NCBI RefSeq assembly: GCF_030811555.1
Contig: NZ_JAUSQZ010000001.1
Span: 2,232,001 to 2,296,000 of the forward strand
Source of the DNA: Kineosporia succinea
Lineage (GTDB): Bacteria > Actinomycetota > Actinomycetes > Actinomycetales > Kineosporiaceae
Length of the DNA stretch: 64,000 bases
Direction: 5' to 3'
Shown: positions 1 through 64,000 of the stretch, piece after piece
Numbering within the stretch: the first letter of the stretch is position 1
How the letters are laid out: every line of letters starts with the position of its first letter
The notes under the pieces: generated by a model
Seen by the model: the letters and a program-made list of their open reading frames with translations, nothing else
What the model was told of the DNA's origin: nothing
Database searches by the model: none
Made by a program: the position numbers and the translations under genes

Positions 1-1
1 C

Positions 2-1510
2 AGTGCCGCCAGCGGCTATCGTCTGCCGACGCTTCAGGTGACTCTGGCCTTCGTCAGCGCCTGTCACGGAGACACCGCCGAGTGGGAAGAACGGTGGCGG
101 CGTCTGGCTGAGCCGGAGCGGCAGCCGGCTCCACCCGTCATCGCCGCAGACACCGTTCGCACCGTTCCCACCGTTCCCACATCGCCCTGGACCCCGGCCA
201 GCGGTCTGGGCGGACTGCTGCCGGGCTCTTTGCCGGGCGTCGTGCCGGGCGTCGTGCCGGGCGTCGTGCCGGGCGTCGTGCCGGGCGTCGTGCCGGGCGT
301 CGTGCCGGGCTCGCTGCCAGGCGTCGTGCCGGGCTCGCTGTCGGGTTCGCTGTCGGGTTCGCTGTCGGGGTTGGTGCCGGGGTTGGTGCCGGGGTTGGTG
401 CCGGGCTTGTTGCCGCCCGAGCCGGTGCCCGGTCCGGACCTGGCCCTGACCGCCCCGGCCCAGCTGCCGCGTCGCCCACGCGGGGTGGCCGACCTGCACC
501 ACGAGGCCCTGCTGGCCGGACGGCAGGCGGCCAGCGAAGCCCTCCCGATGCTGATCAACGGCCCGATCGGGATCGGCAAGACCTCGCTGTCGCTCCGTCT
601 GGCACATGACCTGCGGGACGCCACGCCCGACGGGCAGCTGTACGCCGACTTCGGCGGGCCGAGGGAGCCGGCGGTGACGCCCGAGAGCGTGATGGCCGGA
701 TTCCTGGCCACCCTGATCGGCGCCCAGAACGTGCCCGAAGATCCGGGTCACCAGGTGGCGCTGTACCGGTCGCTGCTGGCCCGGCGCCGCATCCTGGTAC
801 TGCTTGACAACGTGCGGCAGGAACAGCAGGTCCGTCCCTTCCTCACCGACAGCCCGGGCTGTGTGCTGATCGTGGTCAGCTGCAACCCGTTGCTGGGTCT
901 GAGCGACGTGCGACGGCTCGGGCTCGCACCACTTCACCGCCGCGAGTCGCTCGAACTGCTGGCCGATCTGCTGGGAGAACGAGCTCTGGCCAACCCCCAG
1001 GCCTGCGAGCGCCTGGCCGCGGCCTGCGGTGATCTTCCGCTGGCCCTGGACGTGGCCGCTCGCCGTCTGCTGGCCCGGCCGCGCGGGTCGATCGCCGCGA
1101 TCCCGAGTCAGATCGGTGACGGCGCCCGGCTTCTGAACTGGCTGCGGATCGGCGATGTCAGCGTGCGACAGCGACTGGCCGCCGCGTACGAGAGCCTGGG
1201 GGCACCGGCCCGGCAGGCGCTGCACTGCCTGGCGGGTTGTGAGGTGACCGCCGACGACTCGATCGGGCCGGCCCAGTTGCCGCACCTCGACGCCCAGGCC
1301 GCCGACGAACTGCTCGAGGAGCTGAGCAGGGCCGGTCTGCTGCGCTGGGGCCACGGTTACCACCTCGATCTGCTGACCCAGAAATTCGTTCAGCAGTACC
1401 AGTTCTCGACGACCTCCGGTGCGATGCCGATCCGGATCACCTCGGGGGGCCTCCTCGACGGTCCGACCCTGACCGTCCGGGAGGGGATCGGCGGAACAAA
1501 CGTCTGCTGA
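2..1510 (+). CDS. NB-ARC type ATPase regulator, 5' truncated by the window edge
   Basis: The reading frame is open to the first base, and the visible start resembles the end of an N-terminal helix-turn-helix domain in actinobacterial NB-ARC regulators (LPTLQVTLAFVSACHGD, then an E-W-x4-W pattern). A low-complexity linker of Val-Pro-Gly and Leu-Pro-Gly repeats follows (about nt 216-411). The NTPase domain has a Walker A P-loop GPIGIGKT near nt 558-582 and a Walker B-like stretch RILVLLDNV. The family (STAND/NB-ARC ATPases of the AfsR type, but without visible TPR or WD repeats here) usually acts as cytoplasmic signal-dependent transcription regulators. It converges on the biosynthetic operon that ends at 1555, so it may or may not regulate it. 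A GTG at 38 is only an internal codon; the true start lies outside the window. Confidence 0.75.
   Translation, partial: SAASGYRLPTLQVTLAFVSACHGDTAEWEERWRRLAEPERQPAPPVIAADTVRTVPTVPTSPWTPASGLGGLLPGSLPGVVPGVVPGVVPGVVPGVVPGVVPGSLPGVVPGSLSGSLSGSLSGLVPGLVPGLVPGLLPPEPVPGPDLALTAPAQLPRRPRGVADLHHEALLAGRQAASEALPMLINGPIGIGKTSLSLRLAHDLRDATPDGQLYADFGGPREPAVTPESVMAGFLATLIGAQNVPEDPGHQVALYRSLLARRRILVLLDNVRQEQQVRPFLTDSPGCVLIVVSCNPLLGLSDVRRLGLAPLHRRESLELLADLLGERALANPQACERLAAACGDLPLALDVAARRLLARPRGSIAAIPSQIGDGARLLNWLRIGDVSVRQRLAAAYESLGAPARQALHCLAGCEVTADDSIGPAQLPHLDAQAADELLEELSRAGLLRWGHGYHLDLLTQKFVQQYQFSTTSGAMPIRITSGGLLDGPTLTVREGIGGTNVC
216..411 (+). repeat. 12-bp tandem repeats coding a VPG-rich linker
   Basis: About sixteen consecutive 12-bp units, mostly variants of GTCGTGCCGGGC, then TCGCTGTCGGGT, then TTGGTGCCGGGG. 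The unit length keeps the frame, giving Gly-Val-Val-Pro, Gly-Ser-Leu-Ser and Gly-Leu-Val-Pro repeats like an elastin-type flexible linker between the DNA-binding and ATPase parts. Homogeneous sub-blocks suggest recent slippage expansion. Confidence 0.9.
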
Positions 1511-1519
1511 CCCGGGTTG

Positions 1520-1551
1520 CCGGAAGTCCCCACCGAGGTGGGGACTTCCGG
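1520..1551. terminator. Bidirectional hairpin between convergent genes
   Basis: A perfect 14-bp stem (1520-1533 with 1538-1551) closes a 4-nt loop. It sits between the stop of the NB-ARC gene (1510) and the stop of the DDAH-like gene (1555-1557). There is no long U tract, as is common in actinobacteria. Confidence 0.75.
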
Positions 1552-1554
1552 TTC

Positions 1555-2340
1555 CTAGGCCAGGGTCAGCGCCGTACAGCGCACGCCCCCGCCGCCCTTG
1601 GCCAGTTCGGTGGTGGCGAGCTCCACCACCCGCAGACCCCGCTCACGCAGGATCCCGGCCAGACGAGGCGCCCCCTGCGCCATGGTCACCGTGCGGCCGT
1701 CGCTCACGAGGTTCAGCGCGAACCGGTCCGCCTCCTCGAGCGACACCTCGATCAGGTCCAGCCCGAGGCCCCGTAGCCGGTCGGCGCTGGGGGTGTCCAG
1801 CGCCTCCGGGCAGTAGGCCACGGTCTGCGCGTCCACCACACCGATGGCCAGATCGAGGTCGTACCAGCGGGGCCCGGAGGTCTGCAGGGGTACCACCGCG
1901 CATCCCAGCTCGGCCTCCAGCACCGGCAGCATCCGCCGGTCGGTGCGCTGCCCGTGGCCGGCCAGCAGCAGGTCACCCACCGCCAGCGCGTCACCCTGCC
2001 CGCTGAAGGCGTAGGGCGCCGGGACGATGTCGTAGCCGCTCGCGCGTAACCACTCCTCGGCGTAGGGGATCTCGGCCGCCCGCTCACGCGGGGGCCGGCC
2101 GAGCACCGCCCGGCGGCCTCGCACCACGGCCACGTTCGCGGTGAACGTCATGTCCGGGCACTCGGGGGCGGACGGCAGGTGCTCCACCTTGCGGCCCGCC
2201 CCGAGGTGCGCCGCCACGATGGCCGCGTGTTCCGTCAGCACGGCCTGCGGGTCGGGCTGGACCTCGCGGTGCATGTACGGGTTGATCTCGTAGTCGACCC
2301 GGAAGTGGGCCGTGTCACACATCAGGAGTTCGGTGTTCAC
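1555..2340 (-). CDS. DDAH/amidinotransferase-superfamily protein with a substituted catalytic His
   Basis: A 261-residue protein of the guanidine-modifying (pentein) superfamily, closest by eye to dimethylarginine dimethylaminohydrolases. Visible motifs are PDMTFTANVAVV (62-73), SGQGDALAVGD (113-123) and the C-terminal nucleophile motif GGGVRCTALTL with Cys255. In the family the general acid-base His sits in a Tyr-His-Leu-Asp context; here the corresponding stretch reads Trp-Tyr-Asp-Leu-Asp, so position 161 is Asp. Hydrolysis of methylarginine is therefore doubtful; it may be inactive, or act on another amidine or hydrazine-type substrate. The GTG start (2338-2340) overlaps the stop of the upstream gene in a GTGA tetranucleotide. 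The same frame stays open upstream, but that part is antisense noise inside the neighbour. Confidence 0.75.
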   Translation of the reverse strand: MNTELLMCDTAHFRVDYEINPYMHREVQPDPQAVLTEHAAIVAAHLGAGRKVEHLPSAPECPDMTFTANVAVVRGRRAVLGRPPRERAAEIPYAEEWLRASGYDIVPAPYAFSGQGDALAVGDLLLAGHGQRTDRRMLPVLEAELGCAVVPLQTSGPRWYDLDLAIGVVDAQTVAYCPEALDTPSADRLRGLGLDLIEVSLEEADRFALNLVSDGRTVTMAQGAPRLAGILRERGLRVVELATTELAKGGGGVRCTALTLA

Positions 2341-3863
2341 CGCTCGCCCTCCCCACCGGCCGGGGCGACCCGCACGCTGTAGAGATCGAGTTCCCGGAAC
2401 GGGTTGGGCTGCACGTCGCGCAAGCGCGGTGACCAGGCCGAGAGAGTGCTCTGGTACCAGACCGGGACCACCGGCATGTCGTCCAGAATGGCCCGCTCGG
2501 CCTGCTGGTAGAAGTCCCAGGCCTGCTCCTGGCTGGGTGCGGTGTCGGCCGCTGTCAGCAGCCGGTCGACGGCGGCGCTGCTGTACCGGCCGACGTTGTC
2601 CGTGGCCCCGGTGCGGAACATCGGGCTGAGGAAATTCTCGATCGAGGGGTAGTCGGCGATCCAGCCGGAGCGGAACACCGCGGTCACCTCCTGGGCGTTC
2701 AGCTTGCGCCGGAACTCGCCGAGGGTCGGGATCGGCTCGAACCGGCACGGCACGCCCAGGGTCTCCGAGATGGAGGCGCAGACCTCCTCCATCCACGGGC
2801 CGTTGGGCGAGTCGACGTTCGAGGTGAGCACGATCTCACCGGTGAACCCACTGTCCCGGAACAGCTCCCGCGCCCGCTCGGGCGAGTACCGGCAAAGCTC
2901 GCCCCCCTGGTCGTCCGCGCGTCCGGAGACCGCGGGCGGCACCAGGCCGTCGGCCGGCACCTGGTGACCGGAGAAGATCCGGTCGATCAGCCGGACCCGG
3001 TCGATGGACATCGAGATCGCCTGCCGCACACGACGATCCGCGTACCGACTGTCGTAGAGCGGGAAGGAGACCGTCTGGATGCCGAGATAGGTGCGGTCGT
3101 GCGTGCGCCCGGGCAGCTCCCGCTGGTACCGGTCACCGTCGAGGGCCCAGAACGGGGTGACGTCCAGATAATCCAGATCCCCGGCCACCACGTCGTGGTA
3201 AGCGGTGCCCAGGTCGGCGTAGATCCGGAACTCGACCCCGTCGATCTCCGGCCGGTCGTCCCCGGCGTAGCCCTCGTAACGTTCCAGGCGGATGTACTTC
3301 TCGGTCTCCCGGCTGACGAACTGGAAGGCACCGTTGCCGACCGGGTGGGCCTCGAAGGCCTCCCGGTCGTCGAAGAAGACCCGCGGCAGGGGGAAGAACG
3401 CCCCGCAGCCGAGCGTGACCGGGAACTCGGCGAACGGCTCGGCCAGGGTGACCACGAAGGTGAGGTCGTCGACCACCCGGAGCCCAGTCAGCTCCGCCTG
3501 CGTCGCGTCGGGCGCGCTGACCTCGGCGAAACCGTCGATGTGGGCCAGAAAGGTGGACGCCTGCATGCGGTTCGGACCGAATGCGGTGTAGTTCCAGGCG
3601 TCCACGAAGCTGCCGGCGGTCACCGGGGTGCCGTCGTGGAAGGTCCAGCCCGGCTTCAGGGTGATCGTGAAGACGCGGGAGTCCTCGGTCGTGATCGACT
3701 GGGCCACGGCGTTTCTCGGGTGTGCGTCCAGGGGGTCGTAGGAGACCAGGCCCCGGAACAGCGCGCCGATCACCTTGACCCCGCCGGACTCCGTGGTGTG
3801 CCCGGGGATCAGGGCGTTCTCCGGTTCGGTGCCGTGGTAACTGATGACTGAGCTGGGTGACAC
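2337..3863 (-). CDS. Solute-binding-protein family 5 (OppA/DppA-like) fold without signal peptide
   Basis: 508 residues with clear family-5 peptide-binding-protein features: VISYHGTEPENALIPGHT at the N-terminus, TEDSRVFTITLKPGWTFHDGTPVTAGSF, GNGAFQFVSRE, VRQAISMSIDRVRLI and the C-terminal ILDDMPVVPVWYQST. Ordinary members begin with a lipoprotein signal and Cys; here translation starts directly at the mature domain. A very good ribosome site (GGAGG, 4 nt from the GTG at 3863) and a stop codon of the previous gene 24 nt upstream leave no room for a missing signal. It is therefore predicted to be cytoplasmic, and no permease or ATPase genes accompany it. A role in binding or scaffolding a pathway intermediate is inference only. 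Confidence 0.8.
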   Translation of the reverse strand: MSPSSVISYHGTEPENALIPGHTTESGGVKVIGALFRGLVSYDPLDAHPRNAVAQSITTEDSRVFTITLKPGWTFHDGTPVTAGSFVDAWNYTAFGPNRMQASTFLAHIDGFAEVSAPDATQAELTGLRVVDDLTFVVTLAEPFAEFPVTLGCGAFFPLPRVFFDDREAFEAHPVGNGAFQFVSRETEKYIRLERYEGYAGDDRPEIDGVEFRIYADLGTAYHDVVAGDLDYLDVTPFWALDGDRYQRELPGRTHDRTYLGIQTVSFPLYDSRYADRRVRQAISMSIDRVRLIDRIFSGHQVPADGLVPPAVSGRADDQGGELCRYSPERARELFRDSGFTGEIVLTSNVDSPNGPWMEEVCASISETLGVPCRFEPIPTLGEFRRKLNAQEVTAVFRSGWIADYPSIENFLSPMFRTGATDNVGRYSSAAVDRLLTAADTAPSQEQAWDFYQQAERAILDDMPVVPVWYQSTLSAWSPRLRDVQPNPFRELDLYSVRVAPAGGEGER

Positions 3864-3887
3864 GTTTCCTCCGTCGAAGTTCGGATT

Positions 3888-4388
3888 TCAGCCGGCGATG
3901 CTCGGGGAGATGGCGTGGAAGCGGCCGTGCAGGAAGACCAGCGCGGGCGCCCTCGGCCCCTCACCCATGGCCACCACCCGGCCCACGACCAGGGTGTGGT
4001 CACCCACGTCGAAGCTGTCCCACAGCTCGCACTCGATCCAGCTGGCGGCGTCGAACACCAGGGCCCCGGTGGCTCTTCCCGGGCTGGCCGCCAGCGCGGC
4101 CAGGGTGCCCGCCCGGGTCTGGCGGTCCTTGGCCAGCAGGCCGGCGACCTCCTTGTCCCGGTGGTCGAGGATCGAGACGGCCCACTTCTTGGCGGCCAGC
4201 AGGTCGGCCAGGAACACCGAGCCGATCCGCAGGTACAGCGACACCAGCGGCGGGTCCAGCGACGCCGAGGTGAGCGAGTTGACCGTGACCGCATCGTGCC
4301 GGCGGCCGTCGGTCTCGTCGCTGAAGGTGGTGGCCACGCACACGCCGGTGGCGAAATTGCGCATGAGCACTCGTAGGTCGGGTTGCAT
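3888..4388 (-). CDS. NAD(P)H:flavin oxidoreductase (flavin reductase-like FMN-binding)
   Basis: 166 residues, the normal size for the short-chain flavin reductases of two-component monooxygenases. Visible features are the N-terminal LRVLMRNFATGVCVATT, the DAVTVNSLTSASLDPPLVSLYL core and the C-terminal GDHTLVVGRVVAM with FLHGRFHAI. The role is to supply reduced FMN or FAD to a partner oxygenase. The acyl-CoA-dehydrogenase-fold monooxygenase at 11978-13180 is the only obvious partner in the cluster. ATG at 4386-4388 is chosen because of the upstream GGAAGGGG; a longer frame reads back into the upstream oxidase. It lies 25 nt after the oxidase stop. Confidence 0.88.
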   Translation of the reverse strand: MQPDLRVLMRNFATGVCVATTFSDETDGRRHDAVTVNSLTSASLDPPLVSLYLRIGSVFLADLLAAKKWAVSILDHRDKEVAGLLAKDRQTRAGTLAALAASPGRATGALVFDAASWIECELWDSFDVGDHTLVVGRVVAMGEGPRAPALVFLHGRFHAISPSIAG

Positions 4389-4413
4389 TCCGATCGCCCC
4401 TTCCGGCACCGGG

Positions 4414-5763
4414 TCAGGGCACCTGGTCGCCGGCGAACACCCGGTCGGGGTCCCAGCGGCGTTTGATCTCGGACAGGCGTGCGGCATTCGGGCCGTAGTA
4501 CGCCGTGCGCCAGTCGTCGAGGTCGGGGTCGGCGAAGTTGAGGTACGACGCGTCCGGGGCGAACTGGCCGGTCTCCTCGTGCAGCTCCTTCAGCCAGTCC
4601 AGGTTCGCCCGCACCGCTTCCGGTGACTCGCCCGGCAGCCAGGAGGTGTCGAGCGAGAGCAGGAACTGAACCTCGCGGTGCGGGAAGGCACTGTCCCGCA
4701 CCGGGACGTCGCCGATCGCGCCGCCCCAGGCGAACAGGGCGGCCCCGGCCCCGTCCGGATTCGTGCCCCCGGGCCACTTCTCGAGAGCACGGACGAGTGT
4801 TCGCAGGCCCTCCTCGGACAGCGGCTCCGGTGTCGCCCGGGTGCGCACCGCGAAGGCACCACCCGCGCTCTCGTGCCGGAGGTACTCCACCGCGTCGGCG
4901 TACTCCTGGTCGGCGATGTCCACGTGCCGCGGGCGGGCCGCGGTCATCGCCGGGGCCAGCAGCCGGCGCAGCTCGGCGGCCGGGCCGAGGTGCTGACCGA
5001 TCACCGAGACCACACCGTCCCGGCCGGAGGCGCGGCTGATCCCGATGCGGGCCGAGAACTCCCGCGGCGCGACCCGCATCACCTCCTGCATCACGGCCAG
5101 GACGTCGACGGCCCGGTCCCAGTCCCACAGCAGCAGGCACGTCGACATCGGCGGAGCCGGCCGGGCCTGGAAGGTGAAGGACGTGTTGACGCCGAAGTTG
5201 CCTCCGCCTCCTCCCCGGCAGGCCCAGAAGAGGTCCTCGTTCTCGTCCTCACTGCAGGTCACGGTGCTGCCGTCGGCCAGCACCAGGTCGGTCGACACCA
5301 GGTTGTCGCAGGTCAGGCCGATGGCCCGGGACACCACCGAGACGCCGCCCCCGAGCGTCAGCCCGCCGATCCCGACGTCGTCGGAGTTGCCCAGCGGGAG
5401 CAGCAGATCGTGCTCGACCATGGCCGCGTACAGAGCACCCTGGCGAGTGCCCCCACCGACCGTGACCCGGTTCGTCCTCACATCGACCCGGATCTGGTCG
5501 AGGCCGCCGAGGTCCAGCACCAGACCGCGGTTGACCGAGCGGCCCGCGTAGCTGTGACCTCCGCCCCGGGCCACGAACGGCACGCCGTGCTCCCGGGCCC
5601 AGCCGATGGCGGCGCTCACGTCGTCCGGCCCGGTGACGGAGAGCACCGCCTCGGGCCGGACGTCGCGGAATCGCTCGTTGACCGAGACCGTCCGCTCCTC
5701 GAAGCCGTCGTCACCGGGGCGGCGTACCCGCCCCGCGACGAGCCCCTCCAGCGGGTGGGTCAT
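4414..5763 (-). CDS. Berberine-bridge-type FAD-linked oxidase
   Basis: 449 residues. The PCMH FAD-binding domain has GGGHSYAGRS with His70, the residue that carries 8-alpha-linked FAD in this family, then VTVGGGTRQGALY and GIGGLTLGGG (131-140). The C-terminal BBE domain shows YLNFADPDLDDWRTAYYG and RLSEIKRRWDPDRVF. In bicovalent members a Cys precedes the VGxGG turn; the equivalent residue here is Ser127 (NSDDVGIGG), so FAD is predicted to be attached only through His. The enzymes oxidise alcohols, amines or hydrazine-like centres with O2; the substrate here is unknown. ATG (5761-5763) overlaps the preceding stop as ATGA. Confidence 0.88.
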   Translation of the reverse strand: MTHPLEGLVAGRVRRPGDDGFEERTVSVNERFRDVRPEAVLSVTGPDDVSAAIGWAREHGVPFVARGGGHSYAGRSVNRGLVLDLGGLDQIRVDVRTNRVTVGGGTRQGALYAAMVEHDLLLPLGNSDDVGIGGLTLGGGVSVVSRAIGLTCDNLVSTDLVLADGSTVTCSEDENEDLFWACRGGGGGNFGVNTSFTFQARPAPPMSTCLLLWDWDRAVDVLAVMQEVMRVAPREFSARIGISRASGRDGVVSVIGQHLGPAAELRRLLAPAMTAARPRHVDIADQEYADAVEYLRHESAGGAFAVRTRATPEPLSEEGLRTLVRALEKWPGGTNPDGAGAALFAWGGAIGDVPVRDSAFPHREVQFLLSLDTSWLPGESPEAVRANLDWLKELHEETGQFAPDASYLNFADPDLDDWRTAYYGPNAARLSEIKRRWDPDRVFAGDQVP

Positions 5764-6107
5764 GCCGGGACCTCCTCCAGGTACGAGACGCCGGTGGCGG
5801 CGTGTTCCCCGAAGCGTTCCCACTCCTCGCGCAGCAGCAGGCTCCCGTCGGGCCGCCGCTGCGGCACGTTGACGGTCGCACCGGAGATGACCTCACCGGT
5901 CTCGAGCACCAGCGTGTAGGCCAGGCGCAGCGTGCCGTCCGGGCCGCAGGTCCCGGTGATCGTGCCCCGGCGCACCGGGCCACCGGTGAACTCGGCCCAG
6001 ACCAGGTCGCCGGACTGCCGGTACCGGGACACGACGCCGTCACCTCCCCCTGCGACCCGGAAACGTCTTCCCTCGTAGCTGATCTCGCCGATCTCCGCCG
6101 TGCTCAC
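5760..6107 (-). CDS. Small conserved beta-rich protein (often mislabelled N-acetylglutamate synthase)
   Basis: 115 residues with alternating short strands: ISYEGRRFRVAGGGDGVVSRYRQSGDLVWAEFTGG, RRGTITGTCGPDGTLRLAY, SGATVNVPQRRPDGSLLLREEWERF. The pattern resembles a widespread single-domain family that databases often call N-acetylglutamate synthase; I see no GNAT acetyltransferase motif, so that label should not be trusted. A small lipocalin- or streptavidin-like barrel that binds a ligand is plausible but unproven. GTG start; the start overlaps the ATP-grasp stop as GTGA, and its own stop overlaps the oxidase start as ATGA, so it is translationally coupled on both sides and is probably part of the pathway. 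Confidence 0.7.
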   Translation of the reverse strand: MSTAEIGEISYEGRRFRVAGGGDGVVSRYRQSGDLVWAEFTGGPVRRGTITGTCGPDGTLRLAYTLVLETGEVISGATVNVPQRRPDGSLLLREEWERFGEHAATGVSYLEEVPA

Positions 6108-7402
6108 TCGTCCACGTCCAGCACCCCGGCCGGCATCTCCAGGAGCGCATTGCGGTCCTTGGGCTCCACGTCCTCGGCGATCACCACCACCGCGGCCGCG
6201 GCCTCGGTGAGCCTCTGCTCGACCGCCTCCGGGTCGTCCCCCCGCACGATCACGAAGGAGTGCCGGGCGATGTAGCCGCCCGGCGGCAGCCGCAGAGTGG
6301 TCCCGGGCTCGACCATGGGGGACGCCTGCACGAGCCCGGGGGTGTCGGTGGGCACCTCGACCGAGCGCACCAGGCAGTCGCGATCGGGGTAACCGAAACG
6401 GATCCCGACCGCGCCCAACCGGTTCCGGGTGAACTCCGGGCGCTCGCCCAGGGAGACGTCGACCAGGACCTCCCCGGAGTCGATACCGGTGGCCAGACGA
6501 CCCAGGAACGGGATCAGGTCACCGCCGACCCGGCCATTGATCTCGATGATCAGCGGGCCGCGCTCGGTCAGGCGAACCTCGGAATGGGTGATGCCGCTCT
6601 CGATCCCGAGCACCTGGTGGGCCCGCGACAGGGTGTTCAGCAGGTCCTGGTCTTCCAGCAGCGGGTCGGCGCTGTCGACGACGTGGCCGGTCTCCTCGAA
6701 GTACGGGGGCAGGCCGGTGGTCTTGCGCGCGATGAACAGGGGCAGGTACTCACCCTTGTGCACCGCACCGTCGATGCTGATCTCCGGCCCGGTGGCGTAC
6801 TCCTCGACCAGGGCGCCGCCTCGGAAGGGCTCGTCACCGATCTGGCTGGCGCCGTCGGCGACCCGGAAGGCCTCGCGCAGTTCCTCCTCGTCGCGGGCCA
6901 GGACCACTCCCATGCTGGCGCCCAGCGCCCGGGGCTTCACCACCACCGGGTAGCCGATGCGGGTCGCCTCGGCCACGGCCTCGGCCGGGTCGGCCGTGAA
7001 CGCGAAACCCGGCTGCAGCAGCCCGGCCGCGGTCAGCCGGGTGCGGGCGCTGAACTTGTCGCGACAGCCCTCGACCCCGGGCAGGCTCAGCCCCGGGACC
7101 CCGAACTCGGCGGCCAGATGAGCGGCCGGCTGCACCAGCGGCTCGTCCCAGCACATCACGCCGACGATGCGGTAGCGCTGGGCGAACTCCCGGGCGGTGG
7201 AGGCCAGCAGCTCGTGGTCGAACACGTTGATCACGGTGATCTCGGCGAAGTACTCGTGCTGCCAGGTCGGCTGCAGGTTGTTGATCAGGATCAGCTCGTG
7301 CCCGGCCTTGCGGGCCCGGGCGGCGGCCGAGCTGAGCAGGTAGTCGCGGTAGAGCTTCAGACCGCTGCCGATGACCAGCAGCGCGGTACGGGGGGTGCTC
7401 AT
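6104..7402 (-). CDS. ATP-grasp carboxylate-amine ligase
   Basis: 432 residues with the three-part ATP-grasp layout. An N-terminal Rossmann-like part (ALLVIGSGLKLYRDYLL; GVMCWDEPLVQPAAHLAAEFGVPG) is followed by the ATP subdomain with VVVKPRALGASMGV (Lys156) and the catalytic core ITHSEVRL (Glu275) and LIIEINGRVGGD (Glu287, Asn289). Enzymes of this kind activate a carboxylate as acyl phosphate and join it to an amine, as in carnosine synthase-like and dipeptide ligases. In this cluster the natural inference is that it couples a hydrazino acid or its derivative to an amino acid. ATG at 7400-7402 overlaps the upstream stop (ATGA). Confidence 0.87.
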   Translation of the reverse strand: MSTPRTALLVIGSGLKLYRDYLLSSAAARARKAGHELILINNLQPTWQHEYFAEITVINVFDHELLASTAREFAQRYRIVGVMCWDEPLVQPAAHLAAEFGVPGLSLPGVEGCRDKFSARTRLTAAGLLQPGFAFTADPAEAVAEATRIGYPVVVKPRALGASMGVVLARDEEELREAFRVADGASQIGDEPFRGGALVEEYATGPEISIDGAVHKGEYLPLFIARKTTGLPPYFEETGHVVDSADPLLEDQDLLNTLSRAHQVLGIESGITHSEVRLTERGPLIIEINGRVGGDLIPFLGRLATGIDSGEVLVDVSLGERPEFTRNRLGAVGIRFGYPDRDCLVRSVEVPTDTPGLVQASPMVEPGTTLRLPPGGYIARHSFVIVRGDDPEAVEQRLTEAAAAVVVIAEDVEPKDRNALLEMPAGVLDVDE

Positions 7403-8538
7403 GACGCCGTCCTTCCGGTTGAACAGTGGGATCCCCGCCGGGGCGGGCGCAGCGCGGCGACGATCTGGTCGGCGATCGCGGGGGCGGTGCGGAACCCGTC
7501 CCCACCGCTGGCGGAACGGGCCCAGACCGCGGGACCGACCCGCGCGAGGTGGGCGCCACCGCTGAGCGCGTCGACCGCGTAGTGACAGTGCTTCACGGCG
7601 GTCACCCGGTAGCGGTGCCCGTCCGTGACCATTCCGGAGTCCAGAATCCGCTGACTCCAGTATATTTCGTCGTTCTCCTCGACATGATCGGGACTGGGCA
7701 CCTCGCGGCAGGCGACATCGGTGCTGACCTTCAGCAACGTGCCGTCGCCGGAGGGCATCAGCCAGGCGCGCCCGTCCGCCCCGATCCGCCCGGCGCTGGG
7801 CGCACAGTCCCACCACCGCCGCAGGTCGGGTGGAGGACGGAGGAAGACCACGGTCTGGCGGTAGAGGACGGTGGGTGGATCGACCAGCGCCCCCGACCAC
7901 GGGCCACCGGCGACGAGCACCAGGTCCCCGCGTTCGACGCTGCCGTCGGCCAGCACGACCGCCGCCTCGTCGGTGTCCACCGCGTCCACCGACGACCACG
8001 GCCGCAGCCGCACCTCGGGCCGCCCCGCCAGCCAGCGGGCCGCCGACGAGAGCACGCGGTCGGCCAGGAGCACCCCGGCGTACGGTTCCAGCACGCCACG
8101 ACTGCCCCGGGGAAATCGAATGTGCGGATAGCGTTGCGGTTCAACCACTTCCACCCCGATCCCGGCCGCCGCCGCGATGATCGGAGCCCGTTCGGCCTCC
8201 TGGGCCGGCCAGGCGCTCACCACGCCGACCCGACGGTAGAAGCCCGCCCCCGGAGCCGTGCCGCACAGCAGCGTCTCCAGACGCGTCCATTGCTCGTGCA
8301 GTGACGAGGCCTCCCGGCTGCCCCGCGGGTCACGCAGGTCGAGTGCCCTCACCGCCCGGTGCTGGTCGAAGGAACTGGACGCGGGGTGCGGGATCGGCCC
8401 GCGGTCCAGCAGCGTCACCTGGTACCCCTCGAGCACGCACCGGACCGCGGTGATCAGCCCGGTGACGCCCGCGCCGACGATCACCACCCGGCGCGAGAGG
8501 GACGTCGCCGGGGCCCGGGTCGGAGTCCGCGTGGGCAT
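7399..8538 (-). CDS. FAD-dependent oxidoreductase, DAO/glycine-oxidase family
   Basis: 379 residues. The dinucleotide fold is RRVVIVGAGVTGLITAVRCVLEGYQVTLLDRG (GxGxxG at 22-27); a middle substrate domain and a C-terminal FAD-contact segment (HLARVGPAVWARSASGGDGFRTAPAIADQI) follow. In the known hydrazine pathways the DAO-type enzyme (Spb39 in s56-p1, Tri27 in triacsin, as I recall) oxidises the N6-(carboxymethylamino)lysine intermediate and releases the hydrazino acid. Position directly after the MetRS-like gene, with zero spacing (ATG at 8536-8538, TAG at 8539-8541), supports the same job here. Amino-acid or sarcosine oxidation is the alternative. Confidence 0.85.
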   Translation of the reverse strand: MPTRTPTRAPATSLSRRVVIVGAGVTGLITAVRCVLEGYQVTLLDRGPIPHPASSSFDQHRAVRALDLRDPRGSREASSLHEQWTRLETLLCGTAPGAGFYRRVGVVSAWPAQEAERAPIIAAAAGIGVEVVEPQRYPHIRFPRGSRGVLEPYAGVLLADRVLSSAARWLAGRPEVRLRPWSSVDAVDTDEAAVVLADGSVERGDLVLVAGGPWSGALVDPPTVLYRQTVVFLRPPPDLRRWWDCAPSAGRIGADGRAWLMPSGDGTLLKVSTDVACREVPSPDHVEENDEIYWSQRILDSGMVTDGHRYRVTAVKHCHYAVDALSGGAHLARVGPAVWARSASGGDGFRTAPAIADQIVAALRPPRRGSHCSTGRTAS

Positions 8539-10080
8539 CTACCCGGCCACCGTTCCGCTCAGCCGCGGCAGCGGTACCGGCGTGATCTCGGCCGGACCCT
8601 CGCCCGTGGGGATGCTCAGGTCGGCCAGGGCCCCGGCCGCCAGGTCGATCAGCAGCGGCGCCCCGCAGCGGGCGATCACGTCCACCTGGTGGCAGAAGTC
8701 GCCCTCCTGACCGGGAGCCACGTCCCAGTCCTCCAGCCGGCCCAGCTGCTCGCCCAGAGTCTCCGCGATCCGGGTGAGGCTGAAGTACTCCAGCTCGTAC
8801 CCGGCGGCGAACCGTTTGACGATCCGGGCAGCGGCCTCCCGCGAACGCGCCGAGACCGGCAGCGCGCCCCGGCCGGTGAAGGCGTCCACCTTCTCCGCCA
8901 CCCGGTTCCACGGCCCGATCAGGCGCGCCGAGGTGACCCGCTCGAGCGCGGCCCGGGTGAAGTCGGTGCGCTGGCTCTCCGGGCTGGTCGCGGCCAGATG
9001 GAACCGGGCCACGTCCCGCGGCACCTCCGCCACCAGGTCCCGGCCCCAGATCAGGTGCCGCCGGCTGGTGGAGAACTTGGCGTTCTCCAGCTCGTAGAAC
9101 TCGTTGGTGACGAACTCCTCGGGCAGCAGGTAGCGGCCCTTGGCGGCCAGGAGCATCCCGACCATCGCGACGGCGAAGGGGTAGATGTTGTCGAAGCCGA
9201 GGAAGTAGACCACCCGGGTACCCGCCCCGGTGAGCCAGAGCTCGTCCTCCGTCACGTCGAGCCCCCGGTTCCGGGCCGACAGCTGGGCGCAGTAGATGCT
9301 CCACGCCGCCGGCTCGGCGTTCGGGTTCACCACCTGCCCGGCCACCTCGGGGAACGGCGCCGGGATGCCCCAGGAGACCGGATAGGTGACGGGATAGTCG
9401 GGCAGTGGCCGGGACAGCATCTCCTGCAGAGCCTGGGCCATGTGCGGGCGCATCGCCCGGCCGTGCTCGGCGAAGTGCGCCCGGATGCCCTCCCGGTAGC
9501 GCTCGAGCGGCAGGACGAACACCTGGGCCGGGCGCAGTTCGACCGGATCGTTCTCGTCGAGGGTCGACCGCGGCTCGAGCAGGTCCCCCGGTGCGACCGG
9601 GTTGCCGCAGCTCTCGCACAACCCGGCACACCCGTCGGCCAGGCAGACCGGGCAGCCGCCCCGCACGAACCCGTCCACCAGGTACTCCCCGGTGGCCGGG
9701 GAGTACGGGAAGAGCAGCGTGCGCAGCTCCAGGGCCCCGCCGGCGTGCAGGTCCTCCAGGAACCGGCGAACCGTCTTGACGAAGGCGTCCTCGTCGCCGG
9801 TGAAACCGTCGACAGCGATCCCCGCCGCGGCCAGCGTGCCCTCGATCTGCTCGCCCGAACTCGTCACCAGGTCCTGCGGGGTGGTGCCGAGCCGCCGCGC
9901 GGTGGTCACCACGTAGCTCGAGGTGTCCTGGAACCCGCTGGCCAGTAATACTTCCCGGCCGGTGGCGCGAAGCCAGCGGGCGTACACGTCGGCGCCCAGG
10001 AACGGCCCCGCCAGGTGACCGAGGTGCAGGTCACCGTTGGCGGTCGGGGCCGGGGAGATGATCAGCGTGCGCCTGCTCAT
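8539..10080 (-). CDS. Methionyl-tRNA synthetase-like enzyme, predicted hydrazine synthetase subunit
   Basis: 513 residues with the full class I catalytic core: HLGH at 19-22, a zinc knuckle with Cys143, Cys146, Cys155 and Cys158, the MetRS landmark SWGIP (236-240), and KFSTS at 335-339 as KMSKS loop. The C-terminal helical part is short and there is no tRNA-binding EMAP-like domain. A duplicate MetRS inside a tight operon with an N-hydroxylase and a cupin matches hydrazine synthetases, where this domain activates an amino acid as aminoacyl adenylate and esterifies the N-hydroxy group before N-N bond formation. A housekeeping metG is unlikely in this setting. ATG overlaps the cupin stop (ATGA). 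The identity of the activated amino acid (glycine or glutamate in known systems) cannot be read. Confidence 0.88.
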   Translation of the reverse strand: MSRRTLIISPAPTANGDLHLGHLAGPFLGADVYARWLRATGREVLLASGFQDTSSYVVTTARRLGTTPQDLVTSSGEQIEGTLAAAGIAVDGFTGDEDAFVKTVRRFLEDLHAGGALELRTLLFPYSPATGEYLVDGFVRGGCPVCLADGCAGLCESCGNPVAPGDLLEPRSTLDENDPVELRPAQVFVLPLERYREGIRAHFAEHGRAMRPHMAQALQEMLSRPLPDYPVTYPVSWGIPAPFPEVAGQVVNPNAEPAAWSIYCAQLSARNRGLDVTEDELWLTGAGTRVVYFLGFDNIYPFAVAMVGMLLAAKGRYLLPEEFVTNEFYELENAKFSTSRRHLIWGRDLVAEVPRDVARFHLAATSPESQRTDFTRAALERVTSARLIGPWNRVAEKVDAFTGRGALPVSARSREAAARIVKRFAAGYELEYFSLTRIAETLGEQLGRLEDWDVAPGQEGDFCHQVDVIARCGAPLLIDLAAGALADLSIPTGEGPAEITPVPLPRLSGTVAG

Positions 10081-10457
10081 CGTGTCGACTCCTGATGCCG
10101 GGCCAGGAACTCACCGGACATGTCGGCGTCCCACCAGATCCCGTAGTACTCGAAGTCGTCACCGCCGCGGTTGACCACCTTGTGGAGGCTGCCCGGCAGC
10201 AGGTGCACGATGTCCCCGGCCGCGAAGGGACTCTCCTGGCCGTCGACGACGAGAGTCGCGGAACCCTTCATCGCGATGAAGATCTCGTACTCGTGATGGG
10301 CGTGCGCGGTGGACTCGTCACCCGGTCGGAGCACACACCAGGCCCCCTCGAACGGCGCGTTCAGCACCGGCCAGGGCAGCAGCCGCTGGGAGTCCAGCCC
10401 GTAGGCCTGAACCAGGTTGTCACGGTCCAGTTTCCGGATCTCGAACACGGCGCTCAC
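10077..10457 (-). CDS. Zinc-cupin, predicted N-N bond forming partner of the MetRS-like enzyme
   Basis: 126 residues, a single cupin. Motif 1 is AHAHHEYEIFIAMKG with His52, His54 and Glu58; motif 2 is LLPGSLHKVV with His92, so the usual 3-His-1-Glu metal site is complete. In Spb40-, Tri28- and PyrN-type hydrazine synthetases a zinc-binding cupin is fused to the N-terminus of a MetRS-like domain and carries out the N-N bond rearrangement. Here the two halves are separate genes in the same order, overlapping by 4 nt. The GTG start (10455-10457) overlaps the stop of the N-hydroxylase (GTGA). A generic sugar or ligand-binding cupin would look similar in isolation; the context makes the call. Confidence 0.86.
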   Translation of the reverse strand: MSAVFEIRKLDRDNLVQAYGLDSQRLLPWPVLNAPFEGAWCVLRPGDESTAHAHHEYEIFIAMKGSATLVVDGQESPFAAGDIVHLLPGSLHKVVNRGGDDFEYYGIWWDADMSGEFLARHQESTR

Positions 10458-11737
10458 ACCTCCACGACCGCGTCGGCGGCCCGGCGGTCGAGCAGGTCGT
10501 CGGTGATGTCCTGCGACCGGTGGGCCAGCACGCTGATCAGCGAGTCGGCGATACCGTGCGTGGCCTCGTTCACGCCCTGCAGGTAGATCGCGCCCCAGGC
10601 CGACTCGCCCAGGTCCACCCGATATCGGCGGCTGACGGTGATGTCCCCCAGTCCCAGGCGCTCGCCGAGCCCGCGCACCAGACCCGGCATCCGGGAGTCG
10701 TAACCGGTTCCCAGGAAGACCATGTCGCAGCGCATCGACTCGACCTTGTCGGTCTTGCGGTCACGCAGGTCGAGCACGATGTCGACACCCTCGGTGCGGG
10801 CAGCCACCACCTCGGTCAGCGCCCGCACGCTGGAACGCTCCCGGCCCAGGCGCTTCTGCTGGTAGAGCATCATGTACATCTCGTCGAGGAACGGCTCGGC
10901 CAGCCCGGCGTAGTTGGTCACGTGCATCTCCTCGAGCACACGCTTGCGGGTGTCCGCCGGCATCTCGTGGAAGTCGTCGACGAACGAGGGGTAGAACAGC
11001 TCGTTGACGAACTTGCTGGTCTGGTAGTTCTGCAGCGCGATCGAGCGCACCAGCATGGTCGGCCGGCTGTTCGGGCTGTCCTGGTGCAGGGCCATGAACA
11101 TCTCGGCCGCGCTCTGCGCCCCACCGACCACGACGGGCCGCAACGGCAGCTCCTCCGCGGACATCTGGGCGATGCGGGTGCTGTACTGCGAGCTGTGGAC
11201 CAGTCGCTCGGCCGGCAGGTCGCGGAACACCTCGGGCACGTACGCGTCACGGCCGGTGCCGACCACGAGGTCGCGGCAGGTGATGGTGTCCCCGCCGGAC
11301 AGGGTGACGATCCAGCCGTCGATCACACCGTTGTCGGCGTAGCGCGGCGCGATCGCCTCGGTCCGGGCGTTGTAGCGGATCTGGACGTGCTCCAGGCCGT
11401 CCGCGACCCACTGCTGGTAGGCCGACAGCTGCCAGCGGTAGGGGTTGAAGGTGGCCAGGTTGACGAAGGCGTCGAGCTCACCCTGCTGGTGCAGGAAGCT
11501 GAGGAAGGAGAACCGGCTGCGCGGGTTGCGCAGGGTCACCAGGTCCTTGAGGAAGGAGACCTGGCTCCGGGCCCAGGGCAGCATCAGGTTCCGCTGCCAC
11601 TTCACATCCGGGTGCTGCTCGATGATCAGCGTGTTCTCGGCCAGTCGAACCGCGTCGGACTCCTCGAGCGCGACGGCGAGCGCAAGGTTGGCCGGGCCGG
11701 CCCCGATCAGCAGCACGTCAACTTCGTGAACAGTCAC
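10454..11737 (-). CDS. L-lysine/L-ornithine N-monooxygenase (IucD/SidA/PvdA family)
   Basis: 427 residues. The FAD site is VDVLLIGAGPANLALAVALEE (GAGPAN at 12-17); the NADPH site is PVVVGGAQSAAEMF (205-212 region); the family C-terminal signature appears as VFLGTGYDSRMPG. These flavoenzymes hydroxylate the side-chain amine of lysine or ornithine. There is no siderophore synthetase, acyltransferase or NRPS nearby, whereas the next two genes are cupin and MetRS-like, so the predicted product is N6-hydroxylysine for hydrazine assembly. The GTG start at 11735-11737 has a strong GAGGTGG site 4-5 nt upstream and is the first gene of the overlapping run. Confidence 0.9.
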   Translation of the reverse strand: MTVHEVDVLLIGAGPANLALAVALEESDAVRLAENTLIIEQHPDVKWQRNLMLPWARSQVSFLKDLVTLRNPRSRFSFLSFLHQQGELDAFVNLATFNPYRWQLSAYQQWVADGLEHVQIRYNARTEAIAPRYADNGVIDGWIVTLSGGDTITCRDLVVGTGRDAYVPEVFRDLPAERLVHSSQYSTRIAQMSAEELPLRPVVVGGAQSAAEMFMALHQDSPNSRPTMLVRSIALQNYQTSKFVNELFYPSFVDDFHEMPADTRKRVLEEMHVTNYAGLAEPFLDEMYMMLYQQKRLGRERSSVRALTEVVAARTEGVDIVLDLRDRKTDKVESMRCDMVFLGTGYDSRMPGLVRGLGERLGLGDITVSRRYRVDLGESAWGAIYLQGVNEATHGIADSLISVLAHRSQDITDDLLDRRAADAVVEV

Positions 11738-11977
11738 TTTCCACCTCGTTTGTCGTTCGATCCCTCTGCGAGAGAACCGATCTCATGAATGTCTCGCCCG
11801 GGCCGGGCCACGCCGGCCACCGGGCATCTCATCGACCGGCCTTTCGGCAGACGATGAGTCAAGATCCAAAGCCGCTCCGGTGCCGGAGTGTTCAGGCTCG
11901 GTCCCGCTTCGTGAATCCAGTTCAACAGAAGCCCGGGTTGACCGGAACGCTGTGAGCGACGCGAGATTCGCTACCAA
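11738..11977. other. 240-nt leader region of the biosynthetic operon
   Basis: Gap between the N-hydroxylase start and the stop of the upstream monooxygenase. It probably carries the promoter of the ten-gene run, but I find no convincing -35/-10 pair. It contains a CTCATCG/CGATGAG inverted repeat (11828-11834 with 11852-11858). Short open frames here show no recognisable protein. Confidence 0.4.
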
Positions 11978-13180
11978 TCAACCTTTCCGGGGGTCTCCGA
12001 CGAGACCCAGCGAGAGCGCGAAAGATGGCTTGCCACCGAGGAGATACGCACCGGCCGACTGCAGGATGCGATCCTGGGCGACCACGTGCTGGCACATCGT
12101 GCTGGTGTCGCGCAGCCAGCGGTCCATCGGCGACGGCTGATAGATGGACGACGTCTGCATCAGGTCGTACAGCCGGGTCACGATCGACCGGGCGGTCCGG
12201 AAGGCGTGCCGGCGAGAGAGCGGCAGGGCAGCCCGGTCGACGGGGTCGAGATCGTCGAGAGTCCCTCCGCCGGAGAGAACCTGGTGCTGGAGGCGGAGCG
12301 CGGCGTAGACCGCGTGCCGGGTCGCCGCGAAGTCCGCCTCGCACTCGGCGATCGTGACCTGCGTGCGGTAGTCGCCGACCATTCGCCCCTTGGCGACGAT
12401 GCTCTCACGGGCGAAGTCGAGCGCGGCCCGGGCGACTCCGAGCGGGATGCCGGGCATGTTGCGCATGTGCACCTCGGGCTGCGCCAGCGGCCCCTCGCCG
12501 TTGCGCACGGTGTCGAAGGTGACGACGCGCCCCTCCGGCACGAAGACGTCGCTGATCACGTAGTCGCAGCTGCCGCTGCCGGCCAGCCCGGTGGTGTGCC
12601 AGGTGTCGACGACCTCGACGTCCGAGCGGGGGACGAAGAACAGCTTGGAGTCGTGCGCCCCGTTCTCGTCGAGCAGCGGTTCACCGTCCTGGAACAGGAA
12701 CGCACCCGAGACCACCCAGTCGGCATGCGTGATCCCGCTGCCGAACTGCCAGCGCCCACTCAGCCGGTAGCCGTCAGGCTCCAGCTCGGCCCGGCCGGTC
12801 GGGAAAAGCAGCCCCGCCGTGACCATGTCGATGCTCGTGAACATGGCCTTGGCGACCGACTCATCGAGGAACTGGGCGTAGAGACCGGAGTCCGAACCGA
12901 TCATCGCGCACCAGCCGACGGCAGCATCACCGTACGACAGCGCCTCGATCACCTCGGTCTGCTGCAGCGAGTTCAGCTCCGGACCACCCCAGCCCCTACT
13001 GAATCCCATTCTGAAAACACCCGTGGAGCGCAGCATTTCAACCACATCGCCCGGAAGCCGGCGATTCGCCTCGATCTCCGTCGCGCGTTCACGCACGATC
13101 GGGGCCAGCGCCCGGGCCCGTTCGAGAATCTCGGCGAACGGTGATGTCGGCTCCACCGGGCCGGACTGGATCTGTGACAT
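11978..13180 (-). CDS. Group-D flavin monooxygenase (acyl-CoA dehydrogenase fold)
   Basis: 400 residues with the acyl-CoA dehydrogenase fold but the features of reduced-flavin-dependent oxygenases such as HsaA, DszC and related N- or C-hydroxylases: RGWGGPELNSLQQTEVIEALSYGDAAVGWCAM, LSGRWQFGSGITHADWVVSGAF and WHTTGLAGSGSCDYVISDVFVPE. There is no obvious catalytic Glu context of beta-oxidation enzymes. It would need reduced flavin from the reductase at 3888-4388. In N-N pathways such enzymes are plausible oxidants of hydrazine or amine nitrogen, which is inference here. ATG at 13178-13180 follows GAAGGGA; a longer frame exists but has no family similarity. Confidence 0.85.
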   Translation of the reverse strand: MSQIQSGPVEPTSPFAEILERARALAPIVRERATEIEANRRLPGDVVEMLRSTGVFRMGFSRGWGGPELNSLQQTEVIEALSYGDAAVGWCAMIGSDSGLYAQFLDESVAKAMFTSIDMVTAGLLFPTGRAELEPDGYRLSGRWQFGSGITHADWVVSGAFLFQDGEPLLDENGAHDSKLFFVPRSDVEVVDTWHTTGLAGSGSCDYVISDVFVPEGRVVTFDTVRNGEGPLAQPEVHMRNMPGIPLGVARAALDFARESIVAKGRMVGDYRTQVTIAECEADFAATRHAVYAALRLQHQVLSGGGTLDDLDPVDRAALPLSRRHAFRTARSIVTRLYDLMQTSSIYQPSPMDRWLRDTSTMCQHVVAQDRILQSAGAYLLGGKPSFALSLGLVGDPRKG

Positions 13181-13286
13181 GAGGAAGGTTCCCTTCGGCC
13201 GGATGTTTACTCCGATTGGAACCCACGATCGGATTGTCCAAAAGCCCTGTCCGGCCAAGACAATCAATGTTCTGCACAAACGCGAG

Positions 13287-13314
13287 AGGTGCCCCGGGAA
13301 AACCCGGGGCACCT
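13287..13314 (-). terminator. Strong hairpin separating the PEP-mutase-like gene from the cluster core
   Basis: A perfect 12-bp GC-rich stem (13287-13298 with 13303-13314) with an AAAA loop, located 49 nt after the stop of the PEP-mutase-family gene. It ends that transcript before the promoter region of the monooxygenase gene, so the upstream genes are a separate transcription unit. Confidence 0.75.
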
Positions 13315-13362
13315 CATGAGCCTCAGTCGCCGGAGGCGATTCAGTATCGCTTCAGATCTGCC

Positions 13363-14193
13363 TCAACGGGCGAAATAGCCGTTCAGGGTGCCGAAGTCGA
13401 TACCCTCGGCCAGCTCGTCGTAGCTGCCCTTGCTGAGCAGCTCGATCGCCGAGCGCTGAGCCACGGCGTAGGCCGCCTGGGCCAGCGCGGTGCCGAGACT
13501 GACCCGGCGCACGCCGACCGCCCCGAACTCGGAGACCGTGGGCGCCCCCGGCCCGGCCATCACGTTGACCGGCAGCGACACCGCCTTGACGAGAGCGCTC
13601 AGCACGTCCAGGTCGACCAGGCCCGGCACGAAGAGGCTGTCCGCACCCGCCTCGGCGTACACCGCGGACCTGGCGACCACATCGTCCAGACGCCCTTCCG
13701 GCGCACCGATGCCGAACAGGAAAACGTCGGTGCGGACGTTGATCACGAGCTCCGGCAGGCCGGCGGCAACCGCCGCGGCGCGGGCGGCGGACAGCCGGGC
13801 AGCCTGCTGCGCCGGCTCGAACAGCGGGCCTCCCGGGGCCTTCGAGTCTTCGAGGTTGACGCCGACGGCACCCGCCTCGATCGCCCCTGTGACGGTCTTG
13901 GCCACGTCTTCGGGAGACTCGCCGTAGCCGCCCTCGACATCGGCGGTCACCGGCAGGTCGACGCTCGACGCGACCCGGCGGATCGCGTCGACGCTCTCGT
14001 CACGGGACAGGCCGTGCCCGTCGGTACGACCGAGCGACCAGGCCACGCCACCGCTGGTGGTGGCGATCGCCTTGGCCCCGGCCGCCGCGACCACGGCCGC
14101 GCTGCCGGCGTCCCAGGCGTTGGGCAGGACGAAGGTCCCGCTCTCGTGAAGGGACCGCAGGGTCTTCGCCTTGGCCTGCTGCGTGCTGGTCAC
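13363..14193 (-). CDS. Isocitrate lyase/PEP mutase family protein
   Basis: 276 residues, a TIM-barrel member of the PEPM/ICL superfamily. Features seen: FVLPNAWDAGSAAVVAAAGAKAIATTSGGVAWSLG, VTADVEGGYGESPEDV, GAVGVNLEDSK and PELVINVRTDVFLFG. The family joins or splits C-C or P-C bonds next to a carboxylate (oxaloacetate, methylisocitrate, phosphonopyruvate). Most short members like this one, lacking the KKCGH motif of isocitrate lyase, are of unknown specificity and occur widely outside phosphonate clusters. Two adjacent GTG codons (14191-14193, 14194-14196) could start it; the inner one has better spacing to AAAGGAG. Its link to the hydrazine genes is not established. Confidence 0.8.
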   Translation of the reverse strand: MTSTQQAKAKTLRSLHESGTFVLPNAWDAGSAAVVAAAGAKAIATTSGGVAWSLGRTDGHGLSRDESVDAIRRVASSVDLPVTADVEGGYGESPEDVAKTVTGAIEAGAVGVNLEDSKAPGGPLFEPAQQAARLSAARAAAVAAGLPELVINVRTDVFLFGIGAPEGRLDDVVARSAVYAEAGADSLFVPGLVDLDVLSALVKAVSLPVNVMAGPGAPTVSEFGAVGVRRVSLGTALAQAAYAVAQRSAIELLSKGSYDELAEGIDFGTLNGYFAR

Positions 14194-14317
14194 CACGTGT
14201 GCTCCTTTTGTGTTGCGGCTCGGTGAAACTCGGCTCCGAGGGACCACCGGATGCTACCGGCCGGCCTTTGAAGCCGATCGAAAAGTTGCTTCTAAGTGCG
14301 GATCTCGAGTCGACGGC

Positions 14318-15625
14318 TCAGTCGTGCACCTTCTCGGCGGGCCGCTCGTCGAGCGGATCCCCGCCGGTCACGGCCACCGGCTCGGTCGGGCGCAGGTGGC
14401 GGACACTCAGCGAGAGGAGTGCAGCGCCGATGCTCAGGAAGCCGGCCACGTGCCAGACCGGCGCGTAGTGCCCCAGGCTGTCGCGGGCCAGCCCGGCCGC
14501 GGCGGCGGCGATCCCGGCCCCCAGCTGGTGGGAGGCGAAAACCCAGCCGAAGACGATGCCGGCCGACATACCGAAGTGCTCGCGGCACAGGGCCACGGTC
14601 GGCGGCACGGTGGCCAGGAAGTCCATGCCGTAGAAGACGACGAAGACCAGCATCGGCCCGCTGATCGACTGCCCGAACAGGCTGGGCAGCACCAGCAGCG
14701 AGACGCCCCGCAGCACGTAGAACGTGGCCAGCAGCAGACGCGGGTCGATGCGGTCGGTGAGCCAGCCCGAGAACACGGTGCCGAGCAGGTCGAACACCCC
14801 GATCAGGGAGAGCAGACCGGCCGCGGCCACACTGGGCATCCCGGCATCCATCGCCGAGGGGATGAAGTGGGTCTGGATCAGGCCGTTGGTGCTGGCCCCA
14901 CAGATCGCGAAGGCCAGGGCCATCAGCCAGAAGGCGGGCTTGTGGGCCGCGTCGTACAGGGTGCGCACCGCGAGACGGGCCGCGCTGCGGGTCGGCTCGG
15001 GCCGGGGCTCGATCTCGTCCGCCCCGTACGGCGGGATCCCCAGGTCGGCCGGGTACTCGCGGAAGAAGAACAGGATGAGGGGCACCGTGGACAGTGCGAC
15101 CAGCGAGACCACGGCGGCCGCCGACCGCCAGCCGCCGGTCGACTGGGCCAGCGCCGCCACCAGCGGCAGGAAGAGCAACGACCCGGTGGCACTGCTGGCC
15201 GACAGGATCCCGTCGACCAGGCCCTGACGCGTGCGGAACCAGCGGGTGGTGATGGTGGCGACGAAACCGAGCGAGATCGCCCCGGCCCCGAGCCCGACCA
15301 TCACGCCCCAGAGCAGCACGAGCTGCCAGGCCGCCGTCATGAACAGGGTCAGGCCACTGCCGAGGGCGATCAGGGTCATCGCCCCGGCCGTGATCCGGCG
15401 CACCCCGAACCTCTCGGTCAACGCCGAGGCGAACGGTGCCGTGATCCCGTACAGCGCCATGTTCACCGACATGGCCAGGCCCATGGTGCCGTTCGACCAG
15501 CCGAACTCCTGCTTGAGCGGGTCGACCAGCGCCCCCGGAGTAGATCTGAAGGCGGCCGCCCCGAGCAGAGCCACGAAGCTGATGCCCGCAATCGCCCAAG
15601 GCCAGGCGCGCTTGTCCAGAGTCAT
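14318..15625 (-). CDS. Major facilitator superfamily transporter
   Basis: 435 residues with twelve predicted membrane segments, starting WAIAGISFVALLGAAAF, and a cytoplasmic central loop (residues about 195-230) rich in Glu, Pro and Arg. The loop-2 motif reads LTERFGVRR, and FRTRQGLVDGILSAS follows. The pattern resembles the oxalate/formate-antiporter-like and monocarboxylate-like MFS group. It may export the cluster product or move a small organic acid connected to the next gene. It lies upstream of the PEP-mutase-like gene on the same strand with a gap of about 120 nt, and is divergent from the AraC-type regulator. Confidence 0.85.
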   Translation of the reverse strand: MTLDKRAWPWAIAGISFVALLGAAAFRSTPGALVDPLKQEFGWSNGTMGLAMSVNMALYGITAPFASALTERFGVRRITAGAMTLIALGSGLTLFMTAAWQLVLLWGVMVGLGAGAISLGFVATITTRWFRTRQGLVDGILSASSATGSLLFLPLVAALAQSTGGWRSAAAVVSLVALSTVPLILFFFREYPADLGIPPYGADEIEPRPEPTRSAARLAVRTLYDAAHKPAFWLMALAFAICGASTNGLIQTHFIPSAMDAGMPSVAAAGLLSLIGVFDLLGTVFSGWLTDRIDPRLLLATFYVLRGVSLLVLPSLFGQSISGPMLVFVVFYGMDFLATVPPTVALCREHFGMSAGIVFGWVFASHQLGAGIAAAAAGLARDSLGHYAPVWHVAGFLSIGAALLSLSVRHLRPTEPVAVTGGDPLDERPAEKVHD

Positions 15626-15695
15626 GGCATCAGCGTGGTGGATCCGTCACTGTGCGGGTAGCCGAAGGCCAGCCAACCTATGAAAAAATCGGGCC

Positions 15696-16664
15696 ATGCC
15701 CGTTCATCGCGTCGCAGTCCTGGCCCTCGACGACGTGACGGCATTCGATCTTGGCATGCCCACGCAGGTCTTTCACGCGGCATTCGTGCACCCGGACCGC
15801 CGCTTCTACCGGGTCGAGGTCTGCACCCCCGGCGGGCGCCCGGTGCGCAGCTCGGCCGGTTTCACGGTGGTGCCGGAACGCGATCTGAGTCTGCTCGGCG
15901 AGGTCGACACGGTGCTGGTCTCGGGCGTTCACTACAGCTCGCAGGTCATGATCGACGGCACGCTGGACGAGTCCGTGACCCAGGCCCTGCTCACGGCGTC
16001 CGCGCGGGGCGCGCGCATCATGTCGATCTGCACCGGCGCGTTCGTGCTGGCCGCGGCCGGGCTGCTGAACGGCCTGCGGGCCACCACCCACTGGGCGCAC
16101 GAAGGCAGCTTCCGCCAGCTCTTCCCGCACGTCGAACTCGACCCCGACGTGCTCTTCGTCGACGACGAGCCGGTGCTCACGTCGGCCGGCGTCGGGGCCG
16201 GCGTCGACCTGTGTCTCCAGGTCATCCGCGACGACCACGGCAGCGAGATAGCGAACATGGCCGCCCGGCGCTGTGTGGTGCCGCCCTGGCGCCCGGGTGG
16301 CCAGTCGCAGTTCATCATCCGCCCGGTGCCGGACGAGACCGACACCTCCACGGCCGCCTCCCGGGCCTGGGCCCTGGAACATCTCGACCAGTCCCTCGAC
16401 CTGCGCCAGCTGGCGGCGGAGGCGCGGATGAGCGTGCGCACCTTCACCCGCCGGTTCCGCGAGGAGACCGGCCTCAGCCCGGCCAAATGGATCACCCAGC
16501 AGCGGATCGACCGGGCCCGGCAGCTTCTGGAGACCACCGATCTCCCGATCGGCCAGGTCGCCCGGCACGCCGGATTCGGCACCGGCGCCGCGCTGCGGCA
16601 GCAGATGAGCGCGGCTCTGGGCATCGCCCCGTCGGCCTACCGCACCATGTTCCGCTCGGCCTGA
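15696..16664 (+). CDS. AraC-family regulator with GlxA/DJ-1-like domain
   Basis: 322 residues. The N-terminal part (about 1-185) is a DJ-1/PfpI-like (GATase1) domain with GARIMSICTGAFVLAAAGLLNGLRATTHWAH, including the nucleophile-elbow Cys of this group. The C-terminal part holds two AraC helix-turn-helix motifs: LDLRQLAAEARMSVRTFTRRFREETGLSPAKW and LPIGQVARHAGFGTGAALRQQMSAALGIAPSAYR. Such proteins act as cytoplasmic transcription activators. It is divergent from the MFS gene, with 70 nt between the starts, so it most likely controls the MFS/PEP-mutase-like unit. ATG start at 15696. Confidence 0.9.
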   Translation: MPVHRVAVLALDDVTAFDLGMPTQVFHAAFVHPDRRFYRVEVCTPGGRPVRSSAGFTVVPERDLSLLGEVDTVLVSGVHYSSQVMIDGTLDESVTQALLTASARGARIMSICTGAFVLAAAGLLNGLRATTHWAHEGSFRQLFPHVELDPDVLFVDDEPVLTSAGVGAGVDLCLQVIRDDHGSEIANMAARRCVVPPWRPGGQSQFIIRPVPDETDTSTAASRAWALEHLDQSLDLRQLAAEARMSVRTFTRRFREETGLSPAKWITQQRIDRARQLLETTDLPIGQVARHAGFGTGAALRQQMSAALGIAPSAYRTMFRSA

Positions 16665-16891
16665 ACCGGGCAGTCCGACCCGACAATCGTTGGCGTGGAA
16701 CCTGGTTCGGAGCAGGCAGGGCCTCTCGCGAGAGGATCGGGAACCAGAAGTGCGGAACGCGGCGTCGGGTCATCGGCCTGGTCCTCCCGTCGGTGGATAC
16801 CGACGGGCACGAGAGACCCCGCCCTGGGAGGCTCGCAACCAAACCCCGCCCCCCTAGAGATCGGCTTACCCTCCTACGTCGGGGTTCTGGC

Positions 16892-16919
16892 TTGCCAATG
16901 ACCAGGTGATCGGTAACTA
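16892..16919 (+). promoter_or_regulatory. Possible promoter of the toxin-antitoxin operon
   Basis: TTGCCA (16892-16897), a 16-nt spacer and TAACTA (16914-16919), 31 nt before the antitoxin ATG. The -10 overlaps two short palindromes, AACTAGTT and GCTAGC, which could be the autoregulatory operator usual for such pairs. The remaining gene-free DNA from 16665 shows nothing else. Confidence 0.35.
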
Positions 16920-16949
16920 GTTGCTAGCAGGTTGTCGTAGCCTCTGGTC

Positions 16950-17213
16950 ATGAGCGACCCCGACGCCACGCCAGACGCGGCGTCGAGCGAGGTTCCGTAC
17001 GAGGTGATCCACCTCGGCGGCCAGAGCGCCGTGGTCGTCCCGATGGCCGACTTCCTCCGCCTTCGCGCCCTCGAGCAGGCCGCCACCCAGGAAGCCCTGG
17101 AAGACGCCGAAGACCTTGCCGCCGTCCAGGATTGGAGGGCCCGCGAAGCAGCCGGCGCGTCGTCATCCGTGTCCGCCGCCGAAGCCCGCCGCCGCCTGGG
17201 CCTCGACCGGTGA
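16950..17213 (+). CDS. Phd/YefM-like antitoxin
   Basis: 87 residues, acidic. The segment YEVIHLGGQSAVVVPMADFLRLRALEQAA matches the second half of Phd/YefM antitoxins (gly-x-ala-val-val-val-pro, asp-phe-x-x-leu). The C-terminal tail is charged and probably disordered (DAEDLAAVQDWRAREAAGASS), as expected for the toxin-neutralising part. The stop overlaps the toxin start by GTGA. It binds and silences the RelE-type toxin and, with it, represses the promoter (family knowledge). Confidence 0.75.
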   Translation: MSDPDATPDAASSEVPYEVIHLGGQSAVVVPMADFLRLRALEQAATQEALEDAEDLAAVQDWRAREAAGASSSVSAAEARRRLGLDR

Positions 17214-17464
17214 CCTTCGAGGTCACCTACGACGCACGAGCCCTCGACCAGGCCTCCGCCTTCCTGGCCGACGACCAAGAGGGCCTGAGCCAGGTCATGG
17301 ACGCCATCGACGCGCTCATCGACGGTCCGCGGCCGGCCGACTCGTTCCCCTTCGGCTCGCCCGATCTCCGCCGCATCCGCATCGGCCGCTACCGCGTCGT
17401 CCACGAGATCAAGGGCGAGACGATCTCCGTCGGCCACATCGCCCGGACCCCGGCCAAGCCGTAG
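17210..17464 (+). CDS. RelE/ParE-superfamily toxin
   Basis: 84 residues starting at GTG 17210, inside the antitoxin stop. Family pattern: VTFEVTYDARALDQASAFL at the N-terminus, a helix with VMDAIDALIDGPR, then the core DLRRIRIGRYRVVHEIKGETISVGHIARTP, which matches the RelE rule (arg-x-arg-x-gly-x-tyr-arg-val-x-tyr/his-glu-ile). RelE members cleave mRNA on the ribosome; ParE members inhibit gyrase. The Arg-rich strand and absence of ParE-specific features favour RelE, but this cannot be settled by eye. Confidence 0.8.
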   Translation: MTFEVTYDARALDQASAFLADDQEGLSQVMDAIDALIDGPRPADSFPFGSPDLRRIRIGRYRVVHEIKGETISVGHIARTPAKP

Positions 17465-17552
17465 CCAAACGGCGACACGCATACGACACGACGAACGAGA
17501 TCCGGCCGGTCCACGTGAGACCGAACGAGTCCCCGCAGTAGCAAAGCAGAAC

Positions 17553-17586
17553 GGCCTCTGACCGGCGTCATACCTGGTCAGAGGCC
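17553..17586. terminator. Hairpin between the toxin gene and tRNA-Ser
   Basis: An 11-bp perfect stem (17553-17563 with 17576-17586) with a 12-nt loop, located between the plus-strand toxin gene and the 3' end of the minus-strand tRNA. It can serve both transcripts. Confidence 0.6.
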
Positions 17587-17595
17587 ATCTACCTG

Positions 17596-17682
17596 CGGAG
17601 GGCGAGGGATTCGAACCCCCGGAGGCTTTGACACCTCAGTGGTTTTCAAGACCACCGCCATCGGCCACTCGGCCAGCCCTCC
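17596..17682 (-). tRNA. tRNA-Ser (UGA anticodon)
   Basis: On the minus strand the sequence starts GGAGGGCTGGCCGAGTGG, has the anticodon loop CTTGAAA (anticodon UGA, serine), a long type II variable arm, the T-loop GGTTCGAATCC, and a 7-bp acceptor stem closing with CCCTCC. Discriminator base is G and CCA is not encoded. Length is 87 nt, right for a type II tRNA. Confidence 0.95.
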
Positions 17683-17746
17683 TCGGCACCCGAAGGTGCC
17701 TGGACCAGTCTGGCACAACCGCCCGCCCGGCCACACAAACCGGGAC

Positions 17747-20050
17747 TCAGGTCACGGCCGACACCACCCCGAACGCGGAAGCCTCCACCGGCCGGCCGAA
17801 GAACCAGCCCTGGGCCGCCGGGCACCCCGCCGACGCGAGCGCCGCCGCGTCCGCCTGGTCCTCCACGCCCTCGGCGACCACCGTCATGCCGAGCGCCCGG
17901 GCCAGCCACAGCACCGCCGCGATGATCGCGGCCTTGTCCTGGTCGTGCGCCAGGCCGGCCACGAACGAGCGGTCCAGCTTCACGATGTCGGCGGGCACAC
18001 TCTGCAGCCAGGTGAGCGAGGAGTAGCCGGTGCCGAAGTCGTCGAGGGCCAGGCGCACACCCAGCGTCTTGATCGCGTCCAGCCGGTCCCGCAGGTCGAT
18101 TCCCCGTTCCAGCATGGTGGTCTCGGTGATCTCGAGGACCAGCCGCGACGGGTCGGCCAGGCCCGCGCGGGTCAGCTCGGCGGTGAGCATCGGCACGAAC
18201 CCGGGCTCGGCCAGCTGCCGGGGACTGACGTTGACCGAGATGTAGGGCACCGCGTCGCCCCAGGCCACCAGCTGGTTCAGCGACGTGCGCAGAACGTGCT
18301 CCCCCAGCGGCACGATCAGGCCGGTCTCCTCGGCCAGCGGGATGAACTCCCCGGGCGGCACCAGGTTCCCGTCCGCGGTCTTCAGCCGGGCCAGGGCCTC
18401 GGCCCCGGCCAGCCGCCGGTCGTGCAGCGACACGATGGGCTGGAACCAGACCGGCAGCCAGGCCTCCAGGTCGTCGTCCAGCGCCGCTCTCAGCGCTCGC
18501 TCGGCCACCGCCCGCGCGGACGTGGCCTCCCGCATCGTGTCGTCGAACAACTGCACCCGCGCCCGCCCCGACTGCTTGGCCGCGTACATCGCCATGTCCG
18601 CGTTCTCCAGCGCCCCCGTCGACGACGCCGCGGCCAGACTCAGCCCGATACTCGCCGTCACCGTGATGCGGCGGCCTCCCGGAATGACGAAGGGCTCCGA
18701 GAAGCAGCCCGCCACCGTCATCGCCAGGTCCTCGACCGTCCCGGGCGGCCCGACCACGGCCGCGGCGAACTCGTCACCACCCAGCCTCGCCAGTACCGCC
18801 GTGTCCGGGACGACCGCGCGCAACCTCGCCCCGATCGTCGTCAGGACCTCGTCACCGGCACTGTGCCCGTAGGAGTCGTTGACGTGCTTGAACTTGTCGA
18901 CGTCGATGTAGATCACCGAGACGGCACCGCCGTACTCGGCCACCAGCGTCCCCAGGTCCGACTCGAAGGCTCCCCGCCCGAGCAGCCCGGTGAGCGCGTC
19001 CTCCCGCGCCTGCCGCCGCAGGACCTCCTGGTGCTGGTGCTTCTCGGTGACGTCGAGGTAGTGCGAGACGATCACCTGCAGCTTGCCCGCGGTGTCCCGC
19101 AGGGCACTGGCGTGCATCTCCACCCGCATCAGAGCGCCGTCCGAGTTCCGGAAGGTGCGCTCCTCGCGCAGCGCGTCGGTCTCCCCCTCGAGAATCCGCC
19201 GGTGCACCTGGCTCTCCCACCCGTCCACCGGCTGGATCGGCAGGTCGGACAGCTGCGAGCGCGGCGGCAGCGGTCCGGGCATGCCCGACCAGGACACGAA
19301 CGCCGGGTTGACCCGCAGCACGAAACCGTCGGCCCCGAGCATCGTCATCGCGATCGGCGCCTCCTCGAAGGCCGCCGTGAACTGCGCCTCGGCCTGCGTC
19401 AGGTCCTCGAGAGCCCGGCGCTCCTCGACCTCGGTCAGCCGCCAGGCCGCGATCTGGGTCGCCGCCGCCAACAACACCGCCACGCTGTGCACCGCCGCCC
19501 AGACCCAGGCGTGGCGCACGTCGTGCTGGAACACCATGTGCGGCATCCACGTCCCCATCACGGCGTGATGCAGGAAGGTGGCCACCAGGAAGGTCAGGAA
19601 CGGCACCCAGTCCCGGTACAGCGCGAGTGCACCGACCGCGACGAAGAACGAGAAGTGGGCCTCGGTCCGGCCGTCGTAGAGCATCACCAGTTCGGCACAG
19701 GCCGTGGTCAGGCCGACGGCAACGGCGGAGGAGGCCATGCGCTGGGACCGGATCTCCAGGGCGGCCCAGCTCATCGCGGCGATGAGCAGGGTGGACACCG
19801 CCCACTCCGGATCCAGCCGGTGCCGCAGCACGGCCACCAGCGCCAACCCCAGGCCACACCCCACCGTGAGCCAGGTGAGCAGGCGGTGCCGGTTCTGCCA
19901 GTCTTCGTGGCGCAGGCCGGTGCCGGCCGGCAGGACCGCACCGATACGCCGCGCGCCCCGGGCGAGAAGTCCTGGCATCTCAGTGTCGTCGGCGCGTAGC
20001 CACCGGGGCTGAGGTGGTCTCACTCGATTGCTCGAGGACGCGCCGGTCAC
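17747..20050 (-). CDS. Membrane GGDEF-EAL protein with PAS sensor
   Basis: 767 residues. The N-terminus carries several membrane segments (from LLTWLTVGCGLGLALVAV to AVHSVAVLLAAATQIAAW). A PAS domain (FEEAPIAMTMLGADGFVLRVNPAF) follows, then GGDEF with RLGGDEFA intact and EAL with AGAEALARL, ITETTMLERG, DDFGTGYSSL and AEGVED. Both catalytic signatures look complete, so it may both make and hydrolyse cyclic di-GMP. An inhibitory RxxD site is not evident at the usual position. The start is GTG at 20050; a downstream ATG (MPGLLARG) would shorten it by 24 residues. It stands alone. Confidence 0.9.
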   Translation of the reverse strand: MTGASSSNRVRPPQPRWLRADDTEMPGLLARGARRIGAVLPAGTGLRHEDWQNRHRLLTWLTVGCGLGLALVAVLRHRLDPEWAVSTLLIAAMSWAALEIRSQRMASSAVAVGLTTACAELVMLYDGRTEAHFSFFVAVGALALYRDWVPFLTFLVATFLHHAVMGTWMPHMVFQHDVRHAWVWAAVHSVAVLLAAATQIAAWRLTEVEERRALEDLTQAEAQFTAAFEEAPIAMTMLGADGFVLRVNPAFVSWSGMPGPLPPRSQLSDLPIQPVDGWESQVHRRILEGETDALREERTFRNSDGALMRVEMHASALRDTAGKLQVIVSHYLDVTEKHQHQEVLRRQAREDALTGLLGRGAFESDLGTLVAEYGGAVSVIYIDVDKFKHVNDSYGHSAGDEVLTTIGARLRAVVPDTAVLARLGGDEFAAAVVGPPGTVEDLAMTVAGCFSEPFVIPGGRRITVTASIGLSLAAASSTGALENADMAMYAAKQSGRARVQLFDDTMREATSARAVAERALRAALDDDLEAWLPVWFQPIVSLHDRRLAGAEALARLKTADGNLVPPGEFIPLAEETGLIVPLGEHVLRTSLNQLVAWGDAVPYISVNVSPRQLAEPGFVPMLTAELTRAGLADPSRLVLEITETTMLERGIDLRDRLDAIKTLGVRLALDDFGTGYSSLTWLQSVPADIVKLDRSFVAGLAHDQDKAAIIAAVLWLARALGMTVVAEGVEDQADAAALASAGCPAAQGWFFGRPVEASAFGVVSAVT

Positions 20051-20065
20051 CCCGGGTGCGGACGT

Positions 20066-20326
20066 TCAGTCCTCGTCGCGTCGCCAGAACCAGCGCCCCG
20101 GGCGGGGCAGCTCCACCGGCACCCGGCCCAGCGCGGCCGAGGCCAGCACGTCGGAGCACCGCGGGCAAAGAGGTGCCCCGTCGTCGTGACGGGGCAGGGT
20201 GTCGCGTGAACAGCCGACGCAGCGGATCGGGCGCACCCCCTTGCCGGGGTGCAGGGCGGTGCCGGGCGTGGGCGCCGCCCCGGGCATGACCGTTTGCGGG
20301 TTGTCGCTCGCGAACATCTGAGTCAT
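20066..20326 (-). CDS. Small zinc-ribbon protein of unknown function
   Basis: 86 residues. Two CxxC knuckles (CVGC and CPRC, 17 residues apart) form a likely zinc ribbon: RCVGCSRDTLPRHDDGAPLCPRC. The C-terminus RPGRWFWRRDED is basic-aromatic. The ATG at 20324-20326 with GGAG nine bases upstream is preferred; a GTG at 20342-20344 would add six residues. I do not recognise the family. Its upstream region contains the palindrome at 20405-20420. Confidence 0.6.
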   Translation of the reverse strand: MTQMFASDNPQTVMPGAAPTPGTALHPGKGVRPIRCVGCSRDTLPRHDDGAPLCPRCSDVLASAALGRVPVELPRPGRWFWRRDED

Positions 20327-20404
20327 GACAGTCGTCTCCGTCACCCGTCCCCTGAGTACCCGTGCCGGAGGGTGGCGCGGGTCAACGAACCAATGCGCTC
20401 AGTA

Positions 20405-20420
20405 ATCGTATCGCTACGAT
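20405..20420. promoter_or_regulatory. Inverted repeat upstream of the zinc-ribbon gene
   Basis: ATCGTATCGCTACGAT: 6-bp arms with a 4-nt centre, in an AT-richer patch (20395-20445) of otherwise GC-rich DNA. Size and position suit a dimeric repressor site in front of the small gene starting at 20326. The rest of the gap (20345-20547) shows no gene. Confidence 0.35.
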
Positions 20421-20547
20421 ATGCGATGCCGATACCTCACGCACCGGAGTGTGTGCTGTATCGGCAGACCGCCCGAACGGCTTGACCCTCTAGATCAACC
20501 GGCTCGCCGAGGTGGGTTGTTCGGTGGACTTGGTCCCGAAGGACGTT

Positions 20548-21150
20548 CTAGATCCAGATCGCGGGGTCTTCGGCCCAATGGTCGTGCATGTCGGTCTGGG
20601 GCATCTTGATCACGCCCGGCACCCCCACGACCACGGCGTTGTCGGGCACGTCGCGCACGACCACCGCGTTCGCCCCGACCTGCGCGTTACGGCCGATCGT
20701 GATCGGCCCGAGCACCCGCGCCCCGGCTCCCACGACCACGCCGTCGAGCAGGGTGGGATGCCGCTTCACCGGCTCCAGACTGCGCCCGCCCAGGGTGACG
20801 TCCTGGTAGAGCATCACGTCGTCACCGATCTCGGCGGTCTCCCCGATCACCACACCGGTGGCGTGGTCGATGAAGAAGCGCCGCCCGATGGTGGCACCGG
20901 GGTGGATCTCCACCCCGGTGACCATCCGGGTCCACAGCGAGATCAGTCTCGCCGGCACCCGCCATCCGCGTCGCCACATCCTGTGCGTCAGCCGGTGGGC
21001 CCAGATCGCCTGCAGCCCGGGGTATCCCAGGATCAGCTCGGCACTGCTGTTCACCGCGGGGTCGCGGAGCTTCGCGGCGGCGAGATCCTCGCGCAGCACG
21101 GCCAGCCAGGTCATTCGTTCACCGGTAACGGTTTTCAGGATGTCAGGCAA
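20548..21150 (-). CDS. cysE: Serine O-acetyltransferase
   Basis: 200 residues, the short bacterial form. It has the CysE N-terminal helices ([39 protein letters not shown]) and the left-handed beta-helix with [40 protein letters not shown], the site for acetyl-CoA and serine. It makes O-acetylserine for cysteine synthesis. The gene follows cysK by 5 nt, so the two enzymes of the pathway share one transcript and probably form the cysteine synthase complex; the C-terminal residue is Ile (PAIWI), the residue CysE normally inserts into the CysK active site. Confidence 0.95.
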
Positions 21151-21155
21151 CGCAC

Positions 21156-22085
21156 TCAGTCCAGGAGGTCCTTGAAGAGGATGGTGGAGAGGTACCGCTC
21201 ACCGAACGACGGGATGATCACGACGACGATCTTCCCGGCGAACTCGGGGCGCTGGGCGACCTCGTTGGCGGCCCAGAGGGCGGCCCCCGACGAGATGCCG
21301 ACGAGCAGGCCCTCTTCCTTGGCGGCGCGGCGCGCCCACTCCACGGCGTCGTCGACCTCGGCGTCGAACACCTCGTCGTAGACGTCGGTGTCGAGGATCT
21401 CCGGGACGAAGTTGGCGCCGATGCCCTGGATCGGGTGCGGGCCGGGCGCGCCACCGTTGAGGATCGGCGACGCCTTCGGCTCGACCGCGAAGATCTTGAT
21501 GTCCGGGTTCTTCTCCTTCAGCACCTGGCCGACACCGGTGATGGTGCCGCCCGTGCCGATGCCCGCGACGACCGCGGCGACCTGGCCGTCGGTGTCGGCC
21601 CAGATCTCCTCGGCCGTGGTGGTGCGGTGGATGGCCGGGTTCGCCTCGTTGGCGAACTGCTTGACCTGCACGGCGCCCTGCTGCTCGCCGATCTCCTCGG
21701 CCTTGGCGACGGCACCCTTCATGCCCTCACTGCCCGGCGTGAGCACGAGCTCGGCGCCGTAGGCGCGCAGCAGCGCGCGGCGCTCCTTGCTCATCGTCTC
21801 GGGCATGGTCAGGATCACCTTGTAGCCGCGGGCCGCACCCACGAACGCCAGGGCGATACCGGTGTTGCCGCTGGTCGCCTCGACGATGGTGCCGCCCGGC
21901 TTGAGCTGGCCGGAGGCCTCGGCGGCGTCGATCATCGCCACGCCGATGCGGTCCTTGACGCTGTTGGCCGGGTTGTAGAACTCGAGCTTGGCGGCCACGG
22001 TGGCCCCGGCGCCTTCGGTGAGGCGGTTGATGCGGACGAGCGGAGTCCGCCCGACGAGCTGGGTCGCGTCGTCATAGATCGGCAT
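21156..22085 (-). CDS. cysK: Cysteine synthase A (O-acetylserine sulfhydrylase)
   Basis: 309 residues, normal length. The PLP lysine is Lys44 in [11 protein letters not shown]; the substrate loop is [11 protein letters not shown]; the phosphate-binding loop is [10 protein letters not shown]. It converts O-acetylserine and sulfide to cysteine in the cytoplasm. Good agreement along the whole length with actinobacterial CysK. It is the first gene of the cysK-cysE operon; the 107-nt gap upstream may hold the promoter, but no clear consensus is visible. Confidence 0.96.
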
Positions 22086-22192
22086 TGCTGCAGGTCACCC
22101 CTCTGAGAGCATTCCTTGGCGATACGGTCGAGAAACAGATTGTTCACGTACGGGTACGGGTTCGACAACCCTTGGTGTCAGCTGACTGGTGG

Positions 22193-22594
22193 TCAGCCCG
22201 CGAGGAACGAGAAGCGAACCTTGCGCACCGGGTTGTCGCCGTTGCTGTCGATGAGCACGACGCTCTGCCAGGTGCCGAGCGTGAGCTCACCGGACAGCAC
22301 CGGGATGCTGACCGAGGGAGAGATCCAGGCCGGCAGCACGTGGTCGCGGCCGTGACCGAGACTCCCGTGCCGGTGCCGGTAGATGTCTTCCTCGGGCAGC
22401 AGCCGGTCGATGGAGGCGGCCAGGTCCGGCTCACTGCCGGCCCCGGTCTCCATCAGCGCCACACCCGCGGTCGCGTGCGGGACGAACACGTTGACCAGCC
22501 CGTCTCCCCGTCCGGCGCAGAATCGCGCCAGCTCTCCGGTCAGATCGGTCACCAGCCGATCGCCGGAGCGGACCGTGATCTCGGTGCTCTCCAT
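22193..22594 (-). CDS. YjbQ/UPF0047 family protein
   Basis: 133 residues covering the complete YjbQ fold: ITVRSGDRLVTDLTGELARFCA, GLVNVFVPHATAGVALMETG (conserved His in the His-Ala-Thr motif), DHVLPAWISPSVSIPVLSGELTLGTWQSVVLIDSNG. Family members are described as having low thiamine-phosphate-synthase activity; their real role is unclear. ATG at 22592-22594 fits the family start; an ATG nine codons upstream is possible. It follows alone after cysK on the same strand. Confidence 0.88.
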   Translation of the reverse strand: MESTEITVRSGDRLVTDLTGELARFCAGRGDGLVNVFVPHATAGVALMETGAGSEPDLAASIDRLLPEEDIYRHRHGSLGHGRDHVLPAWISPSVSIPVLSGELTLGTWQSVVLIDSNGDNPVRKVRFSFLAG

Positions 22595-22648
22595 AAGGTG
22601 AACCCTAAGCCTGACTTGCATGCCCCCCAAGTGGGGCCTTCATGTGAT

Positions 22649-24319
22649 CTACACGTGAAGCCAGACCGTGGTCTCGCCGGGGAGTGTCTCACCGTCCAGC
22701 GGCTGACTCGCGACCAGCACCTGACCTGCGGGAAGAGGCACCGGGGCGGTGCCGAAGTTGGTCACGACCTCCCAGCCGCCGGGCCGCCTCAGATGAAGGA
22801 CGTCGTGGTCGCCTCCGGGGGCGTCCACCCATTCGAGGGTCTCGGCTCCCTGGTGTTCGCGGCGCAGCCGCAGGGCCGTGCGGTAGAGGTTGAGCACCGA
22901 GTCCGGGTCGGCATCTTCTGCCTCGACCGAGAACTCGCCGAACCAGTCCGGCTGGGGAAGGTGAGCACCGCCCCGGCCGAACCCGAACGACGAGCCTCCC
23001 GACGCGTCCCTCGTTCGACTCCACGGCAGCGGCACCCGGCAGCCGTCGCGCCCCTTGAGCGTGTGCCCGGTGCGCAGCCAGATCGGGTCGGCCAGCTGGT
23101 CACGAGGGATGTCGGGCACCTCGCGCAGGCCCAGCTCCTCGCCCTGGTAGAGGTACATCGAGCCGGGAAGGGCCAGGAGCAGAAGGGTGGACGCGGTGGC
23201 CCGCCGCAGACCGGCCTCGTCGTCGACCACGGGCTCGGCGCCGTCGGCGAGCAGCCACCGGTCCAGCCCTTCGGTGCCGATGCCCTGGGGGAGCCCGTAA
23301 CGGCTGCGGTGACGCACCACGTCGTGGTTGGAGAGCACCCAGGTGGACGACGCCCCGCTGCCCTCGGACAGCGCCAGGTTCTCGGCGATGGTCTTGCGGA
23401 AGCCGGCCGCGTCCCAGTCCTGCCGCAGCAGGTCGAAGTTGAACGCCTGGCCGAGCTCGGTCGGGCGGGCGTAGAGGGCGCGCCGCGGAGCGGGCACCCA
23501 GGCCTCGGCCACCGCGGCGCGGGGCGGGTCGTACTCGTTGAAGACCTCGCGCCACTCCGCGAAGATCGTGTGCACCTCGTCGCGGTCGAACAGCGGCGAG
23601 CTGCCGTCGATCGGCAGTTCGAGCTGGGGGATGGACGGCATGCTGCGCAGCGGCTCGGACAGGTCTTTCGCCAGCCCGTGAGCCACGTCGACCCGGAAGC
23701 CGTCGACCCCGCGGTCGCTCCAGAAGCGCAGCGTGGTGCGGAAGTCCTCGCGCACCTCCGGGTTGCTCCAGTCGAAGTCGGGCTGCTCGGGCGCGAACAG
23801 GTGCAGGTACCACTGACCGTCGGGCACCCGCGTCCAGGCGCTGCCCCCGAAATGTGACACCCAGTCGGACGGCGGCTCGGCGCCGTCCGGGCCGAGCCCG
23901 TCGCGGAAGACGTAACGCGCCCGCGCCTTCGAGCCCTTCTCGGAGGCCAGCGCCTCCTGGAACCAGACGTGCCGGTCGGAGGAGTGGTTGGGCACGATGT
24001 CGACGATCAGGCGGATGCCGGCCGCGTGGAGCTTCTCGCTCATCTCGTCGAAGTCGGCCAGCGTGCCGAGTTTCGGGTCGACGTCGCGGTAGTCGTCGAC
24101 GTCGTACCCCCCGTCGGCCAGCGCCGAGGGGTAGAACGGGCTCAGCCACACCGCGTCGACGCCGAGGGCCTGCAGGTAGGGGATCTTCGCGGTGACGCCG
24201 GCGATGTTGCCGATGCCGTCACCGTCGTTGTCGGCGAAGCTGCGCGGATAGATCTGGTAGACGACGGCCTGACGCCACCAGTCGGCGTCGGGGTGGGGGG
24301 TGCGCGCGGTGTCAGCCAA
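22649..24319 (-). CDS. GH13 alpha-glucosidase
   Basis: 556 residues. Family GH13 regions are all present: DIVPNHSS (region I), GFRVDVAHG with nucleophile Asp211, AVAEAWV with acid-base Glu272, and LSNHDVVRH with Asp333. The N-terminus WWRQAVVYQIYPRSFADNDGDGIGNIAG is typical of alpha-1,4/oligo-1,6-glucosidases. No signal peptide, so it hydrolyses imported alpha-glucosides (maltose, isomaltose, trehalose-like) in the cytoplasm. It is the last gene of the ABC transporter operon, separated by a 96-nt spacer with a large stem-loop that could lower its expression or stabilise the upstream mRNA. Confidence 0.93.
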   Translation of the reverse strand: MADTARTPHPDADWWRQAVVYQIYPRSFADNDGDGIGNIAGVTAKIPYLQALGVDAVWLSPFYPSALADGGYDVDDYRDVDPKLGTLADFDEMSEKLHAAGIRLIVDIVPNHSSDRHVWFQEALASEKGSKARARYVFRDGLGPDGAEPPSDWVSHFGGSAWTRVPDGQWYLHLFAPEQPDFDWSNPEVREDFRTTLRFWSDRGVDGFRVDVAHGLAKDLSEPLRSMPSIPQLELPIDGSSPLFDRDEVHTIFAEWREVFNEYDPPRAAVAEAWVPAPRRALYARPTELGQAFNFDLLRQDWDAAGFRKTIAENLALSEGSGASSTWVLSNHDVVRHRSRYGLPQGIGTEGLDRWLLADGAEPVVDDEAGLRRATASTLLLLALPGSMYLYQGEELGLREVPDIPRDQLADPIWLRTGHTLKGRDGCRVPLPWSRTRDASGGSSFGFGRGGAHLPQPDWFGEFSVEAEDADPDSVLNLYRTALRLRREHQGAETLEWVDAPGGDHDVLHLRRPGGWEVVTNFGTAPVPLPAGQVLVASQPLDGETLPGETTVWLHV

Positions 24320-24357
24320 GAGGGTTGATCCATTCTCGCCGTACGGTTTCCGAACAG

Positions 24358-24408
24358 GATCACCCTCGCACGCCCCTGCCGGGAACGCAGGGGCACACGA
24401 GGGTGATC
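24358..24408. terminator. Two-tier stem-loop between permease and glucosidase genes
   Basis: Outer 11-bp arms (24358-24368 with 24398-24408) enclose an inner 8-bp GC-rich stem (24372-24379 with 24387-24394). It lies 7 nt after the permease stop (24416) and may be a partial terminator or processing site that sets the ratio of transporter to enzyme. Confidence 0.6.
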
Positions 24409-24415
24409 TCGGCCC

Positions 24416-25306
24416 TCAGCCCTTCACGCCACCGGCCGTGAGACCGCTGACGATGCGGCGCTGGAAGATCAGCACCACGATGACCAGCGGGACGGTGACG
24501 ATGACACCGGCCGCCATCGTCTGCGTGTAGGGCACGATGTGCGGCCCGGCGGTGAAGTTCACGATCGCCACGGTGGACGGTGCCACCGCGGAGTCGCCCT
24601 TCGAGAGCACGCTGGACAGCAGGTACTCGTTCCACGAGGCCAGGAACACCAGGATCGCCACGGTGAACATGGCCGGCGCGGCGAGCGGGATGATCACCTT
24701 GCGGAAGGCCTGCAACGGGGTGCAGCCGTCGACCTTGGCGGCCTCCTCGAGCTCCCACGGCATGTCCGCGAAGAAGCTGGTCAGCGTGTACACCGCCAGC
24801 GGCAGGGCGAACGAGACCTGGGGCAGGATCAGGCCGTGGAAGGTGCCGAGCCAGCCGAAGTCGCTGAACAGCTGGAAGATCGGCGTCAGGATGGCGACAC
24901 CGGGGAACATCGAGGCCCCCAGGATCAGCGCCAGCACGATCGACTTGCCCCGGAACACCAGGCGGGACAGGGCGTATCCGGCGAACACCGCGATCAGCAT
25001 CGAGAGCACCGTGACCGAGACGCTGATGATCAGGCTGTTCAGCAGCGACCGGCCGAAGGCGTTGAACTGGGTGTCGAAGGCGTAGCGGAAGTTCTCCAGG
25101 GTCACGTGCGTGAACCAGGGCGTGTTGTCGAAGGTGTTGGCGTTGTCACGGAAGGCCAGCACGGCCATCCAGTAGAACGGCGCCAGGCACCAGAACACGA
25201 TGACGGTGATCGCCGCGTAGTTCCCGACCCGGCCCCAGTCGAACCCGGGCTTGTAGGCGGCAATCTGACGGGGTGCGTCGGCGGTGTCGACGGTCGCGGC
25301 GGTCAT
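24416..25306 (-). CDS. Sugar ABC transporter permease, MalG-like
   Basis: 296 residues, six membrane segments. The EAA loop that contacts the ATPase is seen as WELEEAAKVDGCTPLQAFRKVIIPLAAPA. The ATG overlaps the stop of the partner permease (ATGA). Together with 25303-26313 and 26480-27760 it forms a CUT1-type importer. No ATP-binding subunit is in the operon, as is usual in actinobacteria where a shared MsiK-type ATPase serves many sugar transporters (family knowledge). Confidence 0.93.
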   Translation of the reverse strand: MTAATVDTADAPRQIAAYKPGFDWGRVGNYAAITVIVFWCLAPFYWMAVLAFRDNANTFDNTPWFTHVTLENFRYAFDTQFNAFGRSLLNSLIISVSVTVLSMLIAVFAGYALSRLVFRGKSIVLALILGASMFPGVAILTPIFQLFSDFGWLGTFHGLILPQVSFALPLAVYTLTSFFADMPWELEEAAKVDGCTPLQAFRKVIIPLAAPAMFTVAILVFLASWNEYLLSSVLSKGDSAVAPSTVAIVNFTAGPHIVPYTQTMAAGVIVTVPLVIVVLIFQRRIVSGLTAGGVKG

Positions 25307-26313
25307 CGTGAGCCCCTCTCGACGATGTTGGCGTTGAAGAGGCGTACCAGCAGCAGGGCTATCGCGAAGATCAGCACGAACGTGATCGTTGACAGGGCCG
25401 CCGCCGAATTGAGTTTACTGGCGAGCTCTTTGACCACCAGGATGGAGATGGTCTGGGTACCGTTCGACCCCTGGGTCAGCACCCACGGCAGGTCGTACAT
25501 CCGCAGCACGTCGAGCGCCCGGAAGATGACCGCCACGGCCAGAGCGGGTTTCACCAGCGGCAGGGTGATGCGCCAGAACCGCTGCCACCCGTTCGCCCCG
25601 TCGACCTTGGCCGACTCGTAGATCTCGTTGCTGATGCCCTGCAGCCCGGCCAGGATCAGCAGCGCGATGAACGGGGTGGTCTTCCAGACGTCGGCGATGA
25701 CGATGGCCATCCGGGCCGGGCCCGACTCCGACGTCCACGCGAAACTCGTTCCCAGCACGTTGTTCAGCACACCCTGGGGGTCGAAGATGACCACCCACAG
25801 CTTGGCGATGACGGCGGTCGGCACGGCCCACGGGATGAGCACCGCCACCCGCACCAGCGCCCGGCCGCGGAACGCCCGGTGCATCATCAGCGCGAACCAC
25901 ATGCCGATGACGACCTCGATGATCACCGTCACCACGGTGAACCCGAGGGTGACCCAGACCGAGTCCCAGAACTGCGAACCCAGGTTGCCGGACGGGCAGC
26001 TCTCGGTGCCGCCGCCCACCGCGTTGCACTGCTGCAGGATCCAGTGCGAGTAGTTCTTGACCCCGTTCCACTCGTTGCCCTCGTTGAAGAGGCCGGTGGC
26101 GTCGTCGAGTCCGGGGTCGGTGAGGAACGACTGGTAGACCGCGTTGAGGATGGGGTAGCCGACGATCAGCGCCAGCATCACCATCGTGGGGCCGAGCAGG
26201 ATCAGGGCCAGACGCCCGTCACCCGAGTGGAGACCGCCCCGGCTGCCGCGCCTGCGTTTCCGGCCACTTCCTCGGGCCGCGTTCTCCGCGATCGGTTCGG
26301 AGACAATGCTCAT
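25303..26313 (-). CDS. Sugar ABC transporter permease, MalF-like
   Basis: 336 residues. A basic cytoplasmic N-terminus (GSGRKRRRGSRGG) precedes membrane segments beginning ALILLGPTMVMLALIVGYPILNAV; the EAA loop is ISNEIYESAKVDGANGWQRFWRITLPLVKPA. A long extracytoplasmic loop with two Cys (QQCNAVGGGTESCPSG) occurs between segments 1 and 2. The gene follows the binding-protein gene by 166 nt that contain a hairpin, and overlaps the MalG-like gene. Confidence 0.93.
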   Translation of the reverse strand: MSIVSEPIAENAARGSGRKRRRGSRGGLHSGDGRLALILLGPTMVMLALIVGYPILNAVYQSFLTDPGLDDATGLFNEGNEWNGVKNYSHWILQQCNAVGGGTESCPSGNLGSQFWDSVWVTLGFTVVTVIIEVVIGMWFALMMHRAFRGRALVRVAVLIPWAVPTAVIAKLWVVIFDPQGVLNNVLGTSFAWTSESGPARMAIVIADVWKTTPFIALLILAGLQGISNEIYESAKVDGANGWQRFWRITLPLVKPALAVAVIFRALDVLRMYDLPWVLTQGSNGTQTISILVVKELASKLNSAAALSTITFVLIFAIALLLVRLFNANIVERGSR

Positions 26314-26400
26314 TAGCTGCTCCTGGCTGCTTGTTCCAAGGGCTTACGCGCACCGGCCGCGCCCGGAGGACGGCGACGGCCGGCGTCGACCGCAACTGCA

Positions 26401-26436
26401 GGCAGGCGCCACGAGCCCCGATTCGTGGCGCCTGCC
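26401..26436. terminator. Hairpin between binding-protein and permease genes
   Basis: A perfect 14-bp stem (26401-26414 with 26423-26436) and an 8-nt loop, 44 nt past the binding-protein stop. Such structures after the first gene of sugar operons typically protect the binding-protein mRNA and reduce read-through into the permease genes. Confidence 0.65.
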
Positions 26437-26479
26437 CGTCGACGCAGGAGCGGTACTGATCCGCTCTGCGACCGGGGGC

Positions 26480-27760
26480 TCAGCCGCCCGCAGCCGCCGA
26501 GTTGATCGAAGCAGCCATGTCCTTCAGCGCGTCCGCCGTGCTCGACTTACCCTGCAGGGCGGCGTAGGCGTTGGTCTGGATCGCCTGCGTCACCGCCGGG
26601 TAGAAGGGCGTGACCGGGCGGGGGACCGCGGTCTCGATGCTCTTCTTCAGGGTGGCCAGGTAGGCGAACTCCTTGTTCAGGTCGGCATCGTCGTAGAGCG
26701 AGGCGATGACCGGGGCCTTGGATCCCTTGACCAGCTGGTTCTTCTGAATGTCCTCGGACTGCAGGAACTTCAGGAAGTCCAGGGCGCTGGCCTGGTTCTT
26801 GGAGTAGGTGCTGATGGCGGCGCTGTGACCGCCCAGGCTGGAGGCGCCACTGCCGTTCGGGCCGGGCAGCGGGGCCACGCCGAACTTGCCCTTGACCTTC
26901 GAGTCCCCGTTGAGCTGCGCGTAGGCGTAGGGCCAGTTGCGCAGGAACATCAGATCGCCGGCGGCGAAGGCGTTCAGGCTCTCGGTCTCCTTGAAGCCGA
27001 GGGCCTCCTTGGGGATGTACCCCTCCTTGAAACCGTTGACCAGGAAGTCGAGACCGGCTGTGGCCTGGGCACTGTCGACGGTCGCGCTCTTGCCGTCGTC
27101 GCTGACGATGGTGCCACCGGCGGCGTTGATGGCCTCCGACGCATTCACCGTTAGCCCCTCGTAGGAGGCGAGCTGACCGGCGTAGCAGCCCGGCTTCGAG
27201 CCGGTGATGGTGCCGCTGGTGGTCTTGCCGTCGCAGTCGGAGATGAGCTCCTCCCACGTCGTGGGCGCTTCTTTCACGAGGTCCGTGCGGTAGTAGAGCA
27301 GACCACCGTCGGAGTCGTAGGGCGCGGCGAACTGAGTGCCGTTGTAGGTCGCGGCGGTGACCGTCGCGGGCAGCAGTTCGCCCTGGTCGAGCGCGAGATC
27401 GCCCTTGAGCGGGACGATCCAGCCCTTGGCCGCGAACTCGGCCGTCCAGACCACGTCGACCGTGACCACGTCGTAGTCCGGGTCCTTGGCCTGGAAGTGC
27501 TGCTGCAGGTCGGAGAGCTGCTGGTCAGCGGCGTCCGACTGCTGCCTGATGGTGACCTTCTCGTCGGGGTGGGCCTTGTTCCACTCCTCGGCGATGTACG
27601 GCATGATGCCGCTCAGATCTTTTCCGGTGACGAACGTGAACGGGCCTCGGCCCTCGTTCGTACCGCCCCCGGAGCCCTCGCTACTGCCGCCCCCACACGC
27701 CGACAGTGCCAGGACCGTGCCCAGAATACTTGCTACGGCCGCGGCGCCTTTGCCTCGCAT
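26480..27760 (-). CDS. Sugar-binding lipoprotein of the ABC importer
   Basis: 426 residues. The N-terminus has a lipoprotein signal (basic MRGKG, hydrophobic AAAVASILGTVLALSAC) with the lipobox Leu-Ser-Ala-Cys, then a Gly/Ser linker. The body is a family-1 (MalE-like) solute-binding protein: GPFTFVTGKDLSGIMPYIAEEWNKAHPDEKV, DVVTVDVVWTAEFAAKGWI and GVAPLPGPNGSGASSLGGHSAAIS. It captures an alpha-glucoside outside the membrane, judging by the glucosidase in the operon. First gene of the operon, with a clear promoter and operator-like site upstream. Confidence 0.94.
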   Translation of the reverse strand: MRGKGAAAVASILGTVLALSACGGGSSEGSGGGTNEGRGPFTFVTGKDLSGIMPYIAEEWNKAHPDEKVTIRQQSDAADQQLSDLQQHFQAKDPDYDVVTVDVVWTAEFAAKGWIVPLKGDLALDQGELLPATVTAATYNGTQFAAPYDSDGGLLYYRTDLVKEAPTTWEELISDCDGKTTSGTITGSKPGCYAGQLASYEGLTVNASEAINAAGGTIVSDDGKSATVDSAQATAGLDFLVNGFKEGYIPKEALGFKETESLNAFAAGDLMFLRNWPYAYAQLNGDSKVKGKFGVAPLPGPNGSGASSLGGHSAAISTYSKNQASALDFLKFLQSEDIQKNQLVKGSKAPVIASLYDDADLNKEFAYLATLKKSIETAVPRPVTPFYPAVTQAIQTNAYAALQGKSSTADALKDMAASINSAAAGG

Positions 27761-27791
27761 GACCTGTGTCCTTTCCGTTGGGACCAGACCT

Positions 27792-27807
27792 GTCGATTCG
27801 TTTCGAC
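27792..27807. promoter_or_regulatory. Candidate LacI-family operator
   Basis: GTCGATTCGTTTCGAC, a palindrome with 5-bp arms around a central CG, the geometry typical of LacI-family sites. It lies immediately downstream of the predicted -10, where bound repressor would block transcription of the sugar operon. The LacI-type gene at 27927 is next door. Confidence 0.45.
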
Positions 27808-27817
27808 TATTTCAGGG

Positions 27818-27846
27818 AAGTTAAGACCTCCCCGATCACCTGTCAA
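27818..27846 (-). promoter_or_regulatory. Promoter of the alpha-glucoside transporter operon
   Basis: On the minus strand: perfect -35 TTGACA (27841-27846), 17-nt spacer, -10 TAACTT (27818-27823). Transcription would start near 27811, giving a leader of about 50 nt before the binding-protein ATG. Confidence 0.7.
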
Positions 27847-27926
27847 CGCCGATCAACCCTCTTCGGTGCACCTGATCTGCATGAACACTCAGGTAACTTC
27901 GAGTGATCGACGCCGGTGCCGACGAT

Positions 27927-29054
27927 TCAGGTGAGAGTTTCACCGGGAGTGTGATCGGCATTCAGTACGGGTGCACATGAGCCCCGAAGATTCAGTTCCC
28001 CCCTGAAGAGCAGTTGCCTCGCCGGAGCCATGTCCCCGTCAAGGCGGCGCAGCAGCAGGTCCACCGCACCGCGCCCGATCTCCACCGCGGACGCCCCGAC
28101 CGTCGTCAGGGGCGGCGTGGTGAGCTCGGCGACGTGCCCCGGCATGTCGATCGACATCATGGACAGATCCTCGGGAATCCGCCTCCCCAGATCCTTTGCC
28201 GCGCGCATGATTCCCGGAACGGCATGCTCATTGAAAACAATGATCACCGTGGTTTCCGGAGCTTTCGCCATCAGGCGGGTGAAGGCCTCGCGCCCGCCGT
28301 CGGCCGATCTTTCGGCCGGAACAGAAACAAATTCCGATCCGGTCGAAGTGGCGGCCCGCTGGATCGCGTTCTCCACCCGGCTCCCGTCAGCCGCCCCATC
28401 CGTTCCCACCCAACCGCTCACCGCCCCAATGGTTTCCGGAGCACCCGTTTCCTCCTCACGGATTTCCGGCCTGCCGCCATCTGGCCCACCGGTTTCCGGC
28501 CCGCCCACAAAAGCCATTCGCCGGTGTCCCATTCCCACCAGGTGATGCACGGCGAGACCGGCGATCTGGCCGAAGTCCGAATCGATGAAGTCGAGCCCCT
28601 CGGGGTCGGCGTTGTGGCCGATCATCGCGAACGGGACCCCCGCGTCCACCAGCACCTGGATCCGGGGGTCGTGCGGCTGCACCTCCATCAGCAGGGCACC
28701 GTCGACCAGGCCCTGCCCGGCGAACTGGGCGAGGTCGTCGACGGCCTCGACGTCGTGGGTCCAGAGCATCAGGTGGTAGCCGCGACGGCGGGCCTGGTCG
28801 GAGGCGCCGAGAACGTACTCCAGGGCGCTGCGCTGCGAGGTCTCCGGCCGGGCGGGGAAGAGCAGGGCGATGATGCGGCTGCGCTTGCTCTTCAGGCCGC
28901 GGGCGAAGGCGTTGGGCGTGTAGCCGAGGTCGGTCATCGCCTGCTCGATGCGCCGGCGCGTGGAGAGCGAGATCGGCCGGGTGCCGGACAGCGCGTAGGA
29001 CACGGTGCTCACCGACACCCCGGCCAGACGGGCGACATCCGCCATCGTTGCCAC
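27927..29054 (-). CDS. LacI-family transcription regulator
   Basis: 375 residues from GTG 29054, which has GAGG six bases upstream; an ATG at 29066 and another at 29045 are alternatives. The DNA-binding part is MADVARLAGVSVSTVSYALSGTRPISLSTRRRIEQAMTDLGYTPNAFARGL, including the YxPNxxAR hinge start. The periplasmic-binding-protein-like effector domain follows. It contains an unusual insertion of some 40 residues rich in Gly, Pro, Glu and Thr after MGHRRMAFVGGPE, where the family normally has a short loop. The gene precedes the sugar operon on the same strand and is its likely repressor, relieved by an alpha-glucoside. Confidence 0.92.
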   Translation of the reverse strand: MATMADVARLAGVSVSTVSYALSGTRPISLSTRRRIEQAMTDLGYTPNAFARGLKSKRSRIIALLFPARPETSQRSALEYVLGASDQARRRGYHLMLWTHDVEAVDDLAQFAGQGLVDGALLMEVQPHDPRIQVLVDAGVPFAMIGHNADPEGLDFIDSDFGQIAGLAVHHLVGMGHRRMAFVGGPETGGPDGGRPEIREEETGAPETIGAVSGWVGTDGAADGSRVENAIQRAATSTGSEFVSVPAERSADGGREAFTRLMAKAPETTVIIVFNEHAVPGIMRAAKDLGRRIPEDLSMMSIDMPGHVAELTTPPLTTVGASAVEIGRGAVDLLLRRLDGDMAPARQLLFRGELNLRGSCAPVLNADHTPGETLT

Positions 29055-29120
29055 AGCGCACCTCATCCGTGAAAGGCGTCGACACTGACTGCACCTTCTC
29101 CGTCCCGCGATGTTAGGCCG

Positions 29121-29597
29121 CTACCCGGGAGACCGGAAGGCGTCGGGGCGCCGGGCCTCGATCTCGGAGAGCACGCCGCGCAGCCGGGCCAGGGCGCGCG
29201 GCCGGGTGGTCGGGGCGGTCGGCTGCAGCAGGGCGGGCGGCACGTCGATCAGCGAGCCGTCGGCCCTGACCACCCGGATCGACTCCGAACCCCGGATGCC
29301 GGAAGCGATTTCGATCCGCTCGATCTCCGGCCAGGGGGCCCACTTCTCGCGCAGCAGGTAGCGCACGGCCACCCCCTCGTCGTCGACCTCGAGGTACATC
29401 CGCCAGCAGCCGACGGCCACGGCGAACAGGCCGACCGCGAAGGCACCGAGAATACCCCGGGCGGTCGGGGGCACGTCGAGGTAGATGGCGACGAAGGCAC
29501 AGACACACACGCCGAGCAGGGCGAGCGCCGGAAGCTGCACCGGAATGTGCCGCACCAGCGGCTCCGGCGTCGGACGGTCATCGGCGGCGTCGACCAC
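29121..29597 (-). CDS. PH-domain-like membrane protein
   Basis: 158 residues. Two membrane segments (ALALLGVCVCAFVAIYL; ILGAFAVGLFAVAVGCWRM) are followed by a bacterial PH-like domain: MYLEVDDEGVAVRYLLREKWAPWPEIERIEIASG then IRVVRADGSLIDVPPALL. This is the common architecture of small actinobacterial PH-domain proteins of unknown role, probably facing the cytoplasm. It lies upstream of the LacI-type gene with a gap of about 65 nt and no evident link to sugar uptake. Confidence 0.75.
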   Translation of the reverse strand: MVDAADDRPTPEPLVRHIPVQLPALALLGVCVCAFVAIYLDVPPTARGILGAFAVGLFAVAVGCWRMYLEVDDEGVAVRYLLREKWAPWPEIERIEIASGIRGSESIRVVRADGSLIDVPPALLQPTAPTTRPRALARLRGVLSEIEARRPDAFRSPG

Positions 29598-29640
29598 GGC
29601 ACCACCCTACGTCCTCCCCGGCGGGCCAGATCAAGGCAGA

Positions 29641-29684
29641 AGGTGCACGGGGCTGCGACCAGGTCGTCGCAGCCTCGTGCACCT
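29641..29684 (-). terminator. Terminator of the conservon-like ATPase gene
   Basis: An 18-19 bp stem (29641-29659 with 29666-29684, one G-T pair) with a 6-nt loop, starting 12 nt beyond the stop codon at 29697. Confidence 0.8.
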
Positions 29685-29696
29685 TGGTGAAACGGC

Positions 29697-32225
29697 CTAT
29701 TCCTCGGGCTTCTTCGAGTGGCGGGGCTGGGGCACGTCGGTGGGTTCAATGGTGGACGACGGGGAGACCCGGTCGGTCTGCGCACCCGGGCTCCGGTCGG
29801 CACCGGGGCCGCGGTCGGCTCCGCTGCGCAGTCCGGCCAGCATGGACCGCACCTGCGTGGCCCGCTGACGGGTGGCCTCGGCCGGCACCGGCGGCGCCGG
29901 TTCACCCCGGTCCTGGCTGTCCGAGGCGTTGCCCCGGGCTGCGGGCACCGGCGGAATGCCGGGCCGACCGGCCAGACTCGCGCGCCGGGCGCTCACCATC
30001 GGGATCGGCCCGGTGGCCGAGTGACGGGGGGCGGGCGGGGTGGGAGACGGCTGCGGGTGCGGGCCGCTCGCGTCGGGGCGGCCGCTCACCGGAGCGGGGG
30101 TGGGCGCGGGGAACGAGCCCCGCGCGGCCGACGGTCCGGTTCCGGCGGCTGCTCGCGCGGCCTCGGCGGCGCCCCGTTGCCCCTGCGGACGGGGCAGCGC
30201 CTGGGTCGCGACCTCGGCGGCCTCGGCAGTGGGTGCGGGATACGACGAAGGACGCACGGGCACGCGACCCGCTGCCGGCATCACGGCCGGCGGGAGCTCG
30301 GCCTCGGCCGGCACCTGGAAGTCGGGGTCGTCGAGCGGCGAGACCTGCGGCGGGACAGGGAAGAGCGGAGCCGTCGGGTCCTGGTCGGTGCTGCTGCCGG
30401 CGAGGGCGGCCAGCTGCGCCGCACGGGCCGCGCGGGCTTCCTCCTCCTGCCTGCGGCGGCGCAGTTCGCCGCGCGTCGGGTAGGTCCGGGCGCCCGACGG
30501 GACGGATTCGGCGGCCCCAGGGGCGAGGACCGGTTCGGAAGCCCGGGACTCGTGAACCGGTTCGGGGACGGCCGGGGCGACCACCGCGTCCTCAAGCGTG
30601 ATCGCCTCGGTGGCAACGCCTTCGGCCGGGGTCTGGATCGGGCTGAAGAAGGTCTGCGGCCGGGACGGAGGCGAAGACTCCTCGGCCACCGCCGGATTGG
30701 CGAACTCCTCCACGGGAGCCACCGCGCCGAACGGCTCGTCGAGCGAGAGCGGGCCGGACACACTCACCGGGTCGGGCAGCTCGTCGGCCGACAGCGCGGT
30801 CGTGGACGCGGTTTCCGTTGCTGCGACGGCTGTTTCCGCGAGATCCCCGGCCGCCGACCGTTCGGCCGCCCCTTCAGCCCGCCCTTCGACCGGCCCATCG
30901 ACCGGCCCTTCGACCGCCACGGCCACCGGAGCCTCGTGCGGCGCTCCCGTCTCCGGGGCGGACGGGCCGACATAGCCCTGACGCTCCACGTACTCGGGCA
31001 GGCCGGTGACGTCGTCGTAGTACGCCCAGGCGTCCGGGTCGTCGTGTTCTTCGAGCTCTTCGCGTTCGTCCTGCTCGTCCTGCTCGTCCTGCTCGTCCTG
31101 GGCGCCGACGATCCTCATGTCCACGATGCGGTGGTCGACGCGGGAGTCCGGGACGAAGACGCTCCCCGGCAGGTCGACCGTGACCAGCACGCCACCGGCG
31201 GAGGCCTGGGTCATCCGCACGGTGCACGGCAGCTCTCGGGCGATCCGGCCGGTGACGAAGAGCCCCAGGCCGAGCGACCCGATGCCCTCGCCCGCACTGT
31301 CCGGGTCCTGCAGCAGTTCGTTGGCGGTTTCCAGGTCGGCGGCCGAGAATCCGGGCCCGGAGTCCTCGATCTGCACGTGCACACCCTCGACCGCGGGACG
31401 GACGCGCAGGTCGACGCCGCCGCCCGGGAAGGCGTAGCCGGTGGCGTTGTCGAGCAGTTCCGAGAACAGGTGCACGAGCGCGAAGGCGAGGGGCGGACGC
31501 ACGGCGTGGTCCACGTCCATCATCGTCCGGACCCGGGAGCCGTTCTCGATCTCGGCGACGGCCGAGGCCAGCACCTCGGAGAACATGGCCGACACCGGCA
31601 CCTCGTAGTCGGGGCGGCCGTTGGCGACGATCATCAGCGACTCGCCGTTGCGACGGGTCTGGGCCACCAGGTGCTCCAGGCGCGAGAGGGCGGAGAGCGT
31701 GTCCAGGCCTCCCCCGTCACCCGCCTCACCGTTGGCCACGAGCTGGTCGAGGCAGGCCTGCTGGCGCGTGACCAGGGCGTTGTTGCGCTGGGCGACAGTG
31801 AGCACGAGGGCCACGGGCGGGCCGGCCCCGAACGGGCGGACGGCGTCCGGCGGGGTGCGCTGGCCGGGAACGGCGGCGAGGGTGCCGACCGGGTCGGCGA
31901 ACTGGGGCCCGGCCGGAGGTCCCACCGGCGATCCGGCCGGCGGCATGATCGGCGCCGGGGCGGGGGCCTGCTCCGTCGCGGCCCGGCGGGTCAGGCCCGG
32001 GCCGAGCGTGAGGGTGGCGAGCGTCAGCAGCAGGCAGAGCCCGAGGACCACGAGCAGCACGGAGCGCGCCGGGCCCTCGTTCGCCATGGCCACACCCGCG
32101 GCGCAGACCACGTCGAGCACGAGGACCGGCAGGGTCAGTAGACCGAGCAGCCGGCGTTCACCTGTCTGGGACACCGTGAGGGTGTCGGCGGCACCCGGCC
32201 CGGTATTTAGCCGCAGATCACGCAC
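29697..32225 (-). CDS. Conservon-type (CvnA-like) sensor ATPase with long disordered tail
   Basis: 842 residues. Two membrane segments (RLLGLLTLPVLVLDVVCAAG; VLLVVLGLCLLLTLATL) precede the helical SLSRLEHLVAQTRRNGESLMIVAN region and a HATPase domain with N-box ELLDNATGYA, G1 VQIEDSGPGFS and G2 GIGSLGLGLFVTGRIA. No phosphorylatable H-box is visible, as in CvnA proteins of Streptomyces conservons. The last 480 or so residues are Pro/Ala/Glu-rich and disordered, with a run of Asp-Glu-Gln repeats (nt 31064-31105). The usual partners (Roadblock CvnB, DUF742 CvnC, GTPase CvnD) are absent, so it is an orphan. GTG start, divergent from the oxidoreductase. Confidence 0.82.
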   Translation of the reverse strand: MRDLRLNTGPGAADTLTVSQTGERRLLGLLTLPVLVLDVVCAAGVAMANEGPARSVLLVVLGLCLLLTLATLTLGPGLTRRAATEQAPAPAPIMPPAGSPVGPPAGPQFADPVGTLAAVPGQRTPPDAVRPFGAGPPVALVLTVAQRNNALVTRQQACLDQLVANGEAGDGGGLDTLSALSRLEHLVAQTRRNGESLMIVANGRPDYEVPVSAMFSEVLASAVAEIENGSRVRTMMDVDHAVRPPLAFALVHLFSELLDNATGYAFPGGGVDLRVRPAVEGVHVQIEDSGPGFSAADLETANELLQDPDSAGEGIGSLGLGLFVTGRIARELPCTVRMTQASAGGVLVTVDLPGSVFVPDSRVDHRIVDMRIVGAQDEQDEQDEQDEREELEEHDDPDAWAYYDDVTGLPEYVERQGYVGPSAPETGAPHEAPVAVAVEGPVDGPVEGRAEGAAERSAAGDLAETAVAATETASTTALSADELPDPVSVSGPLSLDEPFGAVAPVEEFANPAVAEESSPPSRPQTFFSPIQTPAEGVATEAITLEDAVVAPAVPEPVHESRASEPVLAPGAAESVPSGARTYPTRGELRRRRQEEEARAARAAQLAALAGSSTDQDPTAPLFPVPPQVSPLDDPDFQVPAEAELPPAVMPAAGRVPVRPSSYPAPTAEAAEVATQALPRPQGQRGAAEAARAAAGTGPSAARGSFPAPTPAPVSGRPDASGPHPQPSPTPPAPRHSATGPIPMVSARRASLAGRPGIPPVPAARGNASDSQDRGEPAPPVPAEATRQRATQVRSMLAGLRSGADRGPGADRSPGAQTDRVSPSSTIEPTDVPQPRHSKKPEE

Positions 32226-32325
32226 GGTTCGATCACCTGCCGTACCGGCCCGGTCACCGCCACGCGGGTTGACACGGCGCGCGGCTCCACGTTCCGGGGC
32301 CTTCTCGGCCGTATCGTCCTACTTC

Positions 32326-33303
32326 ATGAAAGCCGTGGTCATCACCGAGTTCGGCGAGCCCGACGTGCTCCAGGTCCGAGACGTGCCGGATCCGACCGTG
32401 CGCACCGGCGAAGTCCTCATCGACGTCGCCGCGGCCGGGGTGAACCGGGCCGACCTGCTGCAACGGGCTGGGCACTACCCACCGCCGGCCGGCTCCCCGG
32501 AGTGGCCCGGCATGGAGGTGAGCGGCACGATCAGCGCGGTCGGGGCCGACGTCGATCACTGGACGCCGGGCGACCAGGTGTGCGCGCTGCTCACCGGCGG
32601 CGGTTACGCCGAGCGGGTGGCGGTGCCCCAGGGGCAGGTGCTGCCGATCCCGAAGACCGTCGACCTGATCGACGCCGCCGCGCTGCCCGAGGTCACGGCC
32701 ACGGTCTGGAGCAACGTCTTCATGGCGGCCGGCCTGCGCCCGCGTGAGGTACTGCTGGTGCACGGCGGCTCGAGCGGGATCGGCACGATGGCGATCCAGC
32801 TGGCCACCCAGATCGGGGCGCGGGTGGCGGTGACCTGCGGAACGCAGGAGAAGCTCGAGCGCTGCCGCGAACTGGGCGCGCAGATCCTGATCAACTACCG
32901 CGACCAGGACTTCGTCGAGGCCCTGAAGGAGGCCACCGGCGGCCACGGGGCCGACGTGGTGCTCGACAACATGGGTGCGTCCTATCTGTCCCGCAACCTG
33001 CAGTCGCTGGCCTACGGCGGTCGCATCGTGGTGATCGGGATGCAGGGCGGCGCCAAGACCGAGCTGAACCTGAACCACCTGATGTCGCGCCGGGCCGCCC
33101 TGATCGCCACGACGCTACGGGCCCGGCCCGCGGCCGAGAAGGAGACGATCATGTCGAGCGTCGGTCAGCACGTCTGGCCGTTGCTCAGCGGAGGCGCGGT
33201 GAAGCCGGTGATCCACACCCGGCTGCCGCTGGAGCGGGCCGCCGAGGCACATCGGATCATGGCCGGTTCGCAGCACGTCGGGAAGATCCTGCTGACCACC
33301 TGA
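32326..33303 (+). CDS. NAD(P)H quinone oxidoreductase, MDR superfamily
   Basis: 325 residues, usual size. The GroES-like part MKAVVITEFGEPDVLQVRDVPDPTVRTGEVLIDVAAAGVNRADLLQRAGHYPPP is typical of the zinc-free QOR/PIG3 group. The nucleotide site is VLLVHGGSSGIGTMAIQLATQIGARV, with the downstream GASYLSRNLQSLAYGGRIVVIGMQGG. It reduces quinones or similar electron-poor substrates with NADPH. Divergently transcribed from the ATPase gene, with 100 nt between starts. Confidence 0.93.
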   Translation: MKAVVITEFGEPDVLQVRDVPDPTVRTGEVLIDVAAAGVNRADLLQRAGHYPPPAGSPEWPGMEVSGTISAVGADVDHWTPGDQVCALLTGGGYAERVAVPQGQVLPIPKTVDLIDAAALPEVTATVWSNVFMAAGLRPREVLLVHGGSSGIGTMAIQLATQIGARVAVTCGTQEKLERCRELGAQILINYRDQDFVEALKEATGGHGADVVLDNMGASYLSRNLQSLAYGGRIVVIGMQGGAKTELNLNHLMSRRAALIATTLRARPAAEKETIMSSVGQHVWPLLSGGAVKPVIHTRLPLERAAEAHRIMAGSQHVGKILLTT

Positions 33304-33379
33304 GTCACGATGGTTTCCCCGACGAACAACCGCAACAGAACGAGTCACTGGAATGACGCTCCGTAGCTCAAGTTGAAGA

Positions 33380-33407
33380 TTGAACGGTCGACATACGCGT
33401 CTATGAT
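33380..33407 (+). promoter_or_regulatory. Sigma-70 type promoter upstream of bpa
   Basis: TTGAAC (33380-33385), 16-nt spacer, TATGAT (33402-33407). Transcription would begin near 33414 and leave a leader of about 130 nt before the ATG at 33543. The patch is AT-richer than its surroundings. Confidence 0.55.
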
Positions 33408-33542
33408 CGACATCACTTCACTCCCAGTCATGACTCTTCATCGGCCGAGCGGACGATCCGGGGCGGATCCGAGCGGCGGAGATACGCCTCCCTCAGGGGC
33501 GAACACCTCGCGCCGGACCCCCGGGCAGGGCACGATGGAGCC

Positions 33543-34139
33543 ATGACCAGCCAGCCGCACCCGTCTGCCGTTGACGGGGACGTAACCGACATGTCCGATT
33601 CGGCGAACGAGCAGGATTCCGGCCCTCACGACGAGCGCGTCGTGGTGGTCACGCCCGAAGGCATGGCGGTCACGGGTCCCAGCAACAGCGAGACGAACCC
33701 GGCGAACCAGATCGAGCAGCCGGCCAAGGTCATGCGGATCGGCAGCATGATCAAGCAGTTGCTCGAAGAGGTCCGGAGCGCTCCTCTCGACGAGGCGGGC
33801 CGCGCCCGGCTCGCGGCGATCCACGAGCGGTCGCTGAAGGAGCTCGAAGACGGGCTGGCCCCGGAACTGGTCGAGGAGCTGCACTCGATCGTGCTGCCGT
33901 TCAGCGGCGACTCCACCCCGACCGACGCCGAGCTGCGGATCGCGCAGGCTCAGCTGGTCGGGTGGCTGGAGGGGCTGTTCCACGGCATCCAGACGGTGCT
34001 GTTCGCCCAGCAGATGGCGGCGCGCACGCAGCTCGAGCAGATGCGCCGGGCTCTGCCCGGGGGTGCCGGGGCGATGGCGCCCGAGGGGCTGGGCGGCGGT
34101 CAGCAGGCCCGGCCGGGTGGCACGGGCCAGTACCTCTGA
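33543..34139 (+). CDS. bpa: Bacterial proteasome activator
   Basis: 198 residues, whole-length match to the Bpa (DUF2587) family. A disordered acidic N-terminus is followed by the helical ring-forming core: QIEQPAKVMRIGSMIKQLLEEVRSAPLDEAGRARLAAIHERSLKELEDGLAPELVEELHSIVLPF. The protein ends GQYL, the C-terminal motif that docks into the 20S proteasome and opens its gate. ATP-independent degradation of unfolded proteins is the known role. Its presence shows that the organism carries a proteasome. A good promoter lies upstream. Confidence 0.95.
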   Translation: MTSQPHPSAVDGDVTDMSDSANEQDSGPHDERVVVVTPEGMAVTGPSNSETNPANQIEQPAKVMRIGSMIKQLLEEVRSAPLDEAGRARLAAIHERSLKELEDGLAPELVEELHSIVLPFSGDSTPTDAELRIAQAQLVGWLEGLFHGIQTVLFAQQMAARTQLEQMRRALPGGAGAMAPEGLGGGQQARPGGTGQYL

Positions 34140-34192
34140 TCGCCGCATCACCGTTGATCACGAGGCTGAGAACAGGAGACCGAGGACTAGCC

Positions 34193-34648
34193 GTGGGGAT
34201 GCTCGACTGGATCCGGACGCCGGTCATCGGCGCGGGCCCCCTCGGTAACGGCGTCTGGCGCCGCGTGCACGATCGGTTCGCGCGAGCTGTACGGCGTTAC
34301 CGGGCGGTCATCGATGTCGTCCCCTCACGCCCGGTCCGCGCCGAGCTCGCCGACATCGGCGAGGACCTCGACGAGATCCTCGAGCTGGTGCGCGAAGCCT
34401 GTGAACACGCTCAGGCCCAGGCCCCGAGCGAGGGCCCGGACGTCCCGGTCGGCCCCGGAGACATCTACCTGGATGTCCACCGCCGCCTGGCCCGTGCGGC
34501 CACGCTCTGCTCCCGCGCCTCCGAGTCCGCGATGATGGCCCGCGTCGCCGTCCGCATGAAAGACGCCGACGGCGTGCGCGACCACATCGACGCCGCCCGC
34601 CGCACGGTCAAGCAGGTACGCGAAATGGTCGAGGGCGCAGTCATCTGA
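34193..34648 (+). CDS. Conserved hypothetical helical protein next to bpa
   Basis: 151 residues from GTG 34193 with GAGG seven bases upstream; the ATG at 34199 is an alternative. Mostly alpha-helical by composition: FARAVRRYRAVIDVVPSRPVRAELADIGEDLDEILELVREACEHAQ and HIDAARRTVKQVREMVEGAVI. No signal peptide or membrane segment. I do not recognise the function. It follows bpa by 53 nt on the same strand and is probably cotranscribed, so a link to protein turnover is possible but unproven. The same frame is open far upstream inside bpa, which is shadow. Confidence 0.7.
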   Translation: MGMLDWIRTPVIGAGPLGNGVWRRVHDRFARAVRRYRAVIDVVPSRPVRAELADIGEDLDEILELVREACEHAQAQAPSEGPDVPVGPGDIYLDVHRRLARAATLCSRASESAMMARVAVRMKDADGVRDHIDAARRTVKQVREMVEGAVI

Positions 34649-34661
34649 CCCGGCGCCCCAT

Positions 34662-35095
34662 CTAACCCGGCCCGTCACTGACTCGGCCCCGCCACCTGAC
34701 CCGGTCCGCCACCTGACCCGGTCCGCCACCTGACCCGGCGCGCCACCCAACCCCGGCCCGTCACCTGACCCGGCGCGCCACCCAACCCCGGCCCGCCACC
34801 CAACCCCGGCCCGCCACCTGACCCCGGCGCGCCACCCAACCCGGCGCGCCACCCAACCCCGGCCCGCCACCTGACCCCGGCGCGCCACCCAACCCGGCGC
34901 GCCACCCAACCCGGCTCGCCACCCAACCCGGCTCGCCACCTGCCCCCGGCCCGCCACCTGCCCCCGGCCCGCCACCTGACCCCGGCCCGTCACCTGACCC
35001 GGACCCGTCACCCAACCCGGCCCGCCACCTGGCCCAGCCCCGCCACCCCAACCCGGCCCGCCACCTGACCCGGCCCCGCCACTGTGCGCCCGCGT
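34662..35095. repeat. Degenerate tandem repeats in a gene-free convergent gap
   Basis: More than twenty units of 17-20 nt, variants of CGCCACCTGACCCCGGCC and CGCCACCCAACCCCGGCC, one strand C-rich and the other G-rich. No stable protein-coding reading. The spacing is irregular and units lack unique spacers, so it is not CRISPR. It fills the left part of the 1-kb gap 34649-35688. Confidence 0.85.
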
Positions 35096-35122
35096 AGCCC
35101 GCATGCTCCGGGCGCGAGATGG

Positions 35123-35156
35123 CGATGCTTTCGATTATCGATAATCGAAAGCATCG
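35123..35156. repeat. AT-rich perfect palindrome, copy 1
   Basis: 34-bp perfect palindrome with arm CGATGCTTTCGATTAT followed by a central CG and the mirror arm. The inner 26 bp (35127-35152) recur exactly at 46289-46314. It is much more AT-rich than its surroundings and lies between two tandem-repeat blocks in a convergent gap. No gene is visible between it and the next repeat block (35157-35440). Confidence 0.95.
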
Positions 35157-35440
35157 AATCTTCCACCGGCCGCCCGATCAGCATTGAGGACGCGGTGGCA
35201 CCTGAGTCTCCACGTCACCTCTGAGACCAGCGGGATGGCAGAACCGGCCGTACTTGATCGTGTGACGAGCAGATCGTGTTGAACTCGCTCGCGTGACCAG
35301 CCGAACGCATTGACCCCACCCCGCATGACCAGCCAAACGCGTTGAGCCCACTCGACATGCGCGGCGGACGCAGCCGAATTGGCCGAACTCGCCGCCCGCG
35401 TGCGGTCAGGGCGGTCCGGCGGCCAGTCGGGCTCCCAGCT

Positions 35441-35637
35441 CCGGGCTCCCGGCTCCCGGACTCCCGGCTCCCGGACTCCCGGCTCCCGGACTCCCGGACT
35501 CCCGGCTCCCGGACTCCCGGACTCCCGGCTCCCGGACTCCCGGACTCCCGGCTCCCGGACTCCCGGCTCCCGGACTCCCGGACTCCCGGACTCCCGGCTC
35601 CCGGACTCCCGGCTCCCGGACTCTCGGACTCCCGGGC
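35441..35637. repeat. CTCCCGG tandem repeats
   Basis: About 25 copies of CTCCCGG with one extra base (A or none) alternating, forming 7- and 8-bp units. Located between the palindrome and the 3' end of the ferredoxin gene. No coding function is seen. Confidence 0.9.
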
Positions 35638-35688
35638 CGGGATGACCGGTGGTGCTTCTGTCTGCGCGCTCAGATGACGGGGCCGGGG

Positions 35689-37002
35689 TCAGCGACGGCT
35701 CTTCTTGCGTGCTTCTCGGCGGGTGCGGGGGCGGTCGTCCGGGGGTGGGGCTGCCTTCTCGGCCTCGTAGCCGTCGAAGAACGGGTGGTACGGCTCGTCC
35801 TGGTCCGGTTCGGGCACGAGGGAGGGGTGTCCGTAGGCGGGAGTCGCGTGGCGCGGCATGCCGCCCGACGGGGTCTGCCGCCGCGTCGCGTTCGGACCGG
35901 TGACCGCCTGGATGGCCCCCGTGATCGGGTCGTCGGCGGGCTCATGACGACGTGTGGGGGTCTGTCCGGTGGGTGACGGCTGGCCGGCGCCCGGTTCCTG
36001 CCCGGTGCCGGGTGCCCAGTTCGTCGCTGGAGCTCGTCCTGCGGCGGGGAGCTGCCCAGTCGTCGGGAACTGGCCCGTGCCCGGGTACTGGCCCACCATC
36101 GGGTGCTGCCCGGTCTCTGGGTACTGGCCGGTCGTCGGGTATTGGCCGGTCGTCGGGTATTGGCCCGTCGCCGGGTATTGGCCCGTCGCGGACTGCTGCC
36201 CCGTGGCCGGGAATTGGCCGGTCCCGGGGGGCTGGTTCGCTCCTGGGTACTGGCTCGCCTTCGGGTTTTGGCCCGTCAAGGGCTGCTGCCCGGTTGCGGG
36301 ACCTGGCGCGGGCAGGGGGAACTGCCCCGTGCTGGGGTACTGGCTCGCAGCTGGGGTTCCGCCCGCCGCCGGGGGGTGGCCGATCGTGGGGAACTGGCCT
36401 GTTACCGGAGGCTGGCCGGGGGTGGGCGACCAGGTTGGGACGGGTTGCGGTTGGGCGGCCGGGTGGATCGGGGTCGGGTGGATCGGGGCCGGGCCTTGTC
36501 CTGGGCGCAGTTCGGGGTCGCCGGTGGGGTTCCAGCGGGTGGCCGGGGGCGTGTGCACGGGTGTGTGCGCGGTGGGAGCGCTGTCGGGTGGGCCCCAGTT
36601 CGCGACTGGGGTGGGGCCCGGGTCGGCCCGGCGCAGCGGGCCGGAGGGGGGCGTCTGGTGCGAGGCGGTGACGGGATGGGCGCCGGTGGCCGGAGCCCCG
36701 GCGTCGGAGCGGCCGCGGCGCTGCACCGGGTGCGAGCCGGTGGCCTCGCGGATCGCTTCAGCGATCGGATCGGCGGCCCGGGGCGGGGCGGCGATCTCCT
36801 TCTCCTCCAGGATCAGGGCGAGCGTGGGGCAGGCCGCGACGGCGCGCTTCGCGTTGGCCTGCACCCCGCGGGTCACCGCCCGGTCGGCCAGGATCGGATA
36901 CCCCCACTCGTCCAGCGTCACCAGCTCCGGAACGAGCTCGGCACACAGGCCGTGGCCCTTGCAGGCCGGCCAGTCCACGCTGAGCCGTCGTTCCGCTGCC
37001 AT
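35689..37002 (-). CDS. Single-cluster ferredoxin with long GQYP-repeat tail
   Basis: 437 residues. The first 65 or so residues are a 3Fe-4S type ferredoxin: VDWPACKGHGLCAELVPELVTLDEWGYPI and AVAACPTLAL, with Cys14, Cys20 and Cys58 as cluster ligands. The remaining part is disordered: Pro/Thr/His-rich, then about fifteen repeats of the kind Thr-Gly-Gln-Tyr-Pro (residues about 205-345), then a charged end TRREARKKSRR. Stand-alone ferredoxins of this type give electrons to cytochrome P450s, but none is nearby. ATG at 37002 sits 12 nt after GGAGGT. It follows the HAD phosphatase gene by 10 nt. Confidence 0.8.
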   Translation of the reverse strand: MAAERRLSVDWPACKGHGLCAELVPELVTLDEWGYPILADRAVTRGVQANAKRAVAACPTLALILEEKEIAAPPRAADPIAEAIREATGSHPVQRRGRSDAGAPATGAHPVTASHQTPPSGPLRRADPGPTPVANWGPPDSAPTAHTPVHTPPATRWNPTGDPELRPGQGPAPIHPTPIHPAAQPQPVPTWSPTPGQPPVTGQFPTIGHPPAAGGTPAASQYPSTGQFPLPAPGPATGQQPLTGQNPKASQYPGANQPPGTGQFPATGQQSATGQYPATGQYPTTGQYPTTGQYPETGQHPMVGQYPGTGQFPTTGQLPAAGRAPATNWAPGTGQEPGAGQPSPTGQTPTRRHEPADDPITGAIQAVTGPNATRRQTPSGGMPRHATPAYGHPSLVPEPDQDEPYHPFFDGYEAEKAAPPPDDRPRTRREARKKSRR

Positions 37003-37012
37003 GGGCCGGAAT

Positions 37013-37843
37013 CTACCTCCCGACCTTGTGGTCACGTCCGGCCAGGAGCTCCTCGATCACCTGAGCGACCCCGTCCTCGTCACAGGGCGGAGCCTGACGA
37101 CTCGCCGCTGCAATCGCGTCGGGGTGCCCACCGCTCATCGCGTAGCCGGTGCCGGCCCAGGTCAGCATCGGGATGTCGTTGGGCATGTCACCGAACGCCA
37201 CCACCTCACCGGCCTCCACCCCGAGCTCACCGGCGAGCCAGGCCAGGGCGCTCGCCTTCGTCACCCCGGGCGCCGAGATCTCGAGCATGTGAGCCTGCGG
37301 ATCCGAGTGCACCACCTCGGCCAGATCGCCCAGCACGGCGCGGGCCAGCACCAGCATCTCGTCGGAGTCCATCTCCCCGTAGTGCTCCGCGGACTGCTTG
37401 CACAGCACCTTCACCACCGTCGGGTCGTCACCGAGCAGCACGTCGAGCGGCGCCGGGTCGGTGTCCTGGGCCGCCGGATGCATCGCCCTGTACGCCGGCT
37501 CACGCCGGTACCCGGCCAGGGTCTCCAGCGCGAACGCCGCCCCCGGGATACGTTCCCGCAGCCGCTGCGTCACCGCGACGACCGTGGGCAGGGCCAGCGC
37601 CCGGCTGCTCACCACGTCACCCGTGGCCAGGTTCAGCACCACCGCGCCGTTGCCGCACAGCGCCAGGCCCTGGTGACCGGTCATCTCGACGATCGGTTCC
37701 ATCCAGCGCGTCGGCCGGCCGGTCACGAAGACCACGTGCACGCCGAGACGTTCGCAGGCCGTGAGTGCGTCCAGGGTGCGCTGCGAGATGCGCCCGTCCC
37801 GGCCGACGATCGTGCCGTCCAGATCGCACGCAACCATTCGCAT
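37013..37843 (-). CDS. HAD-superfamily phosphatase, Cof type
   Basis: 276 residues. Motif I is VACDLDGTIVGRDG, motif II VVFVTGRP, motif III lysine in VTKASALAWLAGELGV, and motif IV VVAFGDMPNDIPML. The C2-cap Cof subfamily removes phosphate from sugar phosphates, nucleotides or flavin precursors in the cytoplasm; the substrate cannot be predicted. Start ATG 37843 (with a second ATG two codons on) has a weak AGG eight bases upstream. It is upstream of and close to the ferredoxin gene. Confidence 0.9.
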   Translation of the reverse strand: MRMVACDLDGTIVGRDGRISQRTLDALTACERLGVHVVFVTGRPTRWMEPIVEMTGHQGLALCGNGAVVLNLATGDVVSSRALALPTVVAVTQRLRERIPGAAFALETLAGYRREPAYRAMHPAAQDTDPAPLDVLLGDDPTVVKVLCKQSAEHYGEMDSDEMLVLARAVLGDLAEVVHSDPQAHMLEISAPGVTKASALAWLAGELGVEAGEVVAFGDMPNDIPMLTWAGTGYAMSGGHPDAIAAASRQAPPCDEDGVAQVIEELLAGRDHKVGR

Positions 37844-37903
37844 GCACACATCCTGCCCTGCCGATGCCCGGCCGGAGGACGCGTGGGGCACGACGGGCGT
37901 CCG

Positions 37904-38329
37904 ATGGCCGGTTTCCGTGACCCATGGCTTACCTTCGTGCTCGTGGCAGGCGACGAGGAACCGGAAACCTACGACATCGAGAGCCTCGAGGACATCGATG
38001 CCCTCCTCGGTCCCGGCGGACGTGAGGTGACCATCCACTCCGAAGGCGGTCTCACCGTCCTCGCCACCCTCGAAGAAGGCTCCCTGGTGATCAGCGGGAC
38101 CGACACCGACGCGTCCTCACTCTTCGGCGAGGACGTCTCGGAGTACGAGTACTCGATCACCGTGGCCCCCGGCGACGTGCCCCGCGTGCTGGACGCACTC
38201 GACGTGGCCCAGGACCTCGACGTGCTCGACGCCCTGGTGCTGCGCGGCTCCGACCTGGTGCGCATCGGCGAGGCGGGCTGGCTCGAGAGCATCGGCGTGC
38301 AGGCCGAGTTCTGGTCCCGCATCAGCTGA
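37904..38329 (+). CDS. Conserved hypothetical acidic protein
   Basis: 141 residues from ATG 37904, or 128 from GTG 37943 (start uncertain, no clear ribosome site at either). Strongly acidic: EEPETYDIESLEDIDALLGPGGREVTIHSEGG, GTDTDASSLFGEDVSEYEYSITV, VLDALDVAQDLDVLDALVLRGSDLV. The alternation of strands and helices suggests a small globular cytoplasmic domain. I do not recognise the family. Divergent from the HAD gene; a hairpin follows its stop. Confidence 0.65.
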   Translation: MAGFRDPWLTFVLVAGDEEPETYDIESLEDIDALLGPGGREVTIHSEGGLTVLATLEEGSLVISGTDTDASSLFGEDVSEYEYSITVAPGDVPRVLDALDVAQDLDVLDALVLRGSDLVRIGEAGWLESIGVQAEFWSRIS

Positions 38330-38349
38330 CAGAAGAAGGTGGAGGTGAA

Positions 38350-38391
38350 GCGCCGGGCGGGCGCGACATCCTTCGCAGCGCCGCCCGGCGC
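38350..38391. terminator. GC-rich hairpin in a convergent gap
   Basis: An 11-bp perfect stem (38350-38360 with 38381-38391) with a 20-nt loop, between the stops of the acidic protein gene and the LuxR-type regulator gene. No U tract. Confidence 0.55.
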
Positions 38392-38524
38392 CGAGGCTCG
38401 AGGAGCCGGACCGGATCCGCAGGGTCCGGTTCCCACTCGCCTCACCGGACACCCCCCGCGGCGTCCCGGCCATCGCTCACGCTAGGCAGGTACGCCACGG
38501 TCGGCACGCCCCCAAAACCGGGGG

Positions 38525-39271
38525 CTACTCGGCGTGAAATCCCTCGGCGTCGTGCAGCAGGCCGTCTTCGACCGCCCGGCGGTGCAGCGCGATCTTGGTC
38601 CGCGCCTCCCGGCCCGCGTGGGCGTACTTCTCCCGCACCCGGGTGAGGTAGGTCTTCGCCGTCTCCACCGAGATGTCCAGCTGCCGCGCAACCGTTTTCA
38701 GCGGCAGACCGGACGCGTACAGCACCAGCGCCCGGCGTTCCTGCGGGCTCAGCGCGGGTCCGGGCTCACCGTGCTCGTCGGCCACCAGCATCGCCGCCAG
38801 CGCCGGCGTCACGTGTCCCTCACCCCGCGACGCGGCCCGCACGGCGTGCGCCATCTCGTCCGCGTTCTCGCTCTTCGGCACGTAGCCGAGAGCCCCCGCC
38901 GACACACACTCCCGCACCCGCCGAGGGTCGGAGAAGGTGCTCACCACCACCACGGCCACGCCCGCCGCCGACAGCTCCACGATCTTGGCGCTGGCCGGGA
39001 CGTCGTCACCGAGGTCGATGTCGAGCAGCACCACGTCGACCGGGAACCGGGGATGCCGCACCAGCTCGCGGAACTCGGTGACCGCGATGACCACGTCGAG
39101 GTCGTCGGCCCGGGTGGTCAGCCAGGTGGTCAGGCCGTCCAGCATGAGCCGGTGGTCGTCCACGATGGCGACCCGCGTGCGCCGCACCGGATGCTGCCGA
39201 GGGATCGGTGGCCCGGCGAGCTCGAGCCGATCCTTGTGCTTCACATGCAGCTCAGGTCGCCCGTCTCTCAC
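38525..39271 (-). CDS. LuxR/NarL-type response regulator
   Basis: 248 residues from GTG 39271 (AGGTGG five bases upstream). The receiver domain reads TRVAIVDDHRLMLDGLTTWL, VDVVLLDIDLGDD (phospho-acceptor Asp) and VVVVSTFSDPRRVRECVSAGALGYVPKSENADEM. The HTH is LSPQERRALVLYASGLPLKTVARQLDISVETAKTYLTRVREKYA. It binds DNA as a dimer when phosphorylated. About 30 residues precede the receiver, which is longer than usual. No histidine kinase is next to it, so it is an orphan. Other GTG starts (39244, 39186) are possible. Confidence 0.88.
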   Translation of the reverse strand: MRDGRPELHVKHKDRLELAGPPIPRQHPVRRTRVAIVDDHRLMLDGLTTWLTTRADDLDVVIAVTEFRELVRHPRFPVDVVLLDIDLGDDVPASAKIVELSAAGVAVVVVSTFSDPRRVRECVSAGALGYVPKSENADEMAHAVRAASRGEGHVTPALAAMLVADEHGEPGPALSPQERRALVLYASGLPLKTVARQLDISVETAKTYLTRVREKYAHAGREARTKIALHRRAVEDGLLHDAEGFHAE

Positions 39272-39515
39272 CTGACCCACCTGGTCGCGCTCGTCCACCC
39301 CGCCCTCACATCCTCCCGATCGAATTTCCGTCCGGCCCCCGCGATGTGAGCTGACCGGTGGTGATGCCGCCATCCTGCCCGGTGGGACGCACGGTTCCAG
39401 CGGGTCAGATCGGGAGAGTCTGCGCAGGACCTGCGGGTTCCACGCTGAGTGGCGGTCCCGGATCGGTACCGGCCGGACAGATGGGGCCAGACGGCTGACG
39501 CCGACTACCGACCGG

Positions 39516-39543
39516 TCAAGAGAAATTGGTCAACCGGCGATAC
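39516..39543 (+). promoter_or_regulatory. Candidate sigma-28 (FliA/WhiG-type) promoter of the chemoreceptor
   Basis: TCAAGAGA (39516-39523), 12 nt, then GGCGATAC (39536-39543), against the FliA pattern TAAAGTTT-N11-GCCGATAA. It lies 36 nt before the GTG of the chemoreceptor gene, a natural target of flagellar sigma factor. The rest of the gap 39272-39578 shows no gene. Confidence 0.45.
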
Positions 39544-39578
39544 ATGGACTCCCCGACCTTCCCCGATGGAGAGCACCC

Positions 39579-41048
39579 GTGGCAGCACCCACAGCACCGT
39601 CTTCCCACCCTCTGATCGCCGTCAGTGCTGTCGGCGCCCTCTTCACCGGCGTCCTCCCGGTTCTCGGGGCCCCGAGCTTCGCCCCGATCGCCGCCGGTGT
39701 GCTGGTGGCCGCCGGCGCGGTCGTTCTCGGCCGGAACCTGAACCGGTCGGTCTCCCGCCTGGACGCGGACGCCGGCGCCGCCACCCGCGCCCTGACCTCC
39801 GGTTCCCTGAACCTCAAGGCCGACGCCGAGCACCCGGTCAGCTCGTCGGTCGCCGTGCTCGGCAGCACCCTGCGCCCGCTCGGCCCGGCCGTCGACCTGC
39901 TCGTCATCGCCGGTCAGGAGATGTCCGCGGCCGGCGCCACGATCAGCGACGGCGCCCAGGACACCAGCGGCAACGCCAACCAGATCGCCGAGTCGGCCGC
40001 CGACGTGTCCCGCAACGTGGCCGCGATGGCCGCCGCCGGTGAGCAGATGCAGGCCGCCATCGCCGAGATCTCACGCAGCGCGGCGATGGCCGCCGAGACC
40101 GCCGCCTCCGGCGTGAACGCGGTGGGCTCCGCGGTCACCACGATGGGTGCGCTCGAGCAGTCCAGCGCCCGGGTCGGCGACATCGTCAAGACCATCACCA
40201 CGATCGCCGAGCAGACCAACCTCCTGGCCCTGAACGCCACCATCGAGGCCGCTCGCGCCGGTGACGCGGGCAAGGGCTTCGCCGTGGTGGCCGAGGAGGT
40301 CAAGCAGCTCGCACAGGAGACCGCCCGCGCCACCGAGGAGATCGGCAACACCGTCCAGCAGATCCAGGGCGACTCCTCGCACGCCATCCAGGCGATTCAC
40401 GAGATCCGCACGATCATCGACCGGATCAGCGAGTTCCAGCAGAGCATCGCCACCGCGGTGGAGGAGCAGACCCTCACCACGCAGCAGCTCACCCAGACCA
40501 CCGCCGAGGTCGCGGGCCAGGCCGAGTCGATCGCCGGCTCGGTGGCCGTGGTCGCCGACCGGTCCACCTCCACCACCACCGCCGCCGTGCGCAACCACAA
40601 GGCGGTCAGTGAGGTGGCGCGCCTCGCCGGTGAGCTGAAGGCCGTCGTCTCGGCCCTCACCCTGCCCGAGGTCGAGATCGTGGCCCCCAGCTACTCGATC
40701 GGCTGGGACCGGCCCGCGAACCGTCTCGACATCGCCCTGCGCGGCAACTGGGACCTCCCGCTGGCCACGACCTACGCCAACGAGCTGAAGGCGGCCTTCC
40801 TGGAGAACAAGCCGGGCTGGAAGGTGCTCTGCGACATGAGCCAGCTGGGCGCCACCACGCCCGAGGTGCAGGCGCAGATCGAGGGCACGATGGCCCGGGC
40901 CGCCGAGCTCGGCATCGGCTACGCGGTCATCCTGCTCGACAACCCGCTGGTCGCGATGCAGATGCAGCGCTCGTCCGACGCCACCGGGGCCCCGATCGGC
41001 TACGCCACCAACAAGTCTGACGGTCTGGCGATCCTGGCCCAGCACTGA
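39579..41048 (+). CDS. Methyl-accepting chemotaxis protein with C-terminal STAS-like domain
   Basis: 489 residues, GTG start with GGAGAG upstream. Two membrane segments (residues about 11-50) have almost no outside loop, so there is no extracellular sensor. The signalling hairpin is complete: [47 protein letters not shown]. After the helical bundle (about residue 365) comes a compact domain, [50 protein letters not shown], ending near [11 protein letters not shown], that looks like a STAS/SpoIIAA-type fold. It should signal to CheA. The STAS-like end may sense an intracellular cue or bind a partner. Confidence 0.87.
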
Positions 41049-41060
41049 CAGGCAACCGAA

Positions 41061-41108
41061 AATGAGGGACGCGCCGGGAGACTCGGGTCTCCCGGCGCGT
41101 CCCTCATT
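41061..41108. terminator. Long perfect bidirectional terminator
   Basis: A perfect 21-bp stem (41061-41081 with 41088-41108), extendable by one pair, with a 4-6 nt loop, between the convergent chemoreceptor and DUF779 genes. An A run before the left arm gives a short U tract for the minus-strand transcript. Confidence 0.9.
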
Positions 41109-41114
41109 GGTGGT

Positions 41115-41537
41115 TCAGGAATTCAGGGCCCCGAGCTCGTCGTCGGTGAGCAACCGGGACCGGATCAGGAACCGCACACCGTGGGGCGCCTCGAGCGAGA
41201 AGCCCGCTCCCCGACCGGGAACCACGTCGATGGTGAGATGCGTGTGCTTCCAGTACTCGAACTGGTTGCGCGACATCCAGACCGGGATCTTGTCGGCGTC
41301 GAGCGGCAGCTCGGCGAGCAGCACGTCGGCGTCGCCGGTCATGAAATCACCGAGCGGGTAACACATCGGCGAGCTTCCGTCGCAACAACCACCGGACTGG
41401 TGGAACATCAGCGGACCGTGCTGCTCACGCAACGTGCGCAGCATGTCCACCGCCGCCGGCGTGAAAGCGACCCGGGTGTAAGGGTCGTCCTTCACCACGT
41501 CGGCGAGTTCCGCCTCCAGCGCTCCACTTTCCGTCAT
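41115..41537 (-). CDS. DUF779 family protein, partner of aldehyde dehydrogenase
   Basis: 140 residues covering the family: VAFTPAAVDMLRTLREQHGPLMFHQSGGCCDGSSPMCYPLGDF, DVLLAELPLDADKIPVWMSRNQFEYWKHTHLTIDVVPGRG. The Cys cluster (GGCCDGSSPMC) is characteristic. Function is unknown, but this family is regularly found with acetaldehyde/aldehyde dehydrogenases of the ExaC/AldB type, as here, 33 nt downstream of one. It is likely cotranscribed with it and may help maturation, protection or redox control (inference). Confidence 0.9.
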   Translation of the reverse strand: MTESGALEAELADVVKDDPYTRVAFTPAAVDMLRTLREQHGPLMFHQSGGCCDGSSPMCYPLGDFMTGDADVLLAELPLDADKIPVWMSRNQFEYWKHTHLTIDVVPGRGAGFSLEAPHGVRFLIRSRLLTDDELGALNS

Positions 41538-41570
41538 CTCATCATCTCCGGGCCGCCGGGGGTCTGCCGA

Positions 41571-43094
<1,524 letters not shown>

Positions 43095-43202
43095 GGATAA
43101 CCTCCGTCACTCCTCCGGGCCGTCGTTGGCTGCGGAGCTGTGGCCGACGCTAGGTCGCGGGAGGTTGCAGCAACGTTGCGACCGCACGTTGTCAGGGGCT
43201 TT

Positions 43203-44570
43203 TTACGCCAGACGGCTCAACCGGGCTCGGGCGCGGGCCTGGCGGGGCGATCCGGTGGGCAGGGCAGCGAGCAGGGCCTGCCAGGCGGCGGCGTCGTCGC
43301 TGCCCTCGGTCAGCTGTACCCAGCGCTCGAGGGCGTCGGGATCGCGCGAGGCCAGGGCCGCTTCGCGTACCTCACAGACGAATTCATCGGTCAGGGAACG
43401 GATTCCGGGGGCCTCGGAGCCGGGAAGAGGACTCCCCGTGAAGTGCTCGAGGGCCTGCGCGACGCGTCCTTCGGCGAGCGCGTGCCGCACCTGGGAGACG
43501 TCGGTGCGCACCGTCAGGTTGAGCCGGTAGGGTCGCGACGAGAGCAGGCTCGGGCCGAGAACCCTTCGCAGCCGGTTGATCTCGGCCCGCACGGTGATGA
43601 GGTGCTCGCCCTCGTCGTGCAGGGCGATGTCGAGGGCCTGGGCCGAGAGGCCGTTGGGGGCGCTGGCCAGGAGCCAGACCAGTTCGGTGTGGCGGCGCGA
43701 GAGGCTGACGCGACGGCCCTGGTACTCGAAGGTGCCGGCTTCCGGGCCGAGCAGGCACAGCCGGGCGTGGGTCTCGTCAGGTTGCCGGCGGCGCTGGGGA
43801 ATGGTGGACGCGTCGGTGGCGGAACGGTTTTGGAGGTCCGGGTCGAGGTGTGGTGCGGTTTGCCGGCGGCCGGCCCGGAGTCGAAGGTCGGCCTGCGGCT
43901 GACCGGCCCGGAGTCGAAGGTCGGCCTGCGGCTGACCGGCCCGGAGCTGGAGGCCGGCTTCCACGGCGGCCGCGCAGGCGCGGACCAGGGCGAGGGTGCG
44001 GGGCCCGGTCACGTCGGGCCCGCCGGTCAGGTCGATGACGCCGAGCAGTTCGCCGGTGAGCGGGTGGTTGACGGGGGCGGCGACGCAGCTCCACGAGCGG
44101 GCGCCCAGGCCGAAGTGCTCGCCCGCCCGGATCTCGACGGCCCGGCCCAGGGCCAGCGCGGTGCCGGGAGCGTTGGTCCCCGCGGCCCCCTCGCTCCACA
44201 GTGAGCCCTCGACGAACTGCATGTTCTCGGCCCGGCTGCGCAGGTGATGGTGGCCCTCGACCCACAGGAGCCGGCCAGCCGCGTCGCCCACCGCCACGAT
44301 GTGCCCGGCCTCGTCGGCGTCTTCGGTGAGAAGCCGCCGGATCAGGGGCATCATCGCGGCGAGCGGATGATTGGCGCGGTAGTCGGCGAGCTCGGACTCG
44401 GACAGGTCGAGCGGTGCGGCCTCGGTCTCCGGATCGACGCCGAGGGCGAGCGAACGCCGCCAGCTCTCGGCGACCACCGGCCGGATCAGGTCCGGCAGCG
44501 GGGAGCCGGGAGCGGCCAGGAAGCTCTCGTGAACGGCCGCCAGCGCTCCGATCCGCTTCGTCGAGGACAT
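43203..44570 (-). CDS. GAF-domain transcription regulator of the aldehyde dehydrogenase genes
   Basis: 455 residues. The N-terminal part (ESFLAAPGSPLPDLIRPVVAESWRRSLALGVDPE) resembles AcoR-type activators. The GAF domain is LLTEDADEAGHIVAVGDAAGRLLWVEGHH to ARSWSCVAAPVNHPLTGELLGVIDLTGGPD. No AAA or sigma-54 domain is present. The C-terminal part RRVSLSRRHTELVWLLASAPNGLSAQALDIALHDEGEHLITVRAEINRLRRVLG looks like a winged helix. Between them are 11-residue repeats (LRAGQPQADLR, nt 43870-43945). It is divided from the dehydrogenase gene by 108 nt on the same strand and is the likely activator. Confidence 0.82.
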   Translation of the reverse strand: MSSTKRIGALAAVHESFLAAPGSPLPDLIRPVVAESWRRSLALGVDPETEAAPLDLSESELADYRANHPLAAMMPLIRRLLTEDADEAGHIVAVGDAAGRLLWVEGHHHLRSRAENMQFVEGSLWSEGAAGTNAPGTALALGRAVEIRAGEHFGLGARSWSCVAAPVNHPLTGELLGVIDLTGGPDVTGPRTLALVRACAAAVEAGLQLRAGQPQADLRLRAGQPQADLRLRAGRRQTAPHLDPDLQNRSATDASTIPQRRRQPDETHARLCLLGPEAGTFEYQGRRVSLSRRHTELVWLLASAPNGLSAQALDIALHDEGEHLITVRAEINRLRRVLGPSLLSSRPYRLNLTVRTDVSQVRHALAEGRVAQALEHFTGSPLPGSEAPGIRSLTDEFVCEVREAALASRDPDALERWVQLTEGSDDAAAWQALLAALPTGSPRQARARARLSRLA

Positions 44571-44656
44571 AGTCGTGATGGTAAGTGAGCCATCTCACCA
44601 GCGCACCGCCCGCCTGGGAGATTTTCTGCGAGCGCGCCGACCGGTTTCGCCTCTCG

Positions 44657-45247
44657 CTATGACGAAACCACCGAAAGGGGCACGGCGGCGCGTGGGAGCA
44701 CCCGGTCGGCGAGCCCGTAGTCGACGGCCTCGGAGGCGGTGAACCAGCGGTCGCGATCGGCGTCTTCCTCGATCTTCTCGACGGTCTGGCCGCTGTGCTC
44801 GGCGGTGAGCCGGGCCATGGTCTTCTTCATGGCGAGCATCTGCTCGGCCTGGATGCGGATGTCGGTGGCCGAGCCGCCCACGCCGCCCAGCGGCTGGTGC
44901 ATCATCACCCGGGCGTGGGGCAGGACGTAGCGCTTGCCGGGGGCGCCGGCGGTGAGCAGGAACTGGCCCATCGAGGCGGCCATGCCCATCGCCACGGTGG
45001 ACACGTCGCAGCTGATGAACTGCATCGTGTCGTAGATGGCGAACCCAGCGTCGACGGATCCGCCGGGTGAGTTGATGTAGAGCGAGATGTCGCGGTCGGG
45101 GTCTTGCGCCGCGAGCAGGAGCAGCGCGGAGCAGATCTGGTTGGCGTTGTCGTCGCGCACCTCGGAGCCGAGCAGGACGATGCGTGCGTCGAGGAGCCGG
45201 GCGAGCACTCGGTCGGCGCCGGGAACGGTTTCGGTCATGGCATTCAC
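44657..45247 (-). CDS. clpP: ATP-dependent Clp protease proteolytic subunit
   Basis: 196 residues. Serine-protease landmarks: DISLYINSPGGSVDAGFAIYD, VAMGMAASMGQFLL with catalytic Ser92, RVMMHQPLGG with His117, and EDADRDRWFTASEAVDYGLADRVL with the acidic triad residue. It forms the tetradecameric chamber used with ClpX or ClpC. Actinobacteria usually have several clpP copies; this one stands alone and is divergent from a ClgR-like regulator gene, a known arrangement for a clgR-controlled copy. The Met at residue 4 could be the real start. Confidence 0.93.
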   Translation of the reverse strand: MNAMTETVPGADRVLARLLDARIVLLGSEVRDDNANQICSALLLLAAQDPDRDISLYINSPGGSVDAGFAIYDTMQFISCDVSTVAMGMAASMGQFLLTAGAPGKRYVLPHARVMMHQPLGGVGGSATDIRIQAEQMLAMKKTMARLTAEHSGQTVEKIEEDADRDRWFTASEAVDYGLADRVLPRAAVPLSVVSS

Positions 45248-45411
45248 GATCGGCCCGGGTGGTGGCGGGGATCCAGCGATTCGGCTGGCAGGAGATCTGC
45301 CGGCGGCAGAGGGATCTGCTGTGAGCAGACTGGCGGGTTGGTGCGCTGTCGGGGCTCAATCCTGTCGGTGGGGCGCCGTAGTGTTGGGGTATTCGCCTGA
45401 GGGAGGGTGCC

Positions 45412-45771
45412 ATGCTGCTGCGAGGCCTGATCGGGACCGTTCTGCGCCGGATCCGGCTCGGCCAGGGCCGCACCCTGCGCGACGTCGCCGAGACCGCCCG
45501 GGTGTCTGTGCCCTACCTGTCCGAGGTGGAGCGTGGGCGCAAAGAGGCCTCGTCCGAATTGCTGGCGTCGATCTGCGAGTCGCTGGGCCTCGACCTGATG
45601 GACCTCTTGGCCGAGGTGCGCTTCGAGCTCGAGACCGAGCGCCTGGCCGAACTGGCGTCGCAGCCGCGCACGATCGGTTTCACCGTCTCGTCGCAGACCG
45701 AGCTGGCACCCCGCCCGTCGATGTCCGGCGGAGGCGTCGCCCTGCACGCAGTCTCCATGGCCGCCGCCTGA
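45412..45771 (+). CDS. clgR: ClgR-like helix-turn-helix regulator
   Basis: 119 residues. The XRE helix-turn-helix is [54 protein letters not shown], a close match to ClgR, the activator of clp and lon genes in actinobacteria. The C-terminus does not end in the Ala-Ala degradation signal pair alone, but it does close with Ala-Ala-Ala (SMAAA), which fits ClgR being a ClpP substrate. ATG 45412 has GGGAGGG upstream. It is divergent from clpP with 164 nt between; the segment CGCCTGAGG at 45394-45402 only partly matches the ClgR box. Confidence 0.82.
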
Positions 45772-45922
45772 CCCGCTCCCACTCCCCCACCCTCTGAGCC
45801 CCGATCCCGCCCAGCCACACGGCAGTTGGGCAGCCAGGCGGCTTCACGCCTAAGTGGCCGCGCCGGGATGTTGCTCGCCTTGATGCGACGCAGCTCAGAC
45901 CCGGCGCAGCTCAGACCGGGCG

Positions 45923-46140
45923 CGACTCGGGCTCGGACCGGTCTCGACTCGACTCGACTCGACTCGACTCGACTCGGACCAGGCTCGACTCGGACCAGGC
46001 TCGACTCGGACCAGGCTCGACTCGGACCAGGCTCGACTCAACTCGGCTCGACTCGACCAGGCTCGACTCAACTCGGCTCGACTCGGCTCGACTCGACTCG
46101 ACTCGGACCGGACCGGACCGGCTCAGCACGGCTCAGCACG
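45923..46140. repeat. ACTCG-based tandem repeats in a convergent gap
   Basis: Runs of the pentamer GACTC/ACTCG and 15-bp units GACCAGGCTCGACTCG. They follow the clgR gene by about 150 nt. No coding function is seen in this stretch or in 45772-45922. Confidence 0.9.
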
Positions 46141-46285
46141 GCTCGCACCAGCGCGCTATTGCGCGCTTGGATGGTTGACCCGTCCGCGCATTACGCACCT
46201 CTGGACACGGGCACTTTGAAGCCATAGCCACGCCCCCGCACTCCCGCTATGACGGGTACGGCGGGTTGGGCTGAGCGAACAGGGT

Positions 46286-46317
46286 GCTGCTTTCGATTAT
46301 CGATAATCGAAAGCAGC
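46286..46317. repeat. AT-rich perfect palindrome, copy 2
   Basis: 32-bp perfect palindrome with arm GCTGCTTTCGATTAT, central CG, and mirror arm. Its inner 26 bp are identical to 35127-35152. It is followed by TCTTTTCT on the plus strand. It lies between two tandem-repeat blocks in the gap between the convergent clgR and lipid-kinase genes. Confidence 0.95.
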
Positions 46318-46340
46318 GGTCTTTTCTGCTCCGGGCGGTC

Positions 46341-46690
46341 TGGGCGGGAGCAGGCCAGGGCGGGAGCAGGCCGGGCGAGGGCAGGTCAGGCGAGAGCAGG
46401 TCAGGCGAGGGCAGGTCAGGCGAGGGCAGGTCAGGCGAGAGCAGGTCAGGCGAGAGCAGGTCAGGCGAGAGCAGGTCAGGCGAGAGCAGGTCAGGCGAGA
46501 GCAGGTCAGGCGAGAGCAGGTCAGGCGAGAGCAGGTCAGGCGAGAGCAGGTCAGGCGAGAGCAGGTCAGGCGAGAGCAGGCTAGGGCGAAGGCAGGTTGG
46601 GCGAGAGCAGGCCAAGCCAAGACTCGTCAGGCGAGAACAGGCCAGGCCAAGACTGGTCAGGCGCGAGCAGGTGGGGCGCGAGCAGGTGAC
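46341..46690. repeat. 15-bp tandem repeats GAGCAGGTCAGGCGA
   Basis: About fourteen near-perfect copies of a 15-bp purine-rich unit (46370-46572), with degenerate copies on both sides. All frames are open because the unit is a multiple of three, but the peptides are simple repeats without a start context, and no gene is supported. The remainder to 46860 holds nothing recognisable. Confidence 0.92.
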
Positions 46691-46860
46691 CCAGGCGGGC
46701 AAGGCGGCCCTGACACCGCGGGTTATCAGCGCGCCCCGAAGCCATCGATCGCGCGTCGGGTGCTCCGCCGGTTGGGCACTTCCCGAAGCCGACCACGGTG
46801 TCTGGTGAGGTGGGGGGTTGGGGGACCGGCGCGTCCATCATTGGGGGTTGACTACGCCTG

Positions 46861-47925
46861 CTAGCCCGGCACCCGCACGATCAGCGCCAAGGGCGCCACG
46901 CGGGCGCGCAGCGACTGGGCCTTGCCGGCGGGGTCGCCGTCGAGCTGGGCGAACATGGGTTTGTCGGCGTGGATCTCGATGGTGCGGCAGCGGAAGTGCT
47001 CGACCGTGGCGTGGTTGCGCCGGGTCAGCACCGCTCCGAGCACTGGGAGCCACCCGGTCATGCCACGGGGGGAGACCACGACGACGTCGAGCCAGCCGTC
47101 GTCGGGGAGGGCCCCGGGCATCAGCTGGATGCCGCCCTGCAGCATGCCGACGTTGCCGACGACGACGGCGCGGATCTTGCGTTGCTGGACCGGTCCGTCG
47201 TCGACGCGCATGGTCACGGGGGTGCGGCGGCCTCGCAGCCGGCTGAACCCCGCGACGACGTAGGCGGCCCAGCCGATCTTCTTCTTCAGCTCCGGCGCGG
47301 TGGTGGCCATCACCTCGGCGTCGAAGCCCAGGCCGGACATCACCAGGAAGCTCTCCAGACGCGGCGGGGTGCCCTGGGCCTCGGCGAGCTCGACGTGGCC
47401 GACGTCGATCGTGCGGTTCCGGCCGGTCAGGGCGATGTGCAGCGACGACTCGAGCCGGTTCGGGGGGATGCCGAGATTGCGCGCCAGCAGGTTGCCGGTG
47501 CCGGCGGGCAGCAGCCCCATCGGCACCCCGGTGCCCGCGAGCGCCCCGGCGACCACCCGGGTGGTGCCGTCTCCTCCGAACGCGATGACCACCGAAGCGC
47601 CGTCGGCCACGGCCTTCTCGGTCTGGCCGCGTCCCGGATCCTGGGCCGTCGTCTCCAGCCAGACCGGCGCCCGCCAGCCCAGACGCCCCGAGAGCACCTC
47701 GATCTGGCGCCGCCGGGCGTCCCGGTCGTCGATCTTCTTGCCGTGCACCACGACCGCGGCCTGCGGAGCCTCCGCCGCACCGTCCGAGCCGTCGGCCGAA
47801 CGGTTGCGGAAGAGCAGGCGCCGCCGGGTGACGACCAGGGTGACCAGCACGACCAGGGCGATGAGGAGTACGACGACCAGAACGACGTCCCTGAGGCCAT
47901 CGCTGCTGATCGACATGGTGTGCAC
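46861..47925 (-). CDS. Diacylglycerol-kinase-family lipid kinase
   Basis: 354 residues. An N-terminal membrane anchor (VVLVVVLLIALVVLVTLVV) is followed by the DAGK catalytic domain: ASVVIAFGGDGTTRVVAGAL with the GGDGT nucleotide motif, MGLLPAGTGNLLARNLGIP, and the second domain with LVMSGLGFDAEVMATT and MPGALPDDGWLDVVVVSPRG. Members phosphorylate diacylglycerol, sphingosine-like lipids or undecaprenol derivatives at the inner membrane. Start is GTG 47925, or ATG 47916. Divergent from the HAD phosphatase gene. Confidence 0.9.
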   Translation of the reverse strand: MHTMSISSDGLRDVVLVVVLLIALVVLVTLVVTRRRLLFRNRSADGSDGAAEAPQAAVVVHGKKIDDRDARRRQIEVLSGRLGWRAPVWLETTAQDPGRGQTEKAVADGASVVIAFGGDGTTRVVAGALAGTGVPMGLLPAGTGNLLARNLGIPPNRLESSLHIALTGRNRTIDVGHVELAEAQGTPPRLESFLVMSGLGFDAEVMATTAPELKKKIGWAAYVVAGFSRLRGRRTPVTMRVDDGPVQQRKIRAVVVGNVGMLQGGIQLMPGALPDDGWLDVVVVSPRGMTGWLPVLGAVLTRRNHATVEHFRCRTIEIHADKPMFAQLDGDPAGKAQSLRARVAPLALIVRVPG

Positions 47926-48052
47926 GTTATCCGGGGATCAGCCGTGCGCCCGCCCGGACGCGGAGACGGAGGCCCGCTGTTTACGTCGCGCTCGTCTTCC
48001 GTGGTCATCAATCGACCCCGGTCCGTAACCTGGGGACGCGTAAACTCTGCGG

Positions 48053-48904
48053 ATGACAGACCACGTTATCGAGAACCGTCCTCGCACCGATCCAGCCGAC
48101 TCCTGGGCGCCCAAGCTGGTGGCCCTGGACATCGACGGCACCATCCTCGACCACGACCAGCGCCTCACCGACCGGGTTCGCACGTCCGTACGGGCCGTGG
48201 CCGAACTGGGCACCCATGTGGTGATCGCCACCGGCCGCTCCCTGCACGAGACCCTGCCCGTGCTCGACCGGCTCGGCCTGGTCAACGGCTGGGCGGTGTG
48301 CAGCAACGGTTCCGTCACCCTGCGGCTCGACCCCACGCTGCCCGAGGGCTACGAGGTGGCCGACACCATCACGTTCGACCCCGCCGAGGTGCTCAACCTG
48401 CTGCGCGAGCACCTGCCCACGGCGCTGTTCGCCCTCGAGACCCGGGCCGGCGAGTTCCTGCTCACGGCGCCGTTCCCGCCCGGTGAGCTGGAGGGGCCGC
48501 ACACCCGGGTGGCCGGCTGGGAAGACCTCTGCGTCGAACAGGCCTGCCGCGTCGTGGTGCGCAGTCCCGACCACACCAGCGACGAGTTCCTCGAGCTCAC
48601 CCGGTCGGTCGGGCTGCACGGCGTGAACTACTCGGTGGGCTGGACGGCCTGGCTCGACCTGGCTCCCAGCGGCGTCAGCAAGGCCAGTGCCCTCGACGCG
48701 ATCCGCGACCGTCTCGGGGTGGACGCCGACTCCACGCTGGCGGTCGGTGACGGCCGCAACGACATCGAGATGTTCGGCTGGGCGGGTCAGGCGGTCGCCA
48801 TGGGCAACGCCACCGACGACGTGAAGGTGCACGCCGACGTCGTCACCGGAACCGTCGCCGACGACGGTCTGGCCGAGGTGCTGGAGAAGCTGCTCGTGCG
48901 GTGA
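48053..48904 (+). CDS. HAD-superfamily phosphatase, Cof type, second copy
   Basis: 283 residues. Motif I LVALDIDGTILDHDQ, motif II THVVIATGRS, motif III GVSKASALDAIRDRLGV, motif IV LAVGDGRNDIEMF and C-terminal GNATDDVKVHADVVTG. Same subfamily as the product of 37013-37843 and clearly related to it, but with a longer N-terminus. Substrate not predictable. ATG start. It is divergent from the lipid-kinase-like gene with a gap of 127 nt. Confidence 0.92.
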   Translation: MTDHVIENRPRTDPADSWAPKLVALDIDGTILDHDQRLTDRVRTSVRAVAELGTHVVIATGRSLHETLPVLDRLGLVNGWAVCSNGSVTLRLDPTLPEGYEVADTITFDPAEVLNLLREHLPTALFALETRAGEFLLTAPFPPGELEGPHTRVAGWEDLCVEQACRVVVRSPDHTSDEFLELTRSVGLHGVNYSVGWTAWLDLAPSGVSKASALDAIRDRLGVDADSTLAVGDGRNDIEMFGWAGQAVAMGNATDDVKVHADVVTGTVADDGLAEVLEKLLVR

Positions 48905-49367
48905 AGACAGCGCTGCCGGGCAAGTCTGCATGATCAACAACGAGCAACTGCCCGGGGACGCAGGGGCCGGCATCCGCTGACAGCGGCCGGTTGCCCTGGT
49001 CACCGGGCCGGGGAGATCATGCTTGAGGACGCCGCGGTCGTCTGGGGTGGACGGCGCGGCTTCGTGGGGGTGAGGGGGTTGGGGGCGCCTGAGCGCCGGG
49101 GGTGTTCTTAAGGGGCCGGGGTGCTCTTCAGGGCCGGAGTGCTCTTGGACGGGCCGAGCCGGGTTCGAGGGACCGGGGCGAGGTTGGGGACCCGGGTGGG
49201 TTGAGGGCTTCACGCAAGACGCAGCCCGGTGACGAACGCGGACGTAACGGGGTGGGGACCCCTCGCGTCGGGCCGACCGCCGAACTCTTCGGGATGCCGT
49301 GAAGATCGGTTCGCGCAAGCATGGGAGACGCGAGGCGTATTCGCGCCCGCCAGAGGGGAGTTTCGCC
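48905..49367. other. 463-nt gene-free stretch
   Basis: G-rich on the plus strand (runs such as GGTGAGGGGGTTGGGGG near 49070-49085). Short open frames lack ribosome sites or recognisable similarity. It probably holds the promoter of the PRC-barrel gene set; no consensus pair is evident. Confidence 0.4.
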
Positions 49368-49523
49368 ATGGACCTGTGGCAATGGGTCGTCCTGGTGTTG
49401 GGGGTGCTCGTGCTGTTGACCGCGGTGGTCTACGGCATCCAGGCCCGACGTCGCCGGGGCAGTGTGATGGCGCAGCGCTCACGCGGCGCGCGGCCCGGCC
49501 GACGTTTCGGAGGCCGGTCGTGA
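49368..49523 (+). CDS. Small single-span membrane protein
   Basis: 51 residues: MDLWQWVVLVLGVLVLLTAVVYGIQARRRRG then a basic tail RSRGARPGRRFGGRS. One membrane segment with the positive end inside. AGAGGGGAG seven bases before the ATG is a strong ribosome site. The stop overlaps the start of the PRC-barrel gene (GTGA), so it is translationally coupled with it. Function unknown; it could anchor or assist the following proteins. Confidence 0.75.
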   Translation: MDLWQWVVLVLGVLVLLTAVVYGIQARRRRGSVMAQRSRGARPGRRFGGRS

Positions 49524-50281
49524 GTGTGCTGCTGAGGGCGGCGGACCTGGTGAAGCGTCCCGTGGTGACGCTGGCCGGCGACGACGTGGCCCAGATCAAA
49601 GACGTGGTGTATTCATCGCTCTCCGGTGAGCTCGCCGGGTTCACCCTGAACGGGCGTGGCATCTTCGCCGGCCCGCTGAAGAAGACCCTGCCCTGGGCGA
49701 GCGTGCACGGCCTCGGCCCGGCGGCGGTCATGATCACCGACGAGACCAGCCTGGCCGACCAGCGCGCCTTCGACGGCGAGATGGAAGGCGCGGGCGGCGT
49801 GGTGATCGGCTCGACCGTGATCACGCAGAGCGGGCGCAATCTCGGCGCGGTCACCGACGTGATCCTCTCCGTCGACGAGAAGCGCACCGACGCCGTCGGT
49901 TACGAGATCGAGCCGAGCGACAAGTCAGCCCCGCGGCGGCAGTTCGTGCCTCTGCCCGACGCCCTCTCGGTATCCGGCGAGGCGCTGATCCTGCCCGACA
50001 CCGCACTCGACTTCATCCGCGACGATCTCGCCGGGTTCGGCGCGGCCGTCGAGGAGTTCCGGGCCCGGCTGGGGAAGCACGAGGCGACTCCCGCGGAGCC
50101 GGCTTCCGGCGACGCGCCACCGGCGCCGACCTCGACCGCACCGCCGGCCACGACCGCACCGCCGGCCACGACCGCACCGCCGGCCACGGCCCCCACCACA
50201 ACCCCCACCACAACCCCGGCCTCGGAGCCACCGACCCCGGCCACCCCGTCCGCACCGTCTTCCCAGGAGCCGCCGCTGTGA
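49520..50281 (+). CDS. PRC-barrel domain protein with Pro/Thr-rich tail
   Basis: 253 residues from GTG 49520. Two PRC-barrel-like units are visible: SVLLRAADLVKRPVVTLAGDDVAQIKDVVYSSLSGELAGFTLNGRG and VVIGSTVITQSGRNLGAVTDVILSVDEKRTDAVGYEIEPSD. The tail of about 60 residues is Pro/Ala/Thr, encoded by GCACCGCCGGCCACGACC repeats (nt 50137-50192). PRC barrels bind RNA-processing or photosynthetic partners or act in membrane-linked regulation; no specific role can be given. Coupled to the gene before and after. Confidence 0.83.
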   Translation: MSVLLRAADLVKRPVVTLAGDDVAQIKDVVYSSLSGELAGFTLNGRGIFAGPLKKTLPWASVHGLGPAAVMITDETSLADQRAFDGEMEGAGGVVIGSTVITQSGRNLGAVTDVILSVDEKRTDAVGYEIEPSDKSAPRRQFVPLPDALSVSGEALILPDTALDFIRDDLAGFGAAVEEFRARLGKHEATPAEPASGDAPPAPTSTAPPATTAPPATTAPPATAPTTTPTTTPASEPPTPATPSAPSSQEPPL

Positions 50282-50712
50282 TCAGGTTCAGCGACATCGC
50301 GGGCAATCCGGTGATGGACACGTCGACCGCCACCACCATCGGCCGGATCGAGGCCCCGGTCGTCGACCCGGCCACCCGTCACGTGGTGGGGTTCCGGGTG
50401 AAGAAGAGCCAGGGCCCGGGCAACGTGGTGCTCTGGTCGGCACTGGCCGGACTGGGCCCCGACGCCCTCACGGTGGGCTCGGCCGAGGCCGTGGCCGACC
50501 CCCCGGCCGAGCTGAAAGACCGCTCGGGCAAGAAACTCGACCTGCTCAAGCGCCAGGTGCTGACCGAGCACGGGCATCCGCTGGGCAAGGTCCGCGACGT
50601 CGAGTTCGACCCGTCCGACGGGCGGATCACGAGCCTGCTGCTGAAAGACAGCTTCGTCGACGGCGCCCGGCTTCTCGGAATCGGCCGGTACGCCGTGGTG
50701 GTCGCTGGCTGA
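50278..50712 (+). CDS. PRC-barrel domain protein
   Basis: 144 residues, GTG start overlapping the previous stop (GTGA). Two short barrel units: MIRFSDIAGNPVMDTSTATTIGRIEAPVVDPATRHVVGFRVKK and KKLDLLKRQVLTEHGHPLGKVRDVEFDPSDGRITSLLLKD. No tail. It is probably a partner of the preceding protein, with which it shares the architecture. Function unknown. Confidence 0.85.
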   Translation: MIRFSDIAGNPVMDTSTATTIGRIEAPVVDPATRHVVGFRVKKSQGPGNVVLWSALAGLGPDALTVGSAEAVADPPAELKDRSGKKLDLLKRQVLTEHGHPLGKVRDVEFDPSDGRITSLLLKDSFVDGARLLGIGRYAVVVAG

Positions 50713-50744
50713 CTTTGCCCCCCGGTGTCGTTACCGTCAGTGCT

Positions 50745-51785
50745 ATGGGGGTTGACCCGGAGGAACAGGTCGAGGTCCTGCAGGCGCGCATCCAGGATCG
50801 GCTCGCCGAGCTGCGCGCGATCAGCCAGGGTGTGCGGGTCGGCTCCGGGCTGCGTGAAGGCCTGGGCCAGAGGCGTGAAAGCTCTGCGCCGCAGGCCGAT
50901 CCGGACGTCGACGGGTACGACGCGTCCGACCGGCCCGAACGCGTCCGCGAGATCGACCTGACCGACGGCATCGACCTGACCGACACCCGGCTCGCCCGCG
51001 CCCGGTGGGACGAGCCCGAGCGGCACGACGAGACCGAGCGGCACGAGACCGGGTGGGACCACGAGACCGGGCGAGACCCCGAGGCCCAGTGGGACGACGA
51101 CTCCCGCTGGGACGACGAGCCCGAGAACCCCGACGACGTGGACACCCCGGACGAGTCGCACGACAGCGACTTCACCGATCTGCGCGAGGGCGGTGACCTG
51201 CTCGACGACGAATCCCCCCGGGGCCGTCAGCAGCGTCACCGGGCCCGGCCGGGGCCCGGCCACGATCCGGCGAACGGCACCCCCGACGCCGGCCCGCGCC
51301 TGCTCGGCGACAACCGGCCACCCCGCACCACCCTGCAGGACGCGACCGACGCCGTGGTCGCCGCCACCCGCGAGCTGCTCACCTACGAGCGCCGCCTGCC
51401 TGTGCTGCTCGACGCCGAGCCCCGGCGTCTGAGCCTGCTCATCGTGCGCTGGTCGGGCGTGGTGTCGGCGGCCGTCGCGGCGTCGCTGATGGTCGCCGCC
51501 CTGGTCGGCTGGCTGCCCCGGTGGTGGGCCCTGCCCGGCCTGATCTGCGGCGGCGCGGCCTGGCTGCTGCTGCGTCTACCGGTGCACCCGCCGGGCGACC
51601 GGCACGAGACCCTGCGTCCCGGTGCCGTGGTGGCGGCCGCCGGCGCACTGCTCACCGCGATCTGCGCCGCCTCGGGCATGCCGGCCGTCATGCTGCTGCT
51701 CGGGATCGTCGCGATGGCCGCGGGCATCTGGCACGTCCAGCAGACACCGGTCCGGATCGGGGCCCTGCCCAGGAGGTTTCGCTGA
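50745..51785 (+). CDS. Membrane protein with acidic repeat region
   Basis: 346 residues. The N-terminus is a helix (EEQVEVLQARIQDRLAELRAISQGVRVG). The middle is very acidic with repeats of the kind Glu-Arg-His-(Asp/Glu)-Glu-Thr and Trp-Asp-Asp-Asp (residues about 85-150). The C-terminal half has four membrane segments (LIVRWSGVVSAAVAASLMVAALVGWL; WALPGLICGGAAWLLL; AVVAAAGALLTAICAASG; VMLLLGIVAMAAGIWHV). I do not recognise it. It is 32 nt after the PRC-barrel gene and 3 nt before the next gene. Confidence 0.75.
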   Translation: MGVDPEEQVEVLQARIQDRLAELRAISQGVRVGSGLREGLGQRRESSAPQADPDVDGYDASDRPERVREIDLTDGIDLTDTRLARARWDEPERHDETERHETGWDHETGRDPEAQWDDDSRWDDEPENPDDVDTPDESHDSDFTDLREGGDLLDDESPRGRQQRHRARPGPGHDPANGTPDAGPRLLGDNRPPRTTLQDATDAVVAATRELLTYERRLPVLLDAEPRRLSLLIVRWSGVVSAAVAASLMVAALVGWLPRWWALPGLICGGAAWLLLRLPVHPPGDRHETLRPGAVVAAAGALLTAICAASGMPAVMLLLGIVAMAAGIWHVQQTPVRIGALPRRFR

Positions 51786-51788
51786 GTC

Positions 51789-52757
51789 ATGGCCGTGATC
51801 AAACCGCGTTCGGCGCCCGACACCGAGCTCCATCACGCCGTCACGCAGCTGCGCAACGACGTCGAGGATCTCGGCGCCGCGATCTTGGACCTGCCCGACC
51901 GTCTCGGCTCTCTGAGCTCGTCGTTCGAGGAGGTGCGCGGCACCCTGCACCAGGTCGAAAGACGCTCACTGGAGGCCGAACTCACCACACAGGACCTGGC
52001 CGCGATGGTCAAGCGCCTGAACGCCCGGGTGGAGTGGCTGGAGCGCAACATCCGGCTGCAGGCCGACGTGCCCGAGGTCGAGCTCGACGCTCTCGACCGG
52101 CGTGAGCTCGAGCTGGCCCAGACCGCCGAGGAGGGGCATCTGGCCAAGGCCGGGTTGCTGCAGGCCGCGGGCCGCTCGTCGCTGGAGGCCGCGGTGAGCT
52201 CGCACGCCGCGGCGGTGCAGCAGCACTCGCACCATCGTGAGGTGGTGCTCGGGGCGTGCGAGACGCTGGCCGAGACCCACCGCGACGACCCCCGGCACTC
52301 CGAGGCGGCGGAGGAGTTCGAGACCGCCGTCACCGGTATGACCGACGCCCGCATGCGCATGCGCGACCTGGCCGCCCCCGCGCTGGAGGCCGCCGAACTG
52401 CTCGCCGCCGACGAGGAGAACCAGGTGGCCGTGGCCGACGTGGTGAGTGACGGGGAGCGGGCCTGGGCCGCCCTGCAGAACCGCTTGCGATCACGAATTG
52501 CGGACGCGGTGGGCGGCGGAGCGCTCCTGCCGAGCTGGTTCACGTCGGTGCTGGGGCCGATGCCCGCGGCCCAGGACACCCGGGCCTGGATGGACGTGGC
52601 CACCAGCCTGCTCGCCTACCGCGCCACCTACTCGGTCACCGACCCGATCATGGCCCTCGGCGTGCCCCCGGTGGACGGCGAGAACCCCCGCCGCCGGGCC
52701 TGGTACCACCAGCTGCGCCGCCAGTTCGGCGACCTGGACCGCGCCGCCACCACCTGA
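51789..52757 (+). CDS. Coiled-coil hypothetical protein
   Basis: 322 residues, almost wholly helical and soluble. Heptad-rich segments: TELHHAVTQLRNDVEDLGAAILDLPDRLGSLSSSFEEVRGTLHQVERRSLEAELTTQDLAAMVKRLNARVEWLERNIRLQ, and a second helical part to about residue 240. A conserved-looking C-terminal end, LLPSWFTSVLGPMPAAQDTRAWMDVATSLLAYRATYSVTDPI, follows. Not recognised. Last gene of the PRC-barrel set; its partners suggest a membrane-associated complex. Confidence 0.75.
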   Translation: MAVIKPRSAPDTELHHAVTQLRNDVEDLGAAILDLPDRLGSLSSSFEEVRGTLHQVERRSLEAELTTQDLAAMVKRLNARVEWLERNIRLQADVPEVELDALDRRELELAQTAEEGHLAKAGLLQAAGRSSLEAAVSSHAAAVQQHSHHREVVLGACETLAETHRDDPRHSEAAEEFETAVTGMTDARMRMRDLAAPALEAAELLAADEENQVAVADVVSDGERAWAALQNRLRSRIADAVGGGALLPSWFTSVLGPMPAAQDTRAWMDVATSLLAYRATYSVTDPIMALGVPPVDGENPRRRAWYHQLRRQFGDLDRAATT

Positions 52758-52857
52758 CCACCACCAACCACCAACCGACCGCGGCAGCAGGACGCCGCAC
52801 CCCGGCCACCGGAGTGGCCATCCGAGCGGCTGCTCCCCAGCCCCGGATCGAGCGCTC

Positions 52858-54129
52858 CTACCCCCGGCGTCCGAGCCCGGCGGGTGCTTCTTCCGGCTCG
52901 GTGGCATCTTCTGCCTCCGCGCCGGCCACCGGTTTTCGCGCCACCAGCAGCCACAGCGCCAGCAGGCTCAGCACCGCCCACCAGCTGTACGAGTTCTGCA
53001 CCACGCGGGCCACGAAGTTCGGCACGTCGTTGCCCGCCAGCAGGTTGGCCCCCCACCAGGGCATCCGGATCCAGAGCAGCACCGCCCCGGCCACCGCCAC
53101 CGCGACCCGGCGCCGGTCTCGCCCGTCTCCCAGCACCGCGCCGATGACCACCACCCCCCAGTGCATGTGGTGCACCCACGACACCGGCGAGATCAGGTAG
53201 GCCGTCATGCCGACCACGGCGACCACGGCCACCGGCTCACCGAGCCGGTCGAGCAGCCGGGCCAGGGGCAGGGCCGCCGCCAGCACCGCGACCACCAGCA
53301 GCACGTTGATCACCGTGAAGGCCAGGCTGTCGTCGGGCGGGCCGAGCCGCAGCAGCACGCCGCGCAGCGACTGGTTGGACGTGCCGCCGTTGGGCCCCAG
53401 GCGCTCCGGGTCGAGCAGCGCGTCGGTCCAGTAGGTGGCCGAGGCCGGGGGCAGCAGGAACCACGACACGATCGTGACCAGCGCGGCCGTGCCGACCGAG
53501 GTGGCCAGCACCTTCCAGCGCCGGGCCACGGCCCAGTGCAGCCAGAACACTCCCGGCGTGAGCTTCACCGCCGTCGCCAGCGCCACCCCCACGCCACTGC
53601 CCCCGGCCCACGACCCGTCGACCCGCGAGCGCCGCGTGACGTCCCACAGGCACAGGGCCACGATGACCGCGTTGACCTGGCCGAAGCGCACCCCGTCGGC
53701 GACCGGCAACAGCCACACGCCCCCGGCCGCCAGCACCCCCCTGACCAGGCCGGCCCGGTGGGCGAACCGGTTGAGGAAGGGACGGAACGCGATCCCGACC
53801 GTCCACCACAGCAGGGCGCACTGCACTCCCGTCCACACCCAGCCGATCACGTGGAAGGGCGCGAAGAGCAACGGGAGTGCGGTGAACGCGGCGAAGGGAG
53901 GGTAGGTGAAGGGCAGGAACTGGGGCTGGATCGTGCGCAGGTCGTAGAGCGGGAAACCGGTGACCACGGCCCGGGCACCCTCGCGGTAGACCTCGAGATC
54001 GACCTGCCAGTTCTCACGGGGGTAGGTGACCAGGTAGTGCCAGGCCAGAGGGAAGGCCGAAGCGGCCAGAACGAGGACCCCCAGCAGCAGCCAGGGCCCC
54101 GCGCGGCGCGGTGATTCAGCCTTGTTCAC
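52858..54129 (-). CDS. GT87-type polyprenol-phosphomannose-dependent mannosyltransferase
   Basis: 423 residues from GTG 54129; a TTG at 54159 is possible. About ten membrane segments from GPWLLLGVLVLAASAFPLAWHYL on. The GT87 (DUF2029) pattern is seen in QVDLEVYREGARAVVTGFPLYDL, LPFTYPPFAAFTALPLLF, DGVRFGQVNAVIVALCLWD and SPVSWVHHMHWGVV. Such enzymes, for example PimE, use polyprenyl-phosphate mannose outside the membrane to build lipid-linked mannans. Divergent from the large membrane protein gene. A Pro-rich 100-nt gap follows its stop. Confidence 0.85.
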   Translation of the reverse strand: MNKAESPRRAGPWLLLGVLVLAASAFPLAWHYLVTYPRENWQVDLEVYREGARAVVTGFPLYDLRTIQPQFLPFTYPPFAAFTALPLLFAPFHVIGWVWTGVQCALLWWTVGIAFRPFLNRFAHRAGLVRGVLAAGGVWLLPVADGVRFGQVNAVIVALCLWDVTRRSRVDGSWAGGSGVGVALATAVKLTPGVFWLHWAVARRWKVLATSVGTAALVTIVSWFLLPPASATYWTDALLDPERLGPNGGTSNQSLRGVLLRLGPPDDSLAFTVINVLLVVAVLAAALPLARLLDRLGEPVAVVAVVGMTAYLISPVSWVHHMHWGVVVIGAVLGDGRDRRRVAVAVAGAVLLWIRMPWWGANLLAGNDVPNFVARVVQNSYSWWAVLSLLALWLLVARKPVAGAEAEDATEPEEAPAGLGRRG

Positions 54130-54263
54130 GGAACAGATTGTTGCGTGCCCCTCCGACAAACTCCTTACCTCCCTGTTCAGAGGCCCTCTCCAAGATCAAC
54201 TGGCAGCTCTGCGTGACGCCCTCGCGAACCAGGCGGACAGCCGATGGCCAATACAGTGACCGG

Positions 54264-56645
54264 GTGAGATTCGGACTGCGGAGACGATGGGCGGCCCTCG
54301 GCGTACTCGGAGCGGTGATCACCGCGACGGCCTCGGCCGGCACCACGACGGCAGTCGCCGCCACGGGAGCCCATCGGGCCGCGCAGACCGACACCACCAC
54401 GTCCACCGCTGCCACGCCACCCGTCCGATCCACCGACCCCACGGAAACCGTCGCGCCCGGCGCGACCACACCGTCCTCAAGCACCCCGAAGGTCGAGAGC
54501 ACCGACACCGCGGTCGAGGGCCCCGTCGTGCTCCTCGGCACCGGCGGCCTGCGCTGGACCGACGTGGGCGACGACCACCCGGCCCTGCAGGACCTGCTCG
54601 CGACCGGCTCGAACGGCTGGCTCGCCGTGCGCAGCACCCGCAGCACCACGTGTGGCGTCGACGGCTGGCTGGCGATCTCGGCCGGTGCCCGGGCCGGCGA
54701 CGCACCCGCCTCGCCGGGTGACGCGGTCTGCCGCGACCCGCAGCTGACCGTCACCACCCCGGGCAGCGTCGGCAGCGTCGAGGAGTGGACCCGCTACGCC
54801 GACCAGGCCGAGCGCGACGCCTTCGACGCCCGTCCCGGCCTGCTCGGCGACACCCTGGCCGCCGCCGGCCGGAGCAGCGCGGCGGTCGGCCCGGGAGCGA
54901 CGGTCGCGCTGAGCACCACCGAGGGCACCGCCCCGCACGTGTACCCGGGCAGCCACAGCGACGCGTCCGGCATCGGCGACCCGACGGTGCTGGCCGCCGA
55001 CGTCACCTCGGCCCTCGCCGAGGATCCCGACCTGCTGGCCGTCGATCTCGGCGACATCGTCGACCCGGACGAGCCCTACGAGAACCGGCCGGACCCGACC
55101 GGCGGCTACGACCGTCCCCGCGCCGAGCAGGTCACGGACGTCGAGAAGAGCCTCGAGGCGGTGATGACCGCGCTGCCCGCGAACGCCACGGTGATCGTGG
55201 CCTCGCTGGCCGACTCCGGCGACCGCTCGATGCTGCGCCTGCTCGCGGCCTCCGGCCCGGCCCCGGGCGGTGGCAGCTACGGCGACTCACTGCTGGGCAG
55301 CTCCTCCACCCGTCAGGACGGCCTGGCCCAGACCACCGATCTCTTCCCCACCCTGCTCTCGGCACTCGGCGTGAAGACGCCCGACGCGGCCGTCGGCTCG
55401 GTGGTCAAGCCGGTGCGGGCGGGTATGAGCGACACCGACCGCGACCGCAAGCTGCTCGACCTCGACCAGGCCGCGATCGCGGTGAACCCGATCGTGCCGA
55501 AGTTCTTCATCGGCCTGGTCGTGGGCCAGATGCTGCTCTACGCGGCGGCCACGCTGATCCTGCGCAAGCAGCCCGACGACCGCACCCGCCGGATCCAGCT
55601 GCTGACCTGGCTGCGCCGGGTCGCGGTGGTGTTCGCCTGTGTTCCGGCCGCGACCTTCCTGGCCAACCTGGTGCCCTGGTGGCGCAACGACCACCCGGGC
55701 CTGACGGTGACCGGCGTGGTGCTGCTGTTCGTGATCCCGATGGCCCTGATCGCCAACCTCGGCCCCTGGAAACACGCCCTGCTCGGCCCGATCGGCGCCG
55801 TCGGCGGCATGACCATGGCGGTGCTGGGCACGGACGTGCTCACCGGCTCGCACCTGATGCTCTCGAGCATGATGGGGCTGCAACCGGTGGTGGCCGGGCG
55901 GTTCTACGGCTTCGGCAACCCGGCGTTCTCGGTGTTCTCGACCGGCGCCCTGCTGCTGGCCGTCGCGCTCGCCGACACCCTGGTGCGCCGAGGGCGTAAG
56001 GGCCTGGCCGTGCTCGCGATCGCGGTGATCGGCGCCGCCGCCACGATCATCGACGGCATGCCGGGCTGGGGCAGCGACTTCGGTGGCCCGCCGGCGATCA
56101 TCCCGGCCTTCGCCGTGCTGGCCCTGCTGGCCTACGGCGTGAAGATCAGCTGGCGCCGCGCCCTGGCCATCGCGGCCGGCACCATCACCGTGATCGTGCT
56201 GCTCAGCGTGCTGGACTGGCTGCGCGGCCCGGAAGACCGCACCCACCTGGGCCGCTTCGTGCAGACCGTGGTCGACGGCGGCGCCTGGCCGGTGCTGCGG
56301 CGCAAGGCCGAGCAGAACCTGCGCATCCTGTTCACCTCGTACCTGAGCTGGATGCTGCCGTTCGCCGTGGCCTTCGTGGTGCTGGTGCTGGCCCGTCCGG
56401 TGGCCTGGGGCGTGCGGCCGCTGCAGATGGCCTACGACCGCTCGCCGGTGCTGCGCTCGGGCCTGATCGCGTTCGCGGTGCTGGTGATCATCGGTTTCGC
56501 GATGAACGACTCCGGCGCCTCGATCGTGGCGGTCTCGGCCACCGTGTCGCTGCCCCTGCTCATCGCCGCCAGCGTACGGGCGATGGAGCTGGCCGAGACC
56601 GATCCACCGGCCGCCGAGGTGGCGGCCGCCACGGCCCGGAGCTAG
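54264..56645 (+). CDS. Large membrane protein with phosphodiesterase-like outside domain
   Basis: 793 residues from GTG 54264. An N-terminal signal (RRRWAALGVLGAVITATASA) precedes a Thr/Ala/Pro-rich linker and an extracytoplasmic domain of about 330 residues, in which LPANATVIVASLADSG and TTDLFPTLLSALGVKTPDAAVGSVV resemble alkaline-phosphatase-superfamily proteins but without an evident full metal site. About eleven membrane segments follow (from FFIGLVVGQMLLYAAATLIL). TACAGT seven bases before the start suggests a leaderless mRNA. The stop overlaps that of the convergent methyltransferase gene. Role in envelope polymer synthesis is a guess. Confidence 0.75.
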   Translation: MRFGLRRRWAALGVLGAVITATASAGTTTAVAATGAHRAAQTDTTTSTAATPPVRSTDPTETVAPGATTPSSSTPKVESTDTAVEGPVVLLGTGGLRWTDVGDDHPALQDLLATGSNGWLAVRSTRSTTCGVDGWLAISAGARAGDAPASPGDAVCRDPQLTVTTPGSVGSVEEWTRYADQAERDAFDARPGLLGDTLAAAGRSSAAVGPGATVALSTTEGTAPHVYPGSHSDASGIGDPTVLAADVTSALAEDPDLLAVDLGDIVDPDEPYENRPDPTGGYDRPRAEQVTDVEKSLEAVMTALPANATVIVASLADSGDRSMLRLLAASGPAPGGGSYGDSLLGSSSTRQDGLAQTTDLFPTLLSALGVKTPDAAVGSVVKPVRAGMSDTDRDRKLLDLDQAAIAVNPIVPKFFIGLVVGQMLLYAAATLILRKQPDDRTRRIQLLTWLRRVAVVFACVPAATFLANLVPWWRNDHPGLTVTGVVLLFVIPMALIANLGPWKHALLGPIGAVGGMTMAVLGTDVLTGSHLMLSSMMGLQPVVAGRFYGFGNPAFSVFSTGALLLAVALADTLVRRGRKGLAVLAIAVIGAAATIIDGMPGWGSDFGGPPAIIPAFAVLALLAYGVKISWRRALAIAAGTITVIVLLSVLDWLRGPEDRTHLGRFVQTVVDGGAWPVLRRKAEQNLRILFTSYLSWMLPFAVAFVVLVLARPVAWGVRPLQMAYDRSPVLRSGLIAFAVLVIIGFAMNDSGASIVAVSATVSLPLLIAASVRAMELAETDPPAAEVAAATARS

Positions 56646-58327
56646 GCCTTCTTCGGCGCGGCGGGGGCGGCCTTGCGCGTTTTCGGGCGGGGTGCGGGCA
56701 CAGCGGTCTCGGTGCTTGAGGACGCGCCGGTCCCCCGGGCGGCCACGGTCGCCTTACGGGGCGCGGCCTTACGGGGCGCGGCCTTGGAGGGCGAGGGCGC
56801 GGCCGATGCGGTCTCGGCCGATACCGTCTTGCGCGGGGCCGCCTGACGAGGCGTGGTCTTGCGCGCCGTGGCCTCGCGGGCTGTGGCCTTGGCAGGTGTC
56901 GTCGCGGCCGATGTGGCCCTGGCGGGCGCCGTCTTTCGCGGCGCGGCCTTGCGGGGCGCGGCCGGCTCGGTAGAGGTGGCCTCACGGGGCGCCGAGGGCT
57001 TGGGGTTCTTCTGGGCCGGGGCCTTCTTCGCCGGGGCTTTCTTGGCGGCGGAGGCCTTCTTCGCCGAAGCCGTCTTCGCGGCGGGGACCTTCTTCGCGGC
57101 GGGGACCTTCTTCGCCGGAGCCACCTTCGCGGCGGAGGCCTTCTTCACCGGAGCCGTCTTCGCGGCGGGGACCTTCTTCGCCGGGGCCGCCTTAGTGGCC
57201 GCCTCAGTGGCCGCCTTGGTGGCCGTCTTGGTGGCCGTCTCAGTGGCCGCCTCAGTGGCCGTCTTGGTGGCCGTCTTGGTGGCCGAGGCCTTGCGCGCCG
57301 CCGGAGCCTTGGCAGCCTTCTTCACCGTCTTGCGAGCGGGCCGGCGAGCGGGCTTGCGGGTGGGTTCGGGTTCAGAGGCGACCGGAGCGTCGTCCACCGA
57401 CCCCGCGTCCACCGACCCCGCGTCCACCAACCCCGCGTCCTCAGGCACCGCGTCCTCAGGCACCTCGACCGCGGGCACCTCGCCCGCACCCGAGCCGACA
57501 CCGCGCCAGAACGTCAGCGTCGCCCCGCCGGCCTCCTCCACGAACAGCCCGCCGTTGGCGGCGTACGACGACAGCAGGTCGCGCAGCTCGGCCTCGAAGT
57601 CGTCCAGCCGGTCGCCGAAGAGGTGCGGCGCCGAGTACGAGAGCGAGTACACCGAGGCGACGATCTCGTCCACCGTGCGCACGCGGGTGGTGGCGTAGGG
57701 CACCTCGATCACCTCGGGCTCGGCGAAACCGGCGGCCGCGAACACGTCACGCTCGGTGCCGAACGCCTCGACCGGCCGCAGCCCCGAACCGGCCCGCAGC
57801 TCCTCCCCCAGGTAACGGCTCACCAGCTCGCGCACCTCACCCCAGGGCGGCTGCGGGAAACGCAGCGCGGTGCGCGGCGTCGAGCCCGTGCCCTTGTCGG
57901 TGATCGCGCCCAGATGCACCACGGCACCGCCCGGCTCGAGCATGCCGGCCACCGCGCGGGCCACCGTCGCCTGGTCGAGCCAGTGGAACGACAGCGCGAA
58001 CGTGATCACCCGGAACGGGCCGAGATCACCGGGAAGCTCTTCGGCACGCATCGTGCGCCACGAGACCGACTGCGAGCCAGTGTTTTTCGCCGCGACCTCG
58101 ATCATGCCCGGATCGGCGTCGATACCGATTGCCTCGGCGAACGAACCGGCCAGCGGGATGGTCAGTGAGCCCGGACCGCAGCCGATGTCGAGAAGACGGC
58201 CCGTGCCGTCGAGCGCGAGCGCCTGCCGGATCGCCCGCACGACGCCCGGCGGGTACGGCATCCGGCCCCGGTCGTAGTAGTCGGCGCTGCCGGAGTAGAG
58301 CGACGGATCCCATTGCCACACGGTCAT
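56642..58327 (-). CDS. SAM methyltransferase fused to a histone-H1-like tail
   Basis: 561 residues. Residues 1-275 are a class I methyltransferase: LLDIGCGPGSLTIPL (45-59), AEAIGIDADPGMIEVA, PFRVITFALSFHWLDQATVARAVAGMLEPGGAVV. From residue 276 a short acidic linker leads to a tail (about 322-561) made of Ala-Lys-Lys-Ala/Pro, Ala-Thr-Lys and Pro-Arg-Lys repeats, as in eukaryotic H1 and bacterial Hc1/HupS-like proteins. The tail should bind DNA or RNA without sequence preference. The substrate of the methyltransferase is unknown. ATG start. The fusion is supported by continuous frame and composition. Confidence 0.87.
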   Translation of the reverse strand: MTVWQWDPSLYSGSADYYDRGRMPYPPGVVRAIRQALALDGTGRLLDIGCGPGSLTIPLAGSFAEAIGIDADPGMIEVAAKNTGSQSVSWRTMRAEELPGDLGPFRVITFALSFHWLDQATVARAVAGMLEPGGAVVHLGAITDKGTGSTPRTALRFPQPPWGEVRELVSRYLGEELRAGSGLRPVEAFGTERDVFAAAGFAEPEVIEVPYATTRVRTVDEIVASVYSLSYSAPHLFGDRLDDFEAELRDLLSSYAANGGLFVEEAGGATLTFWRGVGSGAGEVPAVEVPEDAVPEDAGLVDAGSVDAGSVDDAPVASEPEPTRKPARRPARKTVKKAAKAPAARKASATKTATKTATEAATETATKTATKAATEAATKAAPAKKVPAAKTAPVKKASAAKVAPAKKVPAAKKVPAAKTASAKKASAAKKAPAKKAPAQKNPKPSAPREATSTEPAAPRKAAPRKTAPARATSAATTPAKATAREATARKTTPRQAAPRKTVSAETASAAPSPSKAAPRKAAPRKATVAARGTGASSSTETAVPAPRPKTRKAAPAAPKKA

Positions 58328-58340
58328 TCCTGCAATCTCA

Positions 58341-59846
58341 TCATCCGGCCGAGCCGGAGTCGAATCTGCTCACCGACGACGAGGGGCCACGCTGCTCTGC
58401 CTCATCCACTGTCCCGATCTCACCTGACCACCGGAAATCCTTCCAGCGCAAGCAGGTCCAGACGAACACCGCCAGAACGACGGCAAGCTCCAGCCAGGGC
58501 GCCACGGCCCCGCGGAAACCCAGGGTGATCTCTCGTACCGGTTCGGACATCCCGACCACCCGGCCCGGGACATAGGCCAGGACCAGCACGAACAGGCGGG
58601 CCAGGAGCGCGCCGTCGAGCAGGGTCGGAGCGAGCAGCGCCAGCGGTGCCCACACCATGCAGTCGTACCACGGCAACGAATAAGTCGTCGTCAACAACCA
58701 GCCCACGCCCAGTGCGAGTGCGGCGCGGGCCATCGAGGAGGTCTCGGCGCCGGCCGTCGCGGCGGCCACCGGCCCGAGCCGGCGCAGCAGGAGCAGCCCG
58801 AGCACCCCGGCGAGCACCAGGGCCAGCGGACCCAGCACACCGCGCAGGCCCGAGCCGAAGACCGGGTCGAGCAGGCCGGTGACCAGGTGCCAGGGCGTGG
58901 CGAACGAGACCTGGCGGCTGGCCTGCTGCAGCCGGTCGTAGGTGTGCACACCGCTCCACAGGTGGGCGGGCACCACCACGACCAGCCCGCCGACCGCCAT
59001 CAGTCCCAGGTGCCGGGCCAGCGGGCCCCAGGGGCGGTGTCGCAGTCCCCAGACGATGGCCAGGGCGAACAGACCGATGGTGATCTTGCTGCTGACCGCG
59101 GCGCCCATCAGCAGCCCGGCGAGCAGCGGCCGGTGGGACGCCGCCGCGAGCGCCCCCACCGCGAAGGCCACCGCGATCACGTCGAGGTGTCCCCCGAGCA
59201 CGACCTGGCCGAGCAGCAGCGGGTTCAGCGTCCAGACCACCCAGGTGCGGGCCCGGGCCGAGGGGTCGTGGCGGGTGAGCCGGTCGAGCACCAGCGCGAC
59301 GGCCAGGAAGGCCAGGCCGCAGATGATCTGCCAGGCCCAGACCGTGAGCCGCAGCGAGTCGCCACCGACCCACACGGCCAGCACCTGGGCGGCGGTCGAG
59401 ACCGGGCCGTAGACGCTGGGGGTGTGCTGCCAGGGCGGCTGGATCGCGCCCGCGACCGGGTCGGTACCACCGCGCCAGGTGCCCGGGTCGACCACGTAGG
59501 GATCGTCACCGGCGGCGGCGATGCGGCCGTAGGCCAGGTAGGAGAGGTGGTCGGCGGAGCCCAGCGGGGGCAGCACGGTGAACAGGAGCACCACCGAGAC
59601 CGCCGCCAGGGCGACGGTGCGGGGCCGCAGGTCGACACCCCGCAACCCGCGCCAGACGGTGACCGCCCCGAGCACCGCCGCGAGCGCGAGCAGCACCGTG
59701 ACCAGCCCGGAGCTCGGGCCCAGGCCCAGGTCCCAGGACGGGTACCAGGTCGCCGGGCCGAGCCCGGGCACGGCGGCGGAGTCTCCCGCGACGGCGACCC
59801 CGGCCAGCAGCAGCACACAGAGCGCACCGGCCCAGCGGTAGAGCAC
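58341..59846 (-). CDS. MptB-like alpha-1,6-mannosyltransferase
   Basis: 501 residues, GTG start, about twelve membrane segments. Pattern of the polyprenol-phosphomannose-dependent alpha-1,6-mannosyltransferases: PPLGSADHLSYLAYGRIAAAGDDPYVVDPGTWRGG, PPWQHTPSVYGPVSTAAQVL, WTLNPLLLGQVVLGGHLDVIAVAFAVGALA. It would build the mannan core of lipoglycan outside the membrane. It follows the GT2 gene by 6 nt and precedes the methyltransferase gene by 13 nt, all on the same strand. The GT2 enzyme could supply the lipid-linked sugar. Confidence 0.85.
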   Translation of the reverse strand: MLYRWAGALCVLLLAGVAVAGDSAAVPGLGPATWYPSWDLGLGPSSGLVTVLLALAAVLGAVTVWRGLRGVDLRPRTVALAAVSVVLLFTVLPPLGSADHLSYLAYGRIAAAGDDPYVVDPGTWRGGTDPVAGAIQPPWQHTPSVYGPVSTAAQVLAVWVGGDSLRLTVWAWQIICGLAFLAVALVLDRLTRHDPSARARTWVVWTLNPLLLGQVVLGGHLDVIAVAFAVGALAAASHRPLLAGLLMGAAVSSKITIGLFALAIVWGLRHRPWGPLARHLGLMAVGGLVVVVPAHLWSGVHTYDRLQQASRQVSFATPWHLVTGLLDPVFGSGLRGVLGPLALVLAGVLGLLLLRRLGPVAAATAGAETSSMARAALALGVGWLLTTTYSLPWYDCMVWAPLALLAPTLLDGALLARLFVLVLAYVPGRVVGMSEPVREITLGFRGAVAPWLELAVVLAVFVWTCLRWKDFRWSGEIGTVDEAEQRGPSSSVSRFDSGSAG

Positions 59847-59852
59847 GGGTGC

Positions 59853-60632
59853 CTACCCTCCGAGAGCCTGGCGGACCACCTTCGAGGCCGGCCGGAACAC
59901 CTTGTTCACCGCGGGCACCCGGCGGGTGCGGCGTTCGGCCAGGGCCAGCCACACGTCGCGGTACTGCCCGGCGCGGTGCAGCTGACCACGCAGGTCGGAA
60001 CCGGTGACCCGGTGGTGCAGCTCGCACGGCACCTCGATCACCCGGTAGCCGGCGTTCAGCACGTCGATGGTCAGGCCGGTCTCGACGCCCCAGCCGATCG
60101 CCAGCGGCTGAGCGGCGTCGAAGGCGGGGCGGCTGATGCAGCGGGTGCCCGACAGCGGCTGCGTGGCCGTCCAGCCGGTGGCCTGGCGGATGCCCTTGCG
60201 GGCCAGACGCACCACCTTGCCGCTGCCGCCTCCGGCCGTGGCCTGCGGCGGGATCAGCGAGATGGTCATGTCGGCCTCGCCGGCCAGCACGGGCTCGACG
60301 ATGGTGGACGTGGCGGCGGCACTCGCTCCCAGGTCACCGTCGATGAACAGGAGGGCTCGGGGCGAACCGGCGTCGAGCACCGCGGCCCGGGCCGCGCCCG
60401 TCTCCATCGCGGCGGCCTTGCCCCGGTTGACCTGGTGACTGACCACCTGGGCCCCGGCCTCCGCCGCGATCGCCGCGGTCTCGTCGCCGGAGCCGTCGTC
60501 GACCACGACCACCAGGTCGGCGCCGGGCAGGGCCAGCGCGGCCCGCACGGTCGCGGCGATGCGCTCGGCCTCGTCCTTGGCCGGGATGATCACGGCCAGG
60601 CCGCCGGGTCGGCCGGGGTTCAGGTCTGCCAC
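59853..60632 (-). CDS. GT2 family glycosyltransferase
   Basis: 259 residues. The GT-A fold is clear: AVIIPAKDEAERIAATVRAALALPGADLVVVVDDGSGDETAAIAAEAGA, NRGKAAAMETGAARA, and the metal-binding LLFIDGDLGA. It resembles polyprenyl-phosphate mannosyl- or glucosyltransferases, or GpgS-like enzymes, without membrane segments. Use of a nucleotide sugar in the cytoplasm is expected. With the MptB-like gene 6 nt downstream, formation of polyprenyl-phosphate mannose is an attractive but unproven role. Confidence 0.87.
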   Translation of the reverse strand: MADLNPGRPGGLAVIIPAKDEAERIAATVRAALALPGADLVVVVDDGSGDETAAIAAEAGAQVVSHQVNRGKAAAMETGAARAAVLDAGSPRALLFIDGDLGASAAATSTIVEPVLAGEADMTISLIPPQATAGGGSGKVVRLARKGIRQATGWTATQPLSGTRCISRPAFDAAQPLAIGWGVETGLTIDVLNAGYRVIEVPCELHHRVTGSDLRGQLHRAGQYRDVWLALAERRTRRVPAVNKVFRPASKVVRQALGG

Positions 60633-60710
60633 ACCGGTAGAGGCTAGGCGGTGACCGGTACCGCTGGGAATCCGGGCGGCCGGCTGTTCACCGCCCGGAT
60701 TCCAGCGGGG

Positions 60711-61670
60711 TCAGCGCAGGGTCACCTGACGCGACACCACACCGGCGCGCACCCGGCGCTCCTCGGCCGTCAGCGGCTCGGTGCGGGCCATCGCCTCGCG
60801 CAGCCGCTCGCCGAAGGCCACGATCGGCTTCTCCAGCTCCTCCGGCTCGGTGTCGTCGGCGAGGTCCCAGACCGGCACGATCAGGCCGCAGGCCCGGAAC
60901 GAGCCCACGTACCGGGACCCGTCCACCAGCGCGGACTCACCCGCGGCGTGCAGCCGGGCGATGCCGTCGAGCACCTCGGTCTCGTCGTCGGTCAGGACCC
61001 AGCGCAGGTGGCGGCGGGCGCCCATCTGCACCCAGTACGCGGCGTCGACGGACTTCAGGCGCTTGGTGGGCACGGCCGCACCGTTCGCCTGCTCGAGCGA
61101 CTCACGCACCTCGGGGGTGAGCTCGTTGTCCGCGGCGAACCAGAAGTCGAAGCCCTCGTGCACGGTGACGTCGAAGCCGCCGGACAGGTCGAGCACGTCC
61201 TGCAGACGCGGGCCGGGACCGGGCAGGTCGCTGTCGTCGACCGGGTTGCCGGGCTCCAGCTCACGGGCCTTGAGCAGCGCGGCGGCCAGGTCGCGGCTGG
61301 CGTCGCCGGAGCCGCCACCGGTCTGCAGGCCGAGCAGCACCTCACCGTCGGCGCGGTGCAGGGCCGGCCAGGCCATCGGCAGGATGGTGGCGATGGTGAC
61401 GGTGCCGCCCCCGAACTCGTCCTTCACCGGCACGACCGCGGTCGCCGCCGGCACGATCTCGCGCATCGCGACCCAGTCGCGCTCACCGGCCAGGCCCTCG
61501 AAGGGCCGGATGACGACCTTCATCGCCTCGATCCGGGCGGCCCGCCCGTGACACGCCTTGTACCGCTTGCCCGAACCGCACGGGCAGTCCTCACGACCAC
61601 CGACGACCGGGATCTCACCGTCCACGACGGCGGCGGGGGCGGATCCGGTTCGGCGCTGCTTCTTTCCCAT
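60711..61670 (-). CDS. SEC-C motif protein (DUF5926-like)
   Basis: 319 residues. The N-terminal SEC-C zinc motif is GREDCPCGSGKRYKACHG (Cys-Pro-Cys-Gly-Ser-Gly and Cys-His). A large domain, VVIRPFEGLAGERDWVAMREIVPAATAVVPV to ERRVRAGVVSRQVTLR, matches a conserved actinobacterial protein of unknown function. SEC-C zinc knuckles bind SecB, ribosomes or RNA in other proteins. Cytoplasmic. It lies 78 nt upstream of the GT2 gene on the same strand and is divergent from the 2H phosphoesterase gene. Confidence 0.88.
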   Translation of the reverse strand: MGKKQRRTGSAPAAVVDGEIPVVGGREDCPCGSGKRYKACHGRAARIEAMKVVIRPFEGLAGERDWVAMREIVPAATAVVPVKDEFGGGTVTIATILPMAWPALHRADGEVLLGLQTGGGSGDASRDLAAALLKARELEPGNPVDDSDLPGPGPRLQDVLDLSGGFDVTVHEGFDFWFAADNELTPEVRESLEQANGAAVPTKRLKSVDAAYWVQMGARRHLRWVLTDDETEVLDGIARLHAAGESALVDGSRYVGSFRACGLIVPVWDLADDTEPEELEKPIVAFGERLREAMARTEPLTAEERRVRAGVVSRQVTLR

Positions 61671-61729
61671 GACCGGCGAGCCTAGGACATGCCCCAGTGA
61701 TCGGAAGGCTCGATCACGTCGTCTAGGGC

Positions 61730-61761
61730 TTGCTAGCTCTGATGCTAGACACGTTTAGATT
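61730..61761 (+). promoter_or_regulatory. Possible promoter of the 2H phosphoesterase gene
   Basis: TTGCTA (61730-61735) and TAGATT (61756-61761), spacing 20 nt, longer than ideal. An AT-rich patch 70 nt before the GTG start. Confidence 0.3.
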
Positions 61762-61831
61762 CCACTCGACCGATGGCCCCTCCGCACGCAAGGATGCCGC
61801 ACCACGACCGTACGACCACGGGGGAACCATC

Positions 61832-62470
61832 GTGAAGGGTCTGCACGACCACTGGGTCGAGATGCCGGAATGGCAGCCGGGCCGAGAACTCTGGGCGTTC
61901 TACCTGACCTTCGCCGATGCTCACGCGCTGCACGCGCGGGTCGCCCGCGACCAGGCCGCCCTGACCCGCGTCCATCATCTCGACCCGATCCCGCGCCCGC
62001 GGCTGCACCTGAGCGTGCAGGGGATCGCGTTCCGCGACCTGGTGCACGACGCGGAGATCGAGCGGCTTGCGGACGTGGTGCGCGAGGCGGTCTCGCGGCG
62101 TCCCCTGCCGCGGTTGCTGGCGGGGCCGGCCGCGAACGACTACGACGCCGTGAGCCTGCCGGTGCAGCCCGCGGCCGAGATCGTGGCGCTGCGCGACCTG
62201 GTGCGCCTGACCGCCTACGACCTGATCGGGCCGGAGCGGATCTACCAGTTGCCCGAGTCCGAGAGCGGTTTCGTGCCGCACGTCAGCATCGCCTACTCCA
62301 GTGCCGAGATCAGCGGCGAGGAGCTGGCCGCCGGGCTGGAGCACACCAGCCCGGAGACCACGGAGATCGACGTGCGCCACCTGTCGCTGGTGGCCCTGCG
62401 GCGCGCCAACAGGGCCTGGTCGTGGCAGCGCGAGGTCCGGCTGCCGTTCGCCCAGGCCACCACCGTCTAG
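61832..62470 (+). CDS. 2H phosphoesterase / 2'-5' RNA ligase family protein
   Basis: 212 residues from GTG 61832. Two His-x-Ser motifs of the 2H superfamily are present: RPRLHLSVQGIAF and VPHVSIAYSS. The N-terminus WVEMPEWQPGRELWAFYLTFAD fits actinobacterial homologues, which start near this point; the frame is open 34 codons further up. Members act on cyclic phosphates of RNA ends or small nucleotides. Its stop overlaps the stop of the convergent phosphodiesterase gene in a CTAG. Confidence 0.85.
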   Translation: MKGLHDHWVEMPEWQPGRELWAFYLTFADAHALHARVARDQAALTRVHHLDPIPRPRLHLSVQGIAFRDLVHDAEIERLADVVREAVSRRPLPRLLAGPAANDYDAVSLPVQPAAEIVALRDLVRLTAYDLIGPERIYQLPESESGFVPHVSIAYSSAEISGEELAAGLEHTSPETTEIDVRHLSLVALRRANRAWSWQREVRLPFAQATTV

Positions 62471-63297
62471 ACGGACACGAGCATCGAGTCGAGCGTCTTC
62501 ATCGTCTCGGCGGGCTTGTTGGTGATGATCACCGACGCGCCGGAGTCCAGGCACACACGCACGTGCTCCGGCGTGTCGACCGTCCACACGTGCAGCTCCC
62601 GGCCGCGGGCGCGGATGCGCTCGCCCAGACGCGGGTCGCGGGCCAGCATCTCCACGTCCGGCGCGATCGCCACCCCGGCGGGCACCTGGCCGTCGATCAC
62701 CGTCATGGGCATGCGCCGCTCCACCAGGTAGACCAGGGGCAGCGTGGGCGTGAGGGCCCGCATGCGCCGCACCGCGAGCGCCGAGAAGCTCATCATCCGC
62801 ACCGGAGAGGGTTTCTCCGGGGTGTGCCGGTCCCAGCCGAACTCCTGCAACAGCCGGGCCAGCTTGCGCTCGACCAAGCTGCCGTAACGGGTGGGGTGCT
62901 TGGTCTCGATCGCGATCTGCACCGGGCGATCGAGGTCGGCGATCACGGTGAGCAGCTTGCGCAGCGTCAGGAGGTGCGAGCGGTCGGAGTCCTCGACCAC
63001 GTCGGGCACCTCGTCGCCCGGATCGCCGCTCTCGCGCGACAGCTTCTTCCAGGATCCCCAGTCCAGGCCCTCGAGCTGCGCGAGCTCGAGCGTGGAGACG
63101 ATCCCGGTGCCGTTGGAGGTGCGGTTCACGGTGCGGTCGTGGACGCACACGAGGTGACCGTCGGCGGTCAGCCGGACGTCACATTCGAGAGCCTGGGCGC
63201 CGAGATCGAGGGCGCGCAGATAGGCCGCCAGTGTGTGCTCGGGCTCTGTGTCACTCGCCCCACGATGCGCGACGACCTGGGGCCTCAGCGAAGTCAC
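62467..63297 (-). CDS. Glycerophosphodiester phosphodiesterase
   Basis: 276 residues from GTG 63297; GTG 63315 is possible, and neither has a clear ribosome site. Catalytic motifs of the family: VVAHRGASDTEPEHTLAAY (HR), ALECDVRLTADGHLVCVHD (ExD and HD) and IAIETKHPTRYG. C-terminal LHVWTVDTPEHVRVCLDSGASVIITNKP is typical. No signal peptide, so it should hydrolyse glycerophosphodiesters in the cytoplasm to glycerol-3-phosphate and an alcohol. Confidence 0.93.
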   Translation of the reverse strand: MTSLRPQVVAHRGASDTEPEHTLAAYLRALDLGAQALECDVRLTADGHLVCVHDRTVNRTSNGTGIVSTLELAQLEGLDWGSWKKLSRESGDPGDEVPDVVEDSDRSHLLTLRKLLTVIADLDRPVQIAIETKHPTRYGSLVERKLARLLQEFGWDRHTPEKPSPVRMMSFSALAVRRMRALTPTLPLVYLVERRMPMTVIDGQVPAGVAIAPDVEMLARDPRLGERIRARGRELHVWTVDTPEHVRVCLDSGASVIITNKPAETMKTLDSMLVSV

Positions 63298-63412
63298 GCG
63301 AAAAGGTTGCCACACGAACGGGCGCTCGGAGGGGCAGAATCGGGCGAGTTGTGGGAAGAGCCACGGATGCTCGCCGGACGTTTGCCGGAGCGTCGGAATC
63401 TGTCACACCGGC

Positions 63413-63444
63413 GTTCCCGGCCGGTCACCTGACCGACCGGGAAC
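63413..63444 (-). terminator. Hairpin after the YceI gene
   Basis: 15-bp stem with one mismatch (63413-63427 with 63430-63444) and a minimal loop, 43 nt beyond the stop of the YceI gene and before the phosphodiesterase gene. Confidence 0.6.
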
Positions 63445-63486
63445 CACCGACGTCACACGGTCTTACGAGGTCTTACGGGGTGGAGC

Positions 63487-64000
63487 TCAGGCCTTCTTGT
63501 TGGCCTCGATCTCGAGGACGAGCTTGACCTTGTCCGAGATCAGGAAGCCACCGGTCTCGAGGGCGGTGTTCCAGGAGATGCCCCAGTCGCTCCGGTTGAT
63601 GGTCGCGGAGCCGTCGAAGCCGGCCTTCTGCACGCCCCACGGGTCGGCGGCGAGACCGTTGAACTCCCACTTGATCTCGACCGGCTTGGCGACACCCTTG
63701 ATGGTGAGGTCGCCGACCAGGATCAGGTCGTCACCGTCGAGCTTGGCCGAGGTGCTCTTGAAGGTGATCTTCGGGTTGTTGTCGGCGTCCCAGAAGTCGG
63801 CCGAGCGCAGGTGACCGTCACGCTGGTCGTTGCCGGTCTGGATGCTGGTGGCGTCGATCTCGAGCTCGGCGCTCGAGGCCTCCGGGTTGGCGGCGTCGAT
63901 GACGGCGGTGCCCGAGAAGGAGGCGAAGTGGCCACGGGTCGTGGAGACCATGGCGTGCTTCACGGCGAAGCCAACGGTGCTGTGGCCCGGGTCGATCTCC
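63487..64000 (-). CDS. YceI family lipid-binding protein, 5' end outside the window
   Basis: At least 171 residues; the frame runs off the right edge, with EIDPGHSTVGFAVKHAM at the visible start. The YceI beta-barrel pattern is complete: VSTTRGHFASFSGTAVID, ATSIQTGNDQRDGHLRSADFWDADNNPKITFKSTS, LVGDLTIKGVAKPVEIKWEFNG, FDGSATINRSDWGISWN. YceI proteins bind isoprenoid or other lipids within the barrel. No signal peptide is visible in the part present; actinobacterial members are often cytoplasmic. The GTG at 63963 is internal. Confidence 0.92.
   Translation of the reverse strand, partial: EIDPGHSTVGFAVKHAMVSTTRGHFASFSGTAVIDAANPEASSAELEIDATSIQTGNDQRDGHLRSADFWDADNNPKITFKSTSAKLDGDDLILVGDLTIKGVAKPVEIKWEFNGLAADPWGVQKAGFDGSATINRSDWGISWNTALETGGFLISDKVKLVLEIEANKKA

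What the first reader, a model, noticed from the sequence alone, without database searches (positions are those of the whole stretch)
7399..11737. Hydrazine-forming cassette in an uncharacterised natural-product operon
N-hydroxylase, zinc-cupin, MetRS-like enzyme and DAO-family oxidase follow each other with 4-nt overlaps or no gap. This is the exact enzyme set that builds hydrazino acids from N6-hydroxylysine and an amino acid (s56-p1, triacsin, pyrazomycin pathways). The tailoring genes around it (ATP-grasp, BBE oxidase, flavin monooxygenase pair, DDAH-like, signal-less binding protein) do not match any cluster I know, so the product is likely new.
Basis: partly seen in the sequence, partly recalled or inferred. 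Interest (0 to 1): 0.95.

Follow-up and report, generated by a model that had tools for sequence, protein, structure and literature searches.

The report
Widespread hydrazine-making natural-product gene cluster
A soil-type bacterium carries an operon whose enzymes very probably join two amino-acid nitrogens into a rare N-N bond and then build an unknown small molecule from it; related operons occur in many actinomycetes and on plasmids of unrelated bacteria.

Summary
On the minus strand, 11737-7399, an N-hydroxylase, a cupin, a MetRS-like enzyme and a DAO-type oxidase follow each other with 4-nt overlaps or no gap; coupling continues into an ATP-grasp ligase, a 115-aa protein and a BBE oxidase. 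It is a cupin/MetRS hydrazine-synthetase set: the MetRS-like protein separates from housekeeping MetG (SH-aLRT 100), shares non-MetG signatures with the characterised RHA1 enzyme, and an N-hydroxylase lies nearby in 80 of 80 fetched relatives. It differs from s56-p1, triacsin and pyrazomycin: cupin and MetRS are separate genes, the hydroxylase is closer to siderophore-type enzymes than to the RHA1 one, and no adenylase/carrier-protein set was seen in 23 window proteins scanned. 'N6-hydroxylysine, exact set' is thus not established; ornithine is a live alternative. The cluster is not unique: relatives occur in 80 fetched actinomycete loci and on Deinococcus, Pantoea and Klebsiella plasmids. Three amino-acid-pocket types co-vary with accessory genes. 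The 115-aa protein has no known family, has a predicted avidin-like barrel, and is fused to the BBE oxidase in Saccharothrix carnea. Product unknown. New variant of a known kind.

The parts
11978..13180 (-). K: HsaA/acyl-CoA-dehydrogenase-like flavin monooxygenase, oxygenase component; 240 nt upstream of the core operon
   Evidence: Pfam Acyl-CoA_dh_2, NCBIfam HsaA-like below cut-off, nearest PDB Rv3094c; in 39 of 80 loci
10454..11737 (-). J: flavin N-hydroxylase of a diamino acid (Orn or Lys)
   Evidence: Pfam 6.2e-84; PDB PvdA 250.7 bits, MbtG 199.5; 80 of 80 loci; tree
10077..10457 (-). I: stand-alone cupin, predicted Zn N-N-forming rearrangement enzyme
   Evidence: HxHxxxE plus later His; Glu and His conserved in 80 of 80 rows; PDB 4rd7, plu4264, RHS1 5uqp; 71 of 80 loci
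8539..10080 (-). H: stand-alone MetRS-like amino-acid-activating enzyme
   Evidence: HLGH and KFSTSR motifs; separate housekeeping MetG in genome; tree
7399..8538 (-). G: DAO-family FAD oxidase, predicted oxidative C-N cleavage of the hydrazine intermediate
   Evidence: Pfam DAO 1.3e-21; 61 of 80 loci, directly after H in 57
6104..7402 (-). F: ATP-grasp, L-amino-acid-ligase-like (LAL_C2)
   Evidence: Pfam; PDB 3vot L-amino acid ligase, BacD; 60 of 80 loci at 38% identity or more
5760..6107 (-). E: 115-aa protein of no described family, predicted avidin-like beta-barrel
   Evidence: no Pfam/NCBIfam hit; 58 of 80 loci; AlphaFold mean pLDDT 92.9; Foldseek zebavidin E 4.1e-4; fused to D in L009
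4414..5763 (-). D: BBE-type FAD oxidase
   Evidence: Pfam FAD_binding_4 + BBE; 39 of 80 loci
3888..4388 (-). C: flavin reductase, likely partner of K
   Evidence: Pfam 9.3e-28; 18 of 80 loci, 17 of them in the window's pocket class
2337..3863 (-). B: SBP_bac_5 binding protein without signal peptide
   Evidence: Pfam 2.5e-58; no signal seen here or in 5 close relatives, lipoprotein-like signal in the 5 other loci that have it (by eye)
1555..2340 (-). A: arginine-dihydrolase/DDAH-like pentein with the catalytic His replaced by Asp
   Evidence: PDB 6jv0 (Sll1336) 1.4e-25; WYDLD instead of FYHLD in window and 6 close copies
13363..14196 (-). L: PEP mutase/isocitrate lyase-superfamily enzyme, probable cluster member
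   Evidence: Pfam PEP_mutase 8.9e-80; 26 of 80 loci and the Deinococcus plasmid cluster
14318..15625 (-). M: MFS transporter, possible cluster member
   Evidence: Pfam MFS_1; 12 of 80 loci
15696..16664 (+). N: DJ-1/AraC-type regulator, possible cluster member
   Evidence: Pfam; 7 of 80 loci
1..1510 (+). Regulator-like protein convergent to the operon; its ORF starts about 145 nt outside the window
   Evidence: its family is present in 30 of the 81 stretches clustered, window included; longer ORF; no Pfam hit for 38-1510; 'regulator' is my reading of the sequence

Best explanation
A stand-alone cupin/MetRS-like hydrazine synthetase cassette heading a natural-product operon in which no NRPS-type loading genes were recognised. 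Inferred order: J hydroxylates the side-chain nitrogen of ornithine or lysine; H activates a second amino acid with ATP and esterifies it onto the N-OH; I rearranges the ester at a zinc site into an N-N bond; G oxidatively cleaves or dehydrogenates the hydrazine; F (ATP-grasp) forms an amide with a further amino acid; D/E and K/C oxidise the product. Shown here: gene identity, conserved catalytic motifs, family placement, conserved gene neighbourhood. Inferred by homology: all reactions. Unknown: the second amino acid, the cleavage side, the final product. The first two rivals below are versions of this reading that fix the substrate.
For: MetRS-like H: separate MetG elsewhere in the genome; housekeeping rows split off with SH-aLRT 100; PTxNGxLHxGH in 89 of 89 and FYxLxxxxFSTSxxH in 85 of 89 non-MetG rows, including the RHA1 enzyme, 0 of 4 MetG rows for both. 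Cupin: Glu and His equivalent to RHS1 Glu69/His103 in 80 of 80 other rows, HxHxxxE in 78 of 81; an RHS1 fragment finds three members of this clade among 12 plasmid records matched. Co-occurrence with J 80/80, I 71/80, G 61/80, F 60/80, against 0 of 3 MetG regions. Related operons in Deinococcus and Pantoea. Mechanism precedent for stand-alone pairs: PMC8664883 (parts 1-4 of 7 read).
Against: No biochemistry. The cupin motif is generic to cupins, and I is far from RHS1 (36 bits). Long branches separate this clade from RHA1. J does not group with the RHA1 hydroxylase. G was not detected in 19 of 80 loci (some loci are cut by contig ends, but in the D/W pocket class only 14 of 31 have it), so DAO cleavage is probably not universal in the family.
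Confidence: 0.82

Rival explanations
1. Lysine/glycine type: J makes N6-hydroxylysine, H uses glycine and G releases hydrazinoacetic acid exactly as Spb38-40 do; the product is another hydrazinoacetate-derived compound.
For: Same enzyme kinds, DAO directly after MetRS in 57 of 80 loci; several characterised members use Lys + Gly (PMC11705231 section 4.1.2.1).
Against: J scores higher against ornithine (PvdA 250.7) than lysine (MbtG 199.5) hydroxylases, the reverse of the RHA1 lysine enzyme. The pocket of the window's class is Gln/Asn at the positions of E. coli MetRS Asp52/Trp253. No adenylase, GNAT, C45 peptidase or carrier protein, which a known hydrazinoacetate-to-hydrazone route uses (PMC13061610 passages), among 23 window proteins scanned.
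Confidence: 0.3
2. The N-N bond is kept on the diamino acid: no release of a small hydrazino acid; G dehydrogenates the conjugate and the ornithine chain remains, as in the labelling-based proposal for pyridazomycin.
For: Ornithine-side signals (ArgZ-like penteins with intact motif in many relatives); pyridazomycin is believed to derive from ornithine, oxaloacetate and glycine, enzyme listed as unknown in 2020 (PMC7347517 passages); PEP mutase-family L recurs.
Against: No gene for the pyridazine ring was recognised; the window's own pentein A lacks the catalytic His and the genome has another ArgZ-like gene elsewhere, so such genes may be common; the producer's genome was not searched.
Confidence: 0.2
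3. H is a divergent MetRS paralogue (antibiotic-resistant MetRS or tRNA-dependent amide-forming enzyme) and the cupin is a sugar-type cupin; no N-N bond.
For: MetRS fold and motifs; one weak sub-cut-off sugar-enzyme match of the cupin.
Against: Every NCBIfam MetRS cut-off is missed by far (best 208 of 553 bits); Tyr15 of MetRS is Thr in 85 of 85 clade rows; N-hydroxylase and cupin linkage; signatures shared with the RHA1 enzyme, which acts in N-N formation (PMC8664883).
Confidence: 0.04

Closest known systems
RHS1 / MetRS-like pair of Rhodococcus jostii RHA1 (PMC8664883)
   Same: Stand-alone Zn cupin and stand-alone MetRS-like enzyme with a co-encoded N-hydroxylase; shared MetRS signatures; conserved catalytic Glu and His
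   Different: RHA1 uses N6-OH-Lys + Glu and has a saccharopine-dehydrogenase-like gene; its hydroxylase is of another clade; pocket AANR versus QNNF; cupins only distantly alike (36 bits). RHA1 genes were located by position from the annotated DK17 copy
Spb38-40 (s56-p1), Tri26-28 (triacsin)
   Same: N-hydroxylase, cupin/MetRS function, DAO-family oxidase
   Different: There cupin and MetRS are one protein; here two genes. Lys/Gly not shown here. Spb/Tri sequences were not compared directly
PyrN / ForJ (pyrazomycin, formycin)
   Same: Cupin/MetRS hydrazine synthetase
   Different: PyrN is one fused protein, uses Glu, and goes with the saccharopine-dehydrogenase-like PyrL instead of a DAO
Afn8/Afn9/Afn18 (albofungin), from the review PMC11705231
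   Same: Separate MetRS-like, cupin and N-hydroxylase genes
   Different: Polyketide cluster with the asparagine-synthase-like hydrazine transferase Afn14; none recognised among the 23 window proteins scanned
Operons on Deinococcus ficus pDFI1 (L090) and Pantoea plasmids (L089, L103); partial on K. variicola (L107)
   Same: Hydroxylase-cupin-MetRS core (in L103 the gene table lists no hydroxylase); DAO or FAD oxidoreductase, ATP-grasp and a binding protein in L089, L090, L103; BBE and PEP mutase homologues in L090
   Different: Binding protein of Peripla_BP_6 type (L090 just below the Pfam cut-off; L103 not scanned) instead of SBP_bac_5; DWNW pocket; an MFS gene between DAO and ATP-grasp in Pantoea; functions unknown too; the L107 record ends after the MetRS-like gene

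Membership tests
Cupin/MetRS-like hydrazine synthetase (stand-alone form) | MetRS-like protein distinct from housekeeping MetG, with ATP-site motifs | tested here: met
Cupin/MetRS-like hydrazine synthetase (stand-alone form) | Cupin with metal ligands and the essential Glu (RHS1 E69, PyrN E56) | tested here: met
   80 of 80 rows keep Glu and the distal His; HxHxxxE in 78 of 81; the motif is generic to cupins and no cupin tree was built
Cupin/MetRS-like hydrazine synthetase (stand-alone form) | Co-encoded amino-acid N-hydroxylase | tested here: met
   window and 80 of 80 fetched loci
Cupin/MetRS-like hydrazine synthetase (stand-alone form) | ATP-dependent N-N bond formation, tRNA-independent | not testable with these tools
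   needs enzyme assay
s56-p1/triacsin-type hydrazinoacetate cassette | Fused cupin-MetRS didomain | tested here: not met
   two ORFs, 10457-10077 and 10080-8539
s56-p1/triacsin-type hydrazinoacetate cassette | DAO-family oxidase beside it | tested here: met
s56-p1/triacsin-type hydrazinoacetate cassette | Lysine N6-hydroxylase | tested here: inconclusive
   PvdA 250.7 bits against MbtG 199.5; MbtG (Lys) and KtzI (Orn) are sisters in the tree
s56-p1/triacsin-type hydrazinoacetate cassette | Glycine as second amino acid | not testable with these tools
   pocket differs from RHA1 and from the D/W class, but no residue code with known specificities was at hand
HAA-to-hydrazone module (adenylase, carrier protein, GNAT, C45 peptidase) | Presence of these four | tested here: not met
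   no such Pfam hit among 23 window proteins scanned (10, 1, 2, 10); the other window ORFs were not scanned and a short carrier protein could be missed
Pyrazomycin-type | Saccharopine-dehydrogenase-like PyrL | tested here: not met
   not among the 23 window proteins scanned
Arginine dihydrolase / DDAH (protein A) | Catalytic Cys and His (positions recalled) | tested here: not met
   Cys kept; His is Asp in the window and 6 close copies; the other 40 of 47 copies keep His

The most novel reading that the evidence does not exclude
This is a large, unrecognised family of NRPS-free hydrazine pathways that starts from ornithine instead of lysine, uses at least three different second amino acids (pocket types Q/N, H/(H or D), D/W), and handles a reactive hydrazine or hydrazone with dedicated cytosolic binding proteins: an avidin-fold barrel (E) working with the BBE oxidase, and recruited solute-binding proteins that have lost their export signals. 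Some members could make pyridazomycin-like heterocycles.
Probability: 0.22. Interest if true: 0.8.

Novelty: new variant of a known kind. Interest (0 to 1): 0.6.

Why it matters
N-N bonds are rare in biology and useful in drugs. The cassette is an unfused enzyme pair with an amino-acid pocket unlike that of the characterised RHA1 enzyme, so it may widen the scope of enzymatic hydrazine synthesis. The hydroxylase/MetRS-like core recurs in the window and in 80 of 80 fetched loci, with a partly shared accessory set, and on plasmids of two other phyla. That points to a product class that is common but, as far as my searches show, uncharacterised, and it gives an unknown protein (E) a concrete biochemical setting.

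Tried and rejected
Considered and rejected or set aside: (1) The long ATP-grasp ORF 6104-7999: the likely start is ATG 7402, coupled to the DAO stop. (2) A cluster private to this organism: rejected. It is patchy, though: at E 1e-75, 1 of 13 genomes of its family (this one) and 6 of 394 of its class (this one included) have a match. (3) Arginine dihydrolase activity of A as a simple ornithine supply: weakened by the His-to-Asp change and by another ArgZ-like copy elsewhere in the genome. (4) That the S. scabiei relative is the s56-p1-like NRPS-like region in print (SCAB_19761-19891, PMC8914351 passages): I judge them distinct from locus-tag order and because no NRPS gene was recognised here; coordinates were not compared. 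That genome has two matches to H at E 1e-20, this locus and a MetG-like one. (5) Pyridazomycin: attractive, but no producer genome; kept as a minor rival. (6) Assigning the second amino acid from the pocket: not possible without enzymes of known specificity; the paper with the eight-residue code is not held. (7) PDB entries 9l8v/9vq4, nearest to H, could not be tied to a paper.

Literature searches that did not reveal a characterised cluster of this make-up: (all ten allowed); only open-licence PMC papers are held, so absence in print is not shown. No MIBiG or antiSMASH comparison was possible.

Led nowhere: promoter scan upstream; Pfam/NCBIfam for E.

Limits: gene presence in fetched loci comes from tblastn at E 1e-10 and a crude GC-frame caller; many loci are cut by contig ends, so presence counts are lower bounds. 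One search kept the best 80 of 269 stretches. The tree is a quick one with long branches for RHA1, Mesorhizobium, Xenorhabdus, Robbsia and two MetG rows. Signal peptides were judged by eye. The second structure-prediction job and a cupin tree were not run.


Full report
Observation. All lie on the minus strand: J N-hydroxylase 11737-10454, I cupin 10457-10077, H MetRS-like 10080-8539, G DAO-type oxidase 8538-7399. J/I and I/H overlap by 4 nt, H/G abut. The chain goes on with 4-nt overlaps through F ATP-grasp (ATG at 7402), E (115 aa) and D BBE oxidase, then C flavin reductase and B binding protein after gaps of about 25 nt, and A after a 4-nt overlap. An HsaA-like monooxygenase K lies 240 nt upstream. 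Pfam assignments are strong for all but A (weak DDAH_eukar) and E (none).

Family placement of the MetRS-like protein. The genome has its own MetG at another place, 31% identical to H, and H misses every NCBIfam MetRS cut-off (best 208 bits against 553). In a tree of 93 rows, four MetG rows split from all MetRS-like rows with SH-aLRT 100, and H falls in a clade of 85 (81 actinomycete rows, 4 from Deinococcus, Pantoea and Klebsiella plasmids). The signature PTxNGxLHxGH is in 89 of 89 non-MetG rows and 0 of 4 MetG; FYxLxxxxFSTSxxH in 85 of 89 and 0 of 4. The RHA1 enzyme, overexpressed with RHS1 and its hydroxylase, gave the N6-OH-Lys/Glu hydrazine (PMC8664883, parts 1-4 of 7 read); its row carries both signatures. 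I located RHA1's cupin on pRHL1 by its PDB sequence and its other genes by position from the annotated Rhodococcus DK17 copy. RHA1 and three other rows sit on long branches, so their exact joins are unsure.

Cupin. The Glu and distal His that correspond to RHS1 Glu69 and His103 are conserved in 80 of 80 other rows, and HxHxxxE is in 78 of 81 (the three exceptions are RHS1 itself, Robbsia and Nostoc; RHS1 is DxHxxxE by the paper's numbering). The aligner put a one-residue gap beside this motif, so the first two metal ligands were judged by spacing. The motif is common to cupins, so it is a necessary, not a specific, test, and no cupin tree was built. Nearest solved structures are 4rd7 and plu4264 (5.5e-43, 4.5e-34), then RHS1 5uqp (5.4e-8).

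Gene neighbourhood. A pattern scan of a collection with one genome for each of 84,980 species gave 269 stretches that encode a relative of H; the best 80 were kept, all from actinomycetes. Around them (tblastn, E 1e-10): J in 80 of 80, same strand within 1.2 kb upstream in 77; I in 71 (just before H in 52); G in 61 (directly after H in 57); F at 38% identity or more in 60; E in 58; D and K in 39 each; A in 36; L in 26; C in 18; M in 12; B in 10; N in 7. The 14 proteins tested against 20-kb regions around three MetG genes gave only H itself. The nearest clusters are in Saccharothrix carnea, Nocardiopsis and Actinomadura. Outside actinomycetes, Deinococcus ficus pDFI1 carries hydroxylase, cupin, MetRS-like, FAD oxidoreductase, ATP-grasp and a binding protein in a row; Pantoea plasmids carry the same with an MFS gene inserted, though one record's gene table lists no hydroxylase. 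The Pantoea DAO and ATP-grasp are only weakly similar to G and F. The Klebsiella variicola record shows hydroxylase, cupin and MetRS-like and then ends.

Substrates. First, J. Among solved structures it scores best against PvdA, an ornithine hydroxylase (250.7 bits), then MbtG, a lysine hydroxylase (199.5). The RHA1 lysine enzyme prefers MbtG (161.5) to PvdA (125.8), but its three best hits (219.6 to 193.9) are other chains, at least partly diamine hydroxylases, and the ornithine enzyme KtzI (130.7) is level with a lysine enzyme (130.0), so the score order is a weak guide. In a tree J's clade of 20 is next to a group of PvdA, SidA, MbtG, KtzI and the Xenorhabdus enzyme, which itself mixes Orn and Lys enzymes, and is far from RHA1. 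So Orn or Lys is open, with a lean to Orn that I would not call shown. Second, the amino acid activated by H. At the positions of E. coli MetRS Asp52/Trp253/Ile297/His301 (numbering recalled), the window and 22 loci read Q-N-N-F, one locus Q-S-N-F, 26 loci H-(H/D)-A-F and 31 loci D-W-N-W; RHA1 reads A-A-N-R. Accessory genes follow the pocket: C in 17 of 23 Q loci against 0 of 31 D and 1 of 26 H; K in 19 of 23, 0 of 31 and 20 of 26; L in 18 of 23, 8 of 31 and 0 of 26. This fits different second amino acids leading to different products, but the classes also follow the tree, so common descent alone could give the correlation.

Odd parts. E has no NCBIfam match at E 0.01 in any of 39 members scanned; in Pfam at E 0.1 five member matches to three unrelated families appear, all weaker than 0.01. 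AlphaFold gives an 8-stranded barrel with mean pLDDT 92.9; Foldseek's only PDB matches at E 0.001 or better are five zebavidin chains (best 4.1e-4, TM 0.65, 15% identity), and avidin-type proteins fill the 50 rows shown. In S. carnea E and the BBE oxidase are one ORF of 571 aa, which suggests that they work together. B has no signal peptide in the window, and none was seen in five close relatives (L009, L010, L013, L015, L016), whose upstream frames are open for 26 to 193 codons without a signal-like stretch in the part shown; the five other loci that have B (L014, L025, L031, L033, L083, 55-59% identity) have a lipoprotein-like signal (read by eye). In the Deinococcus and Pantoea clusters the binding protein is of another family (Peripla_BP_6; the Deinococcus one just below the Pfam cut-off) and its N-terminus again shows no evident signal. 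A resembles arginine dihydrolase Sll1336/ArgZ but has Asp for the catalytic His, as do six close copies; the other 40 of 47 aligned copies keep His. The genome holds another ArgZ-like gene elsewhere, 53% identical to a typical cluster copy.

Comparison with what is known. Stand-alone cupin/MetRS pairs are already described (PMC8664883; review PMC11705231, section 4.1.2.1 read whole), including in albofungin. DAO-type cleavage is known from Spb39, Tri27 and, with other regiochemistry, Apy10 (same review). The hydrazinoacetate-based diazo route of PMC13061610 (passages) uses an adenylase, carrier protein, GNAT and C45 peptidase; none was recognised in 23 window proteins scanned. The S. scabiei s56-p1-like region in print (PMC8914351, passages) I judge to lie elsewhere from the S. 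scabiei relative of this cluster, by locus-tag order and class only. I therefore file the cassette as a stand-alone hydrazine synthetase set and the cluster as a new variant, not as a member of the s56-p1, triacsin or pyrazomycin type.

Verdict. Product and second substrate are unknown. Papers seen only as listing or start of abstract: PMC10445470, PMC11429834, PMC12154649; in passages: PMC13274452, PMC9120177, PMC7347517, PMC13061610, PMC8914351.

Noticed in passing
window 5760-6107; L009 13975-15690: Protein E, found in 58 of 80 loci, has no known family and a predicted avidin-like barrel; it is fused to the BBE oxidase in Saccharothrix carnea.
   Followed up: partly
window 2337-3863; L009, L010, L013, L015, L016 versus L014, L025, L031, L033, L083: The SBP_bac_5 binding protein seems to have lost its export signal in one subclade, while sister clusters keep a lipoprotein signal; binding proteins of another family, without evident signal, sit in the Deinococcus and Pantoea clusters.
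   Followed up: partly
window 1555-2340: ArgZ/DDAH-like pentein with the catalytic His changed to Asp, shared with Streptomyces/Kitasatospora-type copies that also have a second, typical paralogue nearby.
   Followed up: partly
L089, L090, L103, L107: Hydrazine-type cassettes ride on plasmids of Pantoea, Klebsiella variicola and Deinococcus; L089 is typed conjugative, L090 and L103 mobilizable, L107 non-mobilizable.
   Followed up: no
L017, L023, L028: The cluster is conserved in Streptomyces ipomoeae, S. stelliscabiei and S. scabiei with a second ATP-grasp and a second pentein.
   Followed up: no
L099 (Xenorhabdus pXT29), L105 (Robbsia): Other hydrazine-type cassettes lie beside a diaminobutyrate aminotransferase gene, suggesting DABA-based N-N chemistry.
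   Followed up: no
window 219-415, 34648-35082, 35432-35635, 36054-36228, 46343-46687: Short tandem repeat arrays; the first runs inside the regulator-like gene as a PGVV repeat, others in or near low-complexity ORFs, two of which had no Pfam family.
   Followed up: no
PDB 9l8v, 9vq4: Entries named methionine-tRNA ligase are the nearest solved relatives of H and carry an FYLLDGEKFSTGRKH stretch, so they are probably hydrazine-type MetRS-like enzymes.
   Followed up: partly
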